Source: Henriciella sp. (GTDB lineage: Bacteria > Pseudomonadota > Alphaproteobacteria > Caulobacterales > Hyphomonadaceae). Taken from it: DNA of 64,000 bases. Shown here piece after piece: positions 1-64,000 of the stretch. A model generated the notes under the pieces. The model was not told the origin of the DNA, did not search any database, and saw only the letters and a list, made by a program, of their open reading frames with translations. The stretch covers positions 1 through 64,000 of the forward strand of contig JASJAO010000006.1 of the NCBI GenBank assembly GCA_030066975.1, in the 5' to 3' direction. Every line of letters starts with the position of its first letter. The first letter of the stretch is position 1. A program made the position numbers and the translations under genes.

Positions 1-68
1 CCAATCAGCACATCCGCCTCGCGAAGCTTCCGGATGATCTCCTCAGTTGTGTAACGTTTACGGGCCAT
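1..68 (-). CDS. IS3-family transposase OrfA, 5' end only (runs off window)
   Basis: Reading the minus strand from 68, an ATG preceded by a purine-rich site (AGGAGAG) opens a frame beginning MARKRYTTEEIIRKLREADV. This is the typical N-terminus of the small helix-turn-helix protein (OrfA) of IS3-family elements, which binds the IS ends and is normally fused to the OrfB DDE integrase by frameshifting. Only about 22 codons are inside the window, so completeness of the IS cannot be judged. The gene immediately to its right (82-360) has lost its 5' part, consistent with the element having inserted there. Confidence 0.7.
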   Translation of the reverse strand, partial: MARKRYTTEEIIRKLREADVLI

Positions 69-81
69 CTTTCTCTCCTGA

Positions 82-360
82 ACAGCATATTTCTATAACC
101 AAAACCTGGCTGCAGTTCAGGGGGCTAGGTCAAGGGCGCAAGCGCCTATCAAGAACCGACTGAATGACCCAAGAAGTGCAGAGTTTGGACACGAGCCTGG
201 ATCCATCCCAGTTGATAATAGGACCAGCACGTTTTCAATTTCCGGGTCATTTTCGGCGAAGAACGCGTTTGGCGCTGGGGTGCGTAGTCACTACAAAGTC
301 GAAATCAAACGCAATATAGGCGGTAGCTGGCTACCCATCAGTGTTAATGTTGCGGGTTGA
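82..360 (+). pseudogene. 3' remnant of a conserved hypothetical gene
   Basis: A frame open from 82 to a TGA at 358-360 has no plausible start and encodes a C-terminal-looking module: IKNRLNDPRSAEF, then a beta-rich stretch with SISGSFSAKNAFGAGV, then WLPISVNV. The pattern 'K.RL.DP.SA.F' followed by 'G...AKN.FG' is one I associate with the C-terminal domain of small exported or phage-linked hypothetical proteins. The 5' end is lost at the IS3-like start, so this is probably a truncated gene and not a short intact one. Function unknown. It is too fragmentary to carry a start-to-stop frame of its own. Confidence 0.5.
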
Positions 361-538
361 TCGCTTCATTCAATCATTCCCAAATATGGGAAGCTTCCGA
401 AGACGGTTTCGCTCAAGACCGACGACACCCTTTACTGAAATCACGATTGCCAAGCAGGTATTGGACGCTGCCAAATGAACCGCGAACTCAGCTCCGAACT
501 GAACTTGTTTGATTCAAAGCTTTGTCGCGGATCACTAA
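361..538. other. non-coding spacer in decayed region
   Basis: No frame with coding character, no tRNA-like fold and no clear IS terminal repeat was seen between the 3' remnant and the broken HEPN-like gene. Confidence 0.4.
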
Positions 539-1258
539 TTGAAGAATCGAGGCTTACCGATAATAAGTTCTAGTCAACGTGAACTTTTACCAATCCAACT
601 AGCCGAACGAATCAAAGCGCTGGAAAGCAACTCCGAGGACCGAGTTCGGCTATGGTCGGGGTTTGAAATTACGGAAAGCGTGTTGCGGTGGGTTTTCGCG
701 ACCACCGCATCGGCGCTCTTTACTCAAGAGCGAAAGCTACCCGAAAAGGTACTTCGACAGATTTCTGAAGCCACCAAGCGCCCGACCTTCGGCAGCTGGT
801 AACAAATGAACCTGGTCCTCTCCAACGCGCTTGTGGCAAATGAAGAAGATCACCCATTCGGTTCAAATTTCGCTCATTTCTTCCTGAAGCATGCTGACGG
901 TGTAGGGTAGGCACCGGCGACTGGAAAAATCATCGCGCAAAGAAATTGGGTGACGCATGGCGGCGGATTAACATTCCCCCAGGCCCACGCATTGTGGTCG
1001 CACCTGGAAGGATTATTGGCCTCGATTTTGGTCGAACTCTCCGAGGTTCATGGCAGTTACACCGTGCTGGCGCACCTATCGGGTCATGTGTTCAACATGT
1101 GCGGCGATGAAGTCTCTCCCATCGACGCCGGACCCGACATACGAGTTGAAGGGGACGCAGATGGCACGTGACTCGTACATCAAGGCGGGACCTACTCCAG
1201 CCTACGTCCACTGCTAAACTACGAGCCCATCGACGAAGTATGGGGGAATTGTCAGTAG
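539..1258 (+). pseudogene. HEPN-like domain gene broken by three in-frame stops
   Basis: From a TTG at 539 one reading frame keeps coding character to a TAG at 1256-1258, but is interrupted in frame at 800-802 (TAA), 908-910 (TAG) and 1169-1171 (TGA). The first part (LPIQLAERIKALES..., then WSGFEITESVLRWVF..., then RPTFGSW) resembles the N-terminal helical module of large defence or signalling proteins, usually LP.PLA followed by a helix ending 'P..G.W'. Further on RNWVTH (941-958) matches the Rx4-6H motif of HEPN RNases, followed by helices and a 'LRPLLNYEP' tail. No frameshift is needed, only stops. The gene is probably a dead defence-type protein; the family assignment is by eye. Confidence 0.5.
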
Positions 1259-1294
1259 AACTTGGTCTTAAGGTTCACGATTTGGCATCATAGA

Positions 1295-1999
1295 ATGACT
1301 AAATCGCCATTTTGCTATTTCAGGACATCGACCGAGATCATCCGGCTTGCGGTCATGATATATGTCCGATTTCCGCTCTCTCTTCGTAACGTCGAAGACC
1401 TACTGCATGAACGAGGCATCGACATCTGTCATGAAAGCGTTCGAACTTGGGTCGATCGTTTCGATCCAATCTTCGCCGGCAAGATCCGAACGCGGCGCGC
1501 CTCATTTATGCGTCAGAACACTCAATGGCAGTGGCACCTGGACGAGGTATTTGTGAAGATCAATGGCGTGCAGCGCTATCTCTGGCGCGCCGTCGATCAT
1601 GAAGGTAAAGTGCTCGCTAGCTACGTCACGAAAACCCGCGACAAGCCTGCGGTACTTAGGTTCTTGAGGAAAGCCATGAAACGATATGGCGCTCCGAAAG
1701 TCGTCATAACGGACCGACTTCGATCTTGTGGCGCAGCGATGAAAGAGATCGGGAATGAGGATCGACTTGAGGTCGGTCGTCATCTCAACAACCGAGCTGA
1801 AAATAGTCACCTGCCATTTCGAAGACGTGAGCGAGCAATGTCGCGATTTCGAAGGATGGGTAACCTGCAGAAATTCGCTTCGACTCATGCCTTGTTCCAC
1901 AACCACTTCAACCTAGATCGATACATCATACACCGCTCTACATTCAAATCTATGCGAAATGCCGCCCTCTCTGAATGGCGCCAACTTTTGGCTGCATAA
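1295..1999 (+). mobile_element. IS6-family DDE transposase
   Basis: A 234-residue protein from the ATG at 1295, close to the family's usual length (about 235-240). It catalyses replicative transposition of IS6/IS26-type elements. It shows an N-terminal helical part (PLSLRNVEDLLHERGIDI, ESVRTWVDRF), then the DDE core: WHLDEVFVKINGVQRYLWRAVD with the first Asp, VVITDRLRS with the second, and LNNRAENSHLPFRRRERAM with the Glu. The frame extends upstream to a TTG at 1262, but those residues do not fit the family. Terminal inverted repeats could not be identified by eye, so the element's edges are undefined. It abuts the broken HEPN-like frame, which ends at 1258. Confidence 0.85.
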
Positions 2000-2220
2000 A
2001 AGGCCCCTACCCCGAACGCGGCTGGAGACGACTTCGCGTTAGACAGACACCACCGCCACGGCTGTTCGGAGTTGATCTGAAAGCACTCTATTTGTTTCGC
2101 GAGTGGGATTGATCGAGATCATTTCCAGTATGCGCTTCATCGTTCACCTTGCGAAGCCTGTGGGCCAAACTATCGAAAGGTGATTGCCTTGGGGAATAGG
2201 ATCAACAGCGAGAGACTCCA
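2000..2220. other. spacer between IS6 transposase and ppsA
   Basis: About 220 bases without a convincing frame. It must hold the right end of the IS and the promoter of the following PEP synthase gene, but neither an inverted repeat nor a clear -35/-10 pair was recognised. Confidence 0.35.
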
Positions 2221-4617
2221 TTGAGTTCCGCTGATCAGCGCGTCATCTGGTTTGACAAATTGACCCGGCACGATGTCGGTCTGGTGGGCGGGAAAAACAG
2301 CTCGCTAGGTGAGATGGTACGTGAACTCGGGGCCAAGGGGATCCAGGTCCCGCAAGGATTTGCGACGACGGCAAATGCCTATCGAGCTTTTCTAAAGGCC
2401 AACACTCTGGAGCCGGTGATTGCTGAAACCCTGGCGCAGCTAAATGAGGGCAAACTCAGTCTGCAAACTGCGGGAGCCCAAATCCGCGCGGCCATCATTT
2501 CAGGCGACTGGCCTGAAGATATCCGCGCAGCGATTGCAAAGGCGTACAAGGACCTGGCACATCGCACTGGATCGGAAGATCTTGCGGTAGCGGTAAGGTC
2601 GAGTGCGACCGCTGAAGACTTACCGGATGCAAGTTTTGCCGGGCAACAGGAAACGTTCTTGAACGTGAAAGGCGAGGAGGCACTGATTACGGCGTGTCGG
2701 CGATGCTATGCGTCCTTGTTCACCGACCGCGCGATTGCTTATCGACAGCTCAAAGGGTTCGCTCACGATCAGGTGGCCTTGTCGGCAGGGGTTCAACACA
2801 TGGTCCGGGCCGACATCGGGGCGGCCGGTGTTATGTTTTCAATCGACACCGAGTCCGGCTTTGATCAGATTGTGTTGATCAATGCTGCCTGGGGGCTTGG
2901 TGAGAATGTCGTGCAAGGCATTATCACACCGGATGAGTATCAAGTTTTCAAACCGCTTCTGAAGTCGCCCGGTTTTGTGCCCATCGTCGCCAAGACTTGC
3001 GGCAGCAAAGAGCAGAAAACAATCTATGCAAGCGGTCAAAGCGGCGAAACCAGAAATGTCCCGACGTCGAAAACCGAGCAATCAGCATTTGCACTAAGCG
3101 ATGACGACATTCTCAGTCTGGCGCGTCAGGCCGTGATCATTGAAGACCATTATGGTCAACCAATGGACATTGAGTGGGCCAAGGACGGCGCCACGGGAGA
3201 CCTCTACATCCTGCAAGCCAGACCCGAAACAGTCCAGTCACGTTCTTCCATAACGGCCCTGAAATCTTACAAGATCGAACAAACCGGTGAGACACTTTCA
3301 ACCGGGTTAAGTGTCGGCTCAGCTGTCGCTGCGGGTTCTGTCTGTCTGATCGAAAGCGCAGCGGACATTGATCGTTTTGTTGATGGTGCGATCCTGGTTA
3401 CACCCACAACCGACCCTGATTGGGTGCCGATTATGAAACGGGCCTCTGCCATCGTGACTGATCACGGCGGGCGGACATCTCACGCCGCCATTGTTAGCCG
3501 AGAATTGGGTCTGCCGGCGGTCGTTGGAACGGGGAATGCCACGCACATTCTTCATGATCAGCAGGAGGTAACGGTGTCGTGTGCCAGCGGCGAGACCGGG
3601 ATCATTTATGATGGGCTTGCTGCATATGAAGTCGAGGATATTCGATTGGAAGACATTCCCGACACCGAGACGAAAGTCATGTTGAACCTGGCCAATCCGA
3701 GCGCGGCTTTTCGGTGGTGGCGCCTGCCTGTTGATGGCGTTGGGCTGGCGCGTATGGAGTTTGTGATTAGCAATGAGGTGCAGATTCACCCAATGGCCTT
3801 GGTTCGTTTCGATGAGCTGAGGGATGCTGAGACGATTGCCAAGATCGATCAGCTGACGCGGGAATACAAAAACAAGAGCGACTACTTCGTTGACAAACTG
3901 GCGCTTGGCTTGTCGCGCATCGCCGCCGCGGTTTATCCCAAACCCGTCATCATTCGGATGAGCGACTTCAAGACAAATGAGTATGCAGGCTTGCTCGGTG
4001 GGCAAGCGTTCGAGCCAGTTGAGGCCAATCCGATGATCGGATTTAGAGGCGCATCGCGCTACTATTCAGACGCCTATCGCGAAGGCTTTGCGCTTGAGTG
4101 CCGCGCGCTCAAGAAACTGCGGGAAGTTATGGGGTTCAGCAACGTTATCGTGATGGTGCCCTTTTGCCGCACACCAGAAGAGGCCGACAAGGTTTTAGCT
4201 GTCATGGCTGAGCATGGCCTGAAGCGCGGTGAGAACGGACTAGACATCTATGTCATGTCAGAGATCCCATCAAATGTGATCTCGGCAAAAGAGTTTGCGA
4301 CCCGCTTCGATGGGTTCTCAATCGGTTCAAACGACCTCACCCAATTGACGCTGGGCATAGATCGAGATTCAGAGGACCTCGCAGCTCTTTTTGATGAATC
4401 CGATCCTGCTGTCATTTGGATGGTTGAAACCTTGATCGAGCACGCGCATGCCTCAGGCATAAAAGTCGGGCTATGTGGTCAGGCCCCCAGCAACAAGCCT
4501 GCTTTTGCCGAATTATTGGTGAAGGCGGGTATCGATTCAATTTCGGTCACACCCGACAGTTTCGTCAGCGTCAGACAACATGTCGCCTTGGCGGAGAAGA
4601 AACTTGCGAAGCCCTAA
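2221..4617 (+). CDS. ppsA: Phosphoenolpyruvate synthase
   Basis: Converts pyruvate and ATP to PEP, AMP and phosphate in the cytoplasm for gluconeogenesis. At 798 aa it has the usual family length (about 790-800). In order it shows the N-terminal ATP-grasp nucleotide-binding domain (GGKNSSLGEM, AVRSSATAEDLPDASFAGQQ, DIEWA...LYILQARPET), the swivelling phosphohistidine domain with the phosphorylated His at about residue 421 in DHGGRTSHAAI, and the PEP/pyruvate TIM barrel (IRMSDFKTNEY, IGSNDLTQLTLGIDRDS) with the catalytic Cys at about residue 752 in GLCGQAPS. The start is TTG at 2221 with only a weak purine run upstream. It is a single gene; the IS6 element ends about 220 bases upstream and may have altered its promoter. 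Confidence 0.95.
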   Translation: MSSADQRVIWFDKLTRHDVGLVGGKNSSLGEMVRELGAKGIQVPQGFATTANAYRAFLKANTLEPVIAETLAQLNEGKLSLQTAGAQIRAAIISGDWPEDIRAAIAKAYKDLAHRTGSEDLAVAVRSSATAEDLPDASFAGQQETFLNVKGEEALITACRRCYASLFTDRAIAYRQLKGFAHDQVALSAGVQHMVRADIGAAGVMFSIDTESGFDQIVLINAAWGLGENVVQGIITPDEYQVFKPLLKSPGFVPIVAKTCGSKEQKTIYASGQSGETRNVPTSKTEQSAFALSDDDILSLARQAVIIEDHYGQPMDIEWAKDGATGDLYILQARPETVQSRSSITALKSYKIEQTGETLSTGLSVGSAVAAGSVCLIESAADIDRFVDGAILVTPTTDPDWVPIMKRASAIVTDHGGRTSHAAIVSRELGLPAVVGTGNATHILHDQQEVTVSCASGETGIIYDGLAAYEVEDIRLEDIPDTETKVMLNLANPSAAFRWWRLPVDGVGLARMEFVISNEVQIHPMALVRFDELRDAETIAKIDQLTREYKNKSDYFVDKLALGLSRIAAAVYPKPVIIRMSDFKTNEYAGLLGGQAFEPVEANPMIGFRGASRYYSDAYREGFALECRALKKLREVMGFSNVIVMVPFCRTPEEADKVLAVMAEHGLKRGENGLDIYVMSEIPSNVISAKEFATRFDGFSIGSNDLTQLTLGIDRDSEDLAALFDESDPAVIWMVETLIEHAHASGIKVGLCGQAPSNKPAFAELLVKAGIDSISVTPDSFVSVRQHVALAEKKLAKP

Positions 4618-4682
4618 CCGTTTAAAGTGAAGCACTTCTGTTTCGATCGACGTTTCGGCTCGGACGGTCCGGTTTGGTGAGC

Positions 4683-6212
4683 TTAAACACGAGACTTAGG
4701 CGCCGGATTTGGCGCAAGCGTCTCCTGTATGCGAGCCACCACCTGATCAGGACTTCCGCTCGCGTCAATACGCTGCCATCCAGCCTCCAGTCTTTCTGGG
4801 TCGATTTGCGATCGAGCGACAGTTTCGTCCGCATCCGATACGCCTTTTGGCCGACCTGCAATGCGCTGAAGTCGCAACGCCAAAGGCGCGTCAAGCCAAA
4901 TGCCCTGCAGGTGCGCTCCGAGTTCTGTCCCTGCTGCATCCCGCGTGTTTGAGTGTTGAAAGGTTGCATCGAGAATGACCGACGCCCCGGTTGAGAATGT
5001 CCGTGCCGCTTTCGCAAACATTGCCTCGTAAACATCATGACGCCGTTCCAAGGAATAGTCTTCTGCGCCGGTCAAACGCTGATCTCGTTCGATCTTTTTT
5101 GCCTGCTTTCGGATGACATCGCTTCGCAACACTCTTGCGCCGAGCGCCCCCGGCAATAGCGGTGCCAGTCGTTTGGCAATCGTCGACTTCCCACTTCCTG
5201 AGAGCCCGCCAATCGCAATTGCCACTGGCTTGTCGTGCGTCAACAACCGGCTCGCGAGGTCGCGATAGATGCTTGCTTCAGGCAAATCACCTGCTTCAAC
5301 GTCCACGGCCATGCGAACCACAGCGCGCAAAGCCAGGAAAAAAGGCATCACAGCATGCGCATTTTCTGGTTCCCCGGCTGTATCCCAATAGCGATTCATC
5401 AGTTGGTTTGCCGCTGCGACCTGGTTCAGGCGAACAAGATCCATCAGCAGAAAGGCCAAATCGTAGAGTATGTCTGTTGTTGTGAGGCGCGCGTCGAACT
5501 CCAGGGCATCAAACGGGGTCGGTCGGTCTTCAAACAGGCATATGTTGCGCAAATGAAGATCGCCATGCGTTCGGCGCACCGATCCCGCGCGGCGGCGCGC
5601 TTCGATCAGCGGATCAATCTGTGCAAGCTTGGTATCCATACGTTCAAACAGATCTGACGAGGCGGCGTGCATGCCCATCGCTCCAGCGCCATGTTCTTCT
5701 GTCGCGCGCAGCCCCTGGAGAATGCCGCGATAGTCAGCCGCGTGACCCGCAGAGTAGACAGGTTGTGCCTCGGCATGAGCCTCGGCAATCATATCTGCGG
5801 TTTCATCGATCAGAGCAGCGGTGAGGAGATTGGCGCTCAAGAGTTCGTCAAACTGATCTTCTTGATCGAAGCGTCGCATTTCGACTACCCAATCGACCGC
5901 TTCTTCGTCGCATCCCCCGATCTGATACATCCCATCGCCGCGCGCTACGATGGGCTGTACCCCGAGATACATGGCTTCTGCAAAAAGCCGGTTCACCTCA
6001 AGTTCGGCAAGGCAGGCGGCGTGGCGCTTTTCAACCGTTGAAAAATCAACGAACGGCAATTTGACGGCGCGCTTGAGTTTATATGCGCGGTCTGCGGTGA
6101 GGAACACATAGCTGAGATGCGTCCTGATCGGGGGTGTCGCCAAAACCACATTGGCGACCCGGGCCTCGTCGAAGGCGGCGATGAGATCATTCTGTGTCGA
6201 TGCTGGTACCAT
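4683..6212 (-). CDS. Bifunctional APH-like / P-loop kinase (AAA family ATPase)
   Basis: A 509-residue cytoplasmic two-domain protein. Residues about 1-330 resemble the aminoglycoside-phosphotransferase/choline-kinase fold: THLSYVFLTADRAYKLKR, RRTHGDLHLRNICLF with the catalytic-loop HGDLH..N, and an acidic FDALEFD. Residues about 335-500 are a small P-loop kinase of the gluconate-kinase/zeta-toxin type with Walker A GLSGSGKST and LRSDVIRK. This fusion is widespread in proteobacteria and annotated as a bifunctional APH/ATP-binding protein; its substrate is not known. It ends about 65 bases from the convergent ppsA. Nothing here suggests antibiotic resistance. Confidence 0.8.
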   Translation of the reverse strand: MVPASTQNDLIAAFDEARVANVVLATPPIRTHLSYVFLTADRAYKLKRAVKLPFVDFSTVEKRHAACLAELEVNRLFAEAMYLGVQPIVARGDGMYQIGGCDEEAVDWVVEMRRFDQEDQFDELLSANLLTAALIDETADMIAEAHAEAQPVYSAGHAADYRGILQGLRATEEHGAGAMGMHAASSDLFERMDTKLAQIDPLIEARRRAGSVRRTHGDLHLRNICLFEDRPTPFDALEFDARLTTTDILYDLAFLLMDLVRLNQVAAANQLMNRYWDTAGEPENAHAVMPFFLALRAVVRMAVDVEAGDLPEASIYRDLASRLLTHDKPVAIAIGGLSGSGKSTIAKRLAPLLPGALGARVLRSDVIRKQAKKIERDQRLTGAEDYSLERRHDVYEAMFAKAARTFSTGASVILDATFQHSNTRDAAGTELGAHLQGIWLDAPLALRLQRIAGRPKGVSDADETVARSQIDPERLEAGWQRIDASGSPDQVVARIQETLAPNPAPKSRV

Positions 6213-6357
6213 GTCGCTTTGGAAGTCTCTCGATTACCTGCCGATAACTGCTGTCAGCAAGCCAGATTGGAGATACGCGGAGTCCGCTACTGCTGACTTG
6301 GCAGATCCCGATCATCGCGCACGGCGCAGGAACCTTCAATCCAATGACCACAGTGGT

Positions 6358-6927
6358 CTAGCGCGCTTTAATCCGTGTGATTTTTGTGCCTTCGATTGAG
6401 ACCCCAGCCATCAAACCCTTTTGATCAAAGATAAAGGCATAGGCATCGTCTTTGAGCGTCGATGTGGACAGGTTTTCTGACAGACCAAGATCCACGAAGA
6501 CAATTGAAGGGCCAACACCAAGTTCCCAGCCATTTGAATCGTCGAGATACTCTTCAGCCTTCTCGTTCATCAGGAAGACAGCATAGCCGTAGGACTGGGC
6601 GCCCGCTTGCAAGCCCCAAGTCCCGCTATAAGAATTGTAGTAGTCGATGGTTTCACCACCCCGTATCAGTCCGCCTTCGCCATAGGCGCCGCCGAACACC
6701 AGCCCGGCTTTGACGATGGAGGGAAAGATCAGAACCGAGCGGGCCTCTCGACTTACACGCCTCGCTCCGGGGCTGGCATCGTAGAGGCGCTCAAGCGCCA
6801 GTCGGCTTTGTTGATCAAGGTCACTCTTTGAGACGCCGCCTCCTGGCGTATAGGCGCAACCGACCGTCAACACTGGAAGGCTGGCCAACAAACAAAGCGA
6901 GGCAATTGCGACGATAAACCTGGGCAT
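6358..6927 (-). CDS. SYLF-domain (Ysc84-like) lipoprotein
   Basis: A 189-aa lipid-binding SYLF-domain protein. A signal peptide ends in the lipobox LTVGC, so it is probably a lipid-anchored envelope protein. The body matches the family: LERLYDASPGARRVSREARSVLIFP, GLVFGGAYGEGGL, YYNSYSGTWGLQAGAQSYGYAVFLMN, then a C-terminal GLSENLSTSTLKDDAYAFI and FDQKGLMAGVSIEGTKITRI. Eukaryotic relatives bind phosphoinositides and actin; bacterial roles are undefined. It is a single-gene unit whose start has a weak GGAGAGA site. Confidence 0.85.
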   Translation of the reverse strand: MPRFIVAIASLCLLASLPVLTVGCAYTPGGGVSKSDLDQQSRLALERLYDASPGARRVSREARSVLIFPSIVKAGLVFGGAYGEGGLIRGGETIDYYNSYSGTWGLQAGAQSYGYAVFLMNEKAEEYLDDSNGWELGVGPSIVFVDLGLSENLSTSTLKDDAYAFIFDQKGLMAGVSIEGTKITRIKAR

Positions 6928-7438
6928 AGTCTCTCTCCAAGCAAGATTCTGACTCCGCTCATTTATAAGTTGGGAATCGTCATCATCGTCTGATTTCGAT
7001 CAAACGACCGGCGTGGCTGGCACTCAACAGCGAGCCACAAATTGTATTGTCAGTGGAGCTCAGCCGCAGATGACCCGGTTCAGGACCCAGAGAGGAGCCT
7101 CCTGAAGGCTGGGTCATTCGCAACCGCTGTAGCATCTTGATGGGGCTTTCCGTAAAGCGTCGCCTTAGAATGATCATTCGCGCCCTACGACAATGTTCAA
7201 TTCAGAAAAGATAGAGCTCGGCTGATGGGCATCGGTCGTCAAAAACTTCATTTGGAGTCACCCACAGCGTGGTATGCAACAGATCAACGGAGATATCTGG
7301 AAGGGGTGTCGTGGACAATTGACGATTGATATGTCCTGTTAGGGGCTGCCGCTCGAAACGGTGTTGGCCGGTCCTTGTGTTTCTCACGGCTCATTCCGGA
7401 GAATGAACGGCCCTACAAATGACTAGTCAGGGGAACAT
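6928..7438. other. gene-free intergenic region (about 510 bases)
   Basis: Short frames here lack ribosome binding sites and family features. A small perfect hairpin is visible near the right end at 7391-7406 (arms TCATTC and GAATGA around CGGA), about 30 bases before the next start codon. It must contain the promoters of the two divergent flanking genes. Confidence 0.4.
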
Positions 7439-8386
7439 ATGCGACATTTAGTTTGTGGGCTCTCAATCGCGTTTCTCGTCGCCGCGTGCACCAGCGTGAG
7501 TGCTCACACTGAGCCGAACGTCGTTGAGGGGCAAGAGGTTCTTCAGTCTTCGCCCGCGCATGAGGTCCTTCTCAAAACCACATCGAACCCCCGCATCGGG
7601 CAAGGCTATATCGACGGGGCTGAGGGGCAGATTCATTTCTGGGACGCGGGGCAGGGGGCGCCTGTTCTGCTGATCCATCAGGCCTCATCCTCCAGTGAAG
7701 AGTTTGCCGGCATGGTGAACGCACTCGCCGACGAGTACCGCCTGGTCAGCTTTGACTGGCCGGGGCATGGCATGTCGGATGATCCATTGCGCGAGCTTGG
7801 GGTTGACGATTTCACCGACGCTGCGCTTGCGGTTCTGGATCATCTCAGCATCGAGACAGCCCATGTGCTTGGCAATCATGGCGGGGCATTGGTGGCCATG
7901 AATATGGCCTGGAAACACCCGGACCGCGTCGAGCGTCTGGTCCTTTCGGGCACGAGCGGTGTGAAAGATATGGAGGCGGTTCAGGACTTCTCTGATGATT
8001 TGGGGTTGGATGAGATGAACCGCATCGATCGGGCCGGACAATCGCTCAGCGATGCCTGGGACCGCTACACCAGATACATGCCGCAGTCGGTGCCAGGTGA
8101 CATTCTCATTCCGTATATGAACAATATCATGGTTCGTCTGCGTCCCTATGATGCGCATTACGAGGTCCTGCGATTTGATAGACGCCCGGCACTGGACGCC
8201 ATCAAAGATAAGCGGATCCTGTTGATGCAGGCGGAGAATGATCCGTTCGTGACGGATCAGGAAATGCTCCTGGACATCTTGCCGAACGCCGAGCGCGTTG
8301 TGCTTGAGGATGTTGGCTTGTTCAACTTCTATGAAGCGCCTCAGAACGCGGCCGAGGCGATGGCGGAATTCCTGTCCAAACCATGA
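7439..8386 (+). CDS. Alpha/beta-hydrolase-fold lipoprotein lacking catalytic Ser and His
   Basis: A 315-aa exported protein with a signal peptide and lipobox (FLVAAC). The fold is clear: an oxyanion-region LLIHQASSSSEEF, SFDWPGHGMSDDP, and the nucleophile elbow region HVLGNHGGALVAMNMAWKHPDRVERLVLSG. At the elbow the expected Gly-x-Ser-x-Gly reads GNHGG, with His147 replacing the nucleophile. The usual C-terminal GHF..hE is GLFNFYEAP, with Leu294 in place of the catalytic His. The acid region QAENDPFVT is kept. It is therefore probably not an ordinary serine hydrolase and may be a binding protein or pseudo-enzyme. The start ATG has AGGGGAAC upstream. It is a single gene, convergent with the DUF6445 gene. 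Confidence 0.8.
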   Translation: MRHLVCGLSIAFLVAACTSVSAHTEPNVVEGQEVLQSSPAHEVLLKTTSNPRIGQGYIDGAEGQIHFWDAGQGAPVLLIHQASSSSEEFAGMVNALADEYRLVSFDWPGHGMSDDPLRELGVDDFTDAALAVLDHLSIETAHVLGNHGGALVAMNMAWKHPDRVERLVLSGTSGVKDMEAVQDFSDDLGLDEMNRIDRAGQSLSDAWDRYTRYMPQSVPGDILIPYMNNIMVRLRPYDAHYEVLRFDRRPALDAIKDKRILLMQAENDPFVTDQEMLLDILPNAERVVLEDVGLFNFYEAPQNAAEAMAEFLSKP

Positions 8387-8419
8387 GGCATGACCAAAGC
8401 TCGAAACAGAGCGACGGGT

Positions 8420-9112
8420 TCAGCGCGGCCGGAAAAAGCCGTTCAAGGTGAGGCGGCCGACTCGGGGGTCGCTGCTGAGTGGAAGATCGTTTCGGATCGC
8501 GCCGCTATGCAGGGCGATCCCACGATAGAAGATGAGACTGTTAAACTCCGGCTCAAATGCACGGATCCTCGCAAAGGTCGGTGCACCATCATCAATATAG
8601 GCGGCGGGCGGCAACCCGGTCGCGCCAATATCGGCTTCGAGCGCGGCCTTGTATGTCGGGAAACGCACTTCGGTCACCGCTTCAAAGCCGGTTGACCTGT
8701 GGCGATAGAAATTTGTTCCGCCATGACCGGACTGGTTCAGATAGATCATCACGGCGAGCTGGTTCGGGTCGAACCCGTCAAAGTGCGGCAGTCTCTGAAT
8801 CGGTGTCAATTGATCAGGCGAAAGCGTGACGATGGAGTACCAGGCCTGACCCTGCCAGGACGGCGCGTCTATTCCGAAGGCCGACTTCGCGACCCGGCCC
8901 AGCCCATCACACAGGGCTTGCAAGAGCTGGGGGTCGACCTCTGCCCGAACGCCTGGATAGTGCGGATTGATCCGAGCAAACTTGGCAGACGCAGCCGCCT
9001 CGATCACCGCTTCCGGGTCTTCGAAAACATCGTGTGCGCGCAGCACACTCTGCTGCTCCTGACCCAGTTCGATAAGCTCCGATTGATCCAATTTTATCGC
9101 TGCGTTCTTCAC
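8420..9112 (-). CDS. DUF6445 family protein, 2OG-Fe(II)-oxygenase-like
   Basis: A 230-aa cytoplasmic protein of the DUF6445 type, which recurs beside tryptophan halogenases and TonB receptors. The sequence carries a facial-triad-like pattern: RLPHFDGFDP (His-x-Asp), then FYRGIALHSG with a second His, then RLTLNGFFR with an Arg. Such a pattern is expected in Fe(II)/2-oxoglutarate oxygenases, so an oxygenase role is a reasonable inference, but no substrate can be named. The start is GTG at 9112 with a poor ribosome site, and a slightly later start is possible. It is divergent from the halogenase at 9241 with a 128-base spacer that must hold both promoters. Confidence 0.75.
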   Translation of the reverse strand: MKNAAIKLDQSELIELGQEQQSVLRAHDVFEDPEAVIEAAASAKFARINPHYPGVRAEVDPQLLQALCDGLGRVAKSAFGIDAPSWQGQAWYSIVTLSPDQLTPIQRLPHFDGFDPNQLAVMIYLNQSGHGGTNFYRHRSTGFEAVTEVRFPTYKAALEADIGATGLPPAAYIDDGAPTFARIRAFEPEFNSLIFYRGIALHSGAIRNDLPLSSDPRVGRLTLNGFFRPR

Positions 9113-9240
9113 GTCGAATGTCGCCTGATCTCAACAAGTCTTCAGGTCTTTTAGCAGGTCTGTAATCGCAGTGTCATGGCTATTCATACCGAAGAAGCAG
9201 CTTATGGTGCGCATTAGAGAATTATGTTCTGGGAGGCGAC

Positions 9241-10755
9241 ATGTCGGAGACCGGCAAGGCCATCGAAAGCGTCGTTATTGTTGGGGGTGGATCGGCGGGT
9301 TGGATGACGGCCGCGGCGTTCGCAAATGAGCTTGGGTCGAGTTGCCGGATTACACTGATCGAGTCTGAAGCAATTGGCACCGTCGGCGTCGGTGAAGCGA
9401 CGATTCCACCCATCAAATACTTCAACCAGCGCCTCGGCATTGATGAAGCTACATTTGTCCGCGAGACCAATGGCTCGTTCAAACTCGGCATTGAATTCAT
9501 TGACTGGGCGCGCGAGGGGCACTCCTATTTCCATCCCTTTGGCCATTACGGCGCCGAGTTCGATACGGTGCCCTTCTACCAGTTCTGGATGCGGGAATTC
9601 CTCGCCGGCGACCCGACACCGATTGATGAATACTCCATGGCCTGGGCGGCGTCGAAGGCGGGTAAATTCTCACAGCCGTCGCGTGACAAACGCAACATCC
9701 AGTCGACCTTTGACTACGCGTATCATTTCGATGCGACACTCTATGCAGACTATCTCAGAAAGTATGCCGAAGTGCGGGGCGTAACGCGTATTGAGGGCAG
9801 GGTGGTTGACGCCAAACTGGATGGCGCATCCGGTTTCATTCAATCGGTTGAGCTGGATGACGGTCGATCGGTCGATGCCGATCTGTTTGTCGATTGCAGT
9901 GGCTTCTTCGGGCTGTTGATCGAAAAGACTCTGGAGACCGGATACGAGGACTGGTCGCATTGGTTGCCCTGCAACCGCGCGGTTGCTGCGCCGTGTGCGA
10001 AAACGGGCGATACGATCCCGTACACGAAATCCACGGCCAAAGCAGCTGGATGGCAATGGCGGATCCCCCTGCAGCACCGCACTGGGAACGGCTATGTCTA
10101 TTGCAGCGACTATCTGGACGCTGACGCTGCTGAACACACACTGCTGGGCTCGCTTGATGGTGAACCACTGAGTGACCCAAAACACCTGCGCTTTGTCACC
10201 GGACGGCGCAAGAAATTCTGGAACCGGAATTGCGTCGCCATCGGGCTCGCTGCCGGCTTCATGGAGCCGTTGGAGTCAACCAGTCTCCACCTGATCCAAT
10301 ACGGTATCATGCGCTTGCTGGCGCTGTTTCCGGACAAAGCTATGTCACCGCTTCTGGCGCAGGAATACAACGATCTCACAATCGCGGAGTATGAACGCAT
10401 CCGCGACTTTCTCATCCTCCACTACACCGCGACGACGCGCGAGGATTCAGAATTCTGGCGCTATTGTGCAAACATGCCCATTCCGGACCGGTTGCAATAC
10501 AAAATCGATCATTTTCGAACCCACGGCATGGTGGTCTCTGACGAGCGGGAACTGTTTCATAATCCAAGCTGGATCGCCGTCTATCTCGGTCAGGACATCT
10601 ACCCGCAACGCGCGCCGTCCATGGCCAATCTTCGCACTGCGGTGCCCGTGCAGGATCGCATGAAAGCGATCCGCGGTGCGATGGCAGAGGCCGTGGAGGC
10701 CATGCCGACGCACGACACCTTTATTGACCGCTACTGCAAAGCTGCTTTGCACTGA
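9241..10755 (+). CDS. Tryptophan halogenase family flavoprotein (copy 1)
   Basis: A 504-aa FADH2-dependent halogenase-family protein. Visible are the FAD Rossmann motif VVIVGGGSAGWMTA (about residues 11-24), the catalytic-type Lys in GSFKLGIEF (residue 81, equivalent to Lys79 of PrnA/RebH), the diagnostic WQWRIP motif near residue 270, and GFMEPLESTSLHLIQ holding the conserved Glu. Family members chlorinate or brominate tryptophan or other indoles, but many homologues linked to TonB receptors have no known substrate. The start has GGGAGG six bases upstream. It faces a paralogue tail to tail; the two 3' ends overlap by 25 bases through a palindrome that encodes CKAAL on both strands. Confidence 0.9.
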   Translation: MSETGKAIESVVIVGGGSAGWMTAAAFANELGSSCRITLIESEAIGTVGVGEATIPPIKYFNQRLGIDEATFVRETNGSFKLGIEFIDWAREGHSYFHPFGHYGAEFDTVPFYQFWMREFLAGDPTPIDEYSMAWAASKAGKFSQPSRDKRNIQSTFDYAYHFDATLYADYLRKYAEVRGVTRIEGRVVDAKLDGASGFIQSVELDDGRSVDADLFVDCSGFFGLLIEKTLETGYEDWSHWLPCNRAVAAPCAKTGDTIPYTKSTAKAAGWQWRIPLQHRTGNGYVYCSDYLDADAAEHTLLGSLDGEPLSDPKHLRFVTGRRKKFWNRNCVAIGLAAGFMEPLESTSLHLIQYGIMRLLALFPDKAMSPLLAQEYNDLTIAEYERIRDFLILHYTATTREDSEFWRYCANMPIPDRLQYKIDHFRTHGMVVSDERELFHNPSWIAVYLGQDIYPQRAPSMANLRTAVPVQDRMKAIRGAMAEAVEAMPTHDTFIDRYCKAALH

Positions 10756-12239
10756 GTCTCAATAAAGTCCTGATGCGAGGGCAGGGGGTCTGTGGCGCGT
10801 CCAATAATCGTCTGAACATCAGACATAAAGCGCGCGAGTTGATCGCTGGAGATGCGGTCGGCCATAGCGTGATACTGTTTCGGATGCAGGCCTTGGCCCA
10901 GCATCACCTGCACCCAACTGGATTCTCGGAACAGGTCCTCCGGATTGCGATACAAAAGCCCTGTATTTTCAAATAGCTCCATCTTTGCCGTCAGACTGTC
11001 TGGCACGTCCATATTCGCGCAATAGCGCCAGAACTCGGAATCGTCTCGCTGGGTTTGATGGTAATGCAGGATGAGGAAATCCCGGATCAAATCATACTCG
11101 TTGCTAACCTGGCGATTGTATTCCGCTTCGTGACTTTCATCGAAGGCACGGGTCGGGAAGAGCTCAATCAGTTTCGATACATTCGACTGAATCAAATGGA
11201 TGCTGGTCGATTCCAGCGGCTCCAGGAAACCGCTCGAAAGCCCCAGCGACACACAATTCTTGTGCCAGAATTTCTCACGCCGACCGGTGGTGAAGCGTAA
11301 GGGTTTGGGCTCACCCAATGCGGGTGCATCCAGGTTTTTAAGCAGTGTCTCAACCGCCTCATCTTCAGAGATGAAACTGTCGCAGAACACGTGACCGTTG
11401 CCGGTGCGGTGTTGCAGGGGGATCCGCCATTGCCAGCCAGCTTCATGCGCGGTCGCTTTTGTATAAGGCAGGAGCGGTGAACTGGTTTTGCAACCAACAG
11501 CAACAGCCCGGTTGCAGGGCAGCCAATGCGACCAATCACGATACTCTACGTCCAGGGCCTGTCCAATCAACAGCGCCCGAAAGCCGGAACAATCAATGAA
11601 GAGATCGCCCTCAAGCGTGTCGCCATTTTCCAGTTTCAGCGACTTGATATGTCCGGTGTCGGGAGCGAGTTGAACGCCTTCAACTTTGCCTTCAATGCGC
11701 GTTACGCCTGTAGCTTCTGCCTTCTTCCGCAGATAGGCCGCATAACGACCTGCGTCGAAGTGATAGGCGTAAGCCAGCCCGGTCATGGACGTGTTCCCGA
11801 CGCGCTCCAACCGCCCGAACTTGTGCGCATAGGCGGCTTTATGGTGTAGCGAATAGTCCCAAAGACTGCCCGTTCCACCCTCAGCATGATGGCGCAGCCA
11901 GTATTGGTGAAAGTGCAGGTTGGAGAGGTTGATACCTGCGTCGCCAAACGTGTGCAGGTAGCTGTCTCCGAGCTGTCCCCAATTGTTGAACTCAATGCCG
12001 AGTTTGAACGTGCCGTTCGTTTCACTGACAAACTCATTCTCATCCAGGCCGAGCATGCCGTTCAGACGGCGTATCTGCGGGATGGTCGCCTCGCCGACCC
12101 CCACGGTTCTGATCGCGTCGGATTCGATCAGCGTGATACGGATCTTGTCCGGCAACATCTTGGAAAGCGCGGCGGCTGCGACCCATCCTGCCGTTCCGCC
12201 GCCGACAATAACAATCTTCTCAATGTGATCGGTTTGCAT
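10731..12239 (-). CDS. Tryptophan halogenase family flavoprotein (copy 2)
   Basis: A paralogue of the preceding protein, 502 aa from the ATG at 12239. It shows IVIVGGGTAGWVAA, GTFKLGIEF, WQWRIP and GFLEPLESTSIHLIQ, so all halogenase landmarks are kept. The frame is open to 12323, but that extension covers the terminator of the upstream TonB gene and looks non-coding. Starting at 12239 puts the catalytic Lys at residue 79, the family number. ATG at 12254 is the alternative. It lies just downstream of the TonB receptor on the same strand, so some read-through transcription is plausible. Substrate unknown; the link with a maltodextrin-type receptor is conserved context, not proof of a shared pathway. 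Confidence 0.88.
   Translation of the reverse strand: MQTDHIEKIVIVGGGTAGWVAAAALSKMLPDKIRITLIESDAIRTVGVGEATIPQIRRLNGMLGLDENEFVSETNGTFKLGIEFNNWGQLGDSYLHTFGDAGINLSNLHFHQYWLRHHAEGGTGSLWDYSLHHKAAYAHKFGRLERVGNTSMTGLAYAYHFDAGRYAAYLRKKAEATGVTRIEGKVEGVQLAPDTGHIKSLKLENGDTLEGDLFIDCSGFRALLIGQALDVEYRDWSHWLPCNRAVAVGCKTSSPLLPYTKATAHEAGWQWRIPLQHRTGNGHVFCDSFISEDEAVETLLKNLDAPALGEPKPLRFTTGRREKFWHKNCVSLGLSSGFLEPLESTSIHLIQSNVSKLIELFPTRAFDESHEAEYNRQVSNEYDLIRDFLILHYHQTQRDDSEFWRYCANMDVPDSLTAKMELFENTGLLYRNPEDLFRESSWVQVMLGQGLHPKQYHAMADRISSDQLARFMSDVQTIIGRATDPLPSHQDFIETQCKAALQ
10735..10751. repeat. 17-bp palindrome shared by two convergent halogenase 3' ends
   Basis: The sequence TGCAAAGCTGCTTTGCA is a perfect inverted repeat with a one-base centre. 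It encodes C-K-A-A-L in both reading directions, and both convergent halogenases use it as their last codons. It could form a 7-bp hairpin with a 3-nt loop in either transcript. Confidence 0.85.
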
Positions 12240-12306
12240 ACTCTGGCCTATCATGCCCCGGCCCGAATGGAATGGGACGAATTTGCAGTTGAGATTCCAA
12301 GAAGCA

Positions 12307-12336
12307 AAAAAGGCCCACTGCAAACAGCGGGCCTTT
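12307..12336 (-). terminator. Rho-independent terminator of the TonB receptor gene
   Basis: Read on the minus strand, a GC-rich stem (AAGGCCC with GGGCCTT, one mismatch, then three more pairs) closes a CAAA-type loop and is followed by a run of six T. It begins 27 bases after the TonB receptor stop and lies before the halogenase start at 12239, so it should reduce but may not abolish co-transcription. Confidence 0.8.
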
Positions 12337-12362
12337 CAAAGTCAGAATTCAAAAGACTTGCT

Positions 12363-15116
12363 CTAGAAGCTTTTTGAAATCGTGAAGTTGTAGGTTGTTC
12401 CATACTCTTCATGCCGACTTGGGAATGTCACAGTTGGGTCAGCCGTGACATCCTCGGTCACAAAAGGCTCGTCGGTCAGGTTGAACACCTCAAAGTTTAC
12501 AGCAAAGCCTTCCAGCGGACCATCATCCCATTCGTAACCGACCTGCAGGTCCACGATAGTTTCGTCCTGGGCCTGTGAGCCACTCAGGCTACCGTCGAAG
12601 TTCTGGACTTCCGCAAGGAATTCAGACCGATAGCGTGCACTGATCCGGCCACGCCAGCCATGGTTCTCATAGTAGACGTCACCAGACCAGACCGTGTCAG
12701 AATACCCTGGAATATCGGTTGATCCGATATCGTTCTCCAGTTCGTTATCGGCATAGGTGTAGCTTGCATTCACACCAAAACCGGCAAGTTGCTCTGGCAG
12801 GAACCGATCGAGCCCAAGGCGAAGGGTCGCCTCGATCCCGGTGATGGAGCCCTCAGCAAAGTTCTGCGGGCCGCTGACGCTACCAATCGCGAATTCAGGG
12901 TTCGCCGCTAAGGTGCCTTCCCAGCCGAGCAGGCCGAGCGAGTCTGTCAGGTTTACACCACGGGTTGTGACGTCAACGATCCAGTCCTCAAGTTCCTTGT
13001 GGAACACAGCGACCGAGATCGCGGATGTCGCGTCGAAGTAGCGCTCAAAGGACACATCGAAAGCCGTCGCCTGATAAGGCTCCAACGCTGTGCTACCACC
13101 ACTTTGCGAGAAACAGGTGTTCAGATTATCATCCTGAGGGACACCCCCGGGTACAGGCGTGTATATACCATCGCCGTCCAAATCATTACAAACCAATGGG
13201 TTAAACGTAACGCTGCGGTTTGAGGCCAGCTGATCCATACGCGCACGCGTGATTGTCCGACCAGCTGCGAATCGCAAGAAGGTATCCGGCACCAACTCAA
13301 AATTGATGTTGGCTGTTGGCAGGAAGTTCTCGTAGCTCAGCGCACCGCCATCGGTCAGTGAGTCTGTGGAGGATTGCTCGGTCTCCGCATACTGGAACCC
13401 GACATTACCTGTGACCGGGATGTCATTGAACATCGTGTCAATGTCGGCCATGGCGTAAAGCGTTTGAACTTCCTCTTCCACGGTCCATTCAGTGTCGAAC
13501 GTTGCCTTTTCAACATTGTAAGTGCCGTCAGTCAGGAAGGAGGACGGGTCATAGGCAATGATGTCGAGACCAATTGAGCCACTGTCCGTGCTGCCCTCGA
13601 TTGAGTTGGCCGGGATCGCAAGTGAGCCATTTGTCCAATTGTCGCCAGCGCGTAGGAAAGACTCGTTTGAGTCGAAGCTCTTCTCACGATCTGTGTAAAG
13701 AAAGCCAACTTTGACGCCGCTGATGAAGCGATTGTCCAAATCATAGTCCGCTTCCAGGCGAAGCTGATTCAGCTCGTCATCAATTTCAGGTTCCTTGAGG
13801 AAGCCAACCTGCCCCCAGCCACCTGGGTCTGTCAGCAAAACAACATTTGGATCTGTGTAATCGAGACCTGCTTGAACGCTGTAAGCGCCGTCGTCATCAA
13901 AACCGAAGCCGAGCGTATCGGTCGGGCCTGCGCCGGCAAACCCGGTGCCTGCATACGACTCATAGTCGATATCGTTTCGCTCAAGCGTCGACGTAGAAAA
14001 GTCGCCCATCACAGTCAGGCGGTCCGTGACGTCATAGGAAGAGTTGATACCGAGCGCGAAGATCTCGGCGGTATTCCCCTCGGTGTCGGTGCGCAGGAAG
14101 GTGGTCACGTCATTGTAAACAGCCGCATCTGCAAAGCCCGATGTGCCAGTCGTGCCCTGGAAATCAGCCGTAGACCAGGATGCGATCGGTGTTTCAACAC
14201 CGCGGAAGATACCTGCGTCTTCCGTGTCGGTATAGAACGCGTCAATCGTTGTTTGAAAGCGCTCATTCGGTTCAAACTGCAAGGCGCCTGCAACAGATGT
14301 GCGTTCGAACTCTCGTGATACAACACCTGTACGCGGATTGTCTGAAGGATAGACCAAGCCGGTAGCCGGATCGATTGACGTCTGCGAGTCGGCGGTCTTC
14401 AGTTCGCGCGATGTGAACTGAGTCGGGTTGGACTGGTCTGTAACGGCCAGCGCCCAACCAATCGTACCAGCATCGTTCTGATCAATGTAGGATCCGAACA
14501 GACGATACCCGTTTTCGTCGAAGTCCGGATTCAACTGATCATTGTCGTTGATCACGTACTTACCTGAGAAATTCAGTTTACGCTCTGTGTAGTCGAGCGG
14601 ACGAACCGTGCGCAGATCAACCGCGCCAGCAATACCTGTTGCTGCCAGTGTGGCATCTGCTGTCTTGTAGACGACGCCTTGCGCAATCAGTTCGGATGGG
14701 AACTGGTCAAATTCAACGCCGCGATTGTTACCTGCGGAAACGACTTCCCGGCCATTCCACAGCGCCAGAGAGAAATCAGGTCCCAGGCCACGAATGGAGA
14801 CCTGTTGAGAGCGACCACGCACACGCTGAGCGGTAACGCCTGGCAGACGCGCCAGCGAATCGGCAATTGACAGGTCCGGAAGCTTACCAATGTCTTCGGC
14901 CGAGATGGCTTCAACGATCGATGTGTTGTTCTTCTTTTCGTTCAGAGAGTTCTGAATCGATCCACGGATGCCGGTGACGGTCACCACGTCCAGTGTGGCT
15001 TCTTCGTCTTCCTCGACGTTGGATACTTCTTGAGCAGCGGCTGGGCCGGAAATGGCCAATGCCAAGGCTGCGGTGCTCAAGAGCAGACTCTTCTTGGTGT
15101 AAAATGCTGGTTTCAA
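12363..15116 (-). CDS. TonB-dependent receptor, probable maltodextrin uptake
   Basis: A 917-residue outer-membrane receptor. A signal peptide (KSLLLSTAALALAISGPAAAQ) is followed by a TonB-box-like TLDVVTVTGIRGS, the plug domain (IVEAISAEDIGKLPDLSIADSLARLPGV, VSIRGLGPDFSLALWNGREV), a long beta-barrel, and a C-terminal Phe (FTISKSF). The frame is open to an ATG at 15134, but a strong AGGGAGGA (15121-15128) lies inside that extension and is spaced for a TTG start at 15116, chosen here. The family contains malto-oligosaccharide receptors of caulobacters. Neighbouring GH13 and GH97 genes and the shared operator-like motif support a sugar substrate, which remains an inference. Confidence 0.9.
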   Translation of the reverse strand: MKPAFYTKKSLLLSTAALALAISGPAAAQEVSNVEEDEEATLDVVTVTGIRGSIQNSLNEKKNNTSIVEAISAEDIGKLPDLSIADSLARLPGVTAQRVRGRSQQVSIRGLGPDFSLALWNGREVVSAGNNRGVEFDQFPSELIAQGVVYKTADATLAATGIAGAVDLRTVRPLDYTERKLNFSGKYVINDNDQLNPDFDENGYRLFGSYIDQNDAGTIGWALAVTDQSNPTQFTSRELKTADSQTSIDPATGLVYPSDNPRTGVVSREFERTSVAGALQFEPNERFQTTIDAFYTDTEDAGIFRGVETPIASWSTADFQGTTGTSGFADAAVYNDVTTFLRTDTEGNTAEIFALGINSSYDVTDRLTVMGDFSTSTLERNDIDYESYAGTGFAGAGPTDTLGFGFDDDGAYSVQAGLDYTDPNVVLLTDPGGWGQVGFLKEPEIDDELNQLRLEADYDLDNRFISGVKVGFLYTDREKSFDSNESFLRAGDNWTNGSLAIPANSIEGSTDSGSIGLDIIAYDPSSFLTDGTYNVEKATFDTEWTVEEEVQTLYAMADIDTMFNDIPVTGNVGFQYAETEQSSTDSLTDGGALSYENFLPTANINFELVPDTFLRFAAGRTITRARMDQLASNRSVTFNPLVCNDLDGDGIYTPVPGGVPQDDNLNTCFSQSGGSTALEPYQATAFDVSFERYFDATSAISVAVFHKELEDWIVDVTTRGVNLTDSLGLLGWEGTLAANPEFAIGSVSGPQNFAEGSITGIEATLRLGLDRFLPEQLAGFGVNASYTYADNELENDIGSTDIPGYSDTVWSGDVYYENHGWRGRISARYRSEFLAEVQNFDGSLSGSQAQDETIVDLQVGYEWDDGPLEGFAVNFEVFNLTDEPFVTEDVTADPTVTFPSRHEEYGTTYNFTISKSF

Positions 15117-15401
15117 GTGATCCTCCCTGATCATAAACCGGGCAACATTCTACTCCGATCGTTGCCTCGACTTCATGACCGTATTGCAAATTTATGAAAA
15201 CGCCAACCTCTAAAGGCGAATGTGTATGCGAAATGACAGAGCCTTGTTGCCGATTTGCAACCATACGAACCTTTCTCAAAGCTGAAAGGCGATATTCATC
15301 TCAATTTCCTTGGAAATTGGCGAAAATCTGACGGATGGCTCGATTCTGCAAAAATTTGCAAAACGTGAAAATGTTCGCCCGGGTGCTAAGCTAAAATTTG
15401 C
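15117..15401. other. TonB receptor promoter/leader region
   Basis: Gene-free region between the LacI gene and the receptor start. It contains the ribosome site at 15121-15128 and the operator-like element at 15347-15371. No clear -35/-10 pair could be fixed by eye. Confidence 0.5.
15347..15371 (-). promoter_or_regulatory. Operator-like site A upstream of the TonB receptor
   Basis: The core TGCAAAAATTTGCA (15347-15360) is an inverted repeat with TGCAAA/TTTGCA arms around two bases, and is flanked by AACGTGAAAA. On the minus strand it reads TTTTCAC, 8 bases ending GCA, then 10 bases ending GCA. This matches sites near the amylase and GH97 starts. It is a likely binding site for the adjacent LacI-family protein. 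Confidence 0.55.
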
Positions 15402-16415
15402 CTATGCACCGCACGAAGATCGAACAATCAATTCTGCAGGGATGCGATCGGCATCCGGTCGGATTGACCCGGAGGCATCAATCAGCTTGGCGACAAGAAT
15501 GCGGCCTGCGCGTTTGGTATCCTGATCAACAGTTGTAAGGGCGGGATGAGCATAGGCGCCGAATGGCACATTGTCATAACCCACAACCGAGACGTCTTCC
15601 GGGACCGAACGCCCCAGCTCACGCAGCGCAGTGAGGGCGCCCAACGCAATCAGATCACTTGCGGCAAATATGCCATCGAAGGCAACGCCGGAATCAATCG
15701 CTCCGTGAACCGCAGCGCGGGCTGAATCAAATTCGAAATGGGCTGGGACAATCAGAGATTCGTCATATTCAAGACCAGACCTGATGATGGCATCCCGATA
15801 GCCGCGGAAACGTCTCATCGCCTCCGGCGCTTCTGTGTCGCCCAGGAACATGATGCGCTTGCGGCCTAATCTCGCCAGATGCCTTGTTGCCCGCCGGCCG
15901 CCTTCCAGATTGTCGCTGCCGACAGAGCAATATTCCTGCTCGGGCAAATGCGCGCCCCATACAATGAACCGGTTTTCGGTTTCGGCGAGCTTGTTGAAGG
16001 CTTTGTGCAGTGCGCTTTGCCCAAGAAAGATGACGCCGTCGGAGCGACTCGTAGACATCGCGTCAGCGAGGTCGTCATAGGAAGACGGCGCAACATGACT
16101 AAGCAACAAGTCGCAGCCTCGCGCCCGGGCGGCATCGCCTATGCCTGCGAGAAGTTCGAAGAAAAACGGATCTGCCATCCTGCCGTCACGGCTTTGTGGT
16201 TTGGGAACGACCACCGTAATCGTCGCATCCGCCCCAATCGGACCAGCTGGCATATAGCGTCGAAACGGATAATCGAGATCCCGCGCAAGCTTCCAGATCC
16301 GCTGCTTGGTGCGCGCGTTCACGGCCGGATTGTCGTTGAGGGCACGTGACGCGGTCGAAATGGACACGCCGGCAAGTTTGGCCAGATCTTCCAGGCGGGT
16401 GGCGGGCGCGTCCAT
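15402..16415 (-). CDS. LacI-family transcriptional regulator
   Basis: A 337-aa repressor with an N-terminal helix-turn-helix (RLEDLAKLAGVSISTASRAL, residues about 7-26), a hinge helix (RTKQRIWKLARDLDYPF) and a periplasmic-binding-protein-like effector domain (ITVVVPKPQ, DGVIFLGQS, AASDLIALGALTALRELGRSVPEDVSVVGYDNVP). It is the last gene of the amylase / alpha-glucosidase / lacI run, 37 bases after the alpha-glucosidase stop. Its position suggests it senses a maltose-type sugar and controls the locus through the TGCAAA-type sites. A weak AAAGAG precedes the start. Confidence 0.92.
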   Translation of the reverse strand: MDAPATRLEDLAKLAGVSISTASRALNDNPAVNARTKQRIWKLARDLDYPFRRYMPAGPIGADATITVVVPKPQSRDGRMADPFFFELLAGIGDAARARGCDLLLSHVAPSSYDDLADAMSTSRSDGVIFLGQSALHKAFNKLAETENRFIVWGAHLPEQEYCSVGSDNLEGGRRATRHLARLGRKRIMFLGDTEAPEAMRRFRGYRDAIIRSGLEYDESLIVPAHFEFDSARAAVHGAIDSGVAFDGIFAASDLIALGALTALRELGRSVPEDVSVVGYDNVPFGAYAHPALTTVDQDTKRAGRILVAKLIDASGSIRPDADRIPAELIVRSSCGA

Positions 16416-16452
16416 CGATATCTACTCTTTCGGCTGTTCCAGTGTTGCGTTG

Positions 16453-18102
16453 TTATCCCGCTGCAATCCAGATGCCGCAGCGGGACGGAATCGTCTGACC
16501 TGCCAGGTCGAGGGGCTCGTCTTTGGACGACAGGATGAGTTCGCCGCTCAAATCAAGACTTGCGGTGAGGTGGGCCGGGCGATTTCCCAAATTGAATATT
16601 GCCAGTGACCGCGCATTATTATGGGTCCTGTCAAATGCCAGGACATTTGCGTTTTCGGTTTCGAGCAGACGCATGGACCCTGCTTTCAAGGCCGCATTTT
16701 CCTTGCGCTTGTTCAGGGCCATCCGCGTGAAATTGACAAAGCTGTGGTCTTCAGTTTGGGCGCTGAGCGCCATTCCGGCGTGAACAGGGTCCACCGGCAG
16801 CCAAGGCTCTGAAGACGAGAAGCCTGCTGCCGGCTGGGTCGCATCCCATGGAAACGGTGTGCGCGCGCCGTCTCTGCCAAGCGTTTTCGGCCAGTTCGCG
16901 ATCGCTTCGGGGTCCCTAAGGTGCTCAAACGGGACCTGCGCTTGCGGAAGACCCAGCTCCTCGCCCTGGTAAAGGATCGGATTACCGCGCAAGGAGAGCA
17001 ACAGCATGATGTAGAGCCGTGCCATCTCATCATGGTGCTCAGGCTGGGCCCAGCGCGACAGTGCCCGCGGGGCATCGTGATTTGAGAAAGCCCAGCTCGG
17101 CCAGCCTTCATTGGCGTCCTGGGTCCACTGACCAATCGCGTTTTTGACGCGTTCGGCCGTCAGGTCAGGGGCATAAAGGAAGTCAAAACTGTAGGCCGAA
17201 TTGAGCCGTTGATCTCCATCCGTGAACGCTTTCATCTCGCCGATGGGGTTTGGGCCTCCAACCTCGGCGACGGTGAACACGTCCGGGTATTCATCGAGCA
17301 TGGCACGAAAGCGCTCAATGAAATGAACAGTTTCAGGCTGAGACATACTATAGGTCTGTTTCTGCATATCGAAAGGACGCGTCGCCTCTTCTGCGGTCAC
17401 TCCGGACGGTGGATTGTCGCGCAGGCTCCGGTCGTGCATCGAAAAGTTGAGCGCATCAAGGCGGAACCCGTCTACGCCGCGTTCCAGCCAGAATCGGGCC
17501 GCAGAAATAACTGCGTCCTGGACCTCAATATTGTGCAGATTGAGATCAGGCTGCTCTTTCAGGAAATTATGGAAATAGTACTGGCCACGGCGAGCATCCC
17601 ACTCCCAGGAGGGGCCGCCAAAAACCGACTGCCAATTGTTCGGGGGGGAGCCGTCGGGCTTCGGATCTTCCCAGACATACCAGTCGGCCTTGGGGCCCGA
17701 ACGAGAGCTTCGGCTTTCGCTGAACCAGGGGTGTTGATCTGAACTGTGTGAGTAGACCTGGTCGATGATGACTTTCAGGCCAAGCTCATGGGCTTTAGAA
17801 ACCACCCGGTCAAAGTCTTCGATCGATCCGAAAATTGGATCGACGCCACAAAAGTCGGCAACATCATAGCCGTAATCAGCCATTGGCGATGTGAAGAAGG
17901 GGGAAATCCAGACGCCGTCCACGCCCAAAGAGGCGATGTGATCCAGGCCGTCATGAACACCTTTCAGATCACCGATGCCATCTCCATTGGTGTCGAGAAA
18001 GCTGCGGGGATAGATCTGATAAATTACCGCGCCCTTCCACCAAGGCATGCTGGCTGTCGCAGAAGACGTTGCTTCGTCCACTGTCATGGTCGTTTCAAGC
18101 AT
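16453..18102 (-). CDS. GH13 alpha-glucosidase / oligo-1,6-glucosidase type
   Basis: A 549-aa cytoplasmic enzyme (no signal peptide) cleaving alpha-glucosidic bonds from short malto-oligosaccharides. GH13 landmarks in order: WWKGAVIYQIYPRSFLDTNGDGIGDLKGV, VIIDQVYSHSSDQHPWF, GVDGFRLDALNF with the Asp nucleophile, VFTVAEVGG with the Glu acid/base, and AFSNHDAPR with the third Asp. A QPDLNLHN segment also fits alpha-glucosidases. Its start shares a base with the amylase stop (TAATG), so the two are translationally coupled. It probably completes hydrolysis of imported sugar. Confidence 0.92.
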   Translation of the reverse strand: MLETTMTVDEATSSATASMPWWKGAVIYQIYPRSFLDTNGDGIGDLKGVHDGLDHIASLGVDGVWISPFFTSPMADYGYDVADFCGVDPIFGSIEDFDRVVSKAHELGLKVIIDQVYSHSSDQHPWFSESRSSRSGPKADWYVWEDPKPDGSPPNNWQSVFGGPSWEWDARRGQYYFHNFLKEQPDLNLHNIEVQDAVISAARFWLERGVDGFRLDALNFSMHDRSLRDNPPSGVTAEEATRPFDMQKQTYSMSQPETVHFIERFRAMLDEYPDVFTVAEVGGPNPIGEMKAFTDGDQRLNSAYSFDFLYAPDLTAERVKNAIGQWTQDANEGWPSWAFSNHDAPRALSRWAQPEHHDEMARLYIMLLLSLRGNPILYQGEELGLPQAQVPFEHLRDPEAIANWPKTLGRDGARTPFPWDATQPAAGFSSSEPWLPVDPVHAGMALSAQTEDHSFVNFTRMALNKRKENAALKAGSMRLLETENANVLAFDRTHNNARSLAIFNLGNRPAHLTASLDLSGELILSSKDEPLDLAGQTIPSRCGIWIAAG

Positions 18103-19985
18103 TACAGTTCGTCCTCAAAAACCGACTTACACACAACCAGGTCGAGTGCTGGAACATTTAACTGATAACTTGAGGGTGCGTTAACAGCACGCTTACAGGT
18201 GCCCAAAAGGCTGGAAAATTCGGACGCGCGGCCATCGACAGCAACATTTACCGTTTTTGCCTCGGCTTCGGCATTGATGGCAACAACGATCTCGGTACCA
18301 GTCTCATAATCAATGCGAGAGAACACAAACACACTGTCATCGCGATGTGCGAGGCGGGTGATCTGTGTGCCGCGCCGTATCGCTGGCTCGGCCTGTCGAA
18401 GTGCGGAAAACTCGGCCAAAGCAGCATAGATCGGATGCGTCGTGTCAAAATTGCTTTCAGCTGTTGTCGCATCAGTGCCGATCAGATCGTTGTCATTGTA
18501 CACAGCGGTCTGGCTCGGGAACATATTCTCCCGTGCGTCCTGGTCGTTGCCGTCTGAGACGAAGCCCTGTTCGTCGCCGTAATAGATAGTTGGAACACCG
18601 CGTGCCATCATCATCAGACCGTGTGCTAGACGCGTGCGGGCTACCATTTCAGCATCACTCATTTCGGGTGAGCTGGCGCGCAGGAACCCGGCAAACCGCC
18701 CCATATCGTGATTGCCGAGAAAAGTTGGCAACTGGCGCGTGGTCTCCTCGCCATTCTTGTAGATGGCGTCCGCAGAATACAGCTTGTCCAACTCGAGGCC
18801 CGGCGCGCCATTGATGACGACATCTCGCGCCGTGCTTTGGAACGCGAAATCGAGCACAGTTGGCAGTCCGGCCCGGGTTGTGAACTTGGCAAGGTGTTGG
18901 GGGTTTTGTCCGTCGACATACACTTCACCAAAGACGTGGAAATGGTCGATGCCCAGCGATTCCGCGTGCTCCATAATGGCGGGTGTAAACGCCTGCCAGA
19001 ACTCATCGCGCACGTGGCGCGCCGTATCGATCCGGAAGCCATCCACCCTGAAATCGGTAATCCAGGACTTGTAGATTTCGATCATGCCCTCAACGACGCG
19101 AGGATGAGCGGTGTTGAGATCATCCAGACCGACAAAGTCACCATAAAGCGAATCTTCGTCGATGAAGTCCGTATCCCCGCGATTGTGATAGTAGATCATG
19201 TCGTTCAGCCAGGCGGGGTTCTTCACGTCTTTGAAAGCGTCCATGACATAAGGCGTATAGGCCCAGCCGAGATCCTTGAGTTTGGCGAAATTTTCTTCTT
19301 TCTGGTGGACAGCGTCGTCTCCCAGAAAGCCTGAATTGATCGGTTCCCCGTCAATGCTGCCGCGTGTCGTCCAGGGATAGTCGCCGATATAGCGATAGCT
19401 GCAGCGCTCGATTTTTTCTCCGGTCCAGTTCGGATCATGACACTCGCGGTACATAATCACGTCGGCGGTGTGGTTGGTGATGATGTCCATATAGACTTTC
19501 ATGCCGCGGGCATGAGCGGCTTCTACCAGCGCCTTGAAGTCTTCGCGGGTGCCGAGATGCGGATCAACGTTGAGAAAGTCGGTGATCCAATAGCCATGAT
19601 ACCCGGCAGATTCCTGGCCGGGGCCGCCCTGAACCCAGCGATTTGCAAAGATCGGGGTCAGCCAGATCGCGGTGGCGCCCATGCCTTGAACATAGTCGAG
19701 GCGCTGGGTGAGGCCCTGCATATCCCCGCCATGATAGAAGCCTTTGTGAGTTGGGTCATAGCCGTGCTCCAGCGGGCCGCCTTCACTGAAGGCGCGATCA
19801 TTGCCCGGGTTTCCGTTTTCGAACCGGTCTGGCAGAACGAAATAAATGATCTCGTCTTCGATTGCCCGCGGATTTGTGTCAGACGTTGGCCCCTCGAGCG
19901 ACTGGCCGACACTGATGCACGCAGTTGCGGCGGCAATAATGGATGAAGCAAGGATCGACTTAAACGCGGTCCGCAGGATACACAT
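18102..19985 (-). CDS. GH13 alpha-amylase lipoprotein (periplasmic)
   Basis: A 627-aa exported alpha-amylase. An ATG at 19985 with GGGAG six bases upstream begins a signal peptide with a lipobox-like ATAC. The frame stays open to 20357, but that extension crosses the divergent promoter and enters the GH97 gene, so it was rejected. Catalytic landmarks: IIYFVLPDRFENGNPGND, GATAIWLTPIFAN, VYMDIITNHTADVI, VDGFRIDTARHV (Asp nucleophile), HVFGEVYVDG (Glu) and FLGNHDMGRF (Asp). It would hydrolyse maltodextrins after receptor uptake. It is the first gene of the amylase/alpha-glucosidase/lacI operon, with operator-like site B 45-69 bases upstream of its start. Confidence 0.92.
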   Translation of the reverse strand: MCILRTAFKSILASSIIAAATACISVGQSLEGPTSDTNPRAIEDEIIYFVLPDRFENGNPGNDRAFSEGGPLEHGYDPTHKGFYHGGDMQGLTQRLDYVQGMGATAIWLTPIFANRWVQGGPGQESAGYHGYWITDFLNVDPHLGTREDFKALVEAAHARGMKVYMDIITNHTADVIMYRECHDPNWTGEKIERCSYRYIGDYPWTTRGSIDGEPINSGFLGDDAVHQKEENFAKLKDLGWAYTPYVMDAFKDVKNPAWLNDMIYYHNRGDTDFIDEDSLYGDFVGLDDLNTAHPRVVEGMIEIYKSWITDFRVDGFRIDTARHVRDEFWQAFTPAIMEHAESLGIDHFHVFGEVYVDGQNPQHLAKFTTRAGLPTVLDFAFQSTARDVVINGAPGLELDKLYSADAIYKNGEETTRQLPTFLGNHDMGRFAGFLRASSPEMSDAEMVARTRLAHGLMMMARGVPTIYYGDEQGFVSDGNDQDARENMFPSQTAVYNDNDLIGTDATTAESNFDTTHPIYAALAEFSALRQAEPAIRRGTQITRLAHRDDSVFVFSRIDYETGTEIVVAINAEAEAKTVNVAVDGRASEFSSLLGTCKRAVNAPSSYQLNVPALDLVVCKSVFEDEL

Positions 19986-20029
19986 TTTGAACTCCCTATC
20001 GAAGACTCTCATGGGTCTTTGATCAACAC

Positions 20030-20054
20030 TTTTCACTTTTTTGCATTTTCGGCA
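20030..20054 (+). promoter_or_regulatory. Operator-like site B in the divergent amylase/GH97 promoter
   Basis: Reads TTTTCAC, nine bases ending GCA, then nine bases ending GCA, the same length and layout as site A read on its minus strand. A TATAAA lies a little downstream at 20072-20077. It is probably bound by the LacI-family protein encoded at 15402-16415. Confidence 0.5.
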
Positions 20055-20125
20055 ACCGTATTTTTCCCGTATATAAAAGGGAAATGGGGGTTTCTCTATG
20101 CTTCGCAAATATTCCTTGCGTTTTT

Positions 20126-20148
20126 TTGCAAAATTCAGCAACGTGAAA
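20126..20148 (-). promoter_or_regulatory. Operator-like site C just upstream of the GH97 start
   Basis: TTGCAAAATTCAGCAA (20126-20141) followed by CGTGAAA. On the minus strand it begins TTTCACGTTGC, matching site A. It lies 25-47 bases before the GTG start chosen for the GH97 gene, a position suited to repression. Confidence 0.5.
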
Positions 20149-20172
20149 GAAAAGTTCTGGGAGAGTGAAAAC

Positions 20173-22263
20173 GTGCGAAAACTACTTGTTCTGGCAACGG
20201 CTGTAACCGCGAGCCTTGTGGCGGCGTGTGCAGTTTCAACCAGTCTCGCAGCGGTGCCGGAAGCACAGCCTGCAGAAGTCCTTGATGCCATCCTCGAGCC
20301 GATTGAACAGGCAGAGGTGCAATCGCCTTCCGAAGCGCTGACGGTGGTGCTCACCACGCCCGATCAAACACCCAAATGGCAAGCCTTCTGGAACGGAAAA
20401 GAGATTACAACCCCAAGCGCGCTCGGCTTCACGTTCGCAAAGTCGCGCGACATGGAGGATGGGCTCGTTCTCACCAGTGTTCGCAAGTCTTCTAAAGACG
20501 AGACTTGGGAGCAGCCCTGGGGCGAGCGCCAGTTCGTGCGCGATCACCACAATGAACTTACGGCCGACTTCGCCTTCACCGATGGCGAGCCAGCCTACAC
20601 GCTGCGCGTGCGTGTTTTCGATGACGGTTTCGCCTTCCGTTATGAAGTGGACGGGGAAGGCGAGCGCTGGATTACGGAAGAATTGACCGATTTCGGGCTC
20701 GATCAGACTGCAAAAGCCTGGTGGATCAAGGCGGGGGCCTACAACCGCTACGAATATCTGTATAAGACAACGACCGTCTTCGACGTGCACAGGGCCCATA
20801 CGCCGTTCACGGCCAAGCTTCCCGACGGGCCGTTCATTTCAATCCATGAGGCCGCGCTGGTCGACTATGCCGGGATGTGGCTGAACCAGCGCCGGGAAGG
20901 CGTCTTACAGGCCGATCTGGCCCCGCGCTCTGACGGGATCAAAGTGAAAACCGGCGGCAGCTTCAAAACACCCTGGCGCACCGTGCAAGTTTCGGACACT
21001 GCCGCCGGGCTTGGCAATTCAGACATGATCTTGAACTTGAACGAGCCTAACAAGCTGGGCGACGTGTCCTGGGTCAAGCCGAGCAAATATATCGGTATCT
21101 GGTGGTGCATGCACATTGCCGAGTGTACCTGGGGCAGCGGTGACAAACACGGCGCCACCACCGAGCGCACGCGCGACTATATCGATTTCGCCGCTGAGCA
21201 CGGCTTCGACGGCATTCTGGTTGAGGGCTGGAACATCGGGTGGGACGGCGACTGGTTCAGCAATGGTGAACTGTTCAGCTTCACCGAAGCCTATCCGGAT
21301 TTCGATATTGAAGGATTGGCCGAGTATGCCCGCGAGAAAGGCGTCTACCTGATCGGGCATCATGAGACCTCGGGTAATCTGACCAATTACGAACGGCAGA
21401 TGGAAGACGCCTATGCCCTCTATCAGCGCCTCGGCATCCCAGCCGTCAAAACTGGCTACGTCGCCGACGCCGGCGACCTGGTTCGCCGTGATGAGACCGG
21501 TAAGAAATTCTACGAATGGCACGACGGACAGTTCGCCGTCGAACACCATATGAAAGCGGTGAAAACCGCCGCCAAGTATGGCATCTCAATCAATGCACAC
21601 GAGCCGGTCAAGGATACCGGACTTCGCCGGACGTATCCGAACTGGATGACCCGTGAAGGCGTGCGCGGTCAAGAGTTCAACGCCTGGGGTGTGCCGCCAA
21701 ACACACCGGAACACACCACCATCATCCCCTTCACACGGATGCTGTCCGGGCCAGCGGATTACACGCCTGGCATCTTTGATCTGTCTTTCGGCAACCCGCT
21801 AAGCGAAGACCCGCGCGTGCAGACAACGCTTGCGAAACAGCTGGCGCTTTATGTTGTGCTCTACAGCCCGATCCAGATGGCCGCTGATCTGCCGCGAAAC
21901 TATACCGCGCGGCCCGACGCGTTCCAGTTCATCAAGGACGTGCCGGTCGATTGGCAGGATACGATCGTGCTTGACGGTCTGCCCGGCGAGTATGTCGTAA
22001 TTGCCCGCAAGGACCGCAACAGCGAAGCCTGGTTTCTGGGGGCGATCACGGATGAAGAGGCGCGAACGGTGTCCATCTCACTCGATTTCCTCGATGATCT
22101 TCCCTACGAGGCACAGATTTACCGTGACGGCGAGGGTGCAGACTGGCGCTCCAACCCCTATGCGTTCGAAACGGCATTCGAAACTGTAGACGCGTCGGGG
22201 GCTTTGACACTGGATCTTGCCCCGGGCGGCGGAACGGCCATCGCGTTCATTCCGGTCGAATAG
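20173..22263 (+). CDS. GH97-family alpha-glucosidase lipoprotein (SusB-like)
   Basis: A 696-aa exported enzyme. A GTG start at 20173 preceded by GGGAGAG gives a clean lipoprotein signal peptide (RKLLVLATAVTASLVAAC). The longer frame from 20098 would put the operator-like site inside the gene and lacks a signal peptide. The N-terminal beta-sandwich (VVLTTPDQTPKWQAFWNGK, ADFAFTDGEPAYTLRVRVFDDG) precedes the barrel: YIGIWWCMHI, FDGILVEGWNIGWDGDWF, YLIGHHETSGNLTNYERQM, INAHEPVKDTGLRRTYPNW and EFNAWG. These are hallmarks of GH97 alpha-glucosidases/galactosidases, whose SusB member releases glucose from malto-oligosaccharides. It heads a plus-strand run of four genes. Confidence 0.92.
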   Translation: MRKLLVLATAVTASLVAACAVSTSLAAVPEAQPAEVLDAILEPIEQAEVQSPSEALTVVLTTPDQTPKWQAFWNGKEITTPSALGFTFAKSRDMEDGLVLTSVRKSSKDETWEQPWGERQFVRDHHNELTADFAFTDGEPAYTLRVRVFDDGFAFRYEVDGEGERWITEELTDFGLDQTAKAWWIKAGAYNRYEYLYKTTTVFDVHRAHTPFTAKLPDGPFISIHEAALVDYAGMWLNQRREGVLQADLAPRSDGIKVKTGGSFKTPWRTVQVSDTAAGLGNSDMILNLNEPNKLGDVSWVKPSKYIGIWWCMHIAECTWGSGDKHGATTERTRDYIDFAAEHGFDGILVEGWNIGWDGDWFSNGELFSFTEAYPDFDIEGLAEYAREKGVYLIGHHETSGNLTNYERQMEDAYALYQRLGIPAVKTGYVADAGDLVRRDETGKKFYEWHDGQFAVEHHMKAVKTAAKYGISINAHEPVKDTGLRRTYPNWMTREGVRGQEFNAWGVPPNTPEHTTIIPFTRMLSGPADYTPGIFDLSFGNPLSEDPRVQTTLAKQLALYVVLYSPIQMAADLPRNYTARPDAFQFIKDVPVDWQDTIVLDGLPGEYVVIARKDRNSEAWFLGAITDEEARTVSISLDFLDDLPYEAQIYRDGEGADWRSNPYAFETAFETVDASGALTLDLAPGGGTAIAFIPVE

Positions 22264-22275
22264 GAGGCGGGTGAC

Positions 22276-23235
22276 ATGGTTCGAACGCTTGCCCTCGCTT
22301 TAGCGCTCGCAGGCCTCACGGCTTGTGGAGCACCTGCGCCCTCATCAGGCGAGGTCAGCACAGAGCCGGATACGATCTCCACTCCGTCTCAACTGGTCAG
22401 GCTCGAAGCGGTGCCGTCAGAGCATGTGGCGCCGCGCAATGTCACCCTCTGGTTGCCGCCGGATTATGACCCAGACGGCGAGCCGTATCCGGTCATCTAT
22501 GCGCATGATGGACAAAACCTGTTCGAGCCGGGAACGGCCTATGGCGGCACCGCCTGGGAACTGGATGACATCGCCGAGCAGTTGATCGCAGAAGACAAGA
22601 TCCGGGCACCGATCATTGTTGGTCTATGGAATACCGGCGAGACCCGTTGGTTGGAGTATATGCCGCGCAAGATCCTGGACGGAGTTCCGGAGGCCGCCTT
22701 CGACCAAACGGGAGAGGATCGCGAAGCGCCCCACACACGGCCGAGCGTACTCAGTGATGCATATCTGCGTTTCATCGTCGAAGAGATGAAGCCCTATGTA
22801 GATGCCAACTATAACAGCGCGCCCGGTCCTGAAGATACATTCGTCATGGGCTCCAGCATGGGCGGTCTGATCTCGCTCTATGCGATCTCCGAGTATCCTG
22901 ATGTGTTCAGTCGCGCGGCCTGTGTTTCAACCCATTGGCCGCTGGCTCTCGCCAATGGACCGGTCGCTGATGCGGCCACAGATGCAGTCCTGTCCTTTCT
23001 GGAGGATGGCGCGCTCGACAATGCCCGGCATTCACTCTGGTTCGATCATGGTACGCTGGGACTTGATGCCAATTATGCCCGTCACGCCGAACCGATTGAA
23101 GCCTGGTTCCGCAATGCCGGGTGGGGGGACACAGAGGCCCGGTTCACGGTGTTTGAAGGCACCGACCACAATGAGGCCTCATGGCAAGAGCGATCAGATC
23201 AAATCCTGATCTTCCTGCTTGGGAAAGAGAGCTGA
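22276..23235 (+). CDS. Esterase D-like alpha/beta-hydrolase lipoprotein
   Basis: A 319-aa exported protein with lipobox LTAC. The fold resembles the putative-esterase/CE1 group: NVTLWLPPDYDPDGEPYPVIYAHDGQNLF (written with breaks in the family), then GLWNTGETRWLEYMP, the nucleophile elbow FVMGSSMGGLISLYA and a C-terminal FEGTDHNEASW with the His. It follows the GH97 gene by 12 bases with an AGGAGG site, so it is co-transcribed. In maltodextrin loci a related esterase may remove acyl groups from sugars; no substrate is proven here. Confidence 0.82.
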   Translation: MVRTLALALALAGLTACGAPAPSSGEVSTEPDTISTPSQLVRLEAVPSEHVAPRNVTLWLPPDYDPDGEPYPVIYAHDGQNLFEPGTAYGGTAWELDDIAEQLIAEDKIRAPIIVGLWNTGETRWLEYMPRKILDGVPEAAFDQTGEDREAPHTRPSVLSDAYLRFIVEEMKPYVDANYNSAPGPEDTFVMGSSMGGLISLYAISEYPDVFSRAACVSTHWPLALANGPVADAATDAVLSFLEDGALDNARHSLWFDHGTLGLDANYARHAEPIEAWFRNAGWGDTEARFTVFEGTDHNEASWQERSDQILIFLLGKES

Positions 23236-23238
23236 ACT

Positions 23239-24681
23239 ATGAAGAATAGAATCGCAATACCAATTGCCTCGCTTTTCGCTGGCTTTGTGCTGGCCGCGTG
23301 CACTGCCGTGACCGCGCAAGAGGACGCGTCGACTCCAGCAGACCCAACCACAGAGGCCGTCGATGTGACGGACAAGTTTAAACCTCAACCCTATGTCAAA
23401 ATCGACCATCCTGAATGGGCAGACGATGCGGTGATCTATCAGATCAACACCCGTCAGTTCACGCCTGAGGGCACGTTTCGTGCGGCGCAAGATCAATTGC
23501 CACGACTGAAAGACTTGGGCGTCGATATCCTGTGGCTGATGCCGATCCACCCCATTGGGGAGGTCAACCGCAAGGGTACGCTGGGCAGCCCATACTCGAT
23601 CAAAGACTATTATGGCGTAAACCCGGAGTTTGGCACGAAAGAAGACCTGAAAGCTTTTGTTGAAGCGGCCCATGCCGAAGGCTTCCATGTCATTCTGGAC
23701 TGGGTCGCCAATCACAGCGCCTGGGACAATCCTTTGGTTGAACAGCATCCCGATTGGTACGATCGCGATTGGAAAGGGGACTATCATCCGACGCCTTGGA
23801 CAGACTGGGCTGATATAATCGATTTTGATTATTCGCAGCCGGGTCTGCGTGAATACATGACCGAGGTCATGGTCTATTGGGTGCGCGATATTGGGGTCGA
23901 TGGTTTCCGCGCCGATGTCGCGGGTTTCGTGCCGCTCGATTTCTGGGAAACGCTTCGCGCAGAGCTGGACGAGATCAAGCCCGTTTTCATGCTCGCCGAA
24001 TGGCAACAGCGCGATCTGCACCAAAACGCGTTCGATGCGACCTATGGCTGGGGCTGGAAAGAAGCCGCGCAGAGGATTGCCAGAGGTCAGTCCAATGCCG
24101 GCGATATGACCGGCTTCCTGTCTGAACAGATCTCCACCTGGCCACTCGATGCCTATCGCATGCTCTATACCGAAAATCACGACCAGAACGCCTGGGAAGG
24201 CACCACCGGAGAGCTTTATGGCGAGGCCTATCGTGTCTTCCTGAAGCTCTCTTTCGTATCTGAAGGCATTCCGCTGATCCACAACGGACAGGAGGTCGGC
24301 AATCAGGACGCGCTCGAATTCTTTGAGAAAGATCCGATTGCCTGGAATGGCTATGACCATCCCGACGGGGCATTCGTCAAGCAGCTGATCGCGATGCGGA
24401 AGGCCAACGAAGCGCTCTGGAACGGGGCCGCCGGTGGACGAATTGTGCCGGTTGTGACCGACGCGCCGTCGCAAATTGTCAGCTTTTCGCGTGAGAAGGA
24501 CGGCAACCACGTGGTTGGCCTGTTCAATCTGTCACCTGAGCCCGCCCGCTTCACACTGAAAGACGGGCCGGTTGCGGGCACCTTTGAGGACGCCCTGACG
24601 GGTGAAATACAAACACTTAAACTCGGCGATGAGATCGAGCTTGCGGCCTGGTCCAGCCTTGTGCTGACCAAGAACGAATAA
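23239..24681 (+). CDS. GH13 alpha-amylase-family lipoprotein (second exported enzyme)
   Basis: A 480-aa protein with a lipobox (VLAAC). It has the short GH13 catalytic core: DDAVIYQINTRQF, GVDILWLMPIHPIGEVNRKG, FHVILDWVANHSAWDNP, VDGFRADVAGF with the Asp nucleophile, FMLAEWQQRD with the Glu, and YTENHDQNAWEG with the third Asp. It resembles periplasmic amylases or cyclomaltodextrinase-type enzymes of gram-negative bacteria. It follows the esterase by 3 bases and precedes the permease by 37. Together with the GH97 enzyme it would convert maltodextrins to small sugars before import. Confidence 0.9.
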   Translation: MKNRIAIPIASLFAGFVLAACTAVTAQEDASTPADPTTEAVDVTDKFKPQPYVKIDHPEWADDAVIYQINTRQFTPEGTFRAAQDQLPRLKDLGVDILWLMPIHPIGEVNRKGTLGSPYSIKDYYGVNPEFGTKEDLKAFVEAAHAEGFHVILDWVANHSAWDNPLVEQHPDWYDRDWKGDYHPTPWTDWADIIDFDYSQPGLREYMTEVMVYWVRDIGVDGFRADVAGFVPLDFWETLRAELDEIKPVFMLAEWQQRDLHQNAFDATYGWGWKEAAQRIARGQSNAGDMTGFLSEQISTWPLDAYRMLYTENHDQNAWEGTTGELYGEAYRVFLKLSFVSEGIPLIHNGQEVGNQDALEFFEKDPIAWNGYDHPDGAFVKQLIAMRKANEALWNGAAGGRIVPVVTDAPSQIVSFSREKDGNHVVGLFNLSPEPARFTLKDGPVAGTFEDALTGEIQTLKLGDEIELAAWSSLVLTKNE

Positions 24682-24718
24682 AAGACACAGAACAAAATAG
24701 ATTGAGGGAAGAAACGTC

Positions 24719-26374
24719 ATGACGGACATCGCCGCAGATCAGGTGGCCACCTCAGGCGCAGCCGGTCGCCTGAAGCCGCAACTGAAATTTACCCAAATCC
24801 TGACCATGTGTTTTGGATTCTTCGGGATTCAGGTCGGGTTTGCGCTGCAGACGGGTCATTTCAGCCGGGTGTTTGAAACGCTCGGCGCAAATGTCAGCGA
24901 CATCGCCATCCTGTGGATCGCGGCACCGCTCACCGGCCTCATCGTTCAGCCAATTGTAGGCTATATGTCAGACCGCACCTGGACCGGGATGGGCCGTCGA
25001 CGCCCCTACTTCTTCTGGGGGGCTGTCCTCACGACCATGGGCCTGTTCATCATGCCAAACGTATCGGCCCTCTGGATGGCGGCGGGCATGTTGTGGATCC
25101 TCGACAGCTCGCTGAACATCACCATGGAGCCGTTTCGCGCCTATGTCGGCGATATGATGTCGGAGCGTCAGCGCACGCTTGGCTATGCCGCGCAGAGCTT
25201 CTTTATCGGCGCCGGGGGCACGCTGGGATCTGCGCTGCCCTGGATGCTGTCAAACTGGTTTGGTCTCTCCAGCACGGCAGAAGGCGCTCTGCCGGAAAAC
25301 ATTCAGATGATGTTCTATGTTGGTGCCGTGCTCCTGTTCCTCGCAGTTGCCGTTACGGTGTTCACGGGCAAGGAGTACGACCCGGAAACGCTCGCAGCCT
25401 ATGAACAGGCCGAGGCCGAAGCGAAAGGCCTGCATCTCGACGCGATGGTGCCGATGCCTGCCGCGCCGAGTGCGTCCGGGTTCCGCGCGATTGGATTGAG
25501 CTTCCTTGCGGCCGGTGCCGCCTTCGCCGCAGCCGTGTTTTTCCTCCAGCTCGATTATAGTCTGGTGACCGATGCTGCGGCCCTGGCAGATCGCGGATGC
25601 GCGACGCCGTCGGACCCTGAAAGCTGCGGCATCTATGCCAGCACGTATAAAGAGCTCTATCTGCTCGGCGGCGGTCTCGCTGCTTTCGGAATCCTCGCAC
25701 TCATCGCCAGCATGTTGAAAGGCCGCGGCGGCGAGCAGGGGGCCTTTTCTGAGATCATGGAAGACATGATGCGCCTGCCAAAGACGATGCGTCAGCTGGC
25801 GATCGTGCAGTTCTTCTCCTGGTTTGCGATGTTCTCAATGTGGATCTATCTCAATCGCGGCGCGATCTCTCACCACTATGGTGATCTGGTCCCGCGCACG
25901 CCGGAATATGAACAGGCCGCAGACTGGATCGGTCTGCTGAATGGCGTCTATTTTGCCGTTGCAGCGCTTGTCGCCTTTGCCATTCCAGTTTTGGCCCGCA
26001 TGACAAGCCGCAAGGCTGCCCATGCGATCTGTCTCCTCGTCGGGGCGCTGGGCTTCTCCAGCTTTATCTGGCTGCCGAGCGGGCAGCTGCTCTGGATCGC
26101 GATGATCGGGGTCGGCGTGGTCTGGGCCTCGATCCTGTCCATGCCTTACGCGATCCTGTCCAACGCGCTTCCTGCCAACAAGATGGGCATCTATATGGGC
26201 ATCTTTAATTTCTTCATCGTGATCCCGCAGCTGGTTGCCGCCAGCATTCTGGGACCCGTCGTGGCGCAGCTGTTCGATGGGTACGCGATTTATGCGCTCG
26301 GCCTCGGATCCGTGAGTTTTGTGATCGCAGCAGCCTTGGCGATGTGGGTCGATGATCCCGGCGACATCGCCTAG
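24719..26374 (+). CDS. MFS sugar transporter (SLC45/GPH-like)
   Basis: A 551-aa inner-membrane protein with about twelve hydrophobic segments. The first half shows the SLC45/sucrose-type signature: GFFGIQVGFALQTGHFSRVFETLG, LIVQPIVGYMSDRTWTGMGRRRP; the second half has FSWFAMFSMWIYLNRG and GVGVVWASILSMPYAILS. It is the last gene of the GH97 run and is probably the route by which maltose or glucose enters the cytoplasm. The order receptor, periplasmic enzymes, MFS permease and cytoplasmic glucosidase supports this. A GAGGGAAG site precedes the start. Confidence 0.9.
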   Translation: MTDIAADQVATSGAAGRLKPQLKFTQILTMCFGFFGIQVGFALQTGHFSRVFETLGANVSDIAILWIAAPLTGLIVQPIVGYMSDRTWTGMGRRRPYFFWGAVLTTMGLFIMPNVSALWMAAGMLWILDSSLNITMEPFRAYVGDMMSERQRTLGYAAQSFFIGAGGTLGSALPWMLSNWFGLSSTAEGALPENIQMMFYVGAVLLFLAVAVTVFTGKEYDPETLAAYEQAEAEAKGLHLDAMVPMPAAPSASGFRAIGLSFLAAGAAFAAAVFFLQLDYSLVTDAAALADRGCATPSDPESCGIYASTYKELYLLGGGLAAFGILALIASMLKGRGGEQGAFSEIMEDMMRLPKTMRQLAIVQFFSWFAMFSMWIYLNRGAISHHYGDLVPRTPEYEQAADWIGLLNGVYFAVAALVAFAIPVLARMTSRKAAHAICLLVGALGFSSFIWLPSGQLLWIAMIGVGVVWASILSMPYAILSNALPANKMGIYMGIFNFFIVIPQLVAASILGPVVAQLFDGYAIYALGLGSVSFVIAAALAMWVDDPGDIA

Positions 26375-26416
26375 CGCGCTTCGGCGCCGCTGATTAACCT
26401 TTGCGCGGGAAATCTG

Positions 26417-26449
26417 CTTGAGGCGAAGCAACTGAGCAGTCGCCTCAAG
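26417..26449 (+). terminator. Terminator-like hairpin after the sugar permease
   Basis: A perfect 10-bp stem (CTTGAGGCGA with TCGCCTCAAG) around a 13-base loop, followed by TTTGGCTGTTTTT. It closes the plus-strand sugar operon. Confidence 0.7.
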
Positions 26450-26536
26450 TTTGGCTGTTTTTCGGTCATTCAGCTTTCCCAGCGACGGCGCACCTCTCAG
26501 GTTGCCACCAAATCCGAAGATCTGGAGGGCGTCGAC

Positions 26537-27490
26537 ATGTTACGGAATCTATTGCTATCTGCATGTGTGTTGGCCACGGCAGGCTGCGAAACAGTACCGG
26601 TTGAGCCTCAGGAACCTGCCGCGGTCGCAAGCCGGTATCTCGACGACACGCCAAGACTGGCTATTCTCGCAGCGTATCAGCCGGAGATTGACGCTCTGCT
26701 GCCATCGCTCGACAATTACGAGACCTATCAAGTCAACGGCGTTACGTTTTACGCGGGCACAATGAACGAGGTTGACGTTGTCGTGTTCATGACCGGCATC
26801 AGCCTTGTCAACGCATCCATGAACGCGCAGTTGGTCATCAACCATTTCAATGTCGAGGCGATCCTGGTCAGCGGTGTCGCTGGTGGTGTCGACCCATCTC
26901 TGTCCTTCGCCGATGTGACTGTGCCAGCCAAATGGGGCCAGTATAATGAGATGGTGTTCATGCGGGAAACCGAGCCCGGTGTGTTCGTCCCCCATCCCGG
27001 TCTCGGTCCTCAATTTGAGCCCTATATGTTCATGGGGCCGCGCGGCATGCACGTGCGCACGGCGGCCGATCCGAAACCGGCGGAGCGAAAGTTCTGGTAT
27101 GAGACCGATCCTGAACTGATGGCCGCAGCCAAGAAAGCGGCTGAAACGGTTGAGTTCAAGCAATGCGTCGATACAGCAACCTGCCTGCCGCGTCCGCCTA
27201 AGGTGGTGCTGGGCGGGAATGGCGTGACCGGCTCGATCTTTCAGGACAATGCCGACTTTCGGGAATACTTGTTCGAGACGTTTGACGCTCAGGTTGTCGA
27301 GATGGAGACCTCTGCGATTGCAACCGTCGCCTATGCCAATGCGATTCCGTATATCGGGTTCAGAAGCCTCTCCGACCTTGCCGGGGGTGGTGGCGGCGTG
27401 AATGAGTATCCGATTTTCGAGGTCCTGGCGGCGGAGAATGCGGCTGCTTTTCTTTCGGCTTTCCTGGTCGAGTATCGGGATGCGTCTTAG
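26537..27490 (+). CDS. Nucleoside phosphorylase-superfamily lipoprotein
   Basis: A 317-aa protein with a lipobox (LATAGC), so an exported member of the PNP/MTA-SAH-nucleosidase superfamily. Features: LAILAAYQPEIDALL, VVVFMTGISLVNASMNAQLVINHF, ILVSGVAGGVDPSLSFADVTVP, and VVEMETSAIATVAYANAIPYIGFRSLSDLAG, which contains the conserved MET...A and SD purine-site elements. It would cleave nucleosides in the periplasm. The exported location is unusual for the family, and the nearby purine genes fit a scavenging role. ATG has GGAGGG upstream. Confidence 0.85.
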   Translation: MLRNLLLSACVLATAGCETVPVEPQEPAAVASRYLDDTPRLAILAAYQPEIDALLPSLDNYETYQVNGVTFYAGTMNEVDVVVFMTGISLVNASMNAQLVINHFNVEAILVSGVAGGVDPSLSFADVTVPAKWGQYNEMVFMRETEPGVFVPHPGLGPQFEPYMFMGPRGMHVRTAADPKPAERKFWYETDPELMAAAKKAAETVEFKQCVDTATCLPRPPKVVLGGNGVTGSIFQDNADFREYLFETFDAQVVEMETSAIATVAYANAIPYIGFRSLSDLAGGGGGVNEYPIFEVLAAENAAAFLSAFLVEYRDAS

Positions 27491-27635
27491 GAAAGGCGTC
27501 TGATCGCGGTCTCGCTATTCAATGCGGTCAAAGGCCCAGTTTCGTCGGGGCAACCCGATCCTAAAACTCTGTCCCGCACAAGTCATCCATGGTACCTGCC
27601 ATTTGCCAAAGAGTGTGAGAGGCGAGGGACCTTGG

Positions 27636-29708
27636 ATGAGACGTACAATAGGATGGGCTGCAAGTGCGATCGTGTTGGCAGCAGCTGCGCCAGCAACCGC
27701 GGACAATCACGGTGATTACGACAATCGCTTCACCGCAGAGCGCGTGTTCGACATTGAATATGCAAGTGACCCGCAGGTCTCCCCGGATGGCGAGACGATT
27801 GTTTATGTCCGTCGGTCCATGGACCGCCAAACCGATATGGACCGCGGTGACATCTGGGTCATTGATGTGGACAGCGGTTCGCACCGTCCCCTAATCGCGG
27901 GCGGGGCCTCGGCCAGCAGCCCGCGGTGGTCACCAGATGGGACACGCCTTCTCTATTCAACCTCAACCGAGGATCGACCAGACCTTCGGGTGCATTTTAT
28001 GGACACTGGAGAGAGCTATTCTCTCGGCCAGTTCTTTCAGGGGCCGCGCAGCGCGACGTGGTCACCAGACGGCAAAACCATTGCGTTCACGATGTTCACG
28101 CCGGGTGAAACGCCGAGTTTCGCGAAACCTGTGAAAGCGCCCGAAGGGGCCACCTGGTCAGAGCCGGTTCGCGTGTTTGACGATGTTACATTCCGGTTCG
28201 ATGGCGCGGGGTACCTGAAAGAAGGAGCGACCCACGTTTACACCATATCCGCTGAAGGCGGATCGCCTCGTCAGATCACCAGCGGTGAGGTTGATTTCAA
28301 CGGGCCAGAATGGCTCAGCAATGACGTCTTGCTGGTGAGTGGCAATGAAGCCGAAGATCGTGAGATGGACCCGATCGAGAGCGAGATCTATCGCATCGAC
28401 TTGAACGATCTCTCCCGCACCGCCATGACCGACCGCGACGGACCTGATCAGGGGGCAACAGTTTCACCGGACGGCAACACCATCGCTTATTTCGGATATG
28501 ATGATCAGTTGAAAGCCTACCAGCATACCGGGCTATATCTGATGGACGCCGATGGCTCCAACAAGCGCCAGGTCGCCGAAGGGTTTGATCGCTCTTTCGA
28601 TGCTGTGGCCTGGTCTGCTGACAGCAGGACCTTGTATGCGCAGATTGAAAACGCGGGCGAGATTGATGTTGTGTCGATTGACCGCCGCGGCGAGATCGAA
28701 ACGGTGATCACAGGCGTTGGCGGCACATCTATCGGACGCCCTTATGCCAGCGGCAGTTTCAGCGTCTCGAACACATCACGCCCGGTCTTTGCCTACACGG
28801 CAGGGTTCGCCGACAGGCCCGCTGAGATTGCGGTTCAGGGGCCCCGCGTTGATGACCGTGTCCTAACCGATCTCAACGGGGATACGCTGCCTTATTTCGA
28901 CATGTCTCCAATCGAAGAGTTCAAAGTCTCTTCGTCCGTTGATGGGCGCGAGATCGAAGCTTGGGTCGCCTTGCCGCCGGACTTCACTGCCGATGGTAGC
29001 TTCCCGATGATCCTGGAGATTCATGGCGGGCCATATGCGATGTATGGGCCGTTCTTCTCCTCGGAAATTCAGCGTTTCGCGGCGGAGGGTTATGTGACGG
29101 TTTACGTCAATCCGCGCGGCTCAACCGGCTATGGTGAAGCGTTTGCGCAACTCATAGATCTTGCCTATCCCGGCAATGACCACAACGATCTTATGGACGT
29201 GGTCGATGACCTTGTGGCGCGAAACTATGTCAGCGAAGATCGATTGTTCATCACGGGTGGATCAGGCGGCGGTATCCTGACCGCATGGGCGGTGGGACAG
29301 ACCGACCGTTTTGCGGCGGCCGCCTCAGTTAAACCTGTGATCAACTGGATGACCATGGCGCTCGCGGCTGACATTGGGCAGCTGATCCGTCGTCACTGGA
29401 TCCGCGCCGATCCATGGAGCAACCCTGACGCGTTTCTGAATTTCTCTCCGATCATGTATGTCGATAAAGTGACCACGCCGACCTTGCTCATGGTCGGAGA
29501 AGAGGACTGGCGCACGCCGACCTGGGAAGCCGAACAATTCTACACCGCGCTTAAAATGAACGGCGTTGAAACCGCGCTGATCCGTATTCCGGGATCACCG
29601 CACTACATTGCCGGTCGTCCGAGTCGTTTGATTGCCAAGACCGACAATATCATGGGCTGGTTCGCCAAGTTTGATCCGGCCAAAACCGAAGACGCGAGCG
29701 AGGACTAA
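27636..29708 (+). CDS. S9-family prolyl-oligopeptidase-type peptidase
   Basis: A 690-aa exported serine peptidase. The frame opens at 27522, but the ATG at 27636 starts a signal peptide (RRTIGWAASAIVLAAAAPATA) and has GAGGGA upstream, so it was chosen. WD40-like propeller repeats (DPQVSPDGETIVYV, SPRWSPDGTRLLY, SATWSPDGKTIAF, GATVSPDGNTIAY) precede the alpha/beta-hydrolase domain with Ser543 in GGSGGG, Asp624 in GEEDWRTP and His656 in GSPHYIAG. Members release dipeptides or acylated residues. Its stop overlaps the convergent gene by 4 bases. No link to the purine genes is evident. Confidence 0.92.
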   Translation: MRRTIGWAASAIVLAAAAPATADNHGDYDNRFTAERVFDIEYASDPQVSPDGETIVYVRRSMDRQTDMDRGDIWVIDVDSGSHRPLIAGGASASSPRWSPDGTRLLYSTSTEDRPDLRVHFMDTGESYSLGQFFQGPRSATWSPDGKTIAFTMFTPGETPSFAKPVKAPEGATWSEPVRVFDDVTFRFDGAGYLKEGATHVYTISAEGGSPRQITSGEVDFNGPEWLSNDVLLVSGNEAEDREMDPIESEIYRIDLNDLSRTAMTDRDGPDQGATVSPDGNTIAYFGYDDQLKAYQHTGLYLMDADGSNKRQVAEGFDRSFDAVAWSADSRTLYAQIENAGEIDVVSIDRRGEIETVITGVGGTSIGRPYASGSFSVSNTSRPVFAYTAGFADRPAEIAVQGPRVDDRVLTDLNGDTLPYFDMSPIEEFKVSSSVDGREIEAWVALPPDFTADGSFPMILEIHGGPYAMYGPFFSSEIQRFAAEGYVTVYVNPRGSTGYGEAFAQLIDLAYPGNDHNDLMDVVDDLVARNYVSEDRLFITGGSGGGILTAWAVGQTDRFAAAASVKPVINWMTMALAADIGQLIRRHWIRADPWSNPDAFLNFSPIMYVDKVTTPTLLMVGEEDWRTPTWEAEQFYTALKMNGVETALIRIPGSPHYIAGRPSRLIAKTDNIMGWFAKFDPAKTEDASED

Positions 29709-30853
29709 TCCAGCATATCCGGCGTTGGGATCGTGTCTTCATACACATCCCAATTGCCGGTGATTTCATCGAGAACAACACCGCCGACAAGATAAAGTGC
29801 TTCGACGGAGGCCTCGAGGCCGGCATAGCCTTCATTCTCTGTGAGCAGGTTTTCCGCAGCCGTCTTTCCCGGCGGTTGCATTGTGTAATTGCTGCCGGTG
29901 CGCAGGACCATGAACCGGTTTTTGTCGGCGCGACCAATCTCATGCAGATAGGCAACGGATGAGAAGGATCCGGTATCTTCCATCGCGGATGTAACGAAGT
30001 CGGAGTTTCCATCACTCCAATACGCGACCCATTCATTGGCCCACGCATTCATGATCGCGCCGTGCCAGAACGTCATTGCCGCGAGGTGGCCGCCCTTGAG
30101 CACAAAGGGCGGCAACTGCGCGTTCGGGTGTTCTGTATAGAGGTCACGCGTCTCCTTCAGACCCTCTAGATCCGGCAGTTCCAGACCCTTGGTCAGCTCA
30201 AAAGCCCAGTCCCGGAGCGCCTCATTGATCAGGAACATCTCACCGCCATTGGCTTCAGGGCGCGGCTGACCATAAGGCTCTTGCGTCCGCCGCGCGAAAT
30301 AGCCTGTCGGCCAGTCCTCCGGCTTCTCACGCGCATCGATATGGTGGGAGAGGTCGCCATCGACTAAATAGGCCGACCAGACTGCGGACCCGATCGAGGC
30401 ATCTTCGGGATCAATCCCGGCAATGCCCGCCACCAGCCAATAGGACTTGCTGAGATCAAATCGGGGATCGAGCCCCAGTGCCATCACCGATGAGGCTGAC
30501 CGGATCGACCCGATCCCGGTCACTGTGGCCAGGACCTGATCTTCGGCATTGTAGTAGAGGTCATGATGGCCATGCGGGAATGGGATAGCGAGATCAAACG
30601 GGCGACGTTCTTTCCAGAGCTGGAATTCACCCGCCGTGTCGCCTTCATCCTCACCAATCTCAAACATGGTGACCAGCACCGCTTTCACAGGCAGCGGTGT
30701 GGCGCACGGGGCTGAAAGGTCACACAGTGTGACCGTTGCCGGTTCCTGCTCGACCATGGCAGTCGGCCCTGTCGCGCAGGCAGAGACAAGCACTGGTGAT
30801 ACCAAGGCGAGTACGCCGCATAAAACTCTGTTTCTCATTCCCTGCAGCATCAT
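29705..30853 (-). CDS. Purine nucleoside permease (NUP family)
   Basis: A 382-aa protein with a signal peptide and lipobox (VLVSAC). It matches the PF06516 nucleoside-permease group: VKAVLVTMFEIGEDEGDTAGEFQLW, LATVTGIGSIRSASSVMALGL, WLVAGIAGIDPEDASIGSAVW and FLHEIGRADKNRFMVLRTGSNYTMQPP-like elements. Despite the name these proteins resemble nucleoside phosphorylases and are probably periplasmic enzymes or binding proteins. It lies among purine genes, with guanine deaminase divergent 211 bases away. GAGGACAG precedes the ATG. Confidence 0.85.
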   Translation of the reverse strand: MMLQGMRNRVLCGVLALVSPVLVSACATGPTAMVEQEPATVTLCDLSAPCATPLPVKAVLVTMFEIGEDEGDTAGEFQLWKERRPFDLAIPFPHGHHDLYYNAEDQVLATVTGIGSIRSASSVMALGLDPRFDLSKSYWLVAGIAGIDPEDASIGSAVWSAYLVDGDLSHHIDAREKPEDWPTGYFARRTQEPYGQPRPEANGGEMFLINEALRDWAFELTKGLELPDLEGLKETRDLYTEHPNAQLPPFVLKGGHLAAMTFWHGAIMNAWANEWVAYWSDGNSDFVTSAMEDTGSFSSVAYLHEIGRADKNRFMVLRTGSNYTMQPPGKTAAENLLTENEGYAGLEASVEALYLVGGVVLDEITGNWDVYEDTIPTPDMLD

Positions 30854-31064
30854 CTGTCCTCACTCAGTAAAGTCTTTGCAAGGTTGAAGATAGAGCCTGG
30901 AGGAGGTCAACAGATTCCGATGCGTGACAGCGGCACGCTCTTGGATTGACTAGAGCGGGTTCAGTGGTGAGATCGATTGCTACAAATCCGTCAATTGCGC
31001 GGGCGGGCAAGAGTCACAGCTTCTGTGGGCTGTTCGCACGGTATTGATCCGGTATGCTTTGGTC

Positions 31065-32378
31065 ATGACAGCGTCACCCCTTTCCCAAGTCCTCAAAGGA
31101 CGATTGCTCACTTTTTCTGATCGCCCCCGGTCGGTCGATGATACCGAATCATATGCCTATTGGGCGCATGGGGCCCTGGCGATACAGGGCGGCAAGATTG
31201 TGTGGCGCGGGGACGCGGCAAAGCTTCCTCAGGTGTATCAGACCTGGCAGGTGATGGATCATCGCGACCATCTGATCTTGCCGGGGTTCATCGACACCCA
31301 CACGCACTTCCCGCAGATGGGCGTTATTGGATCATACGGGGCGCAGCTGCTGGATTGGTTGGAGACCTACACATACAAACAGGAAGCGCGGTTCGAAGAC
31401 ACGTTGTATTGCCAGACGGTCGCGAACGCGTTTCTGGATGAGTTAATCAACAATGGCGTCACAACCGCCGCGGTCTATGCCACCTCTCATCCTGGCTCGG
31501 CCCACGCGCTGTTCGAGGCCGCACACGCCCGGGACATGCGAATGATTGCAGGCAAAGTGCTGATGGATCGCGGCGCCCCGGACGCAGTCTGTGACACACC
31601 GCAACGCGCTTATGACGAAAGCAAATACCTGATTGACGCCTGGCACAATGAAGGGCGTTTATCCTATGCCATCACACCGCGTTTCGCGATCACATCTTCG
31701 CCCGCGCAGCTAGAACTGATGCAGGCTTTGGCGGCGGAAAATACCGGCTGCTACGTCCAGACACATCTGTCAGAAAATCAATTCGAAATTGACGAGACAC
31801 TCCGTCTCTATCCGGCCGCGAAAGACTATACTGGCGTCTATGAGGACTATGGCCTCTTGGGCCCGCGCTCTCTGTTGGGGCACTGTATCCACCTGTCAGA
31901 CCGCGAGCTTGGTGCCCTGAAAAATAGCGATTCGATAGCAGTCTTCTGTCCGTCCTCAAACCTGTTCCTCGGCAGTGGCCTGTTCGACTATAGCGGCATG
32001 ATTGAGGCCGACATTCGCGTCGGGTTCGGAACAGATGTGGGCGCTGGCACCAGCTACTCCATGCTGGCCACCGCCGCTGACGCCTACAAGATCTGCCAGT
32101 TGAAAGGCTATAGTCTCAACCCGTTTGAGAGCTATTTCGGCCTGACCCTCGGCAATGCCCGCGCGCTCTCGCTCGAAGGCAAGATCGGGACACTCGAGGT
32201 CGGAACAGAAGCTGACCTTTGCGTTCTCAATAGCCATGCAACATCAGCGATGCGTACGCGTATGGAAAGTGTGAACTCGTTGGCCGAAGAATTGTTCGTG
32301 CTGCAAACGCTCGGCGATGATCGCAGCATTGCCGAGACTTATGTCGGTGGTCGGGCCCGGAAAACCTCGGCGATCTAG
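31065..32378 (+). CDS. guaD: Guanine deaminase
   Basis: Converts guanine to xanthine and ammonia in the cytoplasm, feeding xanthine dehydrogenase. The 437-aa amidohydrolase shows the metal-binding HTHFPQ, the substrate-binding Q and W in GAQLLDWLETYTYKQE, THLSENQFEI, LLGHCIHL and FGTDVGAGTSYSM, all typical of GuaD. The frame opens at a TTG at 31044, but ATG at 31065 fits the family start better; neither has a strong ribosome site. Its stop overlaps the convergent LOG gene by 4 bases. Confidence 0.93.
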   Translation: MTASPLSQVLKGRLLTFSDRPRSVDDTESYAYWAHGALAIQGGKIVWRGDAAKLPQVYQTWQVMDHRDHLILPGFIDTHTHFPQMGVIGSYGAQLLDWLETYTYKQEARFEDTLYCQTVANAFLDELINNGVTTAAVYATSHPGSAHALFEAAHARDMRMIAGKVLMDRGAPDAVCDTPQRAYDESKYLIDAWHNEGRLSYAITPRFAITSSPAQLELMQALAAENTGCYVQTHLSENQFEIDETLRLYPAAKDYTGVYEDYGLLGPRSLLGHCIHLSDRELGALKNSDSIAVFCPSSNLFLGSGLFDYSGMIEADIRVGFGTDVGAGTSYSMLATAADAYKICQLKGYSLNPFESYFGLTLGNARALSLEGKIGTLEVGTEADLCVLNSHATSAMRTRMESVNSLAEELFVLQTLGDDRSIAETYVGGRARKTSAI

Positions 32379-32953
32379 CGCTCCTCCGGTTTAAGCCATT
32401 TTTTGACCTGCGGCGGTTCATACGTCACCAACTTGTCGACAAGGCTGGCGGGATCATCGCCGGTTAAGGCCATCTGGCGGTGGACAGAGCGGACAAAGCC
32501 TTCCTCAACCATAACATCAAAGAACCGCTCCAGTGCATTGTAGAAGCCATTCACATTGTAGAACGCGAGCGGTTTGCGATGGACGCCCAATTGCGTCCAG
32601 GTCCAGACTTCAAACGTCTCTTCCATCGTGCCGATGCCGCCGGGCATACAGATGAAGGCATCTGACAAATCGTGCATGATTTGTTTGCGCTCATGCATTG
32701 AGTTTACAATATGGAGCTTCGTCAGCCCTTCATGGGCTTGCTCCAGTTCGAACAGTTGACGCGGCAACACACCGATCGCTTCTCCGTCAACCGACAACGC
32801 GCCATTGGCAACCGCGCCCATAGTCCCATCCCGCGCCCCGCCATAGACGACGCCATAGCCCTTGTTTGCGATTATGGCCCCCAGGTCGTAGGCGGCCTCC
32901 ATATACACATCACCGCGGCCAGTATTGGAGCCGCAAAACACACAAATTCGCAT
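32375..32953 (-). CDS. LOG-family nucleotide 5'-monophosphate phosphoribohydrolase
   Basis: A 192-aa member of the LOG/TIGR00730 group, which splits nucleoside monophosphates into base and ribose phosphate. It has the N-terminal CVFCGSNTGR, GVVYGGARDGTMGAVANGAL, and the signature PGGIGTMEETFEVWTWTQLGVH with the PGGxGT loop. In this setting it may release purine bases for catabolism; in other bacteria the function is unproven. A GGACG site precedes the ATG. Confidence 0.9.
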   Translation of the reverse strand: MRICVFCGSNTGRGDVYMEAAYDLGAIIANKGYGVVYGGARDGTMGAVANGALSVDGEAIGVLPRQLFELEQAHEGLTKLHIVNSMHERKQIMHDLSDAFICMPGGIGTMEETFEVWTWTQLGVHRKPLAFYNVNGFYNALERFFDVMVEEGFVRSVHRQMALTGDDPASLVDKLVTYEPPQVKKWLKPEER

Positions 32954-33430
32954 TCAATCGTCCTTCTGAAATCGTAATGGCGCGACGATTCGTTGATCAT
33001 CTTAGCCATCGATTTGTTGGTTTTTAGTCACATGACAGATAAAAACCGAGCGCAAATTACTCTTCACGTGTGATGCAATAATTCGCTCGCTTCGGCAAAA
33101 ATCAATCTCTCTTGTCGGATAGACCGGAATCGGTGAGTCGCCAGACCAATAATCACCGCCCTGATTATCGTTCAATTCGTGGCCCGCTGGAAGGCAACTC
33201 TGAAATTGAGTGCGCAAATTATGAGCACGCTTGGTCTAATGAGCGATGATCTGTCTTGCAGCGCTGAAGCAACATGAAGCTGACGTTAACCTTTGACTTG
33301 AAGTTGCCGGAGTGATCTTCGGCCCTTCGTCTCCGCATTGGAGTGCACTGATGCGTTGGTCGAGTTGAGGATTGTAACCTTTTGCCGGTCTCAAGCAGAG
33401 CCGTCGAAACCCAGAGAAAAGATAGTTGCG
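32954..33430. other. gene-free region between LOG and TonB receptor genes
   Basis: About 475 bases with no supported gene. It must hold the divergent promoters. The right part carries frames of weak coding character only. Confidence 0.45.
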
Positions 33431-35926
33431 ATGAAACATCACACCATGTCGTTAATGGCGCCTGCCGCCGAGTCTCCCAGAATTGGTTGGTCCGTGTCCG
33501 CACGGACAGCGGTTGCCGCAGCCGCGCTCTGTCTGTCTATGCCCTTGGCGGCGACGGCCCAGGAAGACCCAGCCGAAGATGAAGTGCTGACGCAGGAAAC
33601 CGTTGTCGTGACCGGCAGCCTTCGCGCACTCCCGGTTGAGGACGTGGGTTCGGTTTTCGGCTTCGATAAGACACTGGTCGAAATTCCCCGTTCAGCGTCA
33701 ACGATCAGTGCGGATCAGATTGAGCGTTTCGGGATTACCGACATTTACGGCCTTGTCGCACAGGCTCCAGGCACATTTACCAACTCTTTCTTTGGCGTCG
33801 GTGGCGCGCTGGATATTCGCGGACAGGCAGGTGAGACCTACTTCCGCGGTGTCCGCCGGCTCGACAACCCGGGCAACTATCCAACCCCAATTGGCGCCTC
33901 TGACCGGATTGATATCGTTCGTGGACCGGCTTCACCCATCTACGGACCGTCCAAATCCGGTGGCTACATGAACTTCGTGCCAAAGACCGCGCGCGTTGGG
34001 TCTGGCTATATGGATGAGGCGGAAGGTGAAATTCGCTATACTGGCGGCAGCTGGGACAAGAGTGTTCTGTCCGCATCCGTCACAGGCCCTGGCGAGATTG
34101 CTGGCAAGGAATTTGGGTATCATCTCTACGCAGAGATCGAAGACTCCGACAGCTACTACAATAATATCTACACAGAGCAGACCATATTGCAGGCTGCGTT
34201 CGATGTCGGCATCACAGACAAGCTCCGCGTCGAGTTCGGGGCGATGTATCATGACTATGACGGTGTTCAGAACGGGGGTTGGAACCGTCTGACCCAGGAC
34301 CTGATTGATGATGGCACTTACATTACCGGTTCGGCGCAGCCGCTTGATACCAATGGCGACGGTCAGATCGACGCTGCTGAATCTCAAGTCCTGCAGGATT
34401 CAATCGGCTCTGATTTTGACAATCTTCAATTCGGAAACTTTTCAGCAACCGGACCTGACAATTTCTCCGATGACGACTTCGTCGGCACGCTGTTCCCTCT
34501 GGAAAACACCGGCACGGCAACTCTTAGCCGCAAAGACACGCTGGCGGGCGAAGACGATTTCCTGATCAACGAAATGATCACGCTCTATGCCGACTTCATT
34601 TATGAAGGCAGCGATGATTTCGAGATCAAAAATCAGATGTTCTACGAAGCCTATGAGAACCTGAACGAGAATTCTTACGGCTTCTCCCAGTTCCACGACA
34701 GCTGGGTGTTTGAGAACAAGCTTGTTGTCAGCAAAGACTTCGATTTTGAAGGTCTGGATATCGCAACCCAGATCTCACCTTCTGTCCGTCATACGGACTT
34801 TGAGCACGGCGATGACTTTACCTACGAGTATTTCCATCGGGTAGATCTGACCCAAGGCTATGATGCCCGCTCTGACCGACTTCTCTCAACAGAGTCCGGT
34901 CTCGACTACGATAATTTCGTTGTCGGTGATTACACGAATTGGGCTTTGGCCGGTCTGGTGGACGCAGAGTTTGACTTCGGTCTCAACCTCTTGCTCGGTC
35001 TGCGCTACGACACGATCGACGTAGAATCGACCTCGATCGGTTGGCGCCTGCTTGACGTTGACGCTGTCGGGCCGTCTTCACAACCAGATGTCACAGAGTC
35101 TGGTGAGGACGATGGTGTCTCCTGGAATGTCAGTGTCTCTTATGAACTGCCAATGGGCATTATTCCTTATGTGACACTGGCTGAACAATCCGTCGTTGTT
35201 GCCGGGCAAGGCGCGGAAATCGGGCCGAGCGACATTACCGGGGAATCCTGGTTCAGCGCGACGGAACTGACCGAATTCGGCATCAAGGGGAATTTCCTGG
35301 ACGACCGGCTATATGCTGCGATCTCATACTATGAGCAGAACCGGACGGACCGGAACGTTCAGTCGACCACTGTGAACCAGGACATTCGCACCGAAGGTAT
35401 CGAAGCTGAGGTCCGCTGGTCTGTCACGGATAAGCTCCTGCTGACAGCGGCATATACCAACACCGAAGTCATCAACGAGACTTTCCTTGAGAACGGAACG
35501 GCGTTTAGCTTCTACGGCGCAGAGGATCTCAACAATGTCACTGACCCATCGCTGACCTATGGCGGTCAGCCGCTCGGGAACGTGATCATTGAAGACGAGG
35601 ATGACGCCAAGCGGGCGGGTATCCCGGAGGACCTGTTCTCTCTGACAGCGACTTATGCGTTCGACAACGGCCTGTCGTTGAGCGGTTCTGTCGTAGATGT
35701 GCCGAAGGTCTATTCAGGACAGTCTCAGGTCGTGGAACTGCCAGCCTACACGCTGGTTGATATCGGCGCGAGCTATGAGTTCGACAACTGGTTGTTCAGG
35801 CTGACGGTGAAGAATGCAACGGACGAAGAATACTTCCGCGCAAACTTCACCGAACTGTTCGGATCGACAATCGTCCTGCCAGAGCCGCCTCGCAGCTATC
35901 AGGCATCTGTGATCTACAAGTTCTAA
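33431..35926 (+). CDS. TonB-dependent receptor in the purine region
   Basis: An 831-aa outer-membrane receptor. The ATG at 33431 starts a long signal peptide (TAVAAAALCLSMPLAATAQ); the frame open from 33338 has none. A TonB-box-like TQETVVVTGS is followed by the plug (RSASTISADQIERFGITDIY, DIRGQAGETYFRGVRR, DRIDIVRGPASPIYGPSKSGG) and a barrel ending in VIYKF. Its neighbours are guaD and LOG on one side and the NCS2 permease and xdhAB on the other, which suggests purine or nucleoside uptake. Plug sequences of this type also occur in siderophore receptors, so the substrate is open. Confidence 0.9.
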   Translation: MKHHTMSLMAPAAESPRIGWSVSARTAVAAAALCLSMPLAATAQEDPAEDEVLTQETVVVTGSLRALPVEDVGSVFGFDKTLVEIPRSASTISADQIERFGITDIYGLVAQAPGTFTNSFFGVGGALDIRGQAGETYFRGVRRLDNPGNYPTPIGASDRIDIVRGPASPIYGPSKSGGYMNFVPKTARVGSGYMDEAEGEIRYTGGSWDKSVLSASVTGPGEIAGKEFGYHLYAEIEDSDSYYNNIYTEQTILQAAFDVGITDKLRVEFGAMYHDYDGVQNGGWNRLTQDLIDDGTYITGSAQPLDTNGDGQIDAAESQVLQDSIGSDFDNLQFGNFSATGPDNFSDDDFVGTLFPLENTGTATLSRKDTLAGEDDFLINEMITLYADFIYEGSDDFEIKNQMFYEAYENLNENSYGFSQFHDSWVFENKLVVSKDFDFEGLDIATQISPSVRHTDFEHGDDFTYEYFHRVDLTQGYDARSDRLLSTESGLDYDNFVVGDYTNWALAGLVDAEFDFGLNLLLGLRYDTIDVESTSIGWRLLDVDAVGPSSQPDVTESGEDDGVSWNVSVSYELPMGIIPYVTLAEQSVVVAGQGAEIGPSDITGESWFSATELTEFGIKGNFLDDRLYAAISYYEQNRTDRNVQSTTVNQDIRTEGIEAEVRWSVTDKLLLTAAYTNTEVINETFLENGTAFSFYGAEDLNNVTDPSLTYGGQPLGNVIIEDEDDAKRAGIPEDLFSLTATYAFDNGLSLSGSVVDVPKVYSGQSQVVELPAYTLVDIGASYEFDNWLFRLTVKNATDEEYFRANFTELFGSTIVLPEPPRSYQASVIYKF

Positions 35927-35955
35927 ACGAACAGACAGATCCAAAAACAATCAGA

Positions 35956-35989
35956 CCCGGCGGGCCTCATGCTCGCCGGGCCTTTTTTT
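35956..35989 (+). terminator. Rho-independent terminator after the TonB receptor
   Basis: A perfect 7-bp stem (CCCGGCG with CGCCGGG) around an 11-base loop, followed by CC and a run of seven T, 30 bases after the stop codon. Confidence 0.88.
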
Positions 35990-36009
35990 ATTGCCTCAGA
36001 GTCGGGTCT

Positions 36010-37305
36010 TTAGCCCTCGAGGAAAACAAACTTGATCAGGAACAGGATCGCCAGAACCGCGACGCTGGGGCTGAGCTTCTTCCACTGACCCGCGCCGAGC
36101 TTCAGGGCAGCATAAGTGATAAAGCCAAGGCCGATCCCTGTGGCGATCGAATAGGTCAGCGGCATCGCCACCGCCGTAATCACTGCCGGAACGAAGGCCG
36201 TCATATCATCCCAGTCCACCGCTGCCAGGCCGCCAACCATGACGCAGCCAACAAAGACCAGCGCCGGTCCCGTCGCGTAACTCTGGATCGCGCTGGCCAG
36301 CGGGGCAAAAAACAAGGCGACCAGAAACAGCATCGCGACCACAATCGCAGTCACGCCAGTCCGACCCCCGGCCTTCACGCCGGCAATACTCTCAACATAG
36401 CTTGTTGCAGACGAGGTGCCGACGACCGCGCCGACCATGGTTGCCGTACTGTCGGCCAGCAGCGCCCGGCGCAGCCCGAGAATCCGACCATCCTTGTCCA
36501 ACAAGCCCGCCTTGTGCGCGACAGCGACCAGTGTGCCCGCTGTGTCAAACACGTCCACGAACAGGAAGGAAATCACTACGATCACAAGACCAAGCTCAAA
36601 CGCCTGCGACCAGTCGAGCGCAAACAGGGTCGGTTCGACCGACGGCGGCAATGACACGATGCCGGAGGGCTCTGAGACACCGAGCAACACGCCTGCCGCC
36701 GTAATGGTCAGCATGCCGATCAGGATGCCCCCGGGGATCTGTCTCGCCTCCAGCACGACGATCAGAATGAAGCACACAATGGCGAGAAGGGCAGGCGGTG
36801 CTGAGAGGTCTCCCAAGCCGACCAGCGTTGCTGGATTGTCGACCACAATGCCGACACTGGTCAGCCCAATCATGATCAGAAACAGGCCGATGCCGGCTGA
36901 AATGGAAAGTTTCAACTCCATTGGAATGGAGTTGATCACCCATTCCCGGATCGGCAGGACACTGATAAGGACAAACAGCACCCCGGACAGGAACACCGCC
37001 ATCAGAGCAGCTTGCCAGGGGATGCCCATGCCGAGCACGACTCCAAACGTGAAGAACGCATTCAGTCCCATGCCGGGCGCAATTGCGATCGGAAAATTGG
37101 CGTACAGCCCCATGATCAAGGTGCCGATGGCGGCCGACAGGCACGTCGCCACGAAGACCGCGCCCGGATCCATACCCGCATTGGCGAGAATGTCTGGATT
37201 GACGAAAATGATATAGGACATGGCGAGGAAGGTCGTCATGCCCGCCATCATTTCGCGCCGTAGCGAACTGCCCCGCGCCGTAATTTCGAAGTATCGATCC
37301 AACAT
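36010..37305 (-). CDS. NCS2-family purine permease (AzgA/GhxP type)
   Basis: A 431-aa inner-membrane protein with many hydrophobic segments. The sequence matches the adenine/guanine/hypoxanthine branch: REMMAGMTTFLAMSYIIFVNP, PIAIAPGMGLNAFFTF, DVFDTAGTLVAVAHKAG and GTSSATSYVESIAGVKAGGRTG. It would import purine bases by proton symport for the guaD/xdh pathway. It is divergent from xdhAB with a 386-base spacer containing a long perfect palindrome. GGGAGGCGC precedes the ATG. Confidence 0.93.
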   Translation of the reverse strand: MLDRYFEITARGSSLRREMMAGMTTFLAMSYIIFVNPDILANAGMDPGAVFVATCLSAAIGTLIMGLYANFPIAIAPGMGLNAFFTFGVVLGMGIPWQAALMAVFLSGVLFVLISVLPIREWVINSIPMELKLSISAGIGLFLIMIGLTSVGIVVDNPATLVGLGDLSAPPALLAIVCFILIVVLEARQIPGGILIGMLTITAAGVLLGVSEPSGIVSLPPSVEPTLFALDWSQAFELGLVIVVISFLFVDVFDTAGTLVAVAHKAGLLDKDGRILGLRRALLADSTATMVGAVVGTSSATSYVESIAGVKAGGRTGVTAIVVAMLFLVALFFAPLASAIQSYATGPALVFVGCVMVGGLAAVDWDDMTAFVPAVITAVAMPLTYSIATGIGLGFITYAALKLGAGQWKKLSPSVAVLAILFLIKFVFLEG

Positions 37306-37691
37306 GATGCGCCTCCCGTTTCACGTTCAGAAGCAGCGCGCTAAGGCGTGCCGCTCTGCTTCCGTCATGCTTAAGGCGCGTCGGTCATTCATCAACGCTT
37401 GAGTTTTGACGAGTGAAAACGGCATCGTGGCGGCCTGATTTTAAAGCCGTTTCGAAGAGCGCTGCTCAAAACCTGACATCTCGCCGAAGTGCACGAAAAT
37501 AGGCAACGCACCCTCGATGAACGCGACGGTTGCAACAGATGTTGCAACCGTTCTGGCATCAAGCGCTCTCAAAATGCGCGCTCTCGACTAGACCTTGGGC
37601 AGTCCGGGCGAGAGCTGAGAGTCGCACCTGAAACCGCCTGACAAAAAGCCCCAAACGCGGCAGGATAGGCAAAAGTACTGGAGAACAGCCA
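37306..37691. other. divergent promoter region, NCS2 permease / xdhAB
   Basis: Gene-free 386 bases. It holds the palindrome at 37526-37551, 140 bases before the xdhA start. A ribosome site GGAGAA lies just before the xdhA ATG. Confidence 0.5.
37526..37551. promoter_or_regulatory. 26-bp perfect palindrome, candidate operator for purine genes
   Basis: Two 11-base arms (ACGGTTGCAAC and its exact complement) separated by AGAT. It lies between divergent purine permease and xanthine dehydrogenase genes, has no T run in either direction and is in no coding region, so an operator is more likely than a terminator. Confidence 0.6.
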
Positions 37692-39149
37692 ATGATCCGT
37701 TTTGTCCTTGACGGTGAAATACAGGAGCTCGTCGATGTGGACCCCACGCGCACGGTGCTGGAATGGTTGCGCGAAGACGAACACCGCGTCGGGACGAAAG
37801 AGGGCTGCGCGGAGGGCGATTGCGGCGCCTGTACGGCGGTTATTGGTGAACTGATTGAGGATCGGGTCCGGTACCGTGCGATCAATACCTGTATCTATTT
37901 CCTGCCCATGCTGCACGGCAAAGAGCTGGTGACGGTCGAATCCATTGGAGTGCCCGACCAGTTGCACCCGGTACAACAGGCCATGGCAGACGGCGATGGG
38001 ACCCAGTGCGGCTTCTGCACGCCGGGTTTCGTGATGTCGCTGTTTGCGAAGTATCAGGGCTCCGATCCCGCTTTGTCGGAGGATGTCGATAATGTCCTTG
38101 CTGGAAACCTCTGCCGGTGTACCGGCTATCGCCCCATTCAGGAAGCCGCGGCAAGCGTGGAGCCTGACGCCGGTTTGCAGGCGCGGTTTGGCGGACCGAA
38201 GACCCGGGACCTGTTGAAATCTTTGCACATAAGTGAGGCACAATCGGCGGAGTATCAGGATCCACACTTCGAAACCGCGCGCCGCTGGCACAGGCCGACA
38301 AGTGAAGAGGAGCTAACCGACCTGCTGAAGCGCTACCCCTCTGCCACGCTGGTGGCTGGCGCAACCGACGTCGGCTTGTGGGTGACCAAACAGCATCGGT
38401 TGATTGAAACCGCGATTGTGCTGAATGGCGTCACCTCGCTCAACCGGATTGAAGAAACAGAGCAGGGCCTCCGAATTGGCGCCATGGTGACCTATTCAGA
38501 TGCGATCGCGCATTTGGCGCGGCTGCATCCCGACTTTGGCGAACTGGTTCGCCGGATCGGCTCTACGCAGGTTCGAAACAGTGGAACGATTGGCGGCAAT
38601 ATCGCAAATGGCTCCCCGATCGGTGACACACCGCCGCCTCTGATCGTCTTAAACGCGCAGCTGGAGCTTGCTTCCTCAGAAGGCGCACGGACCATCCCGC
38701 TCGAAGACTTCTTTATCGACTACGGCAAACAAGATCTTCGAACTGGCGAATATGTTCGCTCTGTCCTGATCCCACCGCTGGCGGACGGGTTGGTGTTTCG
38801 AACCTACAAGATCTCCAAACGCTTCAATCAGGATATTTCCGCGCTTTGCGGTGCGTTTGCCTTCGAGATTGAGGACGGTGTGGTGACTTCCGCTCGTGTC
38901 GCCTTTGGCGGCATGGCCGCCACCCCCAAGCGCGCGGCTGCGTGCGAAGCGGCGCTCACCGGACAGCCCTGGACAGAAGCGACCATTGATGAAGCCGCGA
39001 ACGCCATGGCCCGGGACTACGCGCCGATTACAGACATGCGTGCCTCTGCGCCCTACCGGATGAAGACCGCCCAAAATCTCTTGCGCAAAGCCTTCCTTGA
39101 AACCGGCGCGCCGAACCGCACGCGCATTCTCGAAGGAGTTCGCCTCTGA
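37692..39149 (+). CDS. xdhA: Xanthine dehydrogenase small subunit (FeS/FAD)
   Basis: A 485-aa subunit that passes electrons from the molybdenum site to NAD. The N-terminal [2Fe-2S] domain has GCAEGDCGACTAVIGEL, the second cluster domain has QCGFCTPGFVMS and NLCRCTGYRPI, and the FAD-binding domain begins near residue 190 (ATLVAGATDVGLW, RNSGTIGGNIANGSPIGD). It oxidises hypoxanthine and xanthine to urate together with XdhB, whose start overlaps this stop (TGATG). No xdhC maturation gene is adjacent. Confidence 0.95.
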   Translation: MIRFVLDGEIQELVDVDPTRTVLEWLREDEHRVGTKEGCAEGDCGACTAVIGELIEDRVRYRAINTCIYFLPMLHGKELVTVESIGVPDQLHPVQQAMADGDGTQCGFCTPGFVMSLFAKYQGSDPALSEDVDNVLAGNLCRCTGYRPIQEAAASVEPDAGLQARFGGPKTRDLLKSLHISEAQSAEYQDPHFETARRWHRPTSEEELTDLLKRYPSATLVAGATDVGLWVTKQHRLIETAIVLNGVTSLNRIEETEQGLRIGAMVTYSDAIAHLARLHPDFGELVRRIGSTQVRNSGTIGGNIANGSPIGDTPPPLIVLNAQLELASSEGARTIPLEDFFIDYGKQDLRTGEYVRSVLIPPLADGLVFRTYKISKRFNQDISALCGAFAFEIEDGVVTSARVAFGGMAATPKRAAACEAALTGQPWTEATIDEAANAMARDYAPITDMRASAPYRMKTAQNLLRKAFLETGAPNRTRILEGVRL

Positions 39150-41485
39150 TGTTGAAACGACTTCAACGCGGCGCGCCCGGAAACGCAGTCGAGGGGGATG
39201 TTCACACCCCGCGTCGGCATGATAGCGCGCATCTGCATGTCTCTGGCCAGGCGCGCTATACAGACGATCTGCCAGAACCGGCTGACTGTCTGCAAATCTA
39301 TGTGGCGATGTCGGAACGCGCCCATGCCACGATCGACAAGATGGACCTGTCTGCGGTGCGAACCGCCCCCGGTGTGGTCTGCGTGATCAGTGCCGAAGAC
39401 ATTCCCGGCGCGAATGATATCGGCCCGGTGGTGCAGGATGATCCGGTCTTTGCCGAGACGAAGGTCTTCTATCACGGCCAGCCTCTGTTCGCTGTTGCGG
39501 CGACCTCTCGCAAGGCCGCGCGACTGGCAGCGATGCGGGCCGAGCTTGAGTATACCGACGCGCCCGCCTTGCTCGACATCGCAGCTGCGCGCGCCGCTGA
39601 GGATATCATCGAAACGCCCCAGACCATGCGGCTCGGGAACGCGGCCGAGGCCATCGCTTCTGCCCCGACAGTTCTCAACGGTGCGCTCGAAATGGGCGGG
39701 CAGGACCATTTCTATCTTGAGGGACAGATCGCGCTTTCCGTGCCGGGTGAAGATGGCGCGCTACTCATCTATTCCTCCACGCAAAACCCGACCGAAGCTC
39801 AGCACCTGATCGCGCATTTGCTTCACAAGCCGAGCTCAGCGGTCACTGTGGAAGTGCGCCGCATGGGCGGCGCGTTTGGCGGCAAGGAAACCCAATCTAC
39901 TCTGGTTGCCGCGATCGCCGCGCTGGTCACGCACAAGACGGGACAGGCGGCGAAGCTGCGCCTTGATCGCGATGACGATATGATCATGACCGGCAAACGC
40001 CATGACTTTCAGATCCGGTATCAAGCCGGCTTTGACGCGCAAGGCTTGTTGCATGGCGTGAGTTTTGATCTCGCCTCGCGGTGTGGCTTTTCCACGGACC
40101 TGTCGCTCGCGATCAATGACCGGGCCATGTTCCATAGCGACAATTGCTATTTCCTGCGCAACGCTGAAATCGTGTCGCATCGCCTGCGCACTCACACAGT
40201 GTCGAACACCGCCTTTCGCGGGTTTGGTGGACCACAGGGCATGCTCGGGATTGAGCGCTTGATGGATCAGGTGGCGTTTGAAGTTGGCCGTGATCCGCTC
40301 GACGTGCGGCTCGACAATCTCTACGGCGGCGAGGGCAAAAACCTCACGCCTTATCATCAGGTGGTTGAGGACAATGTTGCGGGTGAACTCATCGAAACGC
40401 TGGCAGCGTCTTCGAATTATCGCGCGAGACGCGCCGAGATTGAAGCGAGCAATAAGCAGCCCGGCGTCATTAAGCGCGGGATTGCGCTCACACCGGTCAA
40501 GTTCGGCATCTCGTTTACGGCAAAACACCTCAACCAGGCCGGTGCCCTGATCCATGTCTACGCCGACGGGACAATCCAACTCAATCACGGTGGGACGGAG
40601 ATGGGCCAGGGCCTGATGGTCAAGGTGGCTCAGGTCGTCGCGCATGAATTCCAGGTCGATATCGATCAGATCAAGATCATGGCGACCTCCACAGAGAAAG
40701 TGCCGAACACGTCCGCAACGGCGGCCTCATCGGGGTCGGATCTCAATGGCATGGCCGCTCAAGTTGCTGCGCGAAAAATCAAAGACCGACTGATCGGCTT
40801 CCTCGCAGAACGTGACGGCGTGCCGATTGAAAGTGTGGTGTTTGAGAACAATCGCATTCGCGCAGGCGATACGGACTATTCCTTTCAGGAGGTGGTAAAG
40901 GCGGCCTATTTTGGCCGGATATCGCTTTCGGCCACGGGCTATTATCGCACACCCAAGATCCACTATGATCGCGACAAGCATCGCGGCCGCCCCTTCTTCT
41001 ATTTCGCTTACGGCGCAGCGGTTTCCGAAGTCGAGATAGATACGCTGACTGGCGAAAACCGCGTCACGCGGACCGACATCCTGCATGATGTCGGGCGTTC
41101 CCTGAACCCGGCCATCGATATGGGGCAGATTGAGGGCGGCTTCATTCAGGGCATGGGCTGGCTGACCATGGAAGAGCTTGTCTATGACGCGGAGGGGCGT
41201 CTGCGCACCCATGCACCCTCCACTTACAAAATTCCGACCAGCGCCGATCGGCCGGGTGTGTTCAATGTTGAGATCTGGGACAAGGGGAGCAACCAGGAAC
41301 ACACGATCCACCATTCCAAAGCCGTTGGCGAACCGCCTTTCATGCTGGCGATCTCGGTCTTCTCAGCGCTGACTCACGCTGTCTCAGGCGCAGCCGATCA
41401 CAAAGTGTTTCCGCAATTGGACGCCCCCGCGACGCCGGAGCGCATCCTGATGGCGGTGGATGCTGTCCGCGCTGAACTGGATTGA
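39149..41485 (+). CDS. xdhB: Xanthine dehydrogenase molybdopterin-binding subunit
   Basis: A 778-aa catalytic subunit carrying the molybdenum cofactor. Landmarks: SGQARYTDDLPEP, EMGGQDHFYLEGQIAL with the cofactor-contact region, RRMGGAFGGKETQS, NTAFRGFGGPQGM with the substrate-orienting Arg, NHGGTEMGQGL, and GEPPFMLAISVFSAL with the catalytic Glu. It is translationally coupled to xdhA. Length and motifs are those of bacterial XdhB. Substrates are hypoxanthine and xanthine; the urate produced feeds the operon at 44527-52106. Confidence 0.95.
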   Translation: MLKRLQRGAPGNAVEGDVHTPRRHDSAHLHVSGQARYTDDLPEPADCLQIYVAMSERAHATIDKMDLSAVRTAPGVVCVISAEDIPGANDIGPVVQDDPVFAETKVFYHGQPLFAVAATSRKAARLAAMRAELEYTDAPALLDIAAARAAEDIIETPQTMRLGNAAEAIASAPTVLNGALEMGGQDHFYLEGQIALSVPGEDGALLIYSSTQNPTEAQHLIAHLLHKPSSAVTVEVRRMGGAFGGKETQSTLVAAIAALVTHKTGQAAKLRLDRDDDMIMTGKRHDFQIRYQAGFDAQGLLHGVSFDLASRCGFSTDLSLAINDRAMFHSDNCYFLRNAEIVSHRLRTHTVSNTAFRGFGGPQGMLGIERLMDQVAFEVGRDPLDVRLDNLYGGEGKNLTPYHQVVEDNVAGELIETLAASSNYRARRAEIEASNKQPGVIKRGIALTPVKFGISFTAKHLNQAGALIHVYADGTIQLNHGGTEMGQGLMVKVAQVVAHEFQVDIDQIKIMATSTEKVPNTSATAASSGSDLNGMAAQVAARKIKDRLIGFLAERDGVPIESVVFENNRIRAGDTDYSFQEVVKAAYFGRISLSATGYYRTPKIHYDRDKHRGRPFFYFAYGAAVSEVEIDTLTGENRVTRTDILHDVGRSLNPAIDMGQIEGGFIQGMGWLTMEELVYDAEGRLRTHAPSTYKIPTSADRPGVFNVEIWDKGSNQEHTIHHSKAVGEPPFMLAISVFSALTHAVSGAADHKVFPQLDAPATPERILMAVDAVRAELD

Positions 41486-41493
41486 AGGCAGCA

Positions 41494-41514
41494 CCCTCGG
41501 ATCAAGTCCGAGGG
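41494..41514. terminator. Hairpin after xdhB
   Basis: Perfect 8-bp stem (CCCTCGGA with TCCGAGGG) around TCAAG, 9 bases after the stop of xdhB. It has no T run, so it may act as an mRNA 3' stabiliser or a dispersed repeat and not as a classical terminator. Confidence 0.5.
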
Positions 41515-41571
41515 CAGCGCGTACGGCCGCGGATGCGGCGGAGGGGTGAGTGAATTGTGGTTTGGGAGTTT

Positions 41572-41672
41572 CCGCTGACACCCGCGCAGGCGGGTGTCCA
41601 TGGACCGCAGGTTCCTCAAGCGCTTGAGGTTGACGTGGGTCCATGGATGCCCGCCTGCGCGGGCATTGGCGG
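41572..41672. repeat. 101-bp composite imperfect palindrome with nested hairpins
   Basis: The two halves are near reverse complements centred on CCTCAAGCGCTTGAGG (41614-41629). Each half also has its own hairpin (ACACCCGCGCAGGCGGGTGT on the left, GCCCGCCTGCGCGGGC on the right) and a TCCATGGA. It resembles the small GC-rich intergenic repeats of caulobacter-type genomes. It lies between xdhB and a convergent hypothetical gene. Confidence 0.8.
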
Positions 41673-41676
41673 AGGT

Positions 41677-42051
41677 CTAGGAGCTGTCCTCGATCGCGGG
41701 TGTGGCACGCTTGGCCTCAACCCGCACATGGCCAACACACCGCTCACCGCATTCCATGATCCGGCCCATCCAGAAGTGGATGGCGCTGAGATGCATCTCG
41801 CCGGATTCATTGTACAGGGCATACCAGTGTGGGCGATAGAGCTTGTTCTGTTGGTGGCACCAGGCGGTGAGGTCTTTCTCGTCGTCGGACACGTAAGTCA
41901 CCCAGACCTTGCCGGTGTCGTCGGCCTGCCAAAGAACCTTACGATTGTTCACCCGGCACCAGCGTTTGACCGCAAACAGCTGCCACCACACCCACGGCCA
42001 GAGATAGACCGGGAGGTGCTGAACAGCAGAAAGGGTGAAGCGAACGTCCAT
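41677..42051 (-). CDS. Trp-rich hypothetical protein
   Basis: A 124-aa protein not assigned to a family. It is unusually rich in Trp (LPVYLWPWVWWQLFAVKRW, KVWVTYVSDDEKDLTAWCHQQ, IHFWMGRI), which argues for real coding and against a chance frame. An overlapping plus-strand frame has no such character. The hydrophobic N-terminal stretch is short. It lies between xdhB and the symporter gene. No function is proposed. Confidence 0.6.
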   Translation of the reverse strand: MDVRFTLSAVQHLPVYLWPWVWWQLFAVKRWCRVNNRKVLWQADDTGKVWVTYVSDDEKDLTAWCHQQNKLYRPHWYALYNESGEMHLSAIHFWMGRIMECGERCVGHVRVEAKRATPAIEDSS

Positions 42052-42104
42052 GCCCGCTAGGGTGACACAGGTGCAAATTCGGTCGGATTGATTTTGTGGG
42101 CGTT

Positions 42105-42131
42105 CCCCTCTCCCGCGTCCGGGAGAAGGGG
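42105..42131. repeat. GC-rich intergenic hairpin repeat
   Basis: CCCCTCTCCCG and CGGGAGAAGGGG form an almost perfect stem (one bulged base) around CGTC. Such CTCCCG hairpins are common dispersed repeats in proteobacteria; a second copy was not found in this window. Confidence 0.6.
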
Positions 42132-42217
42132 GCGCAGGGGGCAGAGTTGGGTCGCAATATCGGGGATAGAGGTGTCTGAATCCGACGCCAAAACCAAAAA
42201 GACCAAAGCGGGATTTG

Positions 42218-43201
42218 TTACGAGGCCGGTTCCACCTCGGCGGCCTTGGAATAGCGCTGGGCCAGCACGGCGCAGCCCATCAACTGTAACTGATGATACA
42301 GCATCAGCGGCAACAGCATCACGCCCAGTATGGGAGATCCGGCAAACAGGACCTGCGCAATCGGTGCGCCATTGGCGAGACTCTTGGTCGAGCCGCAGAA
42401 CACCGCCGCGGCCTCATCTTCACGCGACAGGGACAGCCTGCGCGCCGTCAACGTGGTAAAGCTGAACGCTGCGGCCAGCAGCAACAGAACCAACCCGACC
42501 GTAACGGCGAACTCATATCCCGAGAAGCGAGACCAGATGCCGCTCGCGGTCGACGAGGCGAAGGAGCTGAAGACGATGAGCAGGATCACGCCGCGATCGA
42601 TCAGAGAGATGAAAGGCTTGTAGCGGGTCAGGAAGGCCTTGATCAGAGGTCGAACCAATTGTCCGACAAGGAAGGGCAGCAGCAGCGTGCGGGCGATATC
42701 AATGCTTGCATCGATCAAAGAAAACTGCGCGCCGCCGGCAGCGGTGATAACTGACACCATAGCCGGGGTCAGGATCAGGCCGAGCAGACCCGACAGTGTC
42801 GCGTTGAATACTGCGACCGGCACGTTGCCCTTGGCCAGCGCGGTCATCGCCACCGCCGAAGAGATCGTCGAGGGCAAAGCGGCCAGGAAGAAAAACCCGA
42901 GCCGCAGGGACTCCGGCAAAGCCGTCGCCAGCCCGAAATAAAGGCCCAGACCAATGATCGGGAAGATGACAAACGTTGTCGCTTGAATGAGGAGATGAAC
43001 GCGCCAGTTCTTCAGCCCCGCCACCAGGTTCTCCGGTGCCAGATTGGCCCCGTGGAGAAAGAAGACCAGCGCGATCCCATACTGAGTCACAAGCCCCAGT
43101 TTCAGCGGCCCGTCACTCGCCCCGATTTGCGGGAATAACAGGGCCAAAATCACGCTGAGTACCATCAGCATCACAAAGCGGTCGGGGAGAAAACGGGTCA
43201 T
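42218..43201 (-). CDS. SBF/bile acid:sodium symporter-like transporter (YfeH type)
   Basis: A 327-aa inner-membrane protein with about ten hydrophobic segments, beginning MTRFLPDRFVMLMVLSVI. It matches the SBF-like group: YGIALVFFLHGANLAPENL, FFLAALPSTISSAVAMTALAKGNVPVAVFNATLSGLLG and SLANGAPIAQVLFAG. The frame continues to 43432, but that part overlaps the divergent LysR gene and is not membrane-like, so the ATG at 43201 was used. Adjacent purine genes make an organic-anion substrate such as a ureide possible; this is speculation. Confidence 0.85.
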   Translation of the reverse strand: MTRFLPDRFVMLMVLSVILALLFPQIGASDGPLKLGLVTQYGIALVFFLHGANLAPENLVAGLKNWRVHLLIQATTFVIFPIIGLGLYFGLATALPESLRLGFFFLAALPSTISSAVAMTALAKGNVPVAVFNATLSGLLGLILTPAMVSVITAAGGAQFSLIDASIDIARTLLLPFLVGQLVRPLIKAFLTRYKPFISLIDRGVILLIVFSSFASSTASGIWSRFSGYEFAVTVGLVLLLLAAAFSFTTLTARRLSLSREDEAAAVFCGSTKSLANGAPIAQVLFAGSPILGVMLLPLMLYHQLQLMGCAVLAQRYSKAAEVEPAS

Positions 43202-43312
43202 GCGTCTGCCCAATCTGTCAGCGTTTGTCGAATTTCTGATCTGTTTTTTGTTTCTGAGTGGACGAATTTTTGCATCATTATAATCTGATGTCTTAGGTGG
43301 TTGAGGTTGTGC
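43202..43312. promoter_or_regulatory. Divergent symporter/lysR promoter region
   Basis: Contains a TATAAT at 43279-43284 in the plus direction, about 30 bases before the LysR start. The matching -35 is not clear. LysR proteins normally bind such divergent regions. Confidence 0.4.
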
Positions 43313-44245
43313 ATGGCGCTTATCAAAACGGGTCTTCTCTACTTCAATCAGGCGGTTCGCGACGGATCGATCCGAAAGGCTGCAGACCGATTGCAGGTCG
43401 CGTCCTCTGCTGTCAATCGCCAACTCCTGCAACTTGAGAAGGAATTGGGGATCGAATTATTCGAACGCCTGCCGCGCGGTATCCGGCCGACGGCCGCGGG
43501 TGAGGCGCTGCTTGCACGAATTCGTCAGTGGACCCAGGATGTTGAGGGCCTGCGTCAGGATATTGCGCGTCTGAAAGGCGGTGTGCGCGGGACCATTCAT
43601 ATTGCTGCAGCGGAAAGCATCACGACGGAAATCCTGCCGAAATGCATGGCCGAGTTGCAGGTTCAGTATCCGCAGATCGATTTCAATCTGATCTCGGGCG
43701 ATAATTATTTCGTCAAATCCGCGCTTCTGGCGCGTGATGCTGACCTGGTTTGTGCGTTTGATGTGGTCGGCAATGCGCGCACCGAAACGGTGACATCGGT
43801 TAAGTCGCCGATCGGCGTTATCGTCCCGCCGGATCATCCGCTCGTCAGATCGAAACAGATCTCTTTGTCAGACTGCCTTGAATATCCGCTCATCGCGCCG
43901 AGCCGTAACTGGCTCAATCATTCCATTCTGAAAGACCTGATCGAGGATCGCGAATTGCCGTTTCAGATCGCCGCGCGGGTGGAGCGGATCGGCGTTTTGC
44001 GCAACCTCGTCAAATCGGGCCTCGGGATCGCTTTCATGTCACCGATTGGTCTCAGCCAGGACATCTATGACAAGAAGCTGGTTTGGCTCCCCCTCGCAGA
44101 CGACACGATCAAGCCGACAACCGTCTCGCTCTTGATCCCCAAGGGCCGCGTTCTTGCGGACTATATTGTCGCCCTGATCGATCAGCTGAAATCGGAATTG
44201 GAAACGGAGATCACGATTGGGCGAGCGAATAATTCGATCGCTTAG
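43313..44245 (+). CDS. LysR-family transcriptional regulator
   Basis: A 310-aa regulator. The N-terminal winged helix (YFNQAVRDGSIRKAADRLQVASSAVNRQLLQLEKELGIELFERLPRG in overview) is followed by a substrate-binding domain (GTIHIAAAESITTEILPKCMAEL, VPPDHPLVRSKQISLSDCLEYPLI, GLGIAFMSPIGL). The ATG at 43313 fits the family better than the TTG at 43301. It lies between a divergent SBF transporter and the ureide operon, so it probably regulates one or both, with a purine-derived effector as the obvious candidate. Confidence 0.9.
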   Translation: MALIKTGLLYFNQAVRDGSIRKAADRLQVASSAVNRQLLQLEKELGIELFERLPRGIRPTAAGEALLARIRQWTQDVEGLRQDIARLKGGVRGTIHIAAAESITTEILPKCMAELQVQYPQIDFNLISGDNYFVKSALLARDADLVCAFDVVGNARTETVTSVKSPIGVIVPPDHPLVRSKQISLSDCLEYPLIAPSRNWLNHSILKDLIEDRELPFQIAARVERIGVLRNLVKSGLGIAFMSPIGLSQDIYDKKLVWLPLADDTIKPTTVSLLIPKGRVLADYIVALIDQLKSELETEITIGRANNSIA

Positions 44246-44307
44246 CATGTGTTTTTGGATAGGTCGACGCCCGATATTTGGGCAACTTTGTCCGATTTCA
44301 CGGAAGT

Positions 44308-44338
44308 TTGACGCTAAACTCGGCTGAGAGCCTATAAT
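44308..44338 (+). promoter_or_regulatory. Candidate sigma-70 promoter for the ureide operon
   Basis: TTGACG (44308-44313) and TATAAT (44333-44338) with a 19-base spacer, slightly longer than ideal. The transcript would have a leader of about 180 bases before the hpxW-like start at 44527. Confidence 0.5.
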
Positions 44339-44526
44339 TTGCATCTTGGCGTTGCGGCTTGTGACAACCGATGCCAATAAGCGATCGGTCTCGTTGGCGA
44401 CTAAAGAGGTTCTATGGCCCAGCCTTTATTAAGGATTCGGCATCAGTTTGCGAGTTGTACAGTTCGGGTGATCCGATGGTCGGGTGTCACCCGCAGGCTT
44501 TATCCTGCGACAGAATCAGAGGGCAT

Positions 44527-46113
44527 ATGAGGCAAACGTCGGCACCGAAACAGGGCATCGTCACCAGCCCGCACTTTCTGGCCAGTCGGGCCGGATTGAG
44601 CGTTTTGAAAGACGGCGGCAATGCTGTCGAAGCCGCTGTCACGGTCGCGGCGACGCTGGCTGTTGTTTATCCGCACATGACCGGGATTGGCGGCGACAGT
44701 TTCTGGCTGGTGCGCTCACCGGCGGGCGAGATTTTTTGCGTCGATGCCTGTGGAGCGGCTGCGGAGGCCGCTGATCTGGACCTCTATGCCAGCGCGGGCT
44801 TGAAGCACATTCCGTTTCGCGGGCCACTGGCGGCGAACACGGTGGCGGGCACCATTTCTGGCTGGGAGCAGGTCTTGCGGCGTGCCGGCGGCTCGCTTTC
44901 ACTTGCGCGTCTGTTGCGGGATGCGATCCAACTCGCCAGGGACGGTGTGCCGGTGACCAAGAGCGGGGCCAGTGTCGCGGCAGGCAAAGACGGCGAGCTT
45001 GCGGGTTTTTCCGGCTATGCCGCGACGTTTCGGCCTGATCAGCGCCCGCTGCAGGAAGGCGATATCCTGCGCCAGCCCAAGCTTGCGGAGACATTGGAGC
45101 GGCTGATCGCGAACGGTCTGTCAGACTATTATACCGGGGAGATCGCGGCTGATATCGCGTCAGATCTGGCCGAGATTGGCAGCCCCGTTTCGGCGGCTGA
45201 TCTTGCCGCGCACAAAGCGCAAGAGTCGACGCCATTAAGCGTCAGGGCGTTCGGGGCCGAGCTTTACAATTTTGCGCCGCCGACACAGGGCTTTGCGTCG
45301 CTGTTGATCCTCGCCTTGTTTGAGCGTCTCAAGGTCTCTCAGGGTGAGGGCTTTGAGCATGTTCATGGCCTGGTCGAGGCGACGAAGCAGGCTTTTGCCA
45401 CGTACAAACAGATCGAACTCGGTGACCCGTCCTTGATGCTGCGCGATGCGCAGGAGGCGCTGAATGATACGGGCCTGATCGACGATCTAGTCGCTGATAT
45501 TGATCCGGCCAAAGCCCGGATCTGGCCGGAGCCGACACAGGGCGGGGATACAACCTGGTTTGGGGCGATGGATGCGGCGGGCTGGAGCGTCAGCGCGATC
45601 CAGTCGACCTATTTCGAGTTCGGATCGGGGATCGTGCTGCCAAAGACGGGCATTACCTGGCAGAACCGCGGGGCAAGTTTTGTACTGGCGGATAGCGGCT
45701 GGAACGCGCTGAAGCCCGGGCGCAAGCCGTTTCATACGCTCAACCCGGCCATGGCGCTGTTCGATGATGGCCGGACGATGGTCTACGGCACGATGGGCGG
45801 TGAGGGTCAACCGCAGACGCAGGCCGCGATTTTCACCCGCTATGCCGCCTATGGCATGGATTTGCAGGCTGCGGTTTCGGCCCCGCGCTGGCTGCTTGGC
45901 CGCACCTGGGGAGAGACCAGCACCAGTCTGAAATTGGAAAACCGGTTTGATCCAGCGCTGATCGACGCTTTGAAAGAAGCCGGACACGATGTGGAGATCC
46001 TGCCAGACTTCTCCGAGACGATGGGACATGCTGGCGCTCTGGTAAGACATCCCGATGGCGGTTTTATCGGCGCGAGTGACCCCCGTAGCGATGGGGAGGC
46101 GAGTGCATGGTAG
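44527..46113 (+). CDS. Gamma-glutamyltransferase-family protein, HpxW-like oxamate amidohydrolase
   Basis: A 528-aa Ntn-hydrolase of the gamma-glutamyltransferase family. The body shows GIVTSPHFLASRAGLSVLKDGGNAVEAAV, GGDSFWLV, GGDTTWFGAMDAAGWSVSAIQSTYFEFGSG with the Thr expected at the cleavage and nucleophile site, and GGEGQPQTQAAIFTRY. In Klebsiella the hpx locus contains a family member (HpxW) acting on oxamate, and this gene lies in a comparable operon with hpxZ, so that function is preferred over glutathione breakdown. ATG 44527 was chosen; the upstream frame from 44371 is not family-like. It has no signal peptide, unlike periplasmic Ggt. Its 3' end overlaps the next gene by 7 bases. Confidence 0.8.
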   Translation: MRQTSAPKQGIVTSPHFLASRAGLSVLKDGGNAVEAAVTVAATLAVVYPHMTGIGGDSFWLVRSPAGEIFCVDACGAAAEAADLDLYASAGLKHIPFRGPLAANTVAGTISGWEQVLRRAGGSLSLARLLRDAIQLARDGVPVTKSGASVAAGKDGELAGFSGYAATFRPDQRPLQEGDILRQPKLAETLERLIANGLSDYYTGEIAADIASDLAEIGSPVSAADLAAHKAQESTPLSVRAFGAELYNFAPPTQGFASLLILALFERLKVSQGEGFEHVHGLVEATKQAFATYKQIELGDPSLMLRDAQEALNDTGLIDDLVADIDPAKARIWPEPTQGGDTTWFGAMDAAGWSVSAIQSTYFEFGSGIVLPKTGITWQNRGASFVLADSGWNALKPGRKPFHTLNPAMALFDDGRTMVYGTMGGEGQPQTQAAIFTRYAAYGMDLQAAVSAPRWLLGRTWGETSTSLKLENRFDPALIDALKEAGHDVEILPDFSETMGHAGALVRHPDGGFIGASDPRSDGEASAW

Positions 46114-47381
46114 AGGTGCTTTCCAAAATCTCCGGCGCGCGTGTGGTCGAGCGGTGCGACCGCCTTGGTGTGCAGCCGTTCAGTGACATCAAGACCGGTC
46201 TGTTTCGCGCCTATCTGACCCCGGCGCACGCGGCGACGATCAACACAATGGTCAGCTGGATGAGTGAGGCGGGCATGTCGACCCGGCTCGACGCAGCGGC
46301 CAATCTGATCGGGCGCTATGAGGGCAATCGGCCAAATGCACCGGCGCTGATCATCGGGTCGCATGTCGACAGCGTGTTCAATGCCGGGCGCTATGATGGC
46401 CCGCTTGGGGTGATGCTGGGGATTGAGTGCGTTGAGGCGCTGCATGAACAAGGACGGCGTCTGCCTTTCGCGATTGAAGTGGTGGCCTTTGGCGACGAGG
46501 AAGGCTCGCGCTTTCCGATCTCGATGATCTGTTCGCGCGCCATGGCGGGCACGCTGACCGAACAGGATCTGGCGGTTGAGGACAGTGCCGGGCGTACGCC
46601 GCGCGAAGTGCTGCAAGTGTTCCGCGAGTGGATGTATCGACCCATGTCCAACATTGATCCGATGACAGCCGCCCGCGAACCAAGAGACGTTCTGGCCTAT
46701 CTCGAAACCCATATTGAGCAGGGCCCGGTCCTGGAAGCCGAAGGGCTCTCGGTCGGGGCGGTGACCGGAATAGCGGCACAAAACCGGTTCGACATTGTCG
46801 TCAAAGGCATGGCCGCGCATGCTGGGACCACGACCATGCAATTGCGGCGCGATGCCATGGCAGGCGCGGCCGAGATGATCATGGCGATTGAAACCATTGC
46901 CAATGAAATGGGCGGCGACCTGGTCGCTACGGTGGGCCGGATTGAGCTTTCGCCGGGCTCCACAAATGTCATCGCAAAAGAGGTGTCCTTCTCGCTCGAT
47001 GTGCGGTCCGGCGGCATGAACCACCGTGATACCGCAGCGGCGGCAATAAGCGAGGAAATGCACAAGATCGCCGTTCGCAGAGGCCTTAAACTTGAACTGA
47101 CGAAGTTGCAGGATCTTGCCAGCTCGCCCTGTGACAAGGAGCTGACGGACCTTCTGGAAACCGCCATGGAGCGGGCTGGACACCCGCGTCGCGCGCTGGT
47201 CAGCGGCGCAGGACACGATGCGATGGTGATGTCTGCGCTTTGTCCGACCGCTATGTTATTTGTCCGATGTGCAGGCGGGATCAGCCATAATCCAGCCGAA
47301 CAAGTCTCGATTCCCGACACCCAGGCGGCGTTGGATGTCATGCTTGAATTCATCGACCTGTTGGAGGCCCGAGAAACATGA
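46107..47381 (+). CDS. Allantoate amidohydrolase (M20 Zn-dependent hydrolase)
   Basis: A 424-aa M20/Zn-dependent hydrolase converting allantoate to ureidoglycine, CO2 and ammonia (AllC/HpxK group). Metal-site motifs: GSHVDSVFNAGRYDGPLGVMLGIE (His and Asp), AFGDEEGSRFPISMICSR with the EE pair, LETHIEQGPVLEAEGL with the His, and SGAGHDAMVMS with the C-terminal His; the small domain has AHAGTTTMQLRRDAM. Related carbamoylases share these motifs, but context settles the role. It overlaps both neighbours. Confidence 0.9.
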   Translation: MVEVLSKISGARVVERCDRLGVQPFSDIKTGLFRAYLTPAHAATINTMVSWMSEAGMSTRLDAAANLIGRYEGNRPNAPALIIGSHVDSVFNAGRYDGPLGVMLGIECVEALHEQGRRLPFAIEVVAFGDEEGSRFPISMICSRAMAGTLTEQDLAVEDSAGRTPREVLQVFREWMYRPMSNIDPMTAAREPRDVLAYLETHIEQGPVLEAEGLSVGAVTGIAAQNRFDIVVKGMAAHAGTTTMQLRRDAMAGAAEMIMAIETIANEMGGDLVATVGRIELSPGSTNVIAKEVSFSLDVRSGGMNHRDTAAAAISEEMHKIAVRRGLKLELTKLQDLASSPCDKELTDLLETAMERAGHPRRALVSGAGHDAMVMSALCPTAMLFVRCAGGISHNPAEQVSIPDTQAALDVMLEFIDLLEARET

Positions 47382-48604
47382 CCCGACCGTTCCGGCAGAT
47401 CGATCCGCCTCAGCGCCTGCTCATGGGCCCGGGCCCGGTCAACGCTCATCCGCGTGTCTTGCGCGCCATGTCAGCTGATTTGCTGGGCCAGTACGATCCG
47501 GAATTCACCAACTACATGACCGAAGTCATGGGCCTGTATCGCCCGATTTTCGGGACGGAGAATGAGTGGACATTTCTGATCGATGGTACGTCGCGCGCCG
47601 GTATTGAAGCGGCGCTCATCTCACTGGCCGCGCCGGGTGACACCGTCCTTGTGGTCAATTTTGGCCGGTTCGGTTTGCTGTTGAAAGAGATCTTCGATCG
47701 GATTGGCGCAAAAGTGGAAACTGTTGATGCGCCCTGGGGCGAGATCGTGCCGCTTGAGCAGATTGCCGCTGCGATTGAACGCTATGAACCAAAAGTCGTC
47801 GCCAGCGTGCATGGTGACACGTCCACCACTATGGCGCAGCCGCTGGACGGTTTGGGTGAGCTGTGTCGGCAGGCGGGGGCGTATTCCTATGCCGATGTAA
47901 CGGCAACGATTAGCGGCATGGAGATCGCGGCTGATCGCTGGGGGATAGATGTGGTCACAGGCGGCTTGCAGAAATGTCTTGGCGGACCGTCGGGCTCTGC
48001 GCCGATCACCATCTCGGACCGCGCGGCCGAGCATATTTTTTCTCGCCGTCATACCGAGCTCGGCATTCAGCGCGATGACCTCGTGCAGGGCGGGGGGCAG
48101 CGGATCGGGTCGAACTATTTCGATCTCGCCATGATCATGGACTATTGGTCCGAAAAACGCCTCAACCATCATACCGAAGCCACGACCATGCTTTATGGCG
48201 CGCGCGAGTGTGCCTGCGTGGCTTTGGAAGAGGGCCTTGAGGCGCGCTATGAACGCCACGCCAAGGCCGGGGCGGCTATGACCGCAGGCCTGCGCGCCAT
48301 GGGGCTGACCATCTTTACCAAAGATCAGAACCGCATGACCAATGTCACCGGCGTCTACATTCCTGATGCCGTCGATGGTGAGCAGGTCCGCACCCGGATG
48401 CGCGAAGATTTCGAGATCGAGATCGGCACCGCTTTCGGCCCGCTCCAGGGCAAGATCTGGCGCATCGGGGCCATGGGTTACAATGCGATGAAGCATAAAG
48501 TCCTGCTGACACTTGGCGCGCTCGAAGCGGTGCTGCGCAGCGAGGGCATGACCGTACCCGCAGGCGATGCGGTCGAGGCCGCGCTGGAGGTCTATCGCGG
48601 ATGA
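47378..48604 (+). CDS. pucG: Ureidoglycine-glyoxylate aminotransferase (PucG-like)
   Basis: A 408-aa PLP-dependent class V aminotransferase. It moves the amino group of (S)-ureidoglycine to glyoxylate or a similar acceptor, giving oxalurate and glycine. It has LLMGPGPVNAHPRVLRAM, GTSRAGIEAALISLA, VHGDTSTTMAQPL, SYADVTATISGMEI, and the PLP lysine in VVTGGLQKCLGGPSG. Alanine-glyoxylate transaminases are close relatives; the coupled position after allantoate amidohydrolase and hpxZ (oxalurate) supports the ureidoglycine enzyme. The start is ATGA with the previous stop. Confidence 0.9.
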   Translation: MTRPFRQIDPPQRLLMGPGPVNAHPRVLRAMSADLLGQYDPEFTNYMTEVMGLYRPIFGTENEWTFLIDGTSRAGIEAALISLAAPGDTVLVVNFGRFGLLLKEIFDRIGAKVETVDAPWGEIVPLEQIAAAIERYEPKVVASVHGDTSTTMAQPLDGLGELCRQAGAYSYADVTATISGMEIAADRWGIDVVTGGLQKCLGGPSGSAPITISDRAAEHIFSRRHTELGIQRDDLVQGGGQRIGSNYFDLAMIMDYWSEKRLNHHTEATTMLYGARECACVALEEGLEARYERHAKAGAAMTAGLRAMGLTIFTKDQNRMTNVTGVYIPDAVDGEQVRTRMREDFEIEIGTAFGPLQGKIWRIGAMGYNAMKHKVLLTLGALEAVLRSEGMTVPAGDAVEAALEVYRG

Positions 48605-49485
48605 GCCGGGATCTGGTTGGATATGGCGCAACGCCGCCTGCTGCGAACTGGCCCGGCGGCGCGCGCACAGCCGTGCAGTTCGTGGTCAATTATGAAGAAG
48701 GCGCAGAGAATTCTGTCCTCAACGGCGATGCGGGTTCAGAGGCCTTTCTGTCAGAAATGGTCGGGGCGGCCAGTCATACGGGCGCGCGGGCCATGGCGAT
48801 GGAAAGCCTGTATGAATACGGTTCGCGTGCGGGCTTTTGGCGGCTCTACCGTCTGTTCACATCGCGCAACATTCCCGTCACCGTGTTTGGTGTCGCTAAG
48901 GCGATGGAAATGAACCCGAAAGCGGTTGAGGCCATGCTCAAAGCCGACTGGGAGATTGCCAGCCACGGCCTGCGTTGGATCGACTACCAGACCGTCCCGG
49001 AAGCGGTTGAGAAAGCCCATATAGAAGAAGCCATTTCATTGCACCGCGCCCTGACCGGTCGCCGCCCGCTTGGCTGGTATCAGGGCCGCACCAGCCCCAA
49101 CACCGCGCGGCTGATCGCAGAGGAGGGCGGCTTTCTCTATGACGCTGACAGCTATGCCGACGATGTGCCCTATTATGATCGACAGCATGGGCGCGCGCAG
49201 CTGATCGTGCCGTACACGCTCGACGTCAATGACATGAAATTCGTGGCCTATAATGGCTTTGCCGAAGGTGAGGCTTTCTTTCGGTATCTGCGCGATACGT
49301 TTGACATGTTGCACAGTGAAGGCGGGCGGATGATGTCTGTCGGTCTGCACGGACGCATCGCTGGGCGTCCGGCACGCGCGAACGCCCTGTCACGATTTCT
49401 CGATCACATCCTTGCCTCAGAGGACGTTTGGATCACCCGCCGTATCGATATTGCGAACCACTGGCTAAAGGAGCACCCTGCATGA
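48601..49485 (+). CDS. puuE: Allantoinase PuuE (polysaccharide-deacetylase-type)
   Basis: A 294-aa metal-independent allantoinase opening allantoin to allantoate. It matches the PuuE family: RDLVGYGATPPAANWPGGARTAVQFVVNYEEGAENSVLNGD in overview, ESLYEYGSRAGFWRLYRLF, ASHGLRWIDYQ, GWYQGRTSPNTARLIAEEGGFLYDADSYADDVPY and SVGLHGRIAGRPARANAL. It is distinct from the AllB amidohydrolase. Coupled to its neighbours by ATGA overlaps. Confidence 0.95.
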   Translation: MSRDLVGYGATPPAANWPGGARTAVQFVVNYEEGAENSVLNGDAGSEAFLSEMVGAASHTGARAMAMESLYEYGSRAGFWRLYRLFTSRNIPVTVFGVAKAMEMNPKAVEAMLKADWEIASHGLRWIDYQTVPEAVEKAHIEEAISLHRALTGRRPLGWYQGRTSPNTARLIAEEGGFLYDADSYADDVPYYDRQHGRAQLIVPYTLDVNDMKFVAYNGFAEGEAFFRYLRDTFDMLHSEGGRMMSVGLHGRIAGRPARANALSRFLDHILASEDVWITRRIDIANHWLKEHPA

Positions 49486-49862
49486 AGATCAACGACCCCA
49501 CTGTCATTGCCGAAGTCACCGCGGCGTTTGAAAGCTATGAAAAAGCGCTGATGGGCGATGATCTGGACGCGATGGCCAACCTGTTTCGCCATGCGCCCGA
49601 GACGGTGCGGTATGGCGTGGGTGAGTGTCTGTACGGCTATGAAGAGATCGCGGCCTTCCGAAAGGGGCGCGGCGGGTCACCTCAGCGCAAACTCGGCAAA
49701 GTCGCGATCAGCGCGTATGGGGACAGCATGGCCACGGCAAATGCGGAGTTCTTCCGTGAAAACACCACCGTCCGGGGCCGCCAAAGCCAGACCTGGGTCA
49801 AGTTCGAGGACGGCTGGAAAGTGGTGTCGGCGCATGTGTCGCTGGAGAAGGATGTCTCGTGA
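49482..49862 (+). CDS. hpxZ: Oxalurate catabolism protein HpxZ
   Basis: A 126-aa SnoaL/NTF2-like (DUF3225) protein: NDPTVIAEVTAAFESYEKALMGDDLDAM, TVRYGVGECLYGYEEIAAFRKGR, FFRENTTVRGRQSQTWVKFEDGWKVVSAHVS. HpxZ in Klebsiella belongs to oxalurate breakdown, though its exact reaction is not established. The frame extends upstream, but ATG 49482 overlaps the puuE stop as ATGA and has AAGGAG nearby. The hpxXY partners of Klebsiella are not in this operon. Confidence 0.9.
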   Translation: MKINDPTVIAEVTAAFESYEKALMGDDLDAMANLFRHAPETVRYGVGECLYGYEEIAAFRKGRGGSPQRKLGKVAISAYGDSMATANAEFFRENTTVRGRQSQTWVKFEDGWKVVSAHVSLEKDVS

Positions 49863-50362
49863 CGCTTGAAGACATCAACGCCATGCCTGCCCCTGCCTTT
49901 GTTGAGACCTTTGGCGGTTTGTATGAGCACAGTCCGTGGATCGCGGCGGCCGCGGCTGCGCTGCGACCGTTTGATGGTCGGGCGGACATGCTGGCGAAGA
50001 TGAATTCGGTTGTGGAAGAGGCATCAGAAGGGCAGAAGCTTGCCCTATTGCGGGCTCACCCTGAATTGGCTGGAAAAGCTGCGATTGATGGCACGCTGAC
50101 CGAGGCCTCGAACGAAGAGCAGGCCTCTGCCGGTCTCGACCGTATGCATGAACACGAATACGCGGCATTGACGCAAATGAACGCGGCCTACAGTGAACGG
50201 TTCGGGTTTCCGTTTATCATCTGCGTGAAACTGACGACCAAAGCGGGTATTCTCGAGGCCCTCGCGCAACGCTTGAAACATACGCCGGAACAGGAATTCG
50301 AAACGGCGCTGGAAGAAGTTGGCAAAATCGTCCAACTTCGATTGGAAGGGATGCTGTCATGA
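49859..50362 (+). CDS. uraD: OHCU decarboxylase
   Basis: A 167-aa enzyme that decarboxylates 2-oxo-4-hydroxy-4-carboxy-5-ureidoimidazoline to S-allantoin. Signatures: TLEDINAMPAPAFVETFGGLYEHSPWIA, LLRAHPELAGKAAIDG with the catalytic His, TEASNEEQASAGLD with the Glu, and YSERFGFPFIICVKLTTKAGILEAL. The start is GTG overlapping the hpxZ stop as GTGA. Confidence 0.95.
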   Translation: MTLEDINAMPAPAFVETFGGLYEHSPWIAAAAAALRPFDGRADMLAKMNSVVEEASEGQKLALLRAHPELAGKAAIDGTLTEASNEEQASAGLDRMHEHEYAALTQMNAAYSERFGFPFIICVKLTTKAGILEALAQRLKHTPEQEFETALEEVGKIVQLRLEGMLS

Positions 50363-51786
50363 TGGATCTTGCGACTTATACAGAGGTCGTTCGCAACGAT
50401 CTCGATACGATCGGCCTCGGGGCGTCGACCTGGGTCCGTCCGCGAAACGGCGTCTACGATGTTGTCATTGTCGGCGGCGGTCAAAGCGGTATGGGCGCGG
50501 CCTTCGGCCTGATGCGAGAGCGCGTGACAAATCTGCTCATCGTCGACGAGAATGACAAAGGCGACGAAGGGCCCTGGGGCACCTATGCGCGGATGATCAC
50601 GCTGCGCACACCCAAACACCTGACCTCCATCGATCTCGGTGTGCCGTCGCTCACGTTTCGGGCCTATTGGGTGGCCCAGCATGGGCAGGACAGCTGGGAT
50701 GCGATTGATAAAATCCCCCGCGAAGACTGGCTCGACTATCTGAAATGGTATCGCGACGTGCTCGATCTGCCGATTGAGAACAATACGAAACTCAAACGGG
50801 TCGAGCCGGAGGCAAAGGGCCTGTATCGCCTTCACCTCAAGGGCCGTGATGGCGACCGCGAAGTACTCGCCCGCAAGGTTGTCCTCGCCACCGGCATCCA
50901 GGGCGGCGGGGAGTGGCACACGCCTGATTTCATCAAACAGTCGCTGCCCAAATCACGCTACGCGCATACGTCGGAAGCGATCGACTATGCCGGGATGAAA
51001 GGTAAAAAGATCGCCATTCTCGGCAACGGGGCGTCCTCGTTCGACAATGCCCAGCATGCCTTGAAACTGGGTGTGGGCAGTGTCGACGTGTTCGTGCGGC
51101 GTAAAGTGATCCCAAGTGTCAATCCGATCCGGTTCATGGAACAAACGGGTCTCGTGCCGCGCTTTGCTGCGATGGATGACGCGTCGAAGTACGAGATCAT
51201 CACCTCTTTCATCAAACGCTCACAGCCCCCGACCAATGATACATTCACGCGATCTGCGGCCTGGCCGAACTTCTCGCTCCATCTCGGTGCGCCGTGGGAC
51301 AGTGTGCGGGAGACCGAAGACGGCGTCGAAGTCGTGACACCGCAAGGGACATTCACGTTTGACTTTCTTGTTCTCTCGACCGGCCTGGTCACCGACCATG
51401 CCCTTCGCCCGGAGCTTGCTTCGGTATCCGACAAGATCGCCCTCTGGAAAGACCGGTATCAGGCTCCGGACGAGGCCCGCCTGCCACTGCTGGATGCCCA
51501 TCCCTATCTTGGCGCCGGGTTCGAGTTTCTGCCGAAAACGGCCGAAGACGCCGATGCCCTCTATGGGCTCTACGCGTTCAACTACTCCGCGTTGGTCAAT
51601 TTTGGATTGTCGGCCGCGGCCCTGACCGGGCTCGGCTATGCCATTCCGAAACTGGCCAACAGTATCGCGAACCAATTGTTCCTCGATGATCAGGCCGAAT
51701 GGATGCAGGACTATCTCGCCTATAGCGAGCCTGAATTTGTCAGCGATTGGACGCCTGAAAGGGCAGAGAAAGTCCCGGCTGAATGA
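50359..51786 (+). CDS. FAD-dependent class-B-type monooxygenase, candidate urate hydroxylase
   Basis: A 475-aa flavoprotein with two Rossmann motifs: VVIVGGGQSGMGAAFGL (about residues 35-51) for FAD and IAILGNGASSFDNAQHAL (about residues 218-235) for NAD(P)H. The second is preceded by YAHTSEAIDYAG, resembling the flavin-monooxygenase linker. It is not like HpxO, which is a single-Rossmann hydroxylase, and no UaZ or PuuD urate oxidase is present in the window. Its stop overlaps hiuH, which acts on 5-hydroxyisourate, so the gene lies exactly where a urate-oxidising enzyme is needed. This role is inference from gene order and chemistry. The start follows uraD with an ATGA overlap. Confidence 0.75.
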   Translation: MMDLATYTEVVRNDLDTIGLGASTWVRPRNGVYDVVIVGGGQSGMGAAFGLMRERVTNLLIVDENDKGDEGPWGTYARMITLRTPKHLTSIDLGVPSLTFRAYWVAQHGQDSWDAIDKIPREDWLDYLKWYRDVLDLPIENNTKLKRVEPEAKGLYRLHLKGRDGDREVLARKVVLATGIQGGGEWHTPDFIKQSLPKSRYAHTSEAIDYAGMKGKKIAILGNGASSFDNAQHALKLGVGSVDVFVRRKVIPSVNPIRFMEQTGLVPRFAAMDDASKYEIITSFIKRSQPPTNDTFTRSAAWPNFSLHLGAPWDSVRETEDGVEVVTPQGTFTFDFLVLSTGLVTDHALRPELASVSDKIALWKDRYQAPDEARLPLLDAHPYLGAGFEFLPKTAEDADALYGLYAFNYSALVNFGLSAAALTGLGYAIPKLANSIANQLFLDDQAEWMQDYLAYSEPEFVSDWTPERAEKVPAE

Positions 51787-52106
51787 GTATCTCAACCCAC
51801 GTTCTTGATTTGAAAACCGGCCTACCCGCGCAGGGTATTTCGCTGGCGGTCTATTTCGAAGACCAGTCGCTCGGAGCCTACACGACCGATGCGGATGGGC
51901 GATGCGCCGATCTGCTTGCAGGTCACGCCATCGAAGCAGGCGATTACAAGTTCGTGTTTGATGTTCAGGCCTATTTCGCCGCCACTGGCACCGAGACCTT
52001 TTACAAGTCCATCCCGATCGAGTTCACCATTACCGATCCAACCCGGCATCACCATGTGCCGCTGCTGCTCTCACCGTTCGGATACTCCACCTATCGTGGC
52101 AGCTAA
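51783..52106 (+). CDS. hiuH: 5-Hydroxyisourate hydrolase (transthyretin-related)
   Basis: A 107-aa enzyme opening 5-hydroxyisourate to OHCU. It has the family ends: STHVLDLKTGLPAQGISL at the N-terminus and HHHVPLLLSPFGYSTYRGS at the C-terminus, which carries the YRGS signature. An active-site Arg may lie in the central part. It is the last gene of the ureide operon and shares ATGA with the FAD monooxygenase gene. The presence of hiuH and uraD shows that urate is oxidised to HIU by some enzyme. Confidence 0.95.
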   Translation: MSISTHVLDLKTGLPAQGISLAVYFEDQSLGAYTTDADGRCADLLAGHAIEAGDYKFVFDVQAYFAATGTETFYKSIPIEFTITDPTRHHHVPLLLSPFGYSTYRGS

Positions 52107-52490
52107 GCGACCCCGCCCCCCGCACAATTGACTCGTGTCGGCGCCTGTCGCATGAGGAGCCCAGATGGTGCCTTCGTAACAGAAGGCTAAGAGGGAACCC
52201 GGTGCCAATCCGGGACTGTACCCGCAACTGTGAGCCAGGAGCTGACGGCCACCGATGTCACTGAGGCAACTGCCTTGGGAAGACGGCCAGACGCCTTGAT
52301 CGGCAAGTCAGGAAACCTGCCATCGCGTCGTTCGCCTGCCGGCCGGGAATAGCCAATGGCATGCGGGATCGCCGCCGAACAGGGTGGCTCCTTTGAAACG
52401 ACTCCAACCGGTTGCTCAACACGAGCAGCCTTGAGCGCGTTCTCTCGCGACGGCGACAGCCAAAGCAGAGAACAACAAAGGAGAACTGCG
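52107..52490. other. leader region of the B12 uptake operon
   Basis: Holds the cobalamin riboswitch (52166-52328) and about 160 bases of further leader ending in AAGGAG before the BtuB-like start at 52491. Confidence 0.6.
52166..52328 (+). ncRNA. Cobalamin riboswitch
   Basis: The conserved elements appear in order: GGTGCC (52168-52173), TAAGAGGGAACCCGGTG, ATCCGGGACTGTACCCGCA with CAACTGTGAG, a distal stem, GGGAAGACGG, and the closing AAGTCAGGAAACCTGCC. This is the B12-box aptamer that represses downstream genes when adenosylcobalamin is bound. It precedes a complete B12-type uptake operon. Confidence 0.93.
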
Positions 52491-54404
52491 ATGAAAAGAT
52501 CGCTGATATTAAGTTGTGCGGCTCTGGCTCTGGCGGGTGGTGCACTTGGACAAACAGATGACGGCGCTGACGAAGCCGACGAGGCACCCGAGTACGTTTA
52601 CTTTGTCCAGGACCGGCTGTCAGTCGTTGAAGTGGCGGGCCTGCGCCCGGTCAACGAGACCGACCTCACCACCAGCGTCACTGTGATCGACGCCTCTGAC
52701 CTTGCCGTGCGAGACAATCCTTATCTCGCCGACCAGTTGCGCGCCGTGCCGGGTCTTGGGGTTTCGCGCTCTGGCGCTGCGGGCGGGCTGACGCAGGTCC
52801 GGATTCGCGGGGCAGAGGCTAACCACACGCTTGTTTTGATCGACGGGATCGAAGTGTCTGACCCAACCACAGGCGAAACAGATTTCGGTCTGTTTTCAGG
52901 GCTGTATCCGGGCAGAGTGGAAGTGGCGCGTGGCGAGCAATCGGCCCTTTACGGGTCCGACGCGATTGGCGGCGTGATTAATGTCGTCACCGCACCGAGC
53001 GAAGGCTTTCGTGGTCTCGTGGAAGGCGGCAGCTTTTCGACGTTGCGCCTCGACGCCGGTTATGGCTGGGATTTTGGTATCGGCGATCTGTCCCTTACTG
53101 TTTCTGATGTGAGCTCTGATGGCGTCGATACGTCCGGGCTCGACGGCGAGAAAGACGGTTATCAAAACACATCCGGGACCGTTTCCGGCGGCTTTGGGTT
53201 TGGGCAAGACTGGGAAGCGCGGGGGCTGCTGCGCTATGGCTATGGCGAGGTCGATACTGATCCTGATCTCGACTTTGACGGCCGCCTCGACGATGCCGAC
53301 CGCGTCACCGAAAGCGAACAATGGACGCTCGGGGGTTCTGTCTTTGGCGAAGCTTTCGGTCTCGATCACCTTTTTCGGGCCAGCTATAATCAAGTCGAGC
53401 GTGAGAACTTTGGCGATGGCGCCTCGCTCAACGTCTCGGACGCGGATCGGACCAAGCTCGCTTACAGTCCCTCTGTTGAGGTTGAGACGCGCGAGGCCTT
53501 CTTCACTGTGTCCGGCCTGATCGATTGGGAGCAGGAGGACTATTCAGCCCGCGATACAGAGTTTGGCGGCTTCACCAATCAGGATCAGACGTTTGAAACG
53601 CTCGGCCTGGCTGGCGAAGTTCGCGCGCAGATCGGCGATCTCGTGCTCAACGCGTCGGCGCGTCATGACGACAATGACGGGGCGTTCGATGATGCGAGCA
53701 CCTGGCGTCTCGGCGGGGCCTACAGTTTCGCCCAAGGCACCAAACTCCGCGCGAGCACTGGAACCGGGGTCAAGAACCCGACCTTCACCGAATTGTTTGG
53801 CTTCTTCCCCGGAAGCTTTGTCGGCAATCCGGACTTGAAGCCGGAGGAATCAACCAGTTGGGAAATCGGTTTGGATCAGGACCTTGGCCCGCTGGAACTG
53901 TCGGTGACCTATTTCGAGGCAGACCTCACCGACGAAATCTTCACCCAGTTCAACGCCGATTTCACCTCCACACCCGCCAACCGGGCTGGCGATAGCGAGC
54001 GCTCCGGCATTGAGGCCGCGGTGGAATGGCAGGCGAGTGACAGCCTCAGCCTCCGCGGTGCTGCCTCAAACATCTCATCAGAAAATGATAGTGGCGCAGA
54101 CGAAATCCGTGTCCCCGAATGGACTGGCAGTCTTGCCCTGAGCTGGCGATCTTTGACGAAAAGAGGCCTGCGCGCCGGCCTTGCGCTCGATTATGTCGGC
54201 GAGCAGTTGGACACTGACTTTGCCACGTTCAGCACAGTCGAACTCGATCCCTACACGCTGGTCTCCGCCACACTGGACTATCCGGTGACAGAGCGGATCT
54301 CGCTCACGTTTCGCGGCGAGAACCTGCTGGATGAAACGGTGACGGACGTGGTCGGTTTTAACGGCCCCGGTGCCGGGCTCTTTATCGGTCTAAGGGTGAG
54401 GTAG
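52491..54404 (+). CDS. BtuB-like TonB-dependent vitamin B12 receptor
   Basis: A 637-aa outer-membrane receptor. The ATG at 52491, preceded by AAAGGAGAA, starts a signal peptide (KRSLILSCAALALAGGALG). The frame open from 52356 lies within the riboswitch leader. The plug shows LTTSVTVIDASDLAVRDNPYLADQLRAVPGLGVSRSGAAGG in overview, RIRGAEANHTLVLIDGIEVSDP and GRVEVARGEQSALYGSDAIGGVINVVT, typical of BtuB, and the barrel ends ...FIGLRVR. B12 specificity rests on the riboswitch and the downstream BtuFCD-like genes. Confidence 0.92.
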   Translation: MKRSLILSCAALALAGGALGQTDDGADEADEAPEYVYFVQDRLSVVEVAGLRPVNETDLTTSVTVIDASDLAVRDNPYLADQLRAVPGLGVSRSGAAGGLTQVRIRGAEANHTLVLIDGIEVSDPTTGETDFGLFSGLYPGRVEVARGEQSALYGSDAIGGVINVVTAPSEGFRGLVEGGSFSTLRLDAGYGWDFGIGDLSLTVSDVSSDGVDTSGLDGEKDGYQNTSGTVSGGFGFGQDWEARGLLRYGYGEVDTDPDLDFDGRLDDADRVTESEQWTLGGSVFGEAFGLDHLFRASYNQVERENFGDGASLNVSDADRTKLAYSPSVEVETREAFFTVSGLIDWEQEDYSARDTEFGGFTNQDQTFETLGLAGEVRAQIGDLVLNASARHDDNDGAFDDASTWRLGGAYSFAQGTKLRASTGTGVKNPTFTELFGFFPGSFVGNPDLKPEESTSWEIGLDQDLGPLELSVTYFEADLTDEIFTQFNADFTSTPANRAGDSERSGIEAAVEWQASDSLSLRGAASNISSENDSGADEIRVPEWTGSLALSWRSLTKRGLRAGLALDYVGEQLDTDFATFSTVELDPYTLVSATLDYPVTERISLTFRGENLLDETVTDVVGFNGPGAGLFIGLRVR

Positions 54405-55250
54405 ATGATCCGGCTGGCATTTCTCATCGGGTGGTTTTGTCTCGTCGCCGGGTGCGGTGCTCCTGGGCCCGCGCCCGTGTCGCAGACCGATCGGCCGATG
54501 CGAATCGTCAGCCTGGATTATTGCGCGGATCAGTTTGTGCTCAAACTGGCCGATGCCGATCAGATCCTCGCCGTGTCACCTGACGCGGTCTCGGACTTTT
54601 CCTATATGCGCGAGGCGGCGGCGGGTGTGCCAACTGTGCGCCCGGTCGCCGAAGATGTTCTTGTCCTGCGCCCGGATCTGATCGTGCGCTCCTATGGCGG
54701 CGGGCCAAACGCGGCTGGCTTCTTTGAGCAAGCCGGTATCCCGGTTCTGCAAGTCGGTTGGGCGACCGCGATTGATGGCGAGTCGGCGGGGGCCATCCCT
54801 TCACTCATCGCGGATGCGGCGTCCGGTCTGGGTCAAGCCGAACGCGGCGCGGCGCTGGTGGCGGACTATCGCACGCGTCTTGCCGCTATCCAGAAGCGGG
54901 AGGCCGGCGAAACAGCGCTCTACATGACTGCCGCTGGCGCAACCACCGGGGCAGGTTCGCTTGTGCATGACATGCTCATGGCTTCGGGTTTGGAGAACTA
55001 CCAGACCGAGCCGGGCTGGCGGTCACTCCCCTTGGAACGGCTTGCCTATGAGCAACCCGACATGGTGGCCGCCGCCTTTTTCGGCAATCGGTCGACCAGT
55101 CAGAACACCTGGACGTCCGCCCGGCATCCGCTCGCCGAGGCCCAATTGACAGAGGACAAGCTGGTCCCGTTGGATGGGTCCTGGACCACGTGCGGGGGCT
55201 GGTTTGTGATGGATGCGATTGAGGCCTTGGTGGCGGGGCCGACGCCATGA
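54405..55250 (+). CDS. BtuF-like ABC transporter substrate-binding lipoprotein
   Basis: A 281-aa periplasmic binding protein. A short signal peptide ends in lipobox LVAGC. Family features: MRIVSLDYCADQFVLKLADADQILAVSPDAV in overview, ADVLVLRPDLIV-type segment, and GGGPNAAGFFEQAGIPVLQVGWA. It delivers cobalamin to the permease. It begins directly after the receptor stop, with GGTGAGG in the receptor's last codons, and its stop overlaps the permease start. Confidence 0.88.
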   Translation: MIRLAFLIGWFCLVAGCGAPGPAPVSQTDRPMRIVSLDYCADQFVLKLADADQILAVSPDAVSDFSYMREAAAGVPTVRPVAEDVLVLRPDLIVRSYGGGPNAAGFFEQAGIPVLQVGWATAIDGESAGAIPSLIADAASGLGQAERGAALVADYRTRLAAIQKREAGETALYMTAAGATTGAGSLVHDMLMASGLENYQTEPGWRSLPLERLAYEQPDMVAAAFFGNRSTSQNTWTSARHPLAEAQLTEDKLVPLDGSWTTCGGWFVMDAIEALVAGPTP

Positions 55251-56239
55251 CCCGCTCGACCTGGCTTAACCCGGTGCTCGTGGTTCTTAGCCTGCTGGCC
55301 GTCTTTGTGGCCTGTTTTCTGGGCTCGACCCCGCTCAGTCTGACGCGCGTGCTTGCGGCTTTGTCCGGCACCGGAGATGTCGGAGATCAGATCGTTGTCT
55401 GGTCCATCCGTCTGCCGCGTGCGCTGGCAGCTTTTCTGGTGGGCGCCGCCCTCGGTATCAGCGGGGCGGCCTTGCAGGGTCTGTTGCGAAACCCGCTCGC
55501 GGAACCGGGCGTTCTGGGGGTTTCGGCCTCGGCATCGCTGTTTGCGACCTTCTCGATCTATTTCGGCATCGTCGCGATCAGTCCCTGGATGCTGCCGGTC
55601 TTTGCCATTATCGGCGCGCTGGCGGCGACCGCTTTGCTGGCGCTGGCGGCGATCCGTACCCAATCGGTGGTCACGCTGATCCTGATCGGCGTCGGCCTGT
55701 CCAGTTTCGCCGGAGCCCTGATGAGCCTGATGATGAACCTCGCGCCGAACCCCTTTTCGCTCTCGGATATGATCAACTGGATGCTGGGCTCGGTTGCCAA
55801 TCGCAGCTTTCGGGAAATCTGGCTCGCCTTGCCCTTCATGGCCGCCGGTGTGCTCATTTTATGGATCACACGGCGCGGGCTCAGTGCGCTGACACTCGGG
55901 GAAGAGGCCGCAAGCGGTCTTGGCCTTGATCTGCGCCGACAGCGCGTGTTTACAGTGTTGGGGGCAGGGCTTGCGACCGGGGCATCGGTTGGTCTGGCCG
56001 GTGCCATCGGCTTTGTCGGGATCGTCGCGCCGCACATTGTTAGGCCCTTTGTGGGGCATGACCCGGCCCGATCGCTTATCCCCTCGGCTTTGCTGGCGGG
56101 GCTCATTCTGGTGCTCGCGGATATCGGCGTGCGCTTATTGCCGTCGACGAATGAGCTGAAACTGGGTGTGGTCGCGGCGCTGATCGGCGCGCCTGCCTTC
56201 ATCTGGATTGCGATGCAGAGGCGGGCCGTGCATGACTGA
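55247..56239 (+). CDS. BtuC-like ABC permease (FecCD family)
   Basis: A 330-aa inner-membrane permease of the FecCD group with about ten hydrophobic segments. Landmarks: RLPRALAAFLVGAALGISGAALQGLLRNPLAEPGVLG in overview, LGEEAASGLGLDL (the ATPase-coupling loop) and AGAIGFVGIVAPHIVRPFVGHD. Works with the BtuF- and BtuD-like proteins. Its 3' end overlaps the ATPase start by 8 bases. Confidence 0.92.
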   Translation: MTRSTWLNPVLVVLSLLAVFVACFLGSTPLSLTRVLAALSGTGDVGDQIVVWSIRLPRALAAFLVGAALGISGAALQGLLRNPLAEPGVLGVSASASLFATFSIYFGIVAISPWMLPVFAIIGALAATALLALAAIRTQSVVTLILIGVGLSSFAGALMSLMMNLAPNPFSLSDMINWMLGSVANRSFREIWLALPFMAAGVLILWITRRGLSALTLGEEAASGLGLDLRRQRVFTVLGAGLATGASVGLAGAIGFVGIVAPHIVRPFVGHDPARSLIPSALLAGLILVLADIGVRLLPSTNELKLGVVAALIGAPAFIWIAMQRRAVHD

Positions 56240-56993
56240 GCTGGTCGTTGAGAACCTGACCTTTCAGGTCCGTGGGGCGAGGCTCGTTGATCGCGCGAGC
56301 TATGCGCTGCGTCCCGGTGAACTCGTCGTTTTGCTCGGTCCAAACGGGGCCGGAAAGTCTAGTCTCATCCGAACCAGTCTGGGGCTTCAGACCCCCACCT
56401 CCGGTCGGGTCACATTGGGGGCCGAAGATGTCGTGTCGCTCAATCCGATGCAGCGGGCACAGCGCGTCTCTTACCTGCCGCAAATCCGGCCCATGGCCTG
56501 GCCCAATCACGTGCGAGACGTTGTCGCGCTCGGCCGGTTCAGTCACGGTGCCGCGCCCGGACGATTGAAGCCGCGCGACGCTGAAGCAGTCGACCGCGCG
56601 ATCAAAGCGAGCGATTTGGCGCACTTGGCGGACCGACCCACCGATACGCTGTCTGGCGGCGAACTCGCCCGCGTGCATTGTGCGCGTGCCTTCGCAGCCG
56701 AAGCGCCACTGCTGATCGCGGACGAACCCACTGCCGCGCTCGACCCGCGCCATCAGTTTCGCGTCATGGATATGATCCAGGCCTATGTGGCCAAAGGGCG
56801 AGGCGCGCTGATCGTCCTTCATGATGTCAGATTGGCCGCGCGGTATGCCTCGCGCCTGATCTGGATGAAAAACGGTCAAATCATTGCCGACGGCCCGCCC
56901 GTCGAGACGTTGACCGCCCAGCGCTTGGAAGAGGTGTATGGCGTCAAAGCGAAAGTCGACAATGGTCGTGTCGAACTCGAAAGCGCGCTTTAG
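56232..56993 (+). CDS. BtuD-like ABC transporter ATPase
   Basis: A 253-aa cytoplasmic ATPase energising B12 import. Walker A GPNGAGKSS, Q-loop region, ABC signature LSGGELAR, Walker B LLIADEPTAALD and H-loop IVLHD are all intact. The ATG at 56232 overlaps the permease stop; the frame open from 56208 lacks family residues. Last gene of the B12 operon. Confidence 0.92.
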   Translation: MTELVVENLTFQVRGARLVDRASYALRPGELVVLLGPNGAGKSSLIRTSLGLQTPTSGRVTLGAEDVVSLNPMQRAQRVSYLPQIRPMAWPNHVRDVVALGRFSHGAAPGRLKPRDAEAVDRAIKASDLAHLADRPTDTLSGGELARVHCARAFAAEAPLLIADEPTAALDPRHQFRVMDMIQAYVAKGRGALIVLHDVRLAARYASRLIWMKNGQIIADGPPVETLTAQRLEEVYGVKAKVDNGRVELESAL

Positions 56994-57007
56994 GCGTCGA
57001 CACCAGC

Positions 57008-57601
57008 CTAGCCGTTGTGGCGATCCCCGTTCCAGCCTTTTGGCGCCAGCTGACTCGTGGCAAAGGCGAGGGGGTTGTCTTCCAGGGTCGTCGCCAGCGT
57101 ATCGTTCCACCGGTTCAAAAATCCAAACAGCGCAATCACACCGACAATCTCCGTGATCTCATCTTCGCTATAGTGGGCGCGCAAGGCCTCAAAATGCGCA
57201 TCGGTAGATTGGTTCGGCACACTGCCCGCCGCCAGCGCGAGATCAAGGGCAGCCCGTTCCGCTTCGGTAAAGAGCGAGCTCGTTTCAAAGTCCCACAGCG
57301 CGTCAAGCTTGGCCTGATCCATCCCGCGATGTTCCGCGCCATGCGCCGTATGCGCCTGACAATAGGCACAGCCCGCCGCCGCACTGGTGATGTGGGCGAT
57401 CATCTGCCGCAAGACCGGATCAAGGGACGCGCCAGGCCCGAGGATCGCACCGGACAGGGCCATGAAGCCCTGCAACATGGACGGGTTGCGCGCCATGACT
57501 TTCAGCGAGTTGGCTTCAAACCCCATCGCGGCAGCCGCGAGCGCGAGTAGGTCCTTGCTTTGATCAAGTTGTTCCGGGGATGCGGCGGGAATGCGGGTCA
57601 T
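57008..57601 (-). CDS. Carboxymuconolactone decarboxylase-family / AhpD-like protein
   Basis: A 197-aa peroxidase-related CMD protein. The active-site motif CAYCQAHTAHGAEHRG contains the CxxC and distal His of AhpD-type alkylhydroperoxidases. C-terminal GVIALFGFLNRWNDTLATTLE is typical of the group. It probably acts in thiol-based defence. Convergent with the BtuD-like gene, 14 bases away. AAGGAC precedes the ATG. Confidence 0.88.
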   Translation of the reverse strand: MTRIPAASPEQLDQSKDLLALAAAAMGFEANSLKVMARNPSMLQGFMALSGAILGPGASLDPVLRQMIAHITSAAAGCAYCQAHTAHGAEHRGMDQAKLDALWDFETSSLFTEAERAALDLALAAGSVPNQSTDAHFEALRAHYSEDEITEIVGVIALFGFLNRWNDTLATTLEDNPLAFATSQLAPKGWNGDRHNG

Positions 57602-57706
57602 GTTTTGTCCTTCGCCAGCGATAGTGCCGCGGCACAGAAACGAGTCAATTCAACTTAAGCCAATGTAACCGTTTGCCGATCGATACAGACACGCTAGATC
57701 AGTCGC

Positions 57707-58084
57707 ATGTTTGATGACGTCCCTGCCAAAAACGTGCTTGGTACCGATCTTGTGACGTGCGGGACCGACCCGATGACCGGCTTTTTCCGGGATGGCTGTT
57801 GCAACACAAGCGCCATGGATCATGGGGTCCACACCGTCTGTGCCCGCGTCACTGAAGCTTTCCTGACCTTCTCCAAGGCCCGTGGAAACGATCTGTCGAC
57901 ACCGCGCCCGGAGTTTCAGTTTCCCGGCCTGAACCCCGGTGACAAATGGTGCCTTTGCGCGGCGCGCTGGGCGGAAGCCTATGAGGCGGGCAAAGCGCCG
58001 AAAGTCGTGCTTGAAGCCACCCATGAGGCGACGCTCTCCATCGTGCCGCTTGAGGCGCTCAAACAACACGCCTGGGTCGCCTGA
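57707..58084 (+). CDS. DUF2237 family protein
   Basis: A 125-aa protein matching DUF2237: NVLGTDLVTCGTDPMTGFFRDGCCNT, DHGVHTVCARVTEAFLTFSKARGNDLSTP in overview, PGLNPGDKWCLCAARW and VVLEATHEATL. Several conserved Cys suggest metal or redox function. No biochemical role is established. No strong ribosome site is visible, so the start is moderately certain. Confidence 0.88.
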   Translation: MFDDVPAKNVLGTDLVTCGTDPMTGFFRDGCCNTSAMDHGVHTVCARVTEAFLTFSKARGNDLSTPRPEFQFPGLNPGDKWCLCAARWAEAYEAGKAPKVVLEATHEATLSIVPLEALKQHAWVA

Positions 58085-58237
58085 CCCTCAGACGGCGCGC
58101 TGAGCTTCGGGTTATCTTCGCGGACAGAGGTGGCCGCCGCTCTCAAACTGGCAAAAAAACAGGGCGTTGAGGCTTGCACTTCACCCATTCCCTCGGCAAC
58201 CTGTCGCCATCAATTCAAGGTCGGGGAGTGAGACCAC

Positions 58238-58822
58238 ATGGACGTTCAAAGCCAACCCACAATTCGTATCAATTTCGAGCTCGGGCCCGAAGACCTGAAA
58301 TATTTCCAGGATCGCCTCGCCAAGGCGCGCAAGAACCGCGCATTGCGCGACGATGATCGCGTCATTCTCGGCGCCGAGGCGCTGGCGCTGAAAGCGCTGA
58401 AAAGTGAACCGCCGACTTTCGTGGTGTCGCGGATGCTGACGCTTCAGAACATGGTGGCCATGCTGAAGGACCGCGACTGGCGGCTCGAGAATGAAGATCG
58501 CGAACGGGTGCTTGAGGTCCTCGCTTATTTCTCCGATCCGTCGGACATTATCCCCGATCATCTGCCCGGGGTCGGGTTCCTGGATGACGTGATCATGATT
58601 GATCTCGGCGCCTATGACCTCGCCCCGGAGCTTGAGGCCTATGCCGACTTCCTCGCCAATCAGGAGGATCTCAAGGCCAACCTCCCGGATGCGCAACCGA
58701 CCGAGGTCGCGCGTGACGCTTTCCAGTCGCGCATGCGTCGCCGTCGTCGCCGCCGAGCTGGTGCCACTGGCAGCGCAGGTGGGGCCGAGATGATCACCTC
58801 GCTCTTCCACGCTGGCGGGTGA
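58238..58822 (+). CDS. DUF1232 (YkvA-like) protein
   Basis: A 194-aa protein with the DUF1232 signature VLAYFSDPSDIIPDHLPGVGFLDDVIMIDL (in overview) near residues 90-120, normally associated with a short membrane-near helical domain. The N-terminal part is charged and the C-terminus ends in a stretch of eight Arg around RRRRRRAGATG. Function unknown. GGGGAGTGAG precedes the ATG. Confidence 0.82.
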   Translation: MDVQSQPTIRINFELGPEDLKYFQDRLAKARKNRALRDDDRVILGAEALALKALKSEPPTFVVSRMLTLQNMVAMLKDRDWRLENEDRERVLEVLAYFSDPSDIIPDHLPGVGFLDDVIMIDLGAYDLAPELEAYADFLANQEDLKANLPDAQPTEVARDAFQSRMRRRRRRRAGATGSAGGAEMITSLFHAGG

Positions 58823-58838
58823 TCAACCCGACAGAGCC

Positions 58839-59351
58839 TCAACCGAAATTTAGATCCATCGCGCCGAGATAATCGCGCTTGCCCAGCGGAACACCTTTCT
58901 GGCGCAGCAGGTTGTAGGCGGTCGTCACGTGGAAATAGAAGTTCGGCAGCGAGAAAGAGGTGAGATAGCCAAGGCCGGTAAACGGTATTTTCGTTTCGCC
59001 GAGGGCGAAGATCACATCCTTGTCCAATAGGCTATCGAGCTCTTCTGCGGTGACGGTATGGAGCTTGTCCAGTGTCTCGGTGACCAGATTCTCAAGCGTT
59101 GCATAATCCTCAACTTCCATGGCGGGCGGTGGTCCGGACTTCCCCGTGCGCAGCGCTTCCGCAACATTGCCATGATGCGCCACAGAGCGGATCTGGAACG
59201 AGAAGGGCAGCATGTCCTCGGTCAGGCGTTCATTGACGAAGGCATCCGCATCGGCGCCCAAATGTTCACGCCCCTGGGCCATTATGGCGGCGAGGGACTC
59301 AGCCTGGCGGATAAATGCGCCAATTGTCGATTTGTAGAGAGGTGTGGTCAT
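58839..59351 (-). CDS. DUF1993 family protein
   Basis: A 170-aa protein of the DUF1993 group, related in fold to DinB-like four-helix bundles: FIRQAESLAAIMAQGREH, PFSFQIRSVAHHGNVAEAL, FALGETKIPFTGLGYLTSFSLPNFYFHVTTAYNLLRQKGVPLGKRDYLG in overview. Function unknown. GGAG lies upstream of the ATG. Convergent with the DUF1232 gene, 16 bases away. Confidence 0.88.
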   Translation of the reverse strand: MTTPLYKSTIGAFIRQAESLAAIMAQGREHLGADADAFVNERLTEDMLPFSFQIRSVAHHGNVAEALRTGKSGPPPAMEVEDYATLENLVTETLDKLHTVTAEELDSLLDKDVIFALGETKIPFTGLGYLTSFSLPNFYFHVTTAYNLLRQKGVPLGKRDYLGAMDLNFG

Positions 59352-59387
59352 AGGGACTCCAACTGATTGAAGGGAAAGATGTGTGAG

Positions 59388-60176
59388 CTATTCGGTCTCG
59401 CAACCCGCCGCGCGGGGGCGATCAGGTGCGCTTAGCGCCGCTGACAAGACGTCGGTCCATATCGCGTAGCCGTCAAGGTTCATGTGGAGCTGGTCAGAGA
59501 TGAAGATCGGCTTCGGCACGCCATCTTCCAGCATCGGCGCCGCAATATCGACATAGGTGAGATCCTCCCGGCTCTGCGCAAGCGCTGCGATCAAGGCGTT
59601 TGCTTCGGCCTGCGCGCCAAGCTCGCTCAACCGGGCAAAGGACGGTTTGATCGACAGGAAATAGACTGGCGTGTCGCCAAGACGCTGTGACTTCAGCTCC
59701 ATGAAGGTCTCAAACCGCGCGGCGACCTCAGCCGGCGTCGCCCCGGCGTTCAGATCATTCTCCCCGGCATAGAAGACGATCTCCTGCGGTGTATGCCGGG
59801 CCAGCAGAACATCGAAATAGCCGATGACATGGGTAATCTCCGAGCCTCCAAAGCCGCGATTAAGCGGGGCGAGAGCGGGAAAATCCTCCTCCAGCGTCAA
59901 CCAGAAGCGAATGCTTGAACTGCCGATAAACACGGTCTGACACGTCGCCGGTCCGAACAGTTCATCCTGAACGAAGAAATTGTAGATCTCCGAAGCAAAC
60001 GGCGCCTGCGGGCCAAACGCAATCGGCTCGGTCGAGACCGGCGCGGCCCGCTCCGGCGTCGCCACAATGGCCGCTTCCTGCGCGACAGCGTCCGTCGCCG
60101 CACAGGCACTGAGGCAGATGAGGCCCAGAATGGAGGCCGTCAGTCGTGCGAGGGCGGTTTTTGTGTTCTGTGGCAT
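59388..60176 (-). CDS. SGNH/GDSL-hydrolase lipoprotein
   Basis: A 262-aa exported esterase/lipase-type hydrolase. ATG 60176 gives a signal peptide with lipobox LSAC; the frame from 60206 adds ten residues before it. Block I TVFIGSSSIRFW holds the catalytic Ser, block II the Gly in NRGFGGSE, block III YAGENDLNAG the Asn, and block V DQLHMNLDGY the Asp and His. The substrate, probably an acyl ester, is unknown. Confidence 0.88.
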   Translation of the reverse strand: MPQNTKTALARLTASILGLICLSACAATDAVAQEAAIVATPERAAPVSTEPIAFGPQAPFASEIYNFFVQDELFGPATCQTVFIGSSSIRFWLTLEEDFPALAPLNRGFGGSEITHVIGYFDVLLARHTPQEIVFYAGENDLNAGATPAEVAARFETFMELKSQRLGDTPVYFLSIKPSFARLSELGAQAEANALIAALAQSREDLTYVDIAAPMLEDGVPKPIFISDQLHMNLDGYAIWTDVLSAALSAPDRPRAAGCETE

Positions 60177-60242
60177 GCCGTATCCCCGTTTCGTGACTCT
60201 CTCCATTGACCCTACACACTCACATCGATTTGTCAGGACAGC

Positions 60243-60545
60243 CTATCGCACTGGGAGTGTGCTCGACAGATCGTCCCAATCGGAATTGTGCTCTTCGATC
60301 ATGTTGATTTTCCATTGGCGTTTCCAGGACTTGATCCGCTTTTCGCGGTGCAGGGCAGGTGGCATCGTCTCATGCTGTTCGTACCAGACGAGCTTTGTAT
60401 GTCCGTACTTAGCCGTGAACACAGAACCCGCGCCGCGTTTGTGTTGATCAAGCCGGGTTGGAAGGTCTGACGTCACGCCGCAATAGAGCGCGCCATACTT
60501 GCGATTGGCGAGGAGGTAGACCGCGATGAAGTCAAACCGTGCCAT
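60243..60545 (-). CDS. GIY-YIG nuclease superfamily protein
   Basis: A 100-aa protein: FIAVYLLANRKYGALYCGVTSDLPTRLDQHKRG in overview, then VWYEQHETMPPALHREKRIKSW with the catalytic Glu. The first Tyr is AVYLL rather than GIY, and the YCG keeps the second. Similar single-domain proteins are common and mostly uncharacterised. Starting at ATG 60545 (GGAGGG upstream) excludes the long N-terminal frame, which runs through palindromic repeats. Confidence 0.88.
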   Translation of the reverse strand: MARFDFIAVYLLANRKYGALYCGVTSDLPTRLDQHKRGAGSVFTAKYGHTKLVWYEQHETMPPALHREKRIKSWKRQWKINMIEEHNSDWDDLSSTLPVR

Positions 60546-60569
60546 TCTTTTGCCACCCTCCAACGCGCC

Positions 60570-60592
60570 GTGCCACGGCTCGTCCGTGGCAC
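60570..60592. repeat. REP-like hairpin, orientation 1 (copy 1)
   Basis: Perfect 9-bp inverted repeat (GTGCCACGG with CCGTGGCAC) around CTCGT. A near copy with loop CTTGT is at 60683-60703. It begins 25 bases upstream of the GIY-YIG start. Confidence 0.75.
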
Positions 60593-60616
60593 CTTTTACT
60601 CTCAGTTCAACTTGCT

Positions 60617-60652
60617 GGAGTTGGACCCCATGGACAAGCCATGGGGAGGCGA
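60617..60652 (+). repeat. 36-bp direct repeat, copy 1 (includes REP-like hairpin, orientation 2)
   Basis: Identical to 60745-60780. Its inner part is a perfect 8-bp hairpin (CCCCATGG with CCATGGGG) around ACAAG, the reverse orientation of the CTTGT-loop hairpins. Confidence 0.85.
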
Positions 60653-60682
60653 ATTTCGGGTGATTCACTCCAATTCTCGATT

Positions 60683-60703
60683 TGCCACGGCTTGTCCGTG
60701 GCA
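60683..60703. repeat. REP-like hairpin, orientation 1 (copy 2)
   Basis: TGCCACGG and CCGTGGCA around CTTGT. It alternates with the 36-bp direct repeats. Confidence 0.75.
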
Positions 60704-60744
60704 TCCAACTCGCGAAACCGCCAGCAGGGCAAGCTTCAGCTTCA

Positions 60745-60780
60745 GGAGTTGGACCCCATGGACAAGCCATGGGGAGGCGA
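60745..60780 (+). repeat. 36-bp direct repeat, copy 2 (includes REP-like hairpin, orientation 2)
   Basis: An exact copy of 60617-60652, offset by 128 bases. Same internal hairpin. Confidence 0.85.
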
Positions 60781-60794
60781 GAGCGCGCTAAAGC

Positions 60795-60870
60795 TGGACG
60801 GTCGCGGAGGAATTGAACCTCGTATACCTTGCCACCCCACATTTGAGAAAGGACGGCGTTTGCAGCGCCG
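60795..60870 (-). other. tRNA-like remnant (T-arm, 3' tail and Cys-type anticodon hairpin)
   Basis: Read on the minus strand, CGGCG-CTGCAAA-CGCCG forms a 5-bp stem and 7-base loop with U33 and anticodon GCA (Cys). Thirty-one bases later comes GAGG-TTCAATT-CCTC, a near-canonical T-arm, then GCGACCG, T and CCA, and U73 is typical of tRNA-Cys. But no matching 5' acceptor strand or D-arm was found, and the variable region is too long, so this is a remnant or chance look-alike and not a working tRNA. Confidence 0.3.
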
Positions 60871-60922
60871 CACTGGGGACGTGATCGATGGTGGTGTCAC
60901 CTTAGTTTATAGGCGCTATATA

Positions 60923-60953
60923 TTGACTAAAACTAAGTCATCATCACTATATC
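60923..60953 (+). promoter_or_regulatory. Candidate promoter and dyad before the HNH-like gene
   Basis: TTGACT (60923-60928) and a TATATC-type -10 at 60948-60953, with a 19-base spacer (16 if CACTAT is used). An 8-base inverted repeat (CTTAGTTT at 60901-60908, AAACTAAG at 60930-60937) overlaps it. The composition is AT-rich compared with the rest of the window. Confidence 0.4.
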
Positions 60954-60995
60954 TGGTAACAAGAGCTCAGTAGCGGGTACTTCGAGTCATCCAAT

Positions 60996-61838
60996 ATGTC
61001 AGCCATATCGAAAACGGGCAGAGGGTGTATTTTTTGTGGTGGTAGTGGCCTCACAAAGGAGCATATCTGGCCGAAGTGGATACGAAGGAATGTCCCCAGA
61101 TCAGGGATTACACTTAACAAACACACGATAACTACTGGATATAAAGATGGGTTTCCAATCGTATCGCCCGGTATGCAGAGACGACCCGGTGATTTACTTG
61201 ATCAAACTCGCAGATGTGTTTGTAAAAAATGTAACAATGGCTGGATGAGCCGGATTGAAGGTGAAGCTCACGAGCTTCTAAGTCTTTTTGTGGCTAATCA
61301 TATGTTTTGGCCTTTTGAGAGTTCTGAAAATAGAACTACCGTGGCTCGTTGGGCCATACTGCGAAGTAAGATTTTGGAGGATCTCTACCCAGCGAAAGAT
61401 CGCCCAAGCGATAAATACACATCTGACCGAATAAAAGAATGTATTGAAAAGCGGAATAGAGAATATTATCTCGGAAATTACAGAAATATAAGAGTATTTG
61501 CATCACTTCAATTGACGCAGAGGTTTGGTCTGGGAGGGTTCAACCACCTCACTAAATCGATCATTGATCCGAGAACCTGGACACTATTCGAAAACAATCT
61601 CATAGTTTTTTCCATGAGGACTCTGACTCTGATGGTTGTGACTGGGGTTCAGATCTCAAGTCACGTGGATTCGATTGAGAATACGCTAAACTATTTCGGG
61701 TTCTATGAAATATTTCCTAACTATAGTGGTGCAAAAGTTATTCTTGTAACTTCTGAGAGAGAGCTAGAGAATGCTACAGACGCAGCGTTCTTCCATAACA
61801 CAGGTCCACGACGAAAAGCTTGGGAAGTTTTGGCCTAA
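60996..61838 (+). CDS. HNH-like zinc-cluster protein, AT-rich and probably acquired
   Basis: A 280-aa protein with [21 protein letters not shown] near the start and [15 protein letters not shown] about 60 residues later. CxxC, the EHIWP core and CxxCNNGWM are typical of a group of HNH-type nucleases or related defence and mobile-element proteins. The rest is unassigned. Codon use and base composition are clearly AT-richer than the flanking genes, and the gene is placed exactly at the 3' end of argG with a 4-base convergent overlap. No ribosome site stands out. Function is likely nucleic-acid cleavage or binding; a role in defence is a guess. Confidence 0.75.
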
Positions 61839-63070
61839 CCATTCTTCCCGAACTTCCGGTCTCTCCCGGCCAGGATCCGCAGCCTTAGCGCGTTGAGCTT
61901 GATAAAGCCTTCAGCGTCTTTTTGGTCATAGGCGCCGTGGTCATCCTCAAACGTGACGATGTCTTCGCGGTAGAGGGAGTAGGGGCTGGCGCGGCCGGTG
62001 AGGTGCACCCCGCCTTTGTACAGTTTCACGGTCACCTCGCCGGAGACAAAACGTTGCGAGTGGTCGATTGCGGCCTGCAGCATTTCGCGTTCCGGGCTCC
62101 ACCAGAAGCCATTATAGATCAGCTCGGCATATTTCGGCATCAGCTCATCTTTCAGATGGCCCGCGCCGCGGTCCAGCGTGATACTCTCCATGCCCCGATG
62201 CGCGGTAAGCAGGATCGTGCCGCCCGGCGTTTCATAGATGCCGCGTGACTTCATGCCGACAAAGCGGTTCTCCAAGAGGTCGAGCCGGCCAATGCCATGC
62301 TTGCGGCCATATGCGTTGAGCTTGGTGAGGAGCGTCGCCGGGCTCATCGCCTCGCCGTTGATGGCGACGGCATCGCCGCGCTCAAACCCGATTGTGATCG
62401 TCTCGGCCTGATCCGGGGCGTCTTCGGGGGCGACGGTGCGCAGGTGGACAAATTCCGGGGCCGGGGCGGCCGGGTCTTCCAGTACTTTGCCTTCGGACGA
62501 AGAGTGCAGCAGGTTGGCATCGACACTGAACGGGGCCTCACCGCGCTTGTCGGCGGTGATCTCAATACCGTGTTGTTCGGCAAAGGCGAGCAGGTCGGTG
62601 CGGGACTTGAAATCCCAGTCGCGCCATGGGGCGATGACTTTGATGTCAGGGTTCAGGCCGTAATAGCCAAGCTCGAACCGGACCTGATCATTGCCTTTCC
62701 CGGTCGCGCCGTGACAGACGGCATCCGCGCCCACCATGTCGGCAATCTCGATCTGGCGTTTGGAGATGAGCGGGCGGGCAATGGACGTGCCGAGCAGGTA
62801 GACGCCTTCATAGACGGCATTGGCGCGGAACATCGGGAAGACGAAATCGCGCACGAACTCTTCGCGGACATCCTCGATGAAGACGTTTTCGGGTTTGACA
62901 CCAGCGGCGATGGCCTTGGCGCGGGCCGGTTCAATCTCCTCGCCCTGGCCGAGATCGGCGGTAAAGGTCACCACTTCTGCGCCAAATTCGGTCTGTAACC
63001 ATTTCAGAATGATCGAGGTGTCGAGCCCCCCGGAATAGGCAAGAACAACTTTTTTCGGCGCAGAGGACAT
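61835..63070 (-). CDS. argG: Argininosuccinate synthase
   Basis: Joins citrulline and aspartate with ATP to give argininosuccinate, the penultimate step of arginine synthesis, in the cytoplasm. At 411 aa it has the family length. Landmarks: the PP-loop [18 protein letters not shown] at the N-terminus, [21 protein letters not shown] with the substrate-binding residues, and [21 protein letters not shown] 63070 is preceded by GGAG eight bases upstream. The frame runs on to 63376, but without family residues. Confidence 0.96.
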
Positions 63071-63268
63071 CGGGCACAGCTCCGTCATAACAGTCAGTTC
63101 AGGCGCGTATGGCGCGCTGCGGGCATGCGCGCAAGCCCAAGCTGTCAGGAAGCTGAATGCGGGTGCCACAATTGCCTCAATTGAACCGAAAATCGCCGCA
63201 GTTTGGACCCGCGCCGCGCCACGTTTTCCTGCGAGCGTTTGTTCACCGCCAAGACAGGGAGACGCATC
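63071..63268. promoter_or_regulatory. Divergent argG / VWA-lipoprotein promoter region
   Basis: About 200 bases between two starts in opposite directions; the promoters of both genes must lie here, but no clear -35/-10 pair was picked out. Confidence 0.4.
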
Positions 63269-64000
63269 TTGAAAACCGCATTGACCGCCATCGCGGCTGC
63301 CGCCGGGCTGACTTTTACCGCCTGCGCCAGCCAGCCTATACCCCCCGCTCAACCAGAGGAGGCTCAATCTGTGCATTCCTACATTCTACTCGACCGCACC
63401 GGGTCCATGTCCGACATCTGGACCGAGGCCCTCTCCAGCGTCAACGCCTATGCCGAAGCCGTCGGTCAGGAAGAAGCTGGCGAAACCGATGATCTTGAAA
63501 CAACCGTGACGCTGGCCGCTTTCGACTTTCAGGACGGGTTTCAATATGACGTCCTGCGCCAGGGGGTTACCCCGGACGCCTGGTCGAACGTCACCAATGA
63601 TGAGGTCAGCCCGCGCGGCATGACCCCGCTCTTTGACGCCATCAATCGCACCATCACCATGGCCGAGGCCGACAATCCGGAAAAAGCCGTGATCGTAATC
63701 ATGACCGATGGTCTGGAGAACAGCTCTCGCGAAGTGACCCGCGAGGGCGCGAAAGCGGCCATGGACCGGGCCAAGGCGCGCGGCTGGGAAGTCGTGTTTC
63801 TCGGCGCGGAATTCGCAAGCTTTGGCGATGCCCAAGCCGTCGGCGTGACCAGTTCGCGCACCATGGCGGTCGGCAAGGACCAGCTCTATGAGACACAGCA
63901 ACGCCTCGCCAAGAAAGCCCGCGAATATGGCAAAGGCGAGTCTGAGGAGATCATCTTTGACGAGGCTGACCGTGCTGCCGCTGGCGAAGAAGACGTTAAA
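63269..64000 (+). CDS. VWA-domain lipoprotein, 5' part (runs off window)
   Basis: An open frame of 244 codons with no stop to the window end, so partial. TTG at 63269 is preceded by GGGAGA with good spacing and starts a lipoprotein signal peptide ([18 protein letters not shown]). The body is a von Willebrand A domain: [14 protein letters not shown] with the MIDAS-type D-x-T-x-S-x-S, then [15 protein letters not shown] with the Thr, then [13 protein letters not shown] with the Asp. Such proteins bind metal-dependent partners in the envelope. TTG start and lack of a stop explain why the frame is easy to miss. Confidence 0.85.

Follow-up and report, generated by a model that had tools for sequence, protein, structure and literature searches.

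A gene between uraD and hiuH in a Henriciella purine operon very probably encodes an HpyO-type urate hydroxylase

The window, by which we mean the whole 64,000-nucleotide stretch of a Henriciella contig that was analysed, carries the following purine catabolism genes and candidate partners:

31044..32378, + strand: guanine deaminase (TIGR02967, 533.9 bits against a cut-off of 375.4)
37692..39149, + strand: xdhA, xanthine dehydrogenase small subunit (TIGR02963, 612.2 bits against 467)
39149..41485, + strand: xdhB, xanthine dehydrogenase molybdopterin-binding subunit (TIGR02965, 1259.4 bits against 849.5)
43301..44245, + strand: LysR-type regulator (LysR models, none above cut-off among the 25 matches listed)
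44371..46113, + strand: gamma-glutamyltransferase-fold protein (G_glu_transpept, 407 bits; GGT equivalog, 335.4 bits, below its cut-off of 357.85)
46107..47381, + strand: allC-like allantoate amidohydrolase (NF006775, 579 bits against 479)
47378..48604, + strand: class V aminotransferase, PucG-like (Pfam Aminotran_5; no NCBIfam model above cut-off)
48601..49485, + strand: puuE, allantoinase (TIGR03212, 506.2 bits against 424.6)
49482..49862, + strand: hpxZ, oxalurate catabolism protein, AtzH-like (NF033625, 155.5 bits against 135)
49859..50362, + strand: uraD, OHCU decarboxylase, GTG start (TIGR03164, UHCUDC, 195.1 bits against 96.25; Pfam OHCU_decarbox)
50359..51786, + strand: very probably an hpyO-type FAD/NAD(P)H urate hydroxylase gene (Pfam domains, orthologues in family f46, clade, predicted fold)
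51783..52106, + strand: hiuH, 5-hydroxyisourate hydrolase (TIGR02962, 121.9 bits against 87.45; Pfam Transthyretin)

Enzymes of this set cover the route from guanine to urate and again from 5-hydroxyisourate to ureidoglycine, so that the urate step alone wants an enzyme. From its context, the aminotransferase is probably an (S)-ureidoglycine:glyoxylate aminotransferase, and the gamma-glutamyltransferase-fold gene, the first of the operon set, probably encodes an HpxW-like protein, HpxW being described in a passage of PMC5270733 as oxamate amidohydrolase. The LysR-type protein, of which there is a copy at 64% identity in the Henriciella cluster, is a possible regulator of the purine cluster. 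On the 3' side of hiuH (52356-56993), reading of the open reading frames indicates a TonB-dependent receptor and an iron/B12-type ABC set consisting of binding protein, permease and ATPase, genes that are apparently unrelated to the purine operon.

The reading frame at 50359-51786 starts with ATG, encodes a product of 475 residues and shares an ATGA overlap with uraD on one side and with hiuH on the other. Promoter-like sites (3 against a shuffle mean of 3.3) and terminator-like sites (7 against 7.9) showed no excess. The initial annotation had described just such a two-Rossmann flavoprotein, overlapping both neighbours, and had named xdhAB, uraD and hiuH as its partners: reading frame, Pfam domains and junctions agree with this description, and all of the named partners score above their curated NCBIfam cut-offs. 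Three Pfam domains exceed their cut-offs on the protein (NAD_binding_9 with 57.4 bits, Pyr_redox_3 with 55.6 and Lys_Orn_oxgnase with 42.0), and the flavin monooxygenase contains two dinucleotide-binding motifs, with glycine motifs near residues 39-44 and 222-226 kept across 17 aligned sequences. Among its best 25 of 36 NCBIfam matches none lies above cut-off, the best reaching 53.5 bits against a cut-off of 425, and the HpxO model NF033623 is not one of these 25.

The best PDB sequence matches, remote and partial, are the flavin monooxygenases 4c5o and 4a9w, which we take to be SmFMO, a bacterial FMO of Stenotrophomonas. A sequence search of the PDB recovered no solved structure from the HpyO-type clade, only such remote partial matches, and none of the 36 PDB matches to the protein's profile is labelled as HpxO or urate hydroxylase. 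A structure predicted from ten aligned sequences (mean pLDDT 84.0, pTM 0.83) has as its best Foldseek matches the ornithine hydroxylases PvdA and SidA, with a TM score for PvdA (3s5w_B) of 0.68 by query and 0.77 by target; sequence identity in the 50 fold matches listed is 14-17%. Going by this predicted fold, the window protein is a flavoprotein of the two-dinucleotide-domain, class B type. Class B monooxygenases typically attack nitrogen, sulphur or ketone carbons while holding NADP+, and those named here (PvdA, SidA, 4c5o/4a9w) resemble the predicted window protein in fold but differ from it in substrate. If a class B cycle did drive hydroxylation of urate at C5, the clade would constitute an unusual, carbon-hydroxylating kind of class B enzyme, a suggestion that we put forward tentatively and with some doubt.

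Does the genome encode any other enzyme for the urate step? A urate hydroxylase, HpyO, was reportedly characterised from Xanthomonas by Michiel et al. in 2012, whose work is reported to have included complementation of an hpxO deletion in Acinetobacter baylyi ADP1. A passage of PMC4562309 describes HpyO as a Xanthomonas urate oxidase that uses NAD(P)H and FAD and comes from a hydroxylase family distinct from HpxO, HpxO of Klebsiella as oxidising urate with FAD and NAD(P)H, PuuD as a cytochrome c enzyme integral to the membrane and Uox as a cofactor-less T-fold enzyme. HpxO is also mentioned for Acinetobacter in an excerpt of PMC10117892, and part of a table in PMC13210998 sets KEGG K22879, 'FAD-dependent urate hydroxylase [EC:1.14.13.113]', beside COG2072, a flavoprotein group. 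The Henriciella genome (3.57 Mb in 24 contigs, 99.98% complete) has no match at E <= 0.001 to either Uricase (PF01014, the T-fold of UaZ/Uox) or Urate_ox_N (PF06181, the membrane domain of PuuD); neither of these families, which elsewhere take this same pathway step, was found in it. The HpxO model NF033623 finds 12 places, none overlapping 50359-51786, and the best of them scores 202 bits against a cut-off of 500. This best gene matches the 3-hydroxybenzoate 6-monooxygenase model better (319.5 bits, also below that model's cut-off of 459) and is flanked, by reading of the open reading frames, by galactokinase-like and rpoH-like genes away from the purine operon. We therefore reject it as an HpxO, on grounds of its sub-threshold score and non-purine context.

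Searched across the genome, the HpxO, PuuD and UaZ profiles with which the initial annotation had proposed to compare the protein yield no match above cut-off. Its statement that the window has no UaZ, PuuD or HpxO-like protein extends outright to the genome for UaZ and PuuD, and for HpxO is qualified by the 12 sub-threshold places. Its view that the protein is not homologous to HpxO agrees with the failure of NF033623 to appear among the best 25 matches and with the lack of overlap between its 12 places and the gene. Judged by sequence and predicted fold, the window protein is an FAD/NAD(P)H-binding flavoprotein unrelated to HpxO, which would carry out the same reaction with the same cofactors in a different flavoprotein family. 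Nor does it have a close paralogue at home: its sole match in its own genome at E <= 0.001 is its own gene.

To place the protein among its relatives we built a maximum-likelihood tree of 55 proteins, and counted uraD and hiuH in the flanking DNA retrieved for each gene; these flanks differ in length, some being short, and the counts refer to what they contain. The window protein groups with Henriciella and Ponticaulis proteins (support 100/100). It also belongs to a subclade of 15 rows (98/91) that includes all seven full-length proteins from the family f46 discussed below and is nested in a clade of 21 rows (100/99). Both uraD and hiuH are found close to the gene in 19 of the 20 other members of this larger clade; for the exception, L016, just 1.8 kb was fetched on one side, and allC is adjacent. 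Among eight intermediate rows, three have both genes and one more has hiuH alone. The outer clade, consisting of L021-L023 and the 23 loci L053-L075 at 35-40% identity to the window protein, has neither gene in any of its 26 fetched neighbourhoods. There is thus a clear border between a urate-linked clade and outer paralogues without urate context.

Examination of homologue neighbourhoods, likewise proposed at the outset, bears on replacement too. We searched PF06181 in 20 genomes, 19 with a member of the hpyO-type family and one (G094) without, and found PuuD absent from 19 of them. Beside uraD and hiuH the gene takes the place of uox, hpxO or puuD, where the uox and hpxO searches covered the window's own genome. 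The sole PF06181 match is in G556, whose family comprises only two genomes; this genome has both an hpyO-type gene and a 186-residue open reading frame (L123, 1486-2046, - strand) that matches Urate_ox_N with 62.1 bits when its neighbours are included, against a domain of 295 positions, and that matches no NCBIfam model at E <= 1e-15.

The link to HpyO comes from a second set of genomes. In f46, a family of the class sample that we take to be gammaproteobacterial, nine of 89 sampled genomes match the window protein. Seven of these matches, from five genera, are full-length at 59-63% identity; the other two are weak and partial, and 82 of the 89 genomes have no full-length relative. We infer that f46 is Xanthomonadaceae from the RNA families sX13 and sX5: sX13 passes its gathering score in three of 350 genomes of the class sample, all of them in f46 (11 further genomes, outside f46, match below that score), and G752, one of the seven with a full-length relative and a 5.0-Mb single-contig genome, carries both sX5, labelled Xanthomonadaceae in Rfam, and sX11, labelled proteobacterial. 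G752 belongs to the genus g471, which is taken here as Xanthomonas. The best plasmid matches of one of its intergenic repeats are two Xanthomonas records among 18 matching records, with weaker matches in Rhizobium, Shinella and others; sX9 and sX12 gave nothing usable as markers for Xanthomonas. Two of the three sampled g471 genomes have the gene and G827 does not. All seven f46 loci share with the window the gene order PucG-like aminotransferase, puuE, hpxZ, uraD, the flavoprotein gene and hiuH, and allC is detected in six of them as well. One difference of arrangement is that xdhAB lies about 9 kb upstream in the window but directly after hiuH in G752.

Together these comparisons lead us to regard the gene at 50359-51786, with considerable assurance, as orthologous to hpyO of Xanthomonas, whose product is a urate hydroxylase (EC 1.14.13.113) that depends on FAD and NAD(P)H. 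With the f46 orthologues, rather than the X. campestris HpyO sequence itself, serving as the bridge, and with their family assigned as above, the gene very probably is of this kind. HpyO and the window protein are alike in being flavoproteins of the FAD/NAD(P)H type that are not related to HpxO and occur with uraD and hiuH; the host of the window differs from Xanthomonas in being an alphaproteobacterium, and the protein's closest kin in the tree are from Hyphomonadaceae (Henriciella, Ponticaulis). The initial annotation had spoken of a non-homologous urate hydroxylase. As regards function and lack of homology to HpxO this reading is well supported, because of the gene's position, the absence of another recognised urate oxidase, clade membership and conserved context. 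The enzyme is not new, however, since a urate hydroxylase of such a kind, without homology to HpxO, has already been published as HpyO, and we reject the idea of a new, unpublished one given that the gene groups in the tree with orthologues from presumed Xanthomonadaceae. A functional guess from gene order alone is thereby borne out: an enzyme of a kind already published very probably closes the gap in the ureide pathway, and an HpyO-type enzyme is, very probably, present in a further host.

The predicted reaction would begin with reduction of the protein's FAD by NAD(P)H, after which the reduced flavin would react with O2. The resulting flavin (hydro)peroxide would hydroxylate urate at C5, releasing water along with 5-hydroxyisourate. 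That product is converted to (S)-allantoin by HiuH and UraD; further handling of the nitrogen falls to PuuE, AllC, the PucG-like aminotransferase and the Hpx-type genes.

Might a flavoprotein sit in a urate operon in some other role, such as hydroxylation of a related purine or a ureide, with urate being oxidised by something else? The wider family lends this some plausibility: many of its members lack a urate link, as the 26 outer relatives illustrate, so other substrates probably exist within it, and the genome does contain the sub-threshold HpxO-like paralogues. Against it, uraD and hiuH accompany the clade itself almost throughout, UaZ and PuuD were both sought in the genome without a match, and the highest-scoring HpxO-like paralogue is located off the purine operon and matches another monooxygenase model better. 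We consider such a role improbable. We give even less credence, to the point of hardly any, to a urate hydroxylase from a family separate from HpyO that reached the same operon slot independently. This scenario draws on the fact that the family label of f46 derives from RNA families and that the comparison with X. campestris HpyO runs through the f46 proteins, but it would have to accommodate a shared gene order and identities of 59-63% in seven presumed Xanthomonadaceae genomes, two of them from g471 with single-contig chromosomes of 4.8-5.0 Mb, as well as support of 100/99 for the clade that joins the window protein to the f46 orthologues. Orthology to hpyO remains the reading that we prefer.

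Relatives of the HpyO-type protein are thinly spread. Within the window's phylum, 23 of 398 genomes match at E <= 1e-20, the window's own genome counted, as do three of 369 genomes of the presumed gammaproteobacterial class sample at E <= 1e-10. The distribution of the hpyO-type gene is patchy, because both of the further genomes sampled from the window's genus, and two more from its family, are without it. Among 72,556 plasmid records 336 match the protein, none at 60% identity or more.

The outer relatives occur in alpha- and gammaproteobacterial genomes and in Reyranella-type metagenome-assembled genomes (MAGs), with similar outer-type proteins on Rhizobium, Sinorhizobium, Caballeronia and Pantoea plasmids. 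With none of the 26 sampled near uraD or hiuH, we do not accept these proteins, at 35-40% identity, as urate hydroxylases. Part of PMC13210998 gives the KEGG K22879 'urate hydroxylase' label to a Caballeronia flavoprotein, and this may be an over-annotation if that protein falls in the outer clade. Outside the main clade, two loci from Candidatus Obscuribacterales MAGs (L019 and L020) encode proteins of 40-41% identity, with uraD and hiuH some 3.5 kb away, and could represent another urate-linked lineage that branches more deeply.

A compact urate cassette is found on a Bacillota plasmid, p5 of Priestia filamentosa (CP136440.1, 6752-10434; locus L078), where a nucleobase symporter, uraD, uraH and an hpyO-type gene, its product 55% identical to the window protein, stand together; a Tn3-family transposase lies some 4 kb beyond the cassette. 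Horizontal transfer or a contaminated assembly are both possible sources of this arrangement. The clade member on the Priestia plasmid is annotated merely as 'NAD(P)/FAD-dependent oxidoreductase'.
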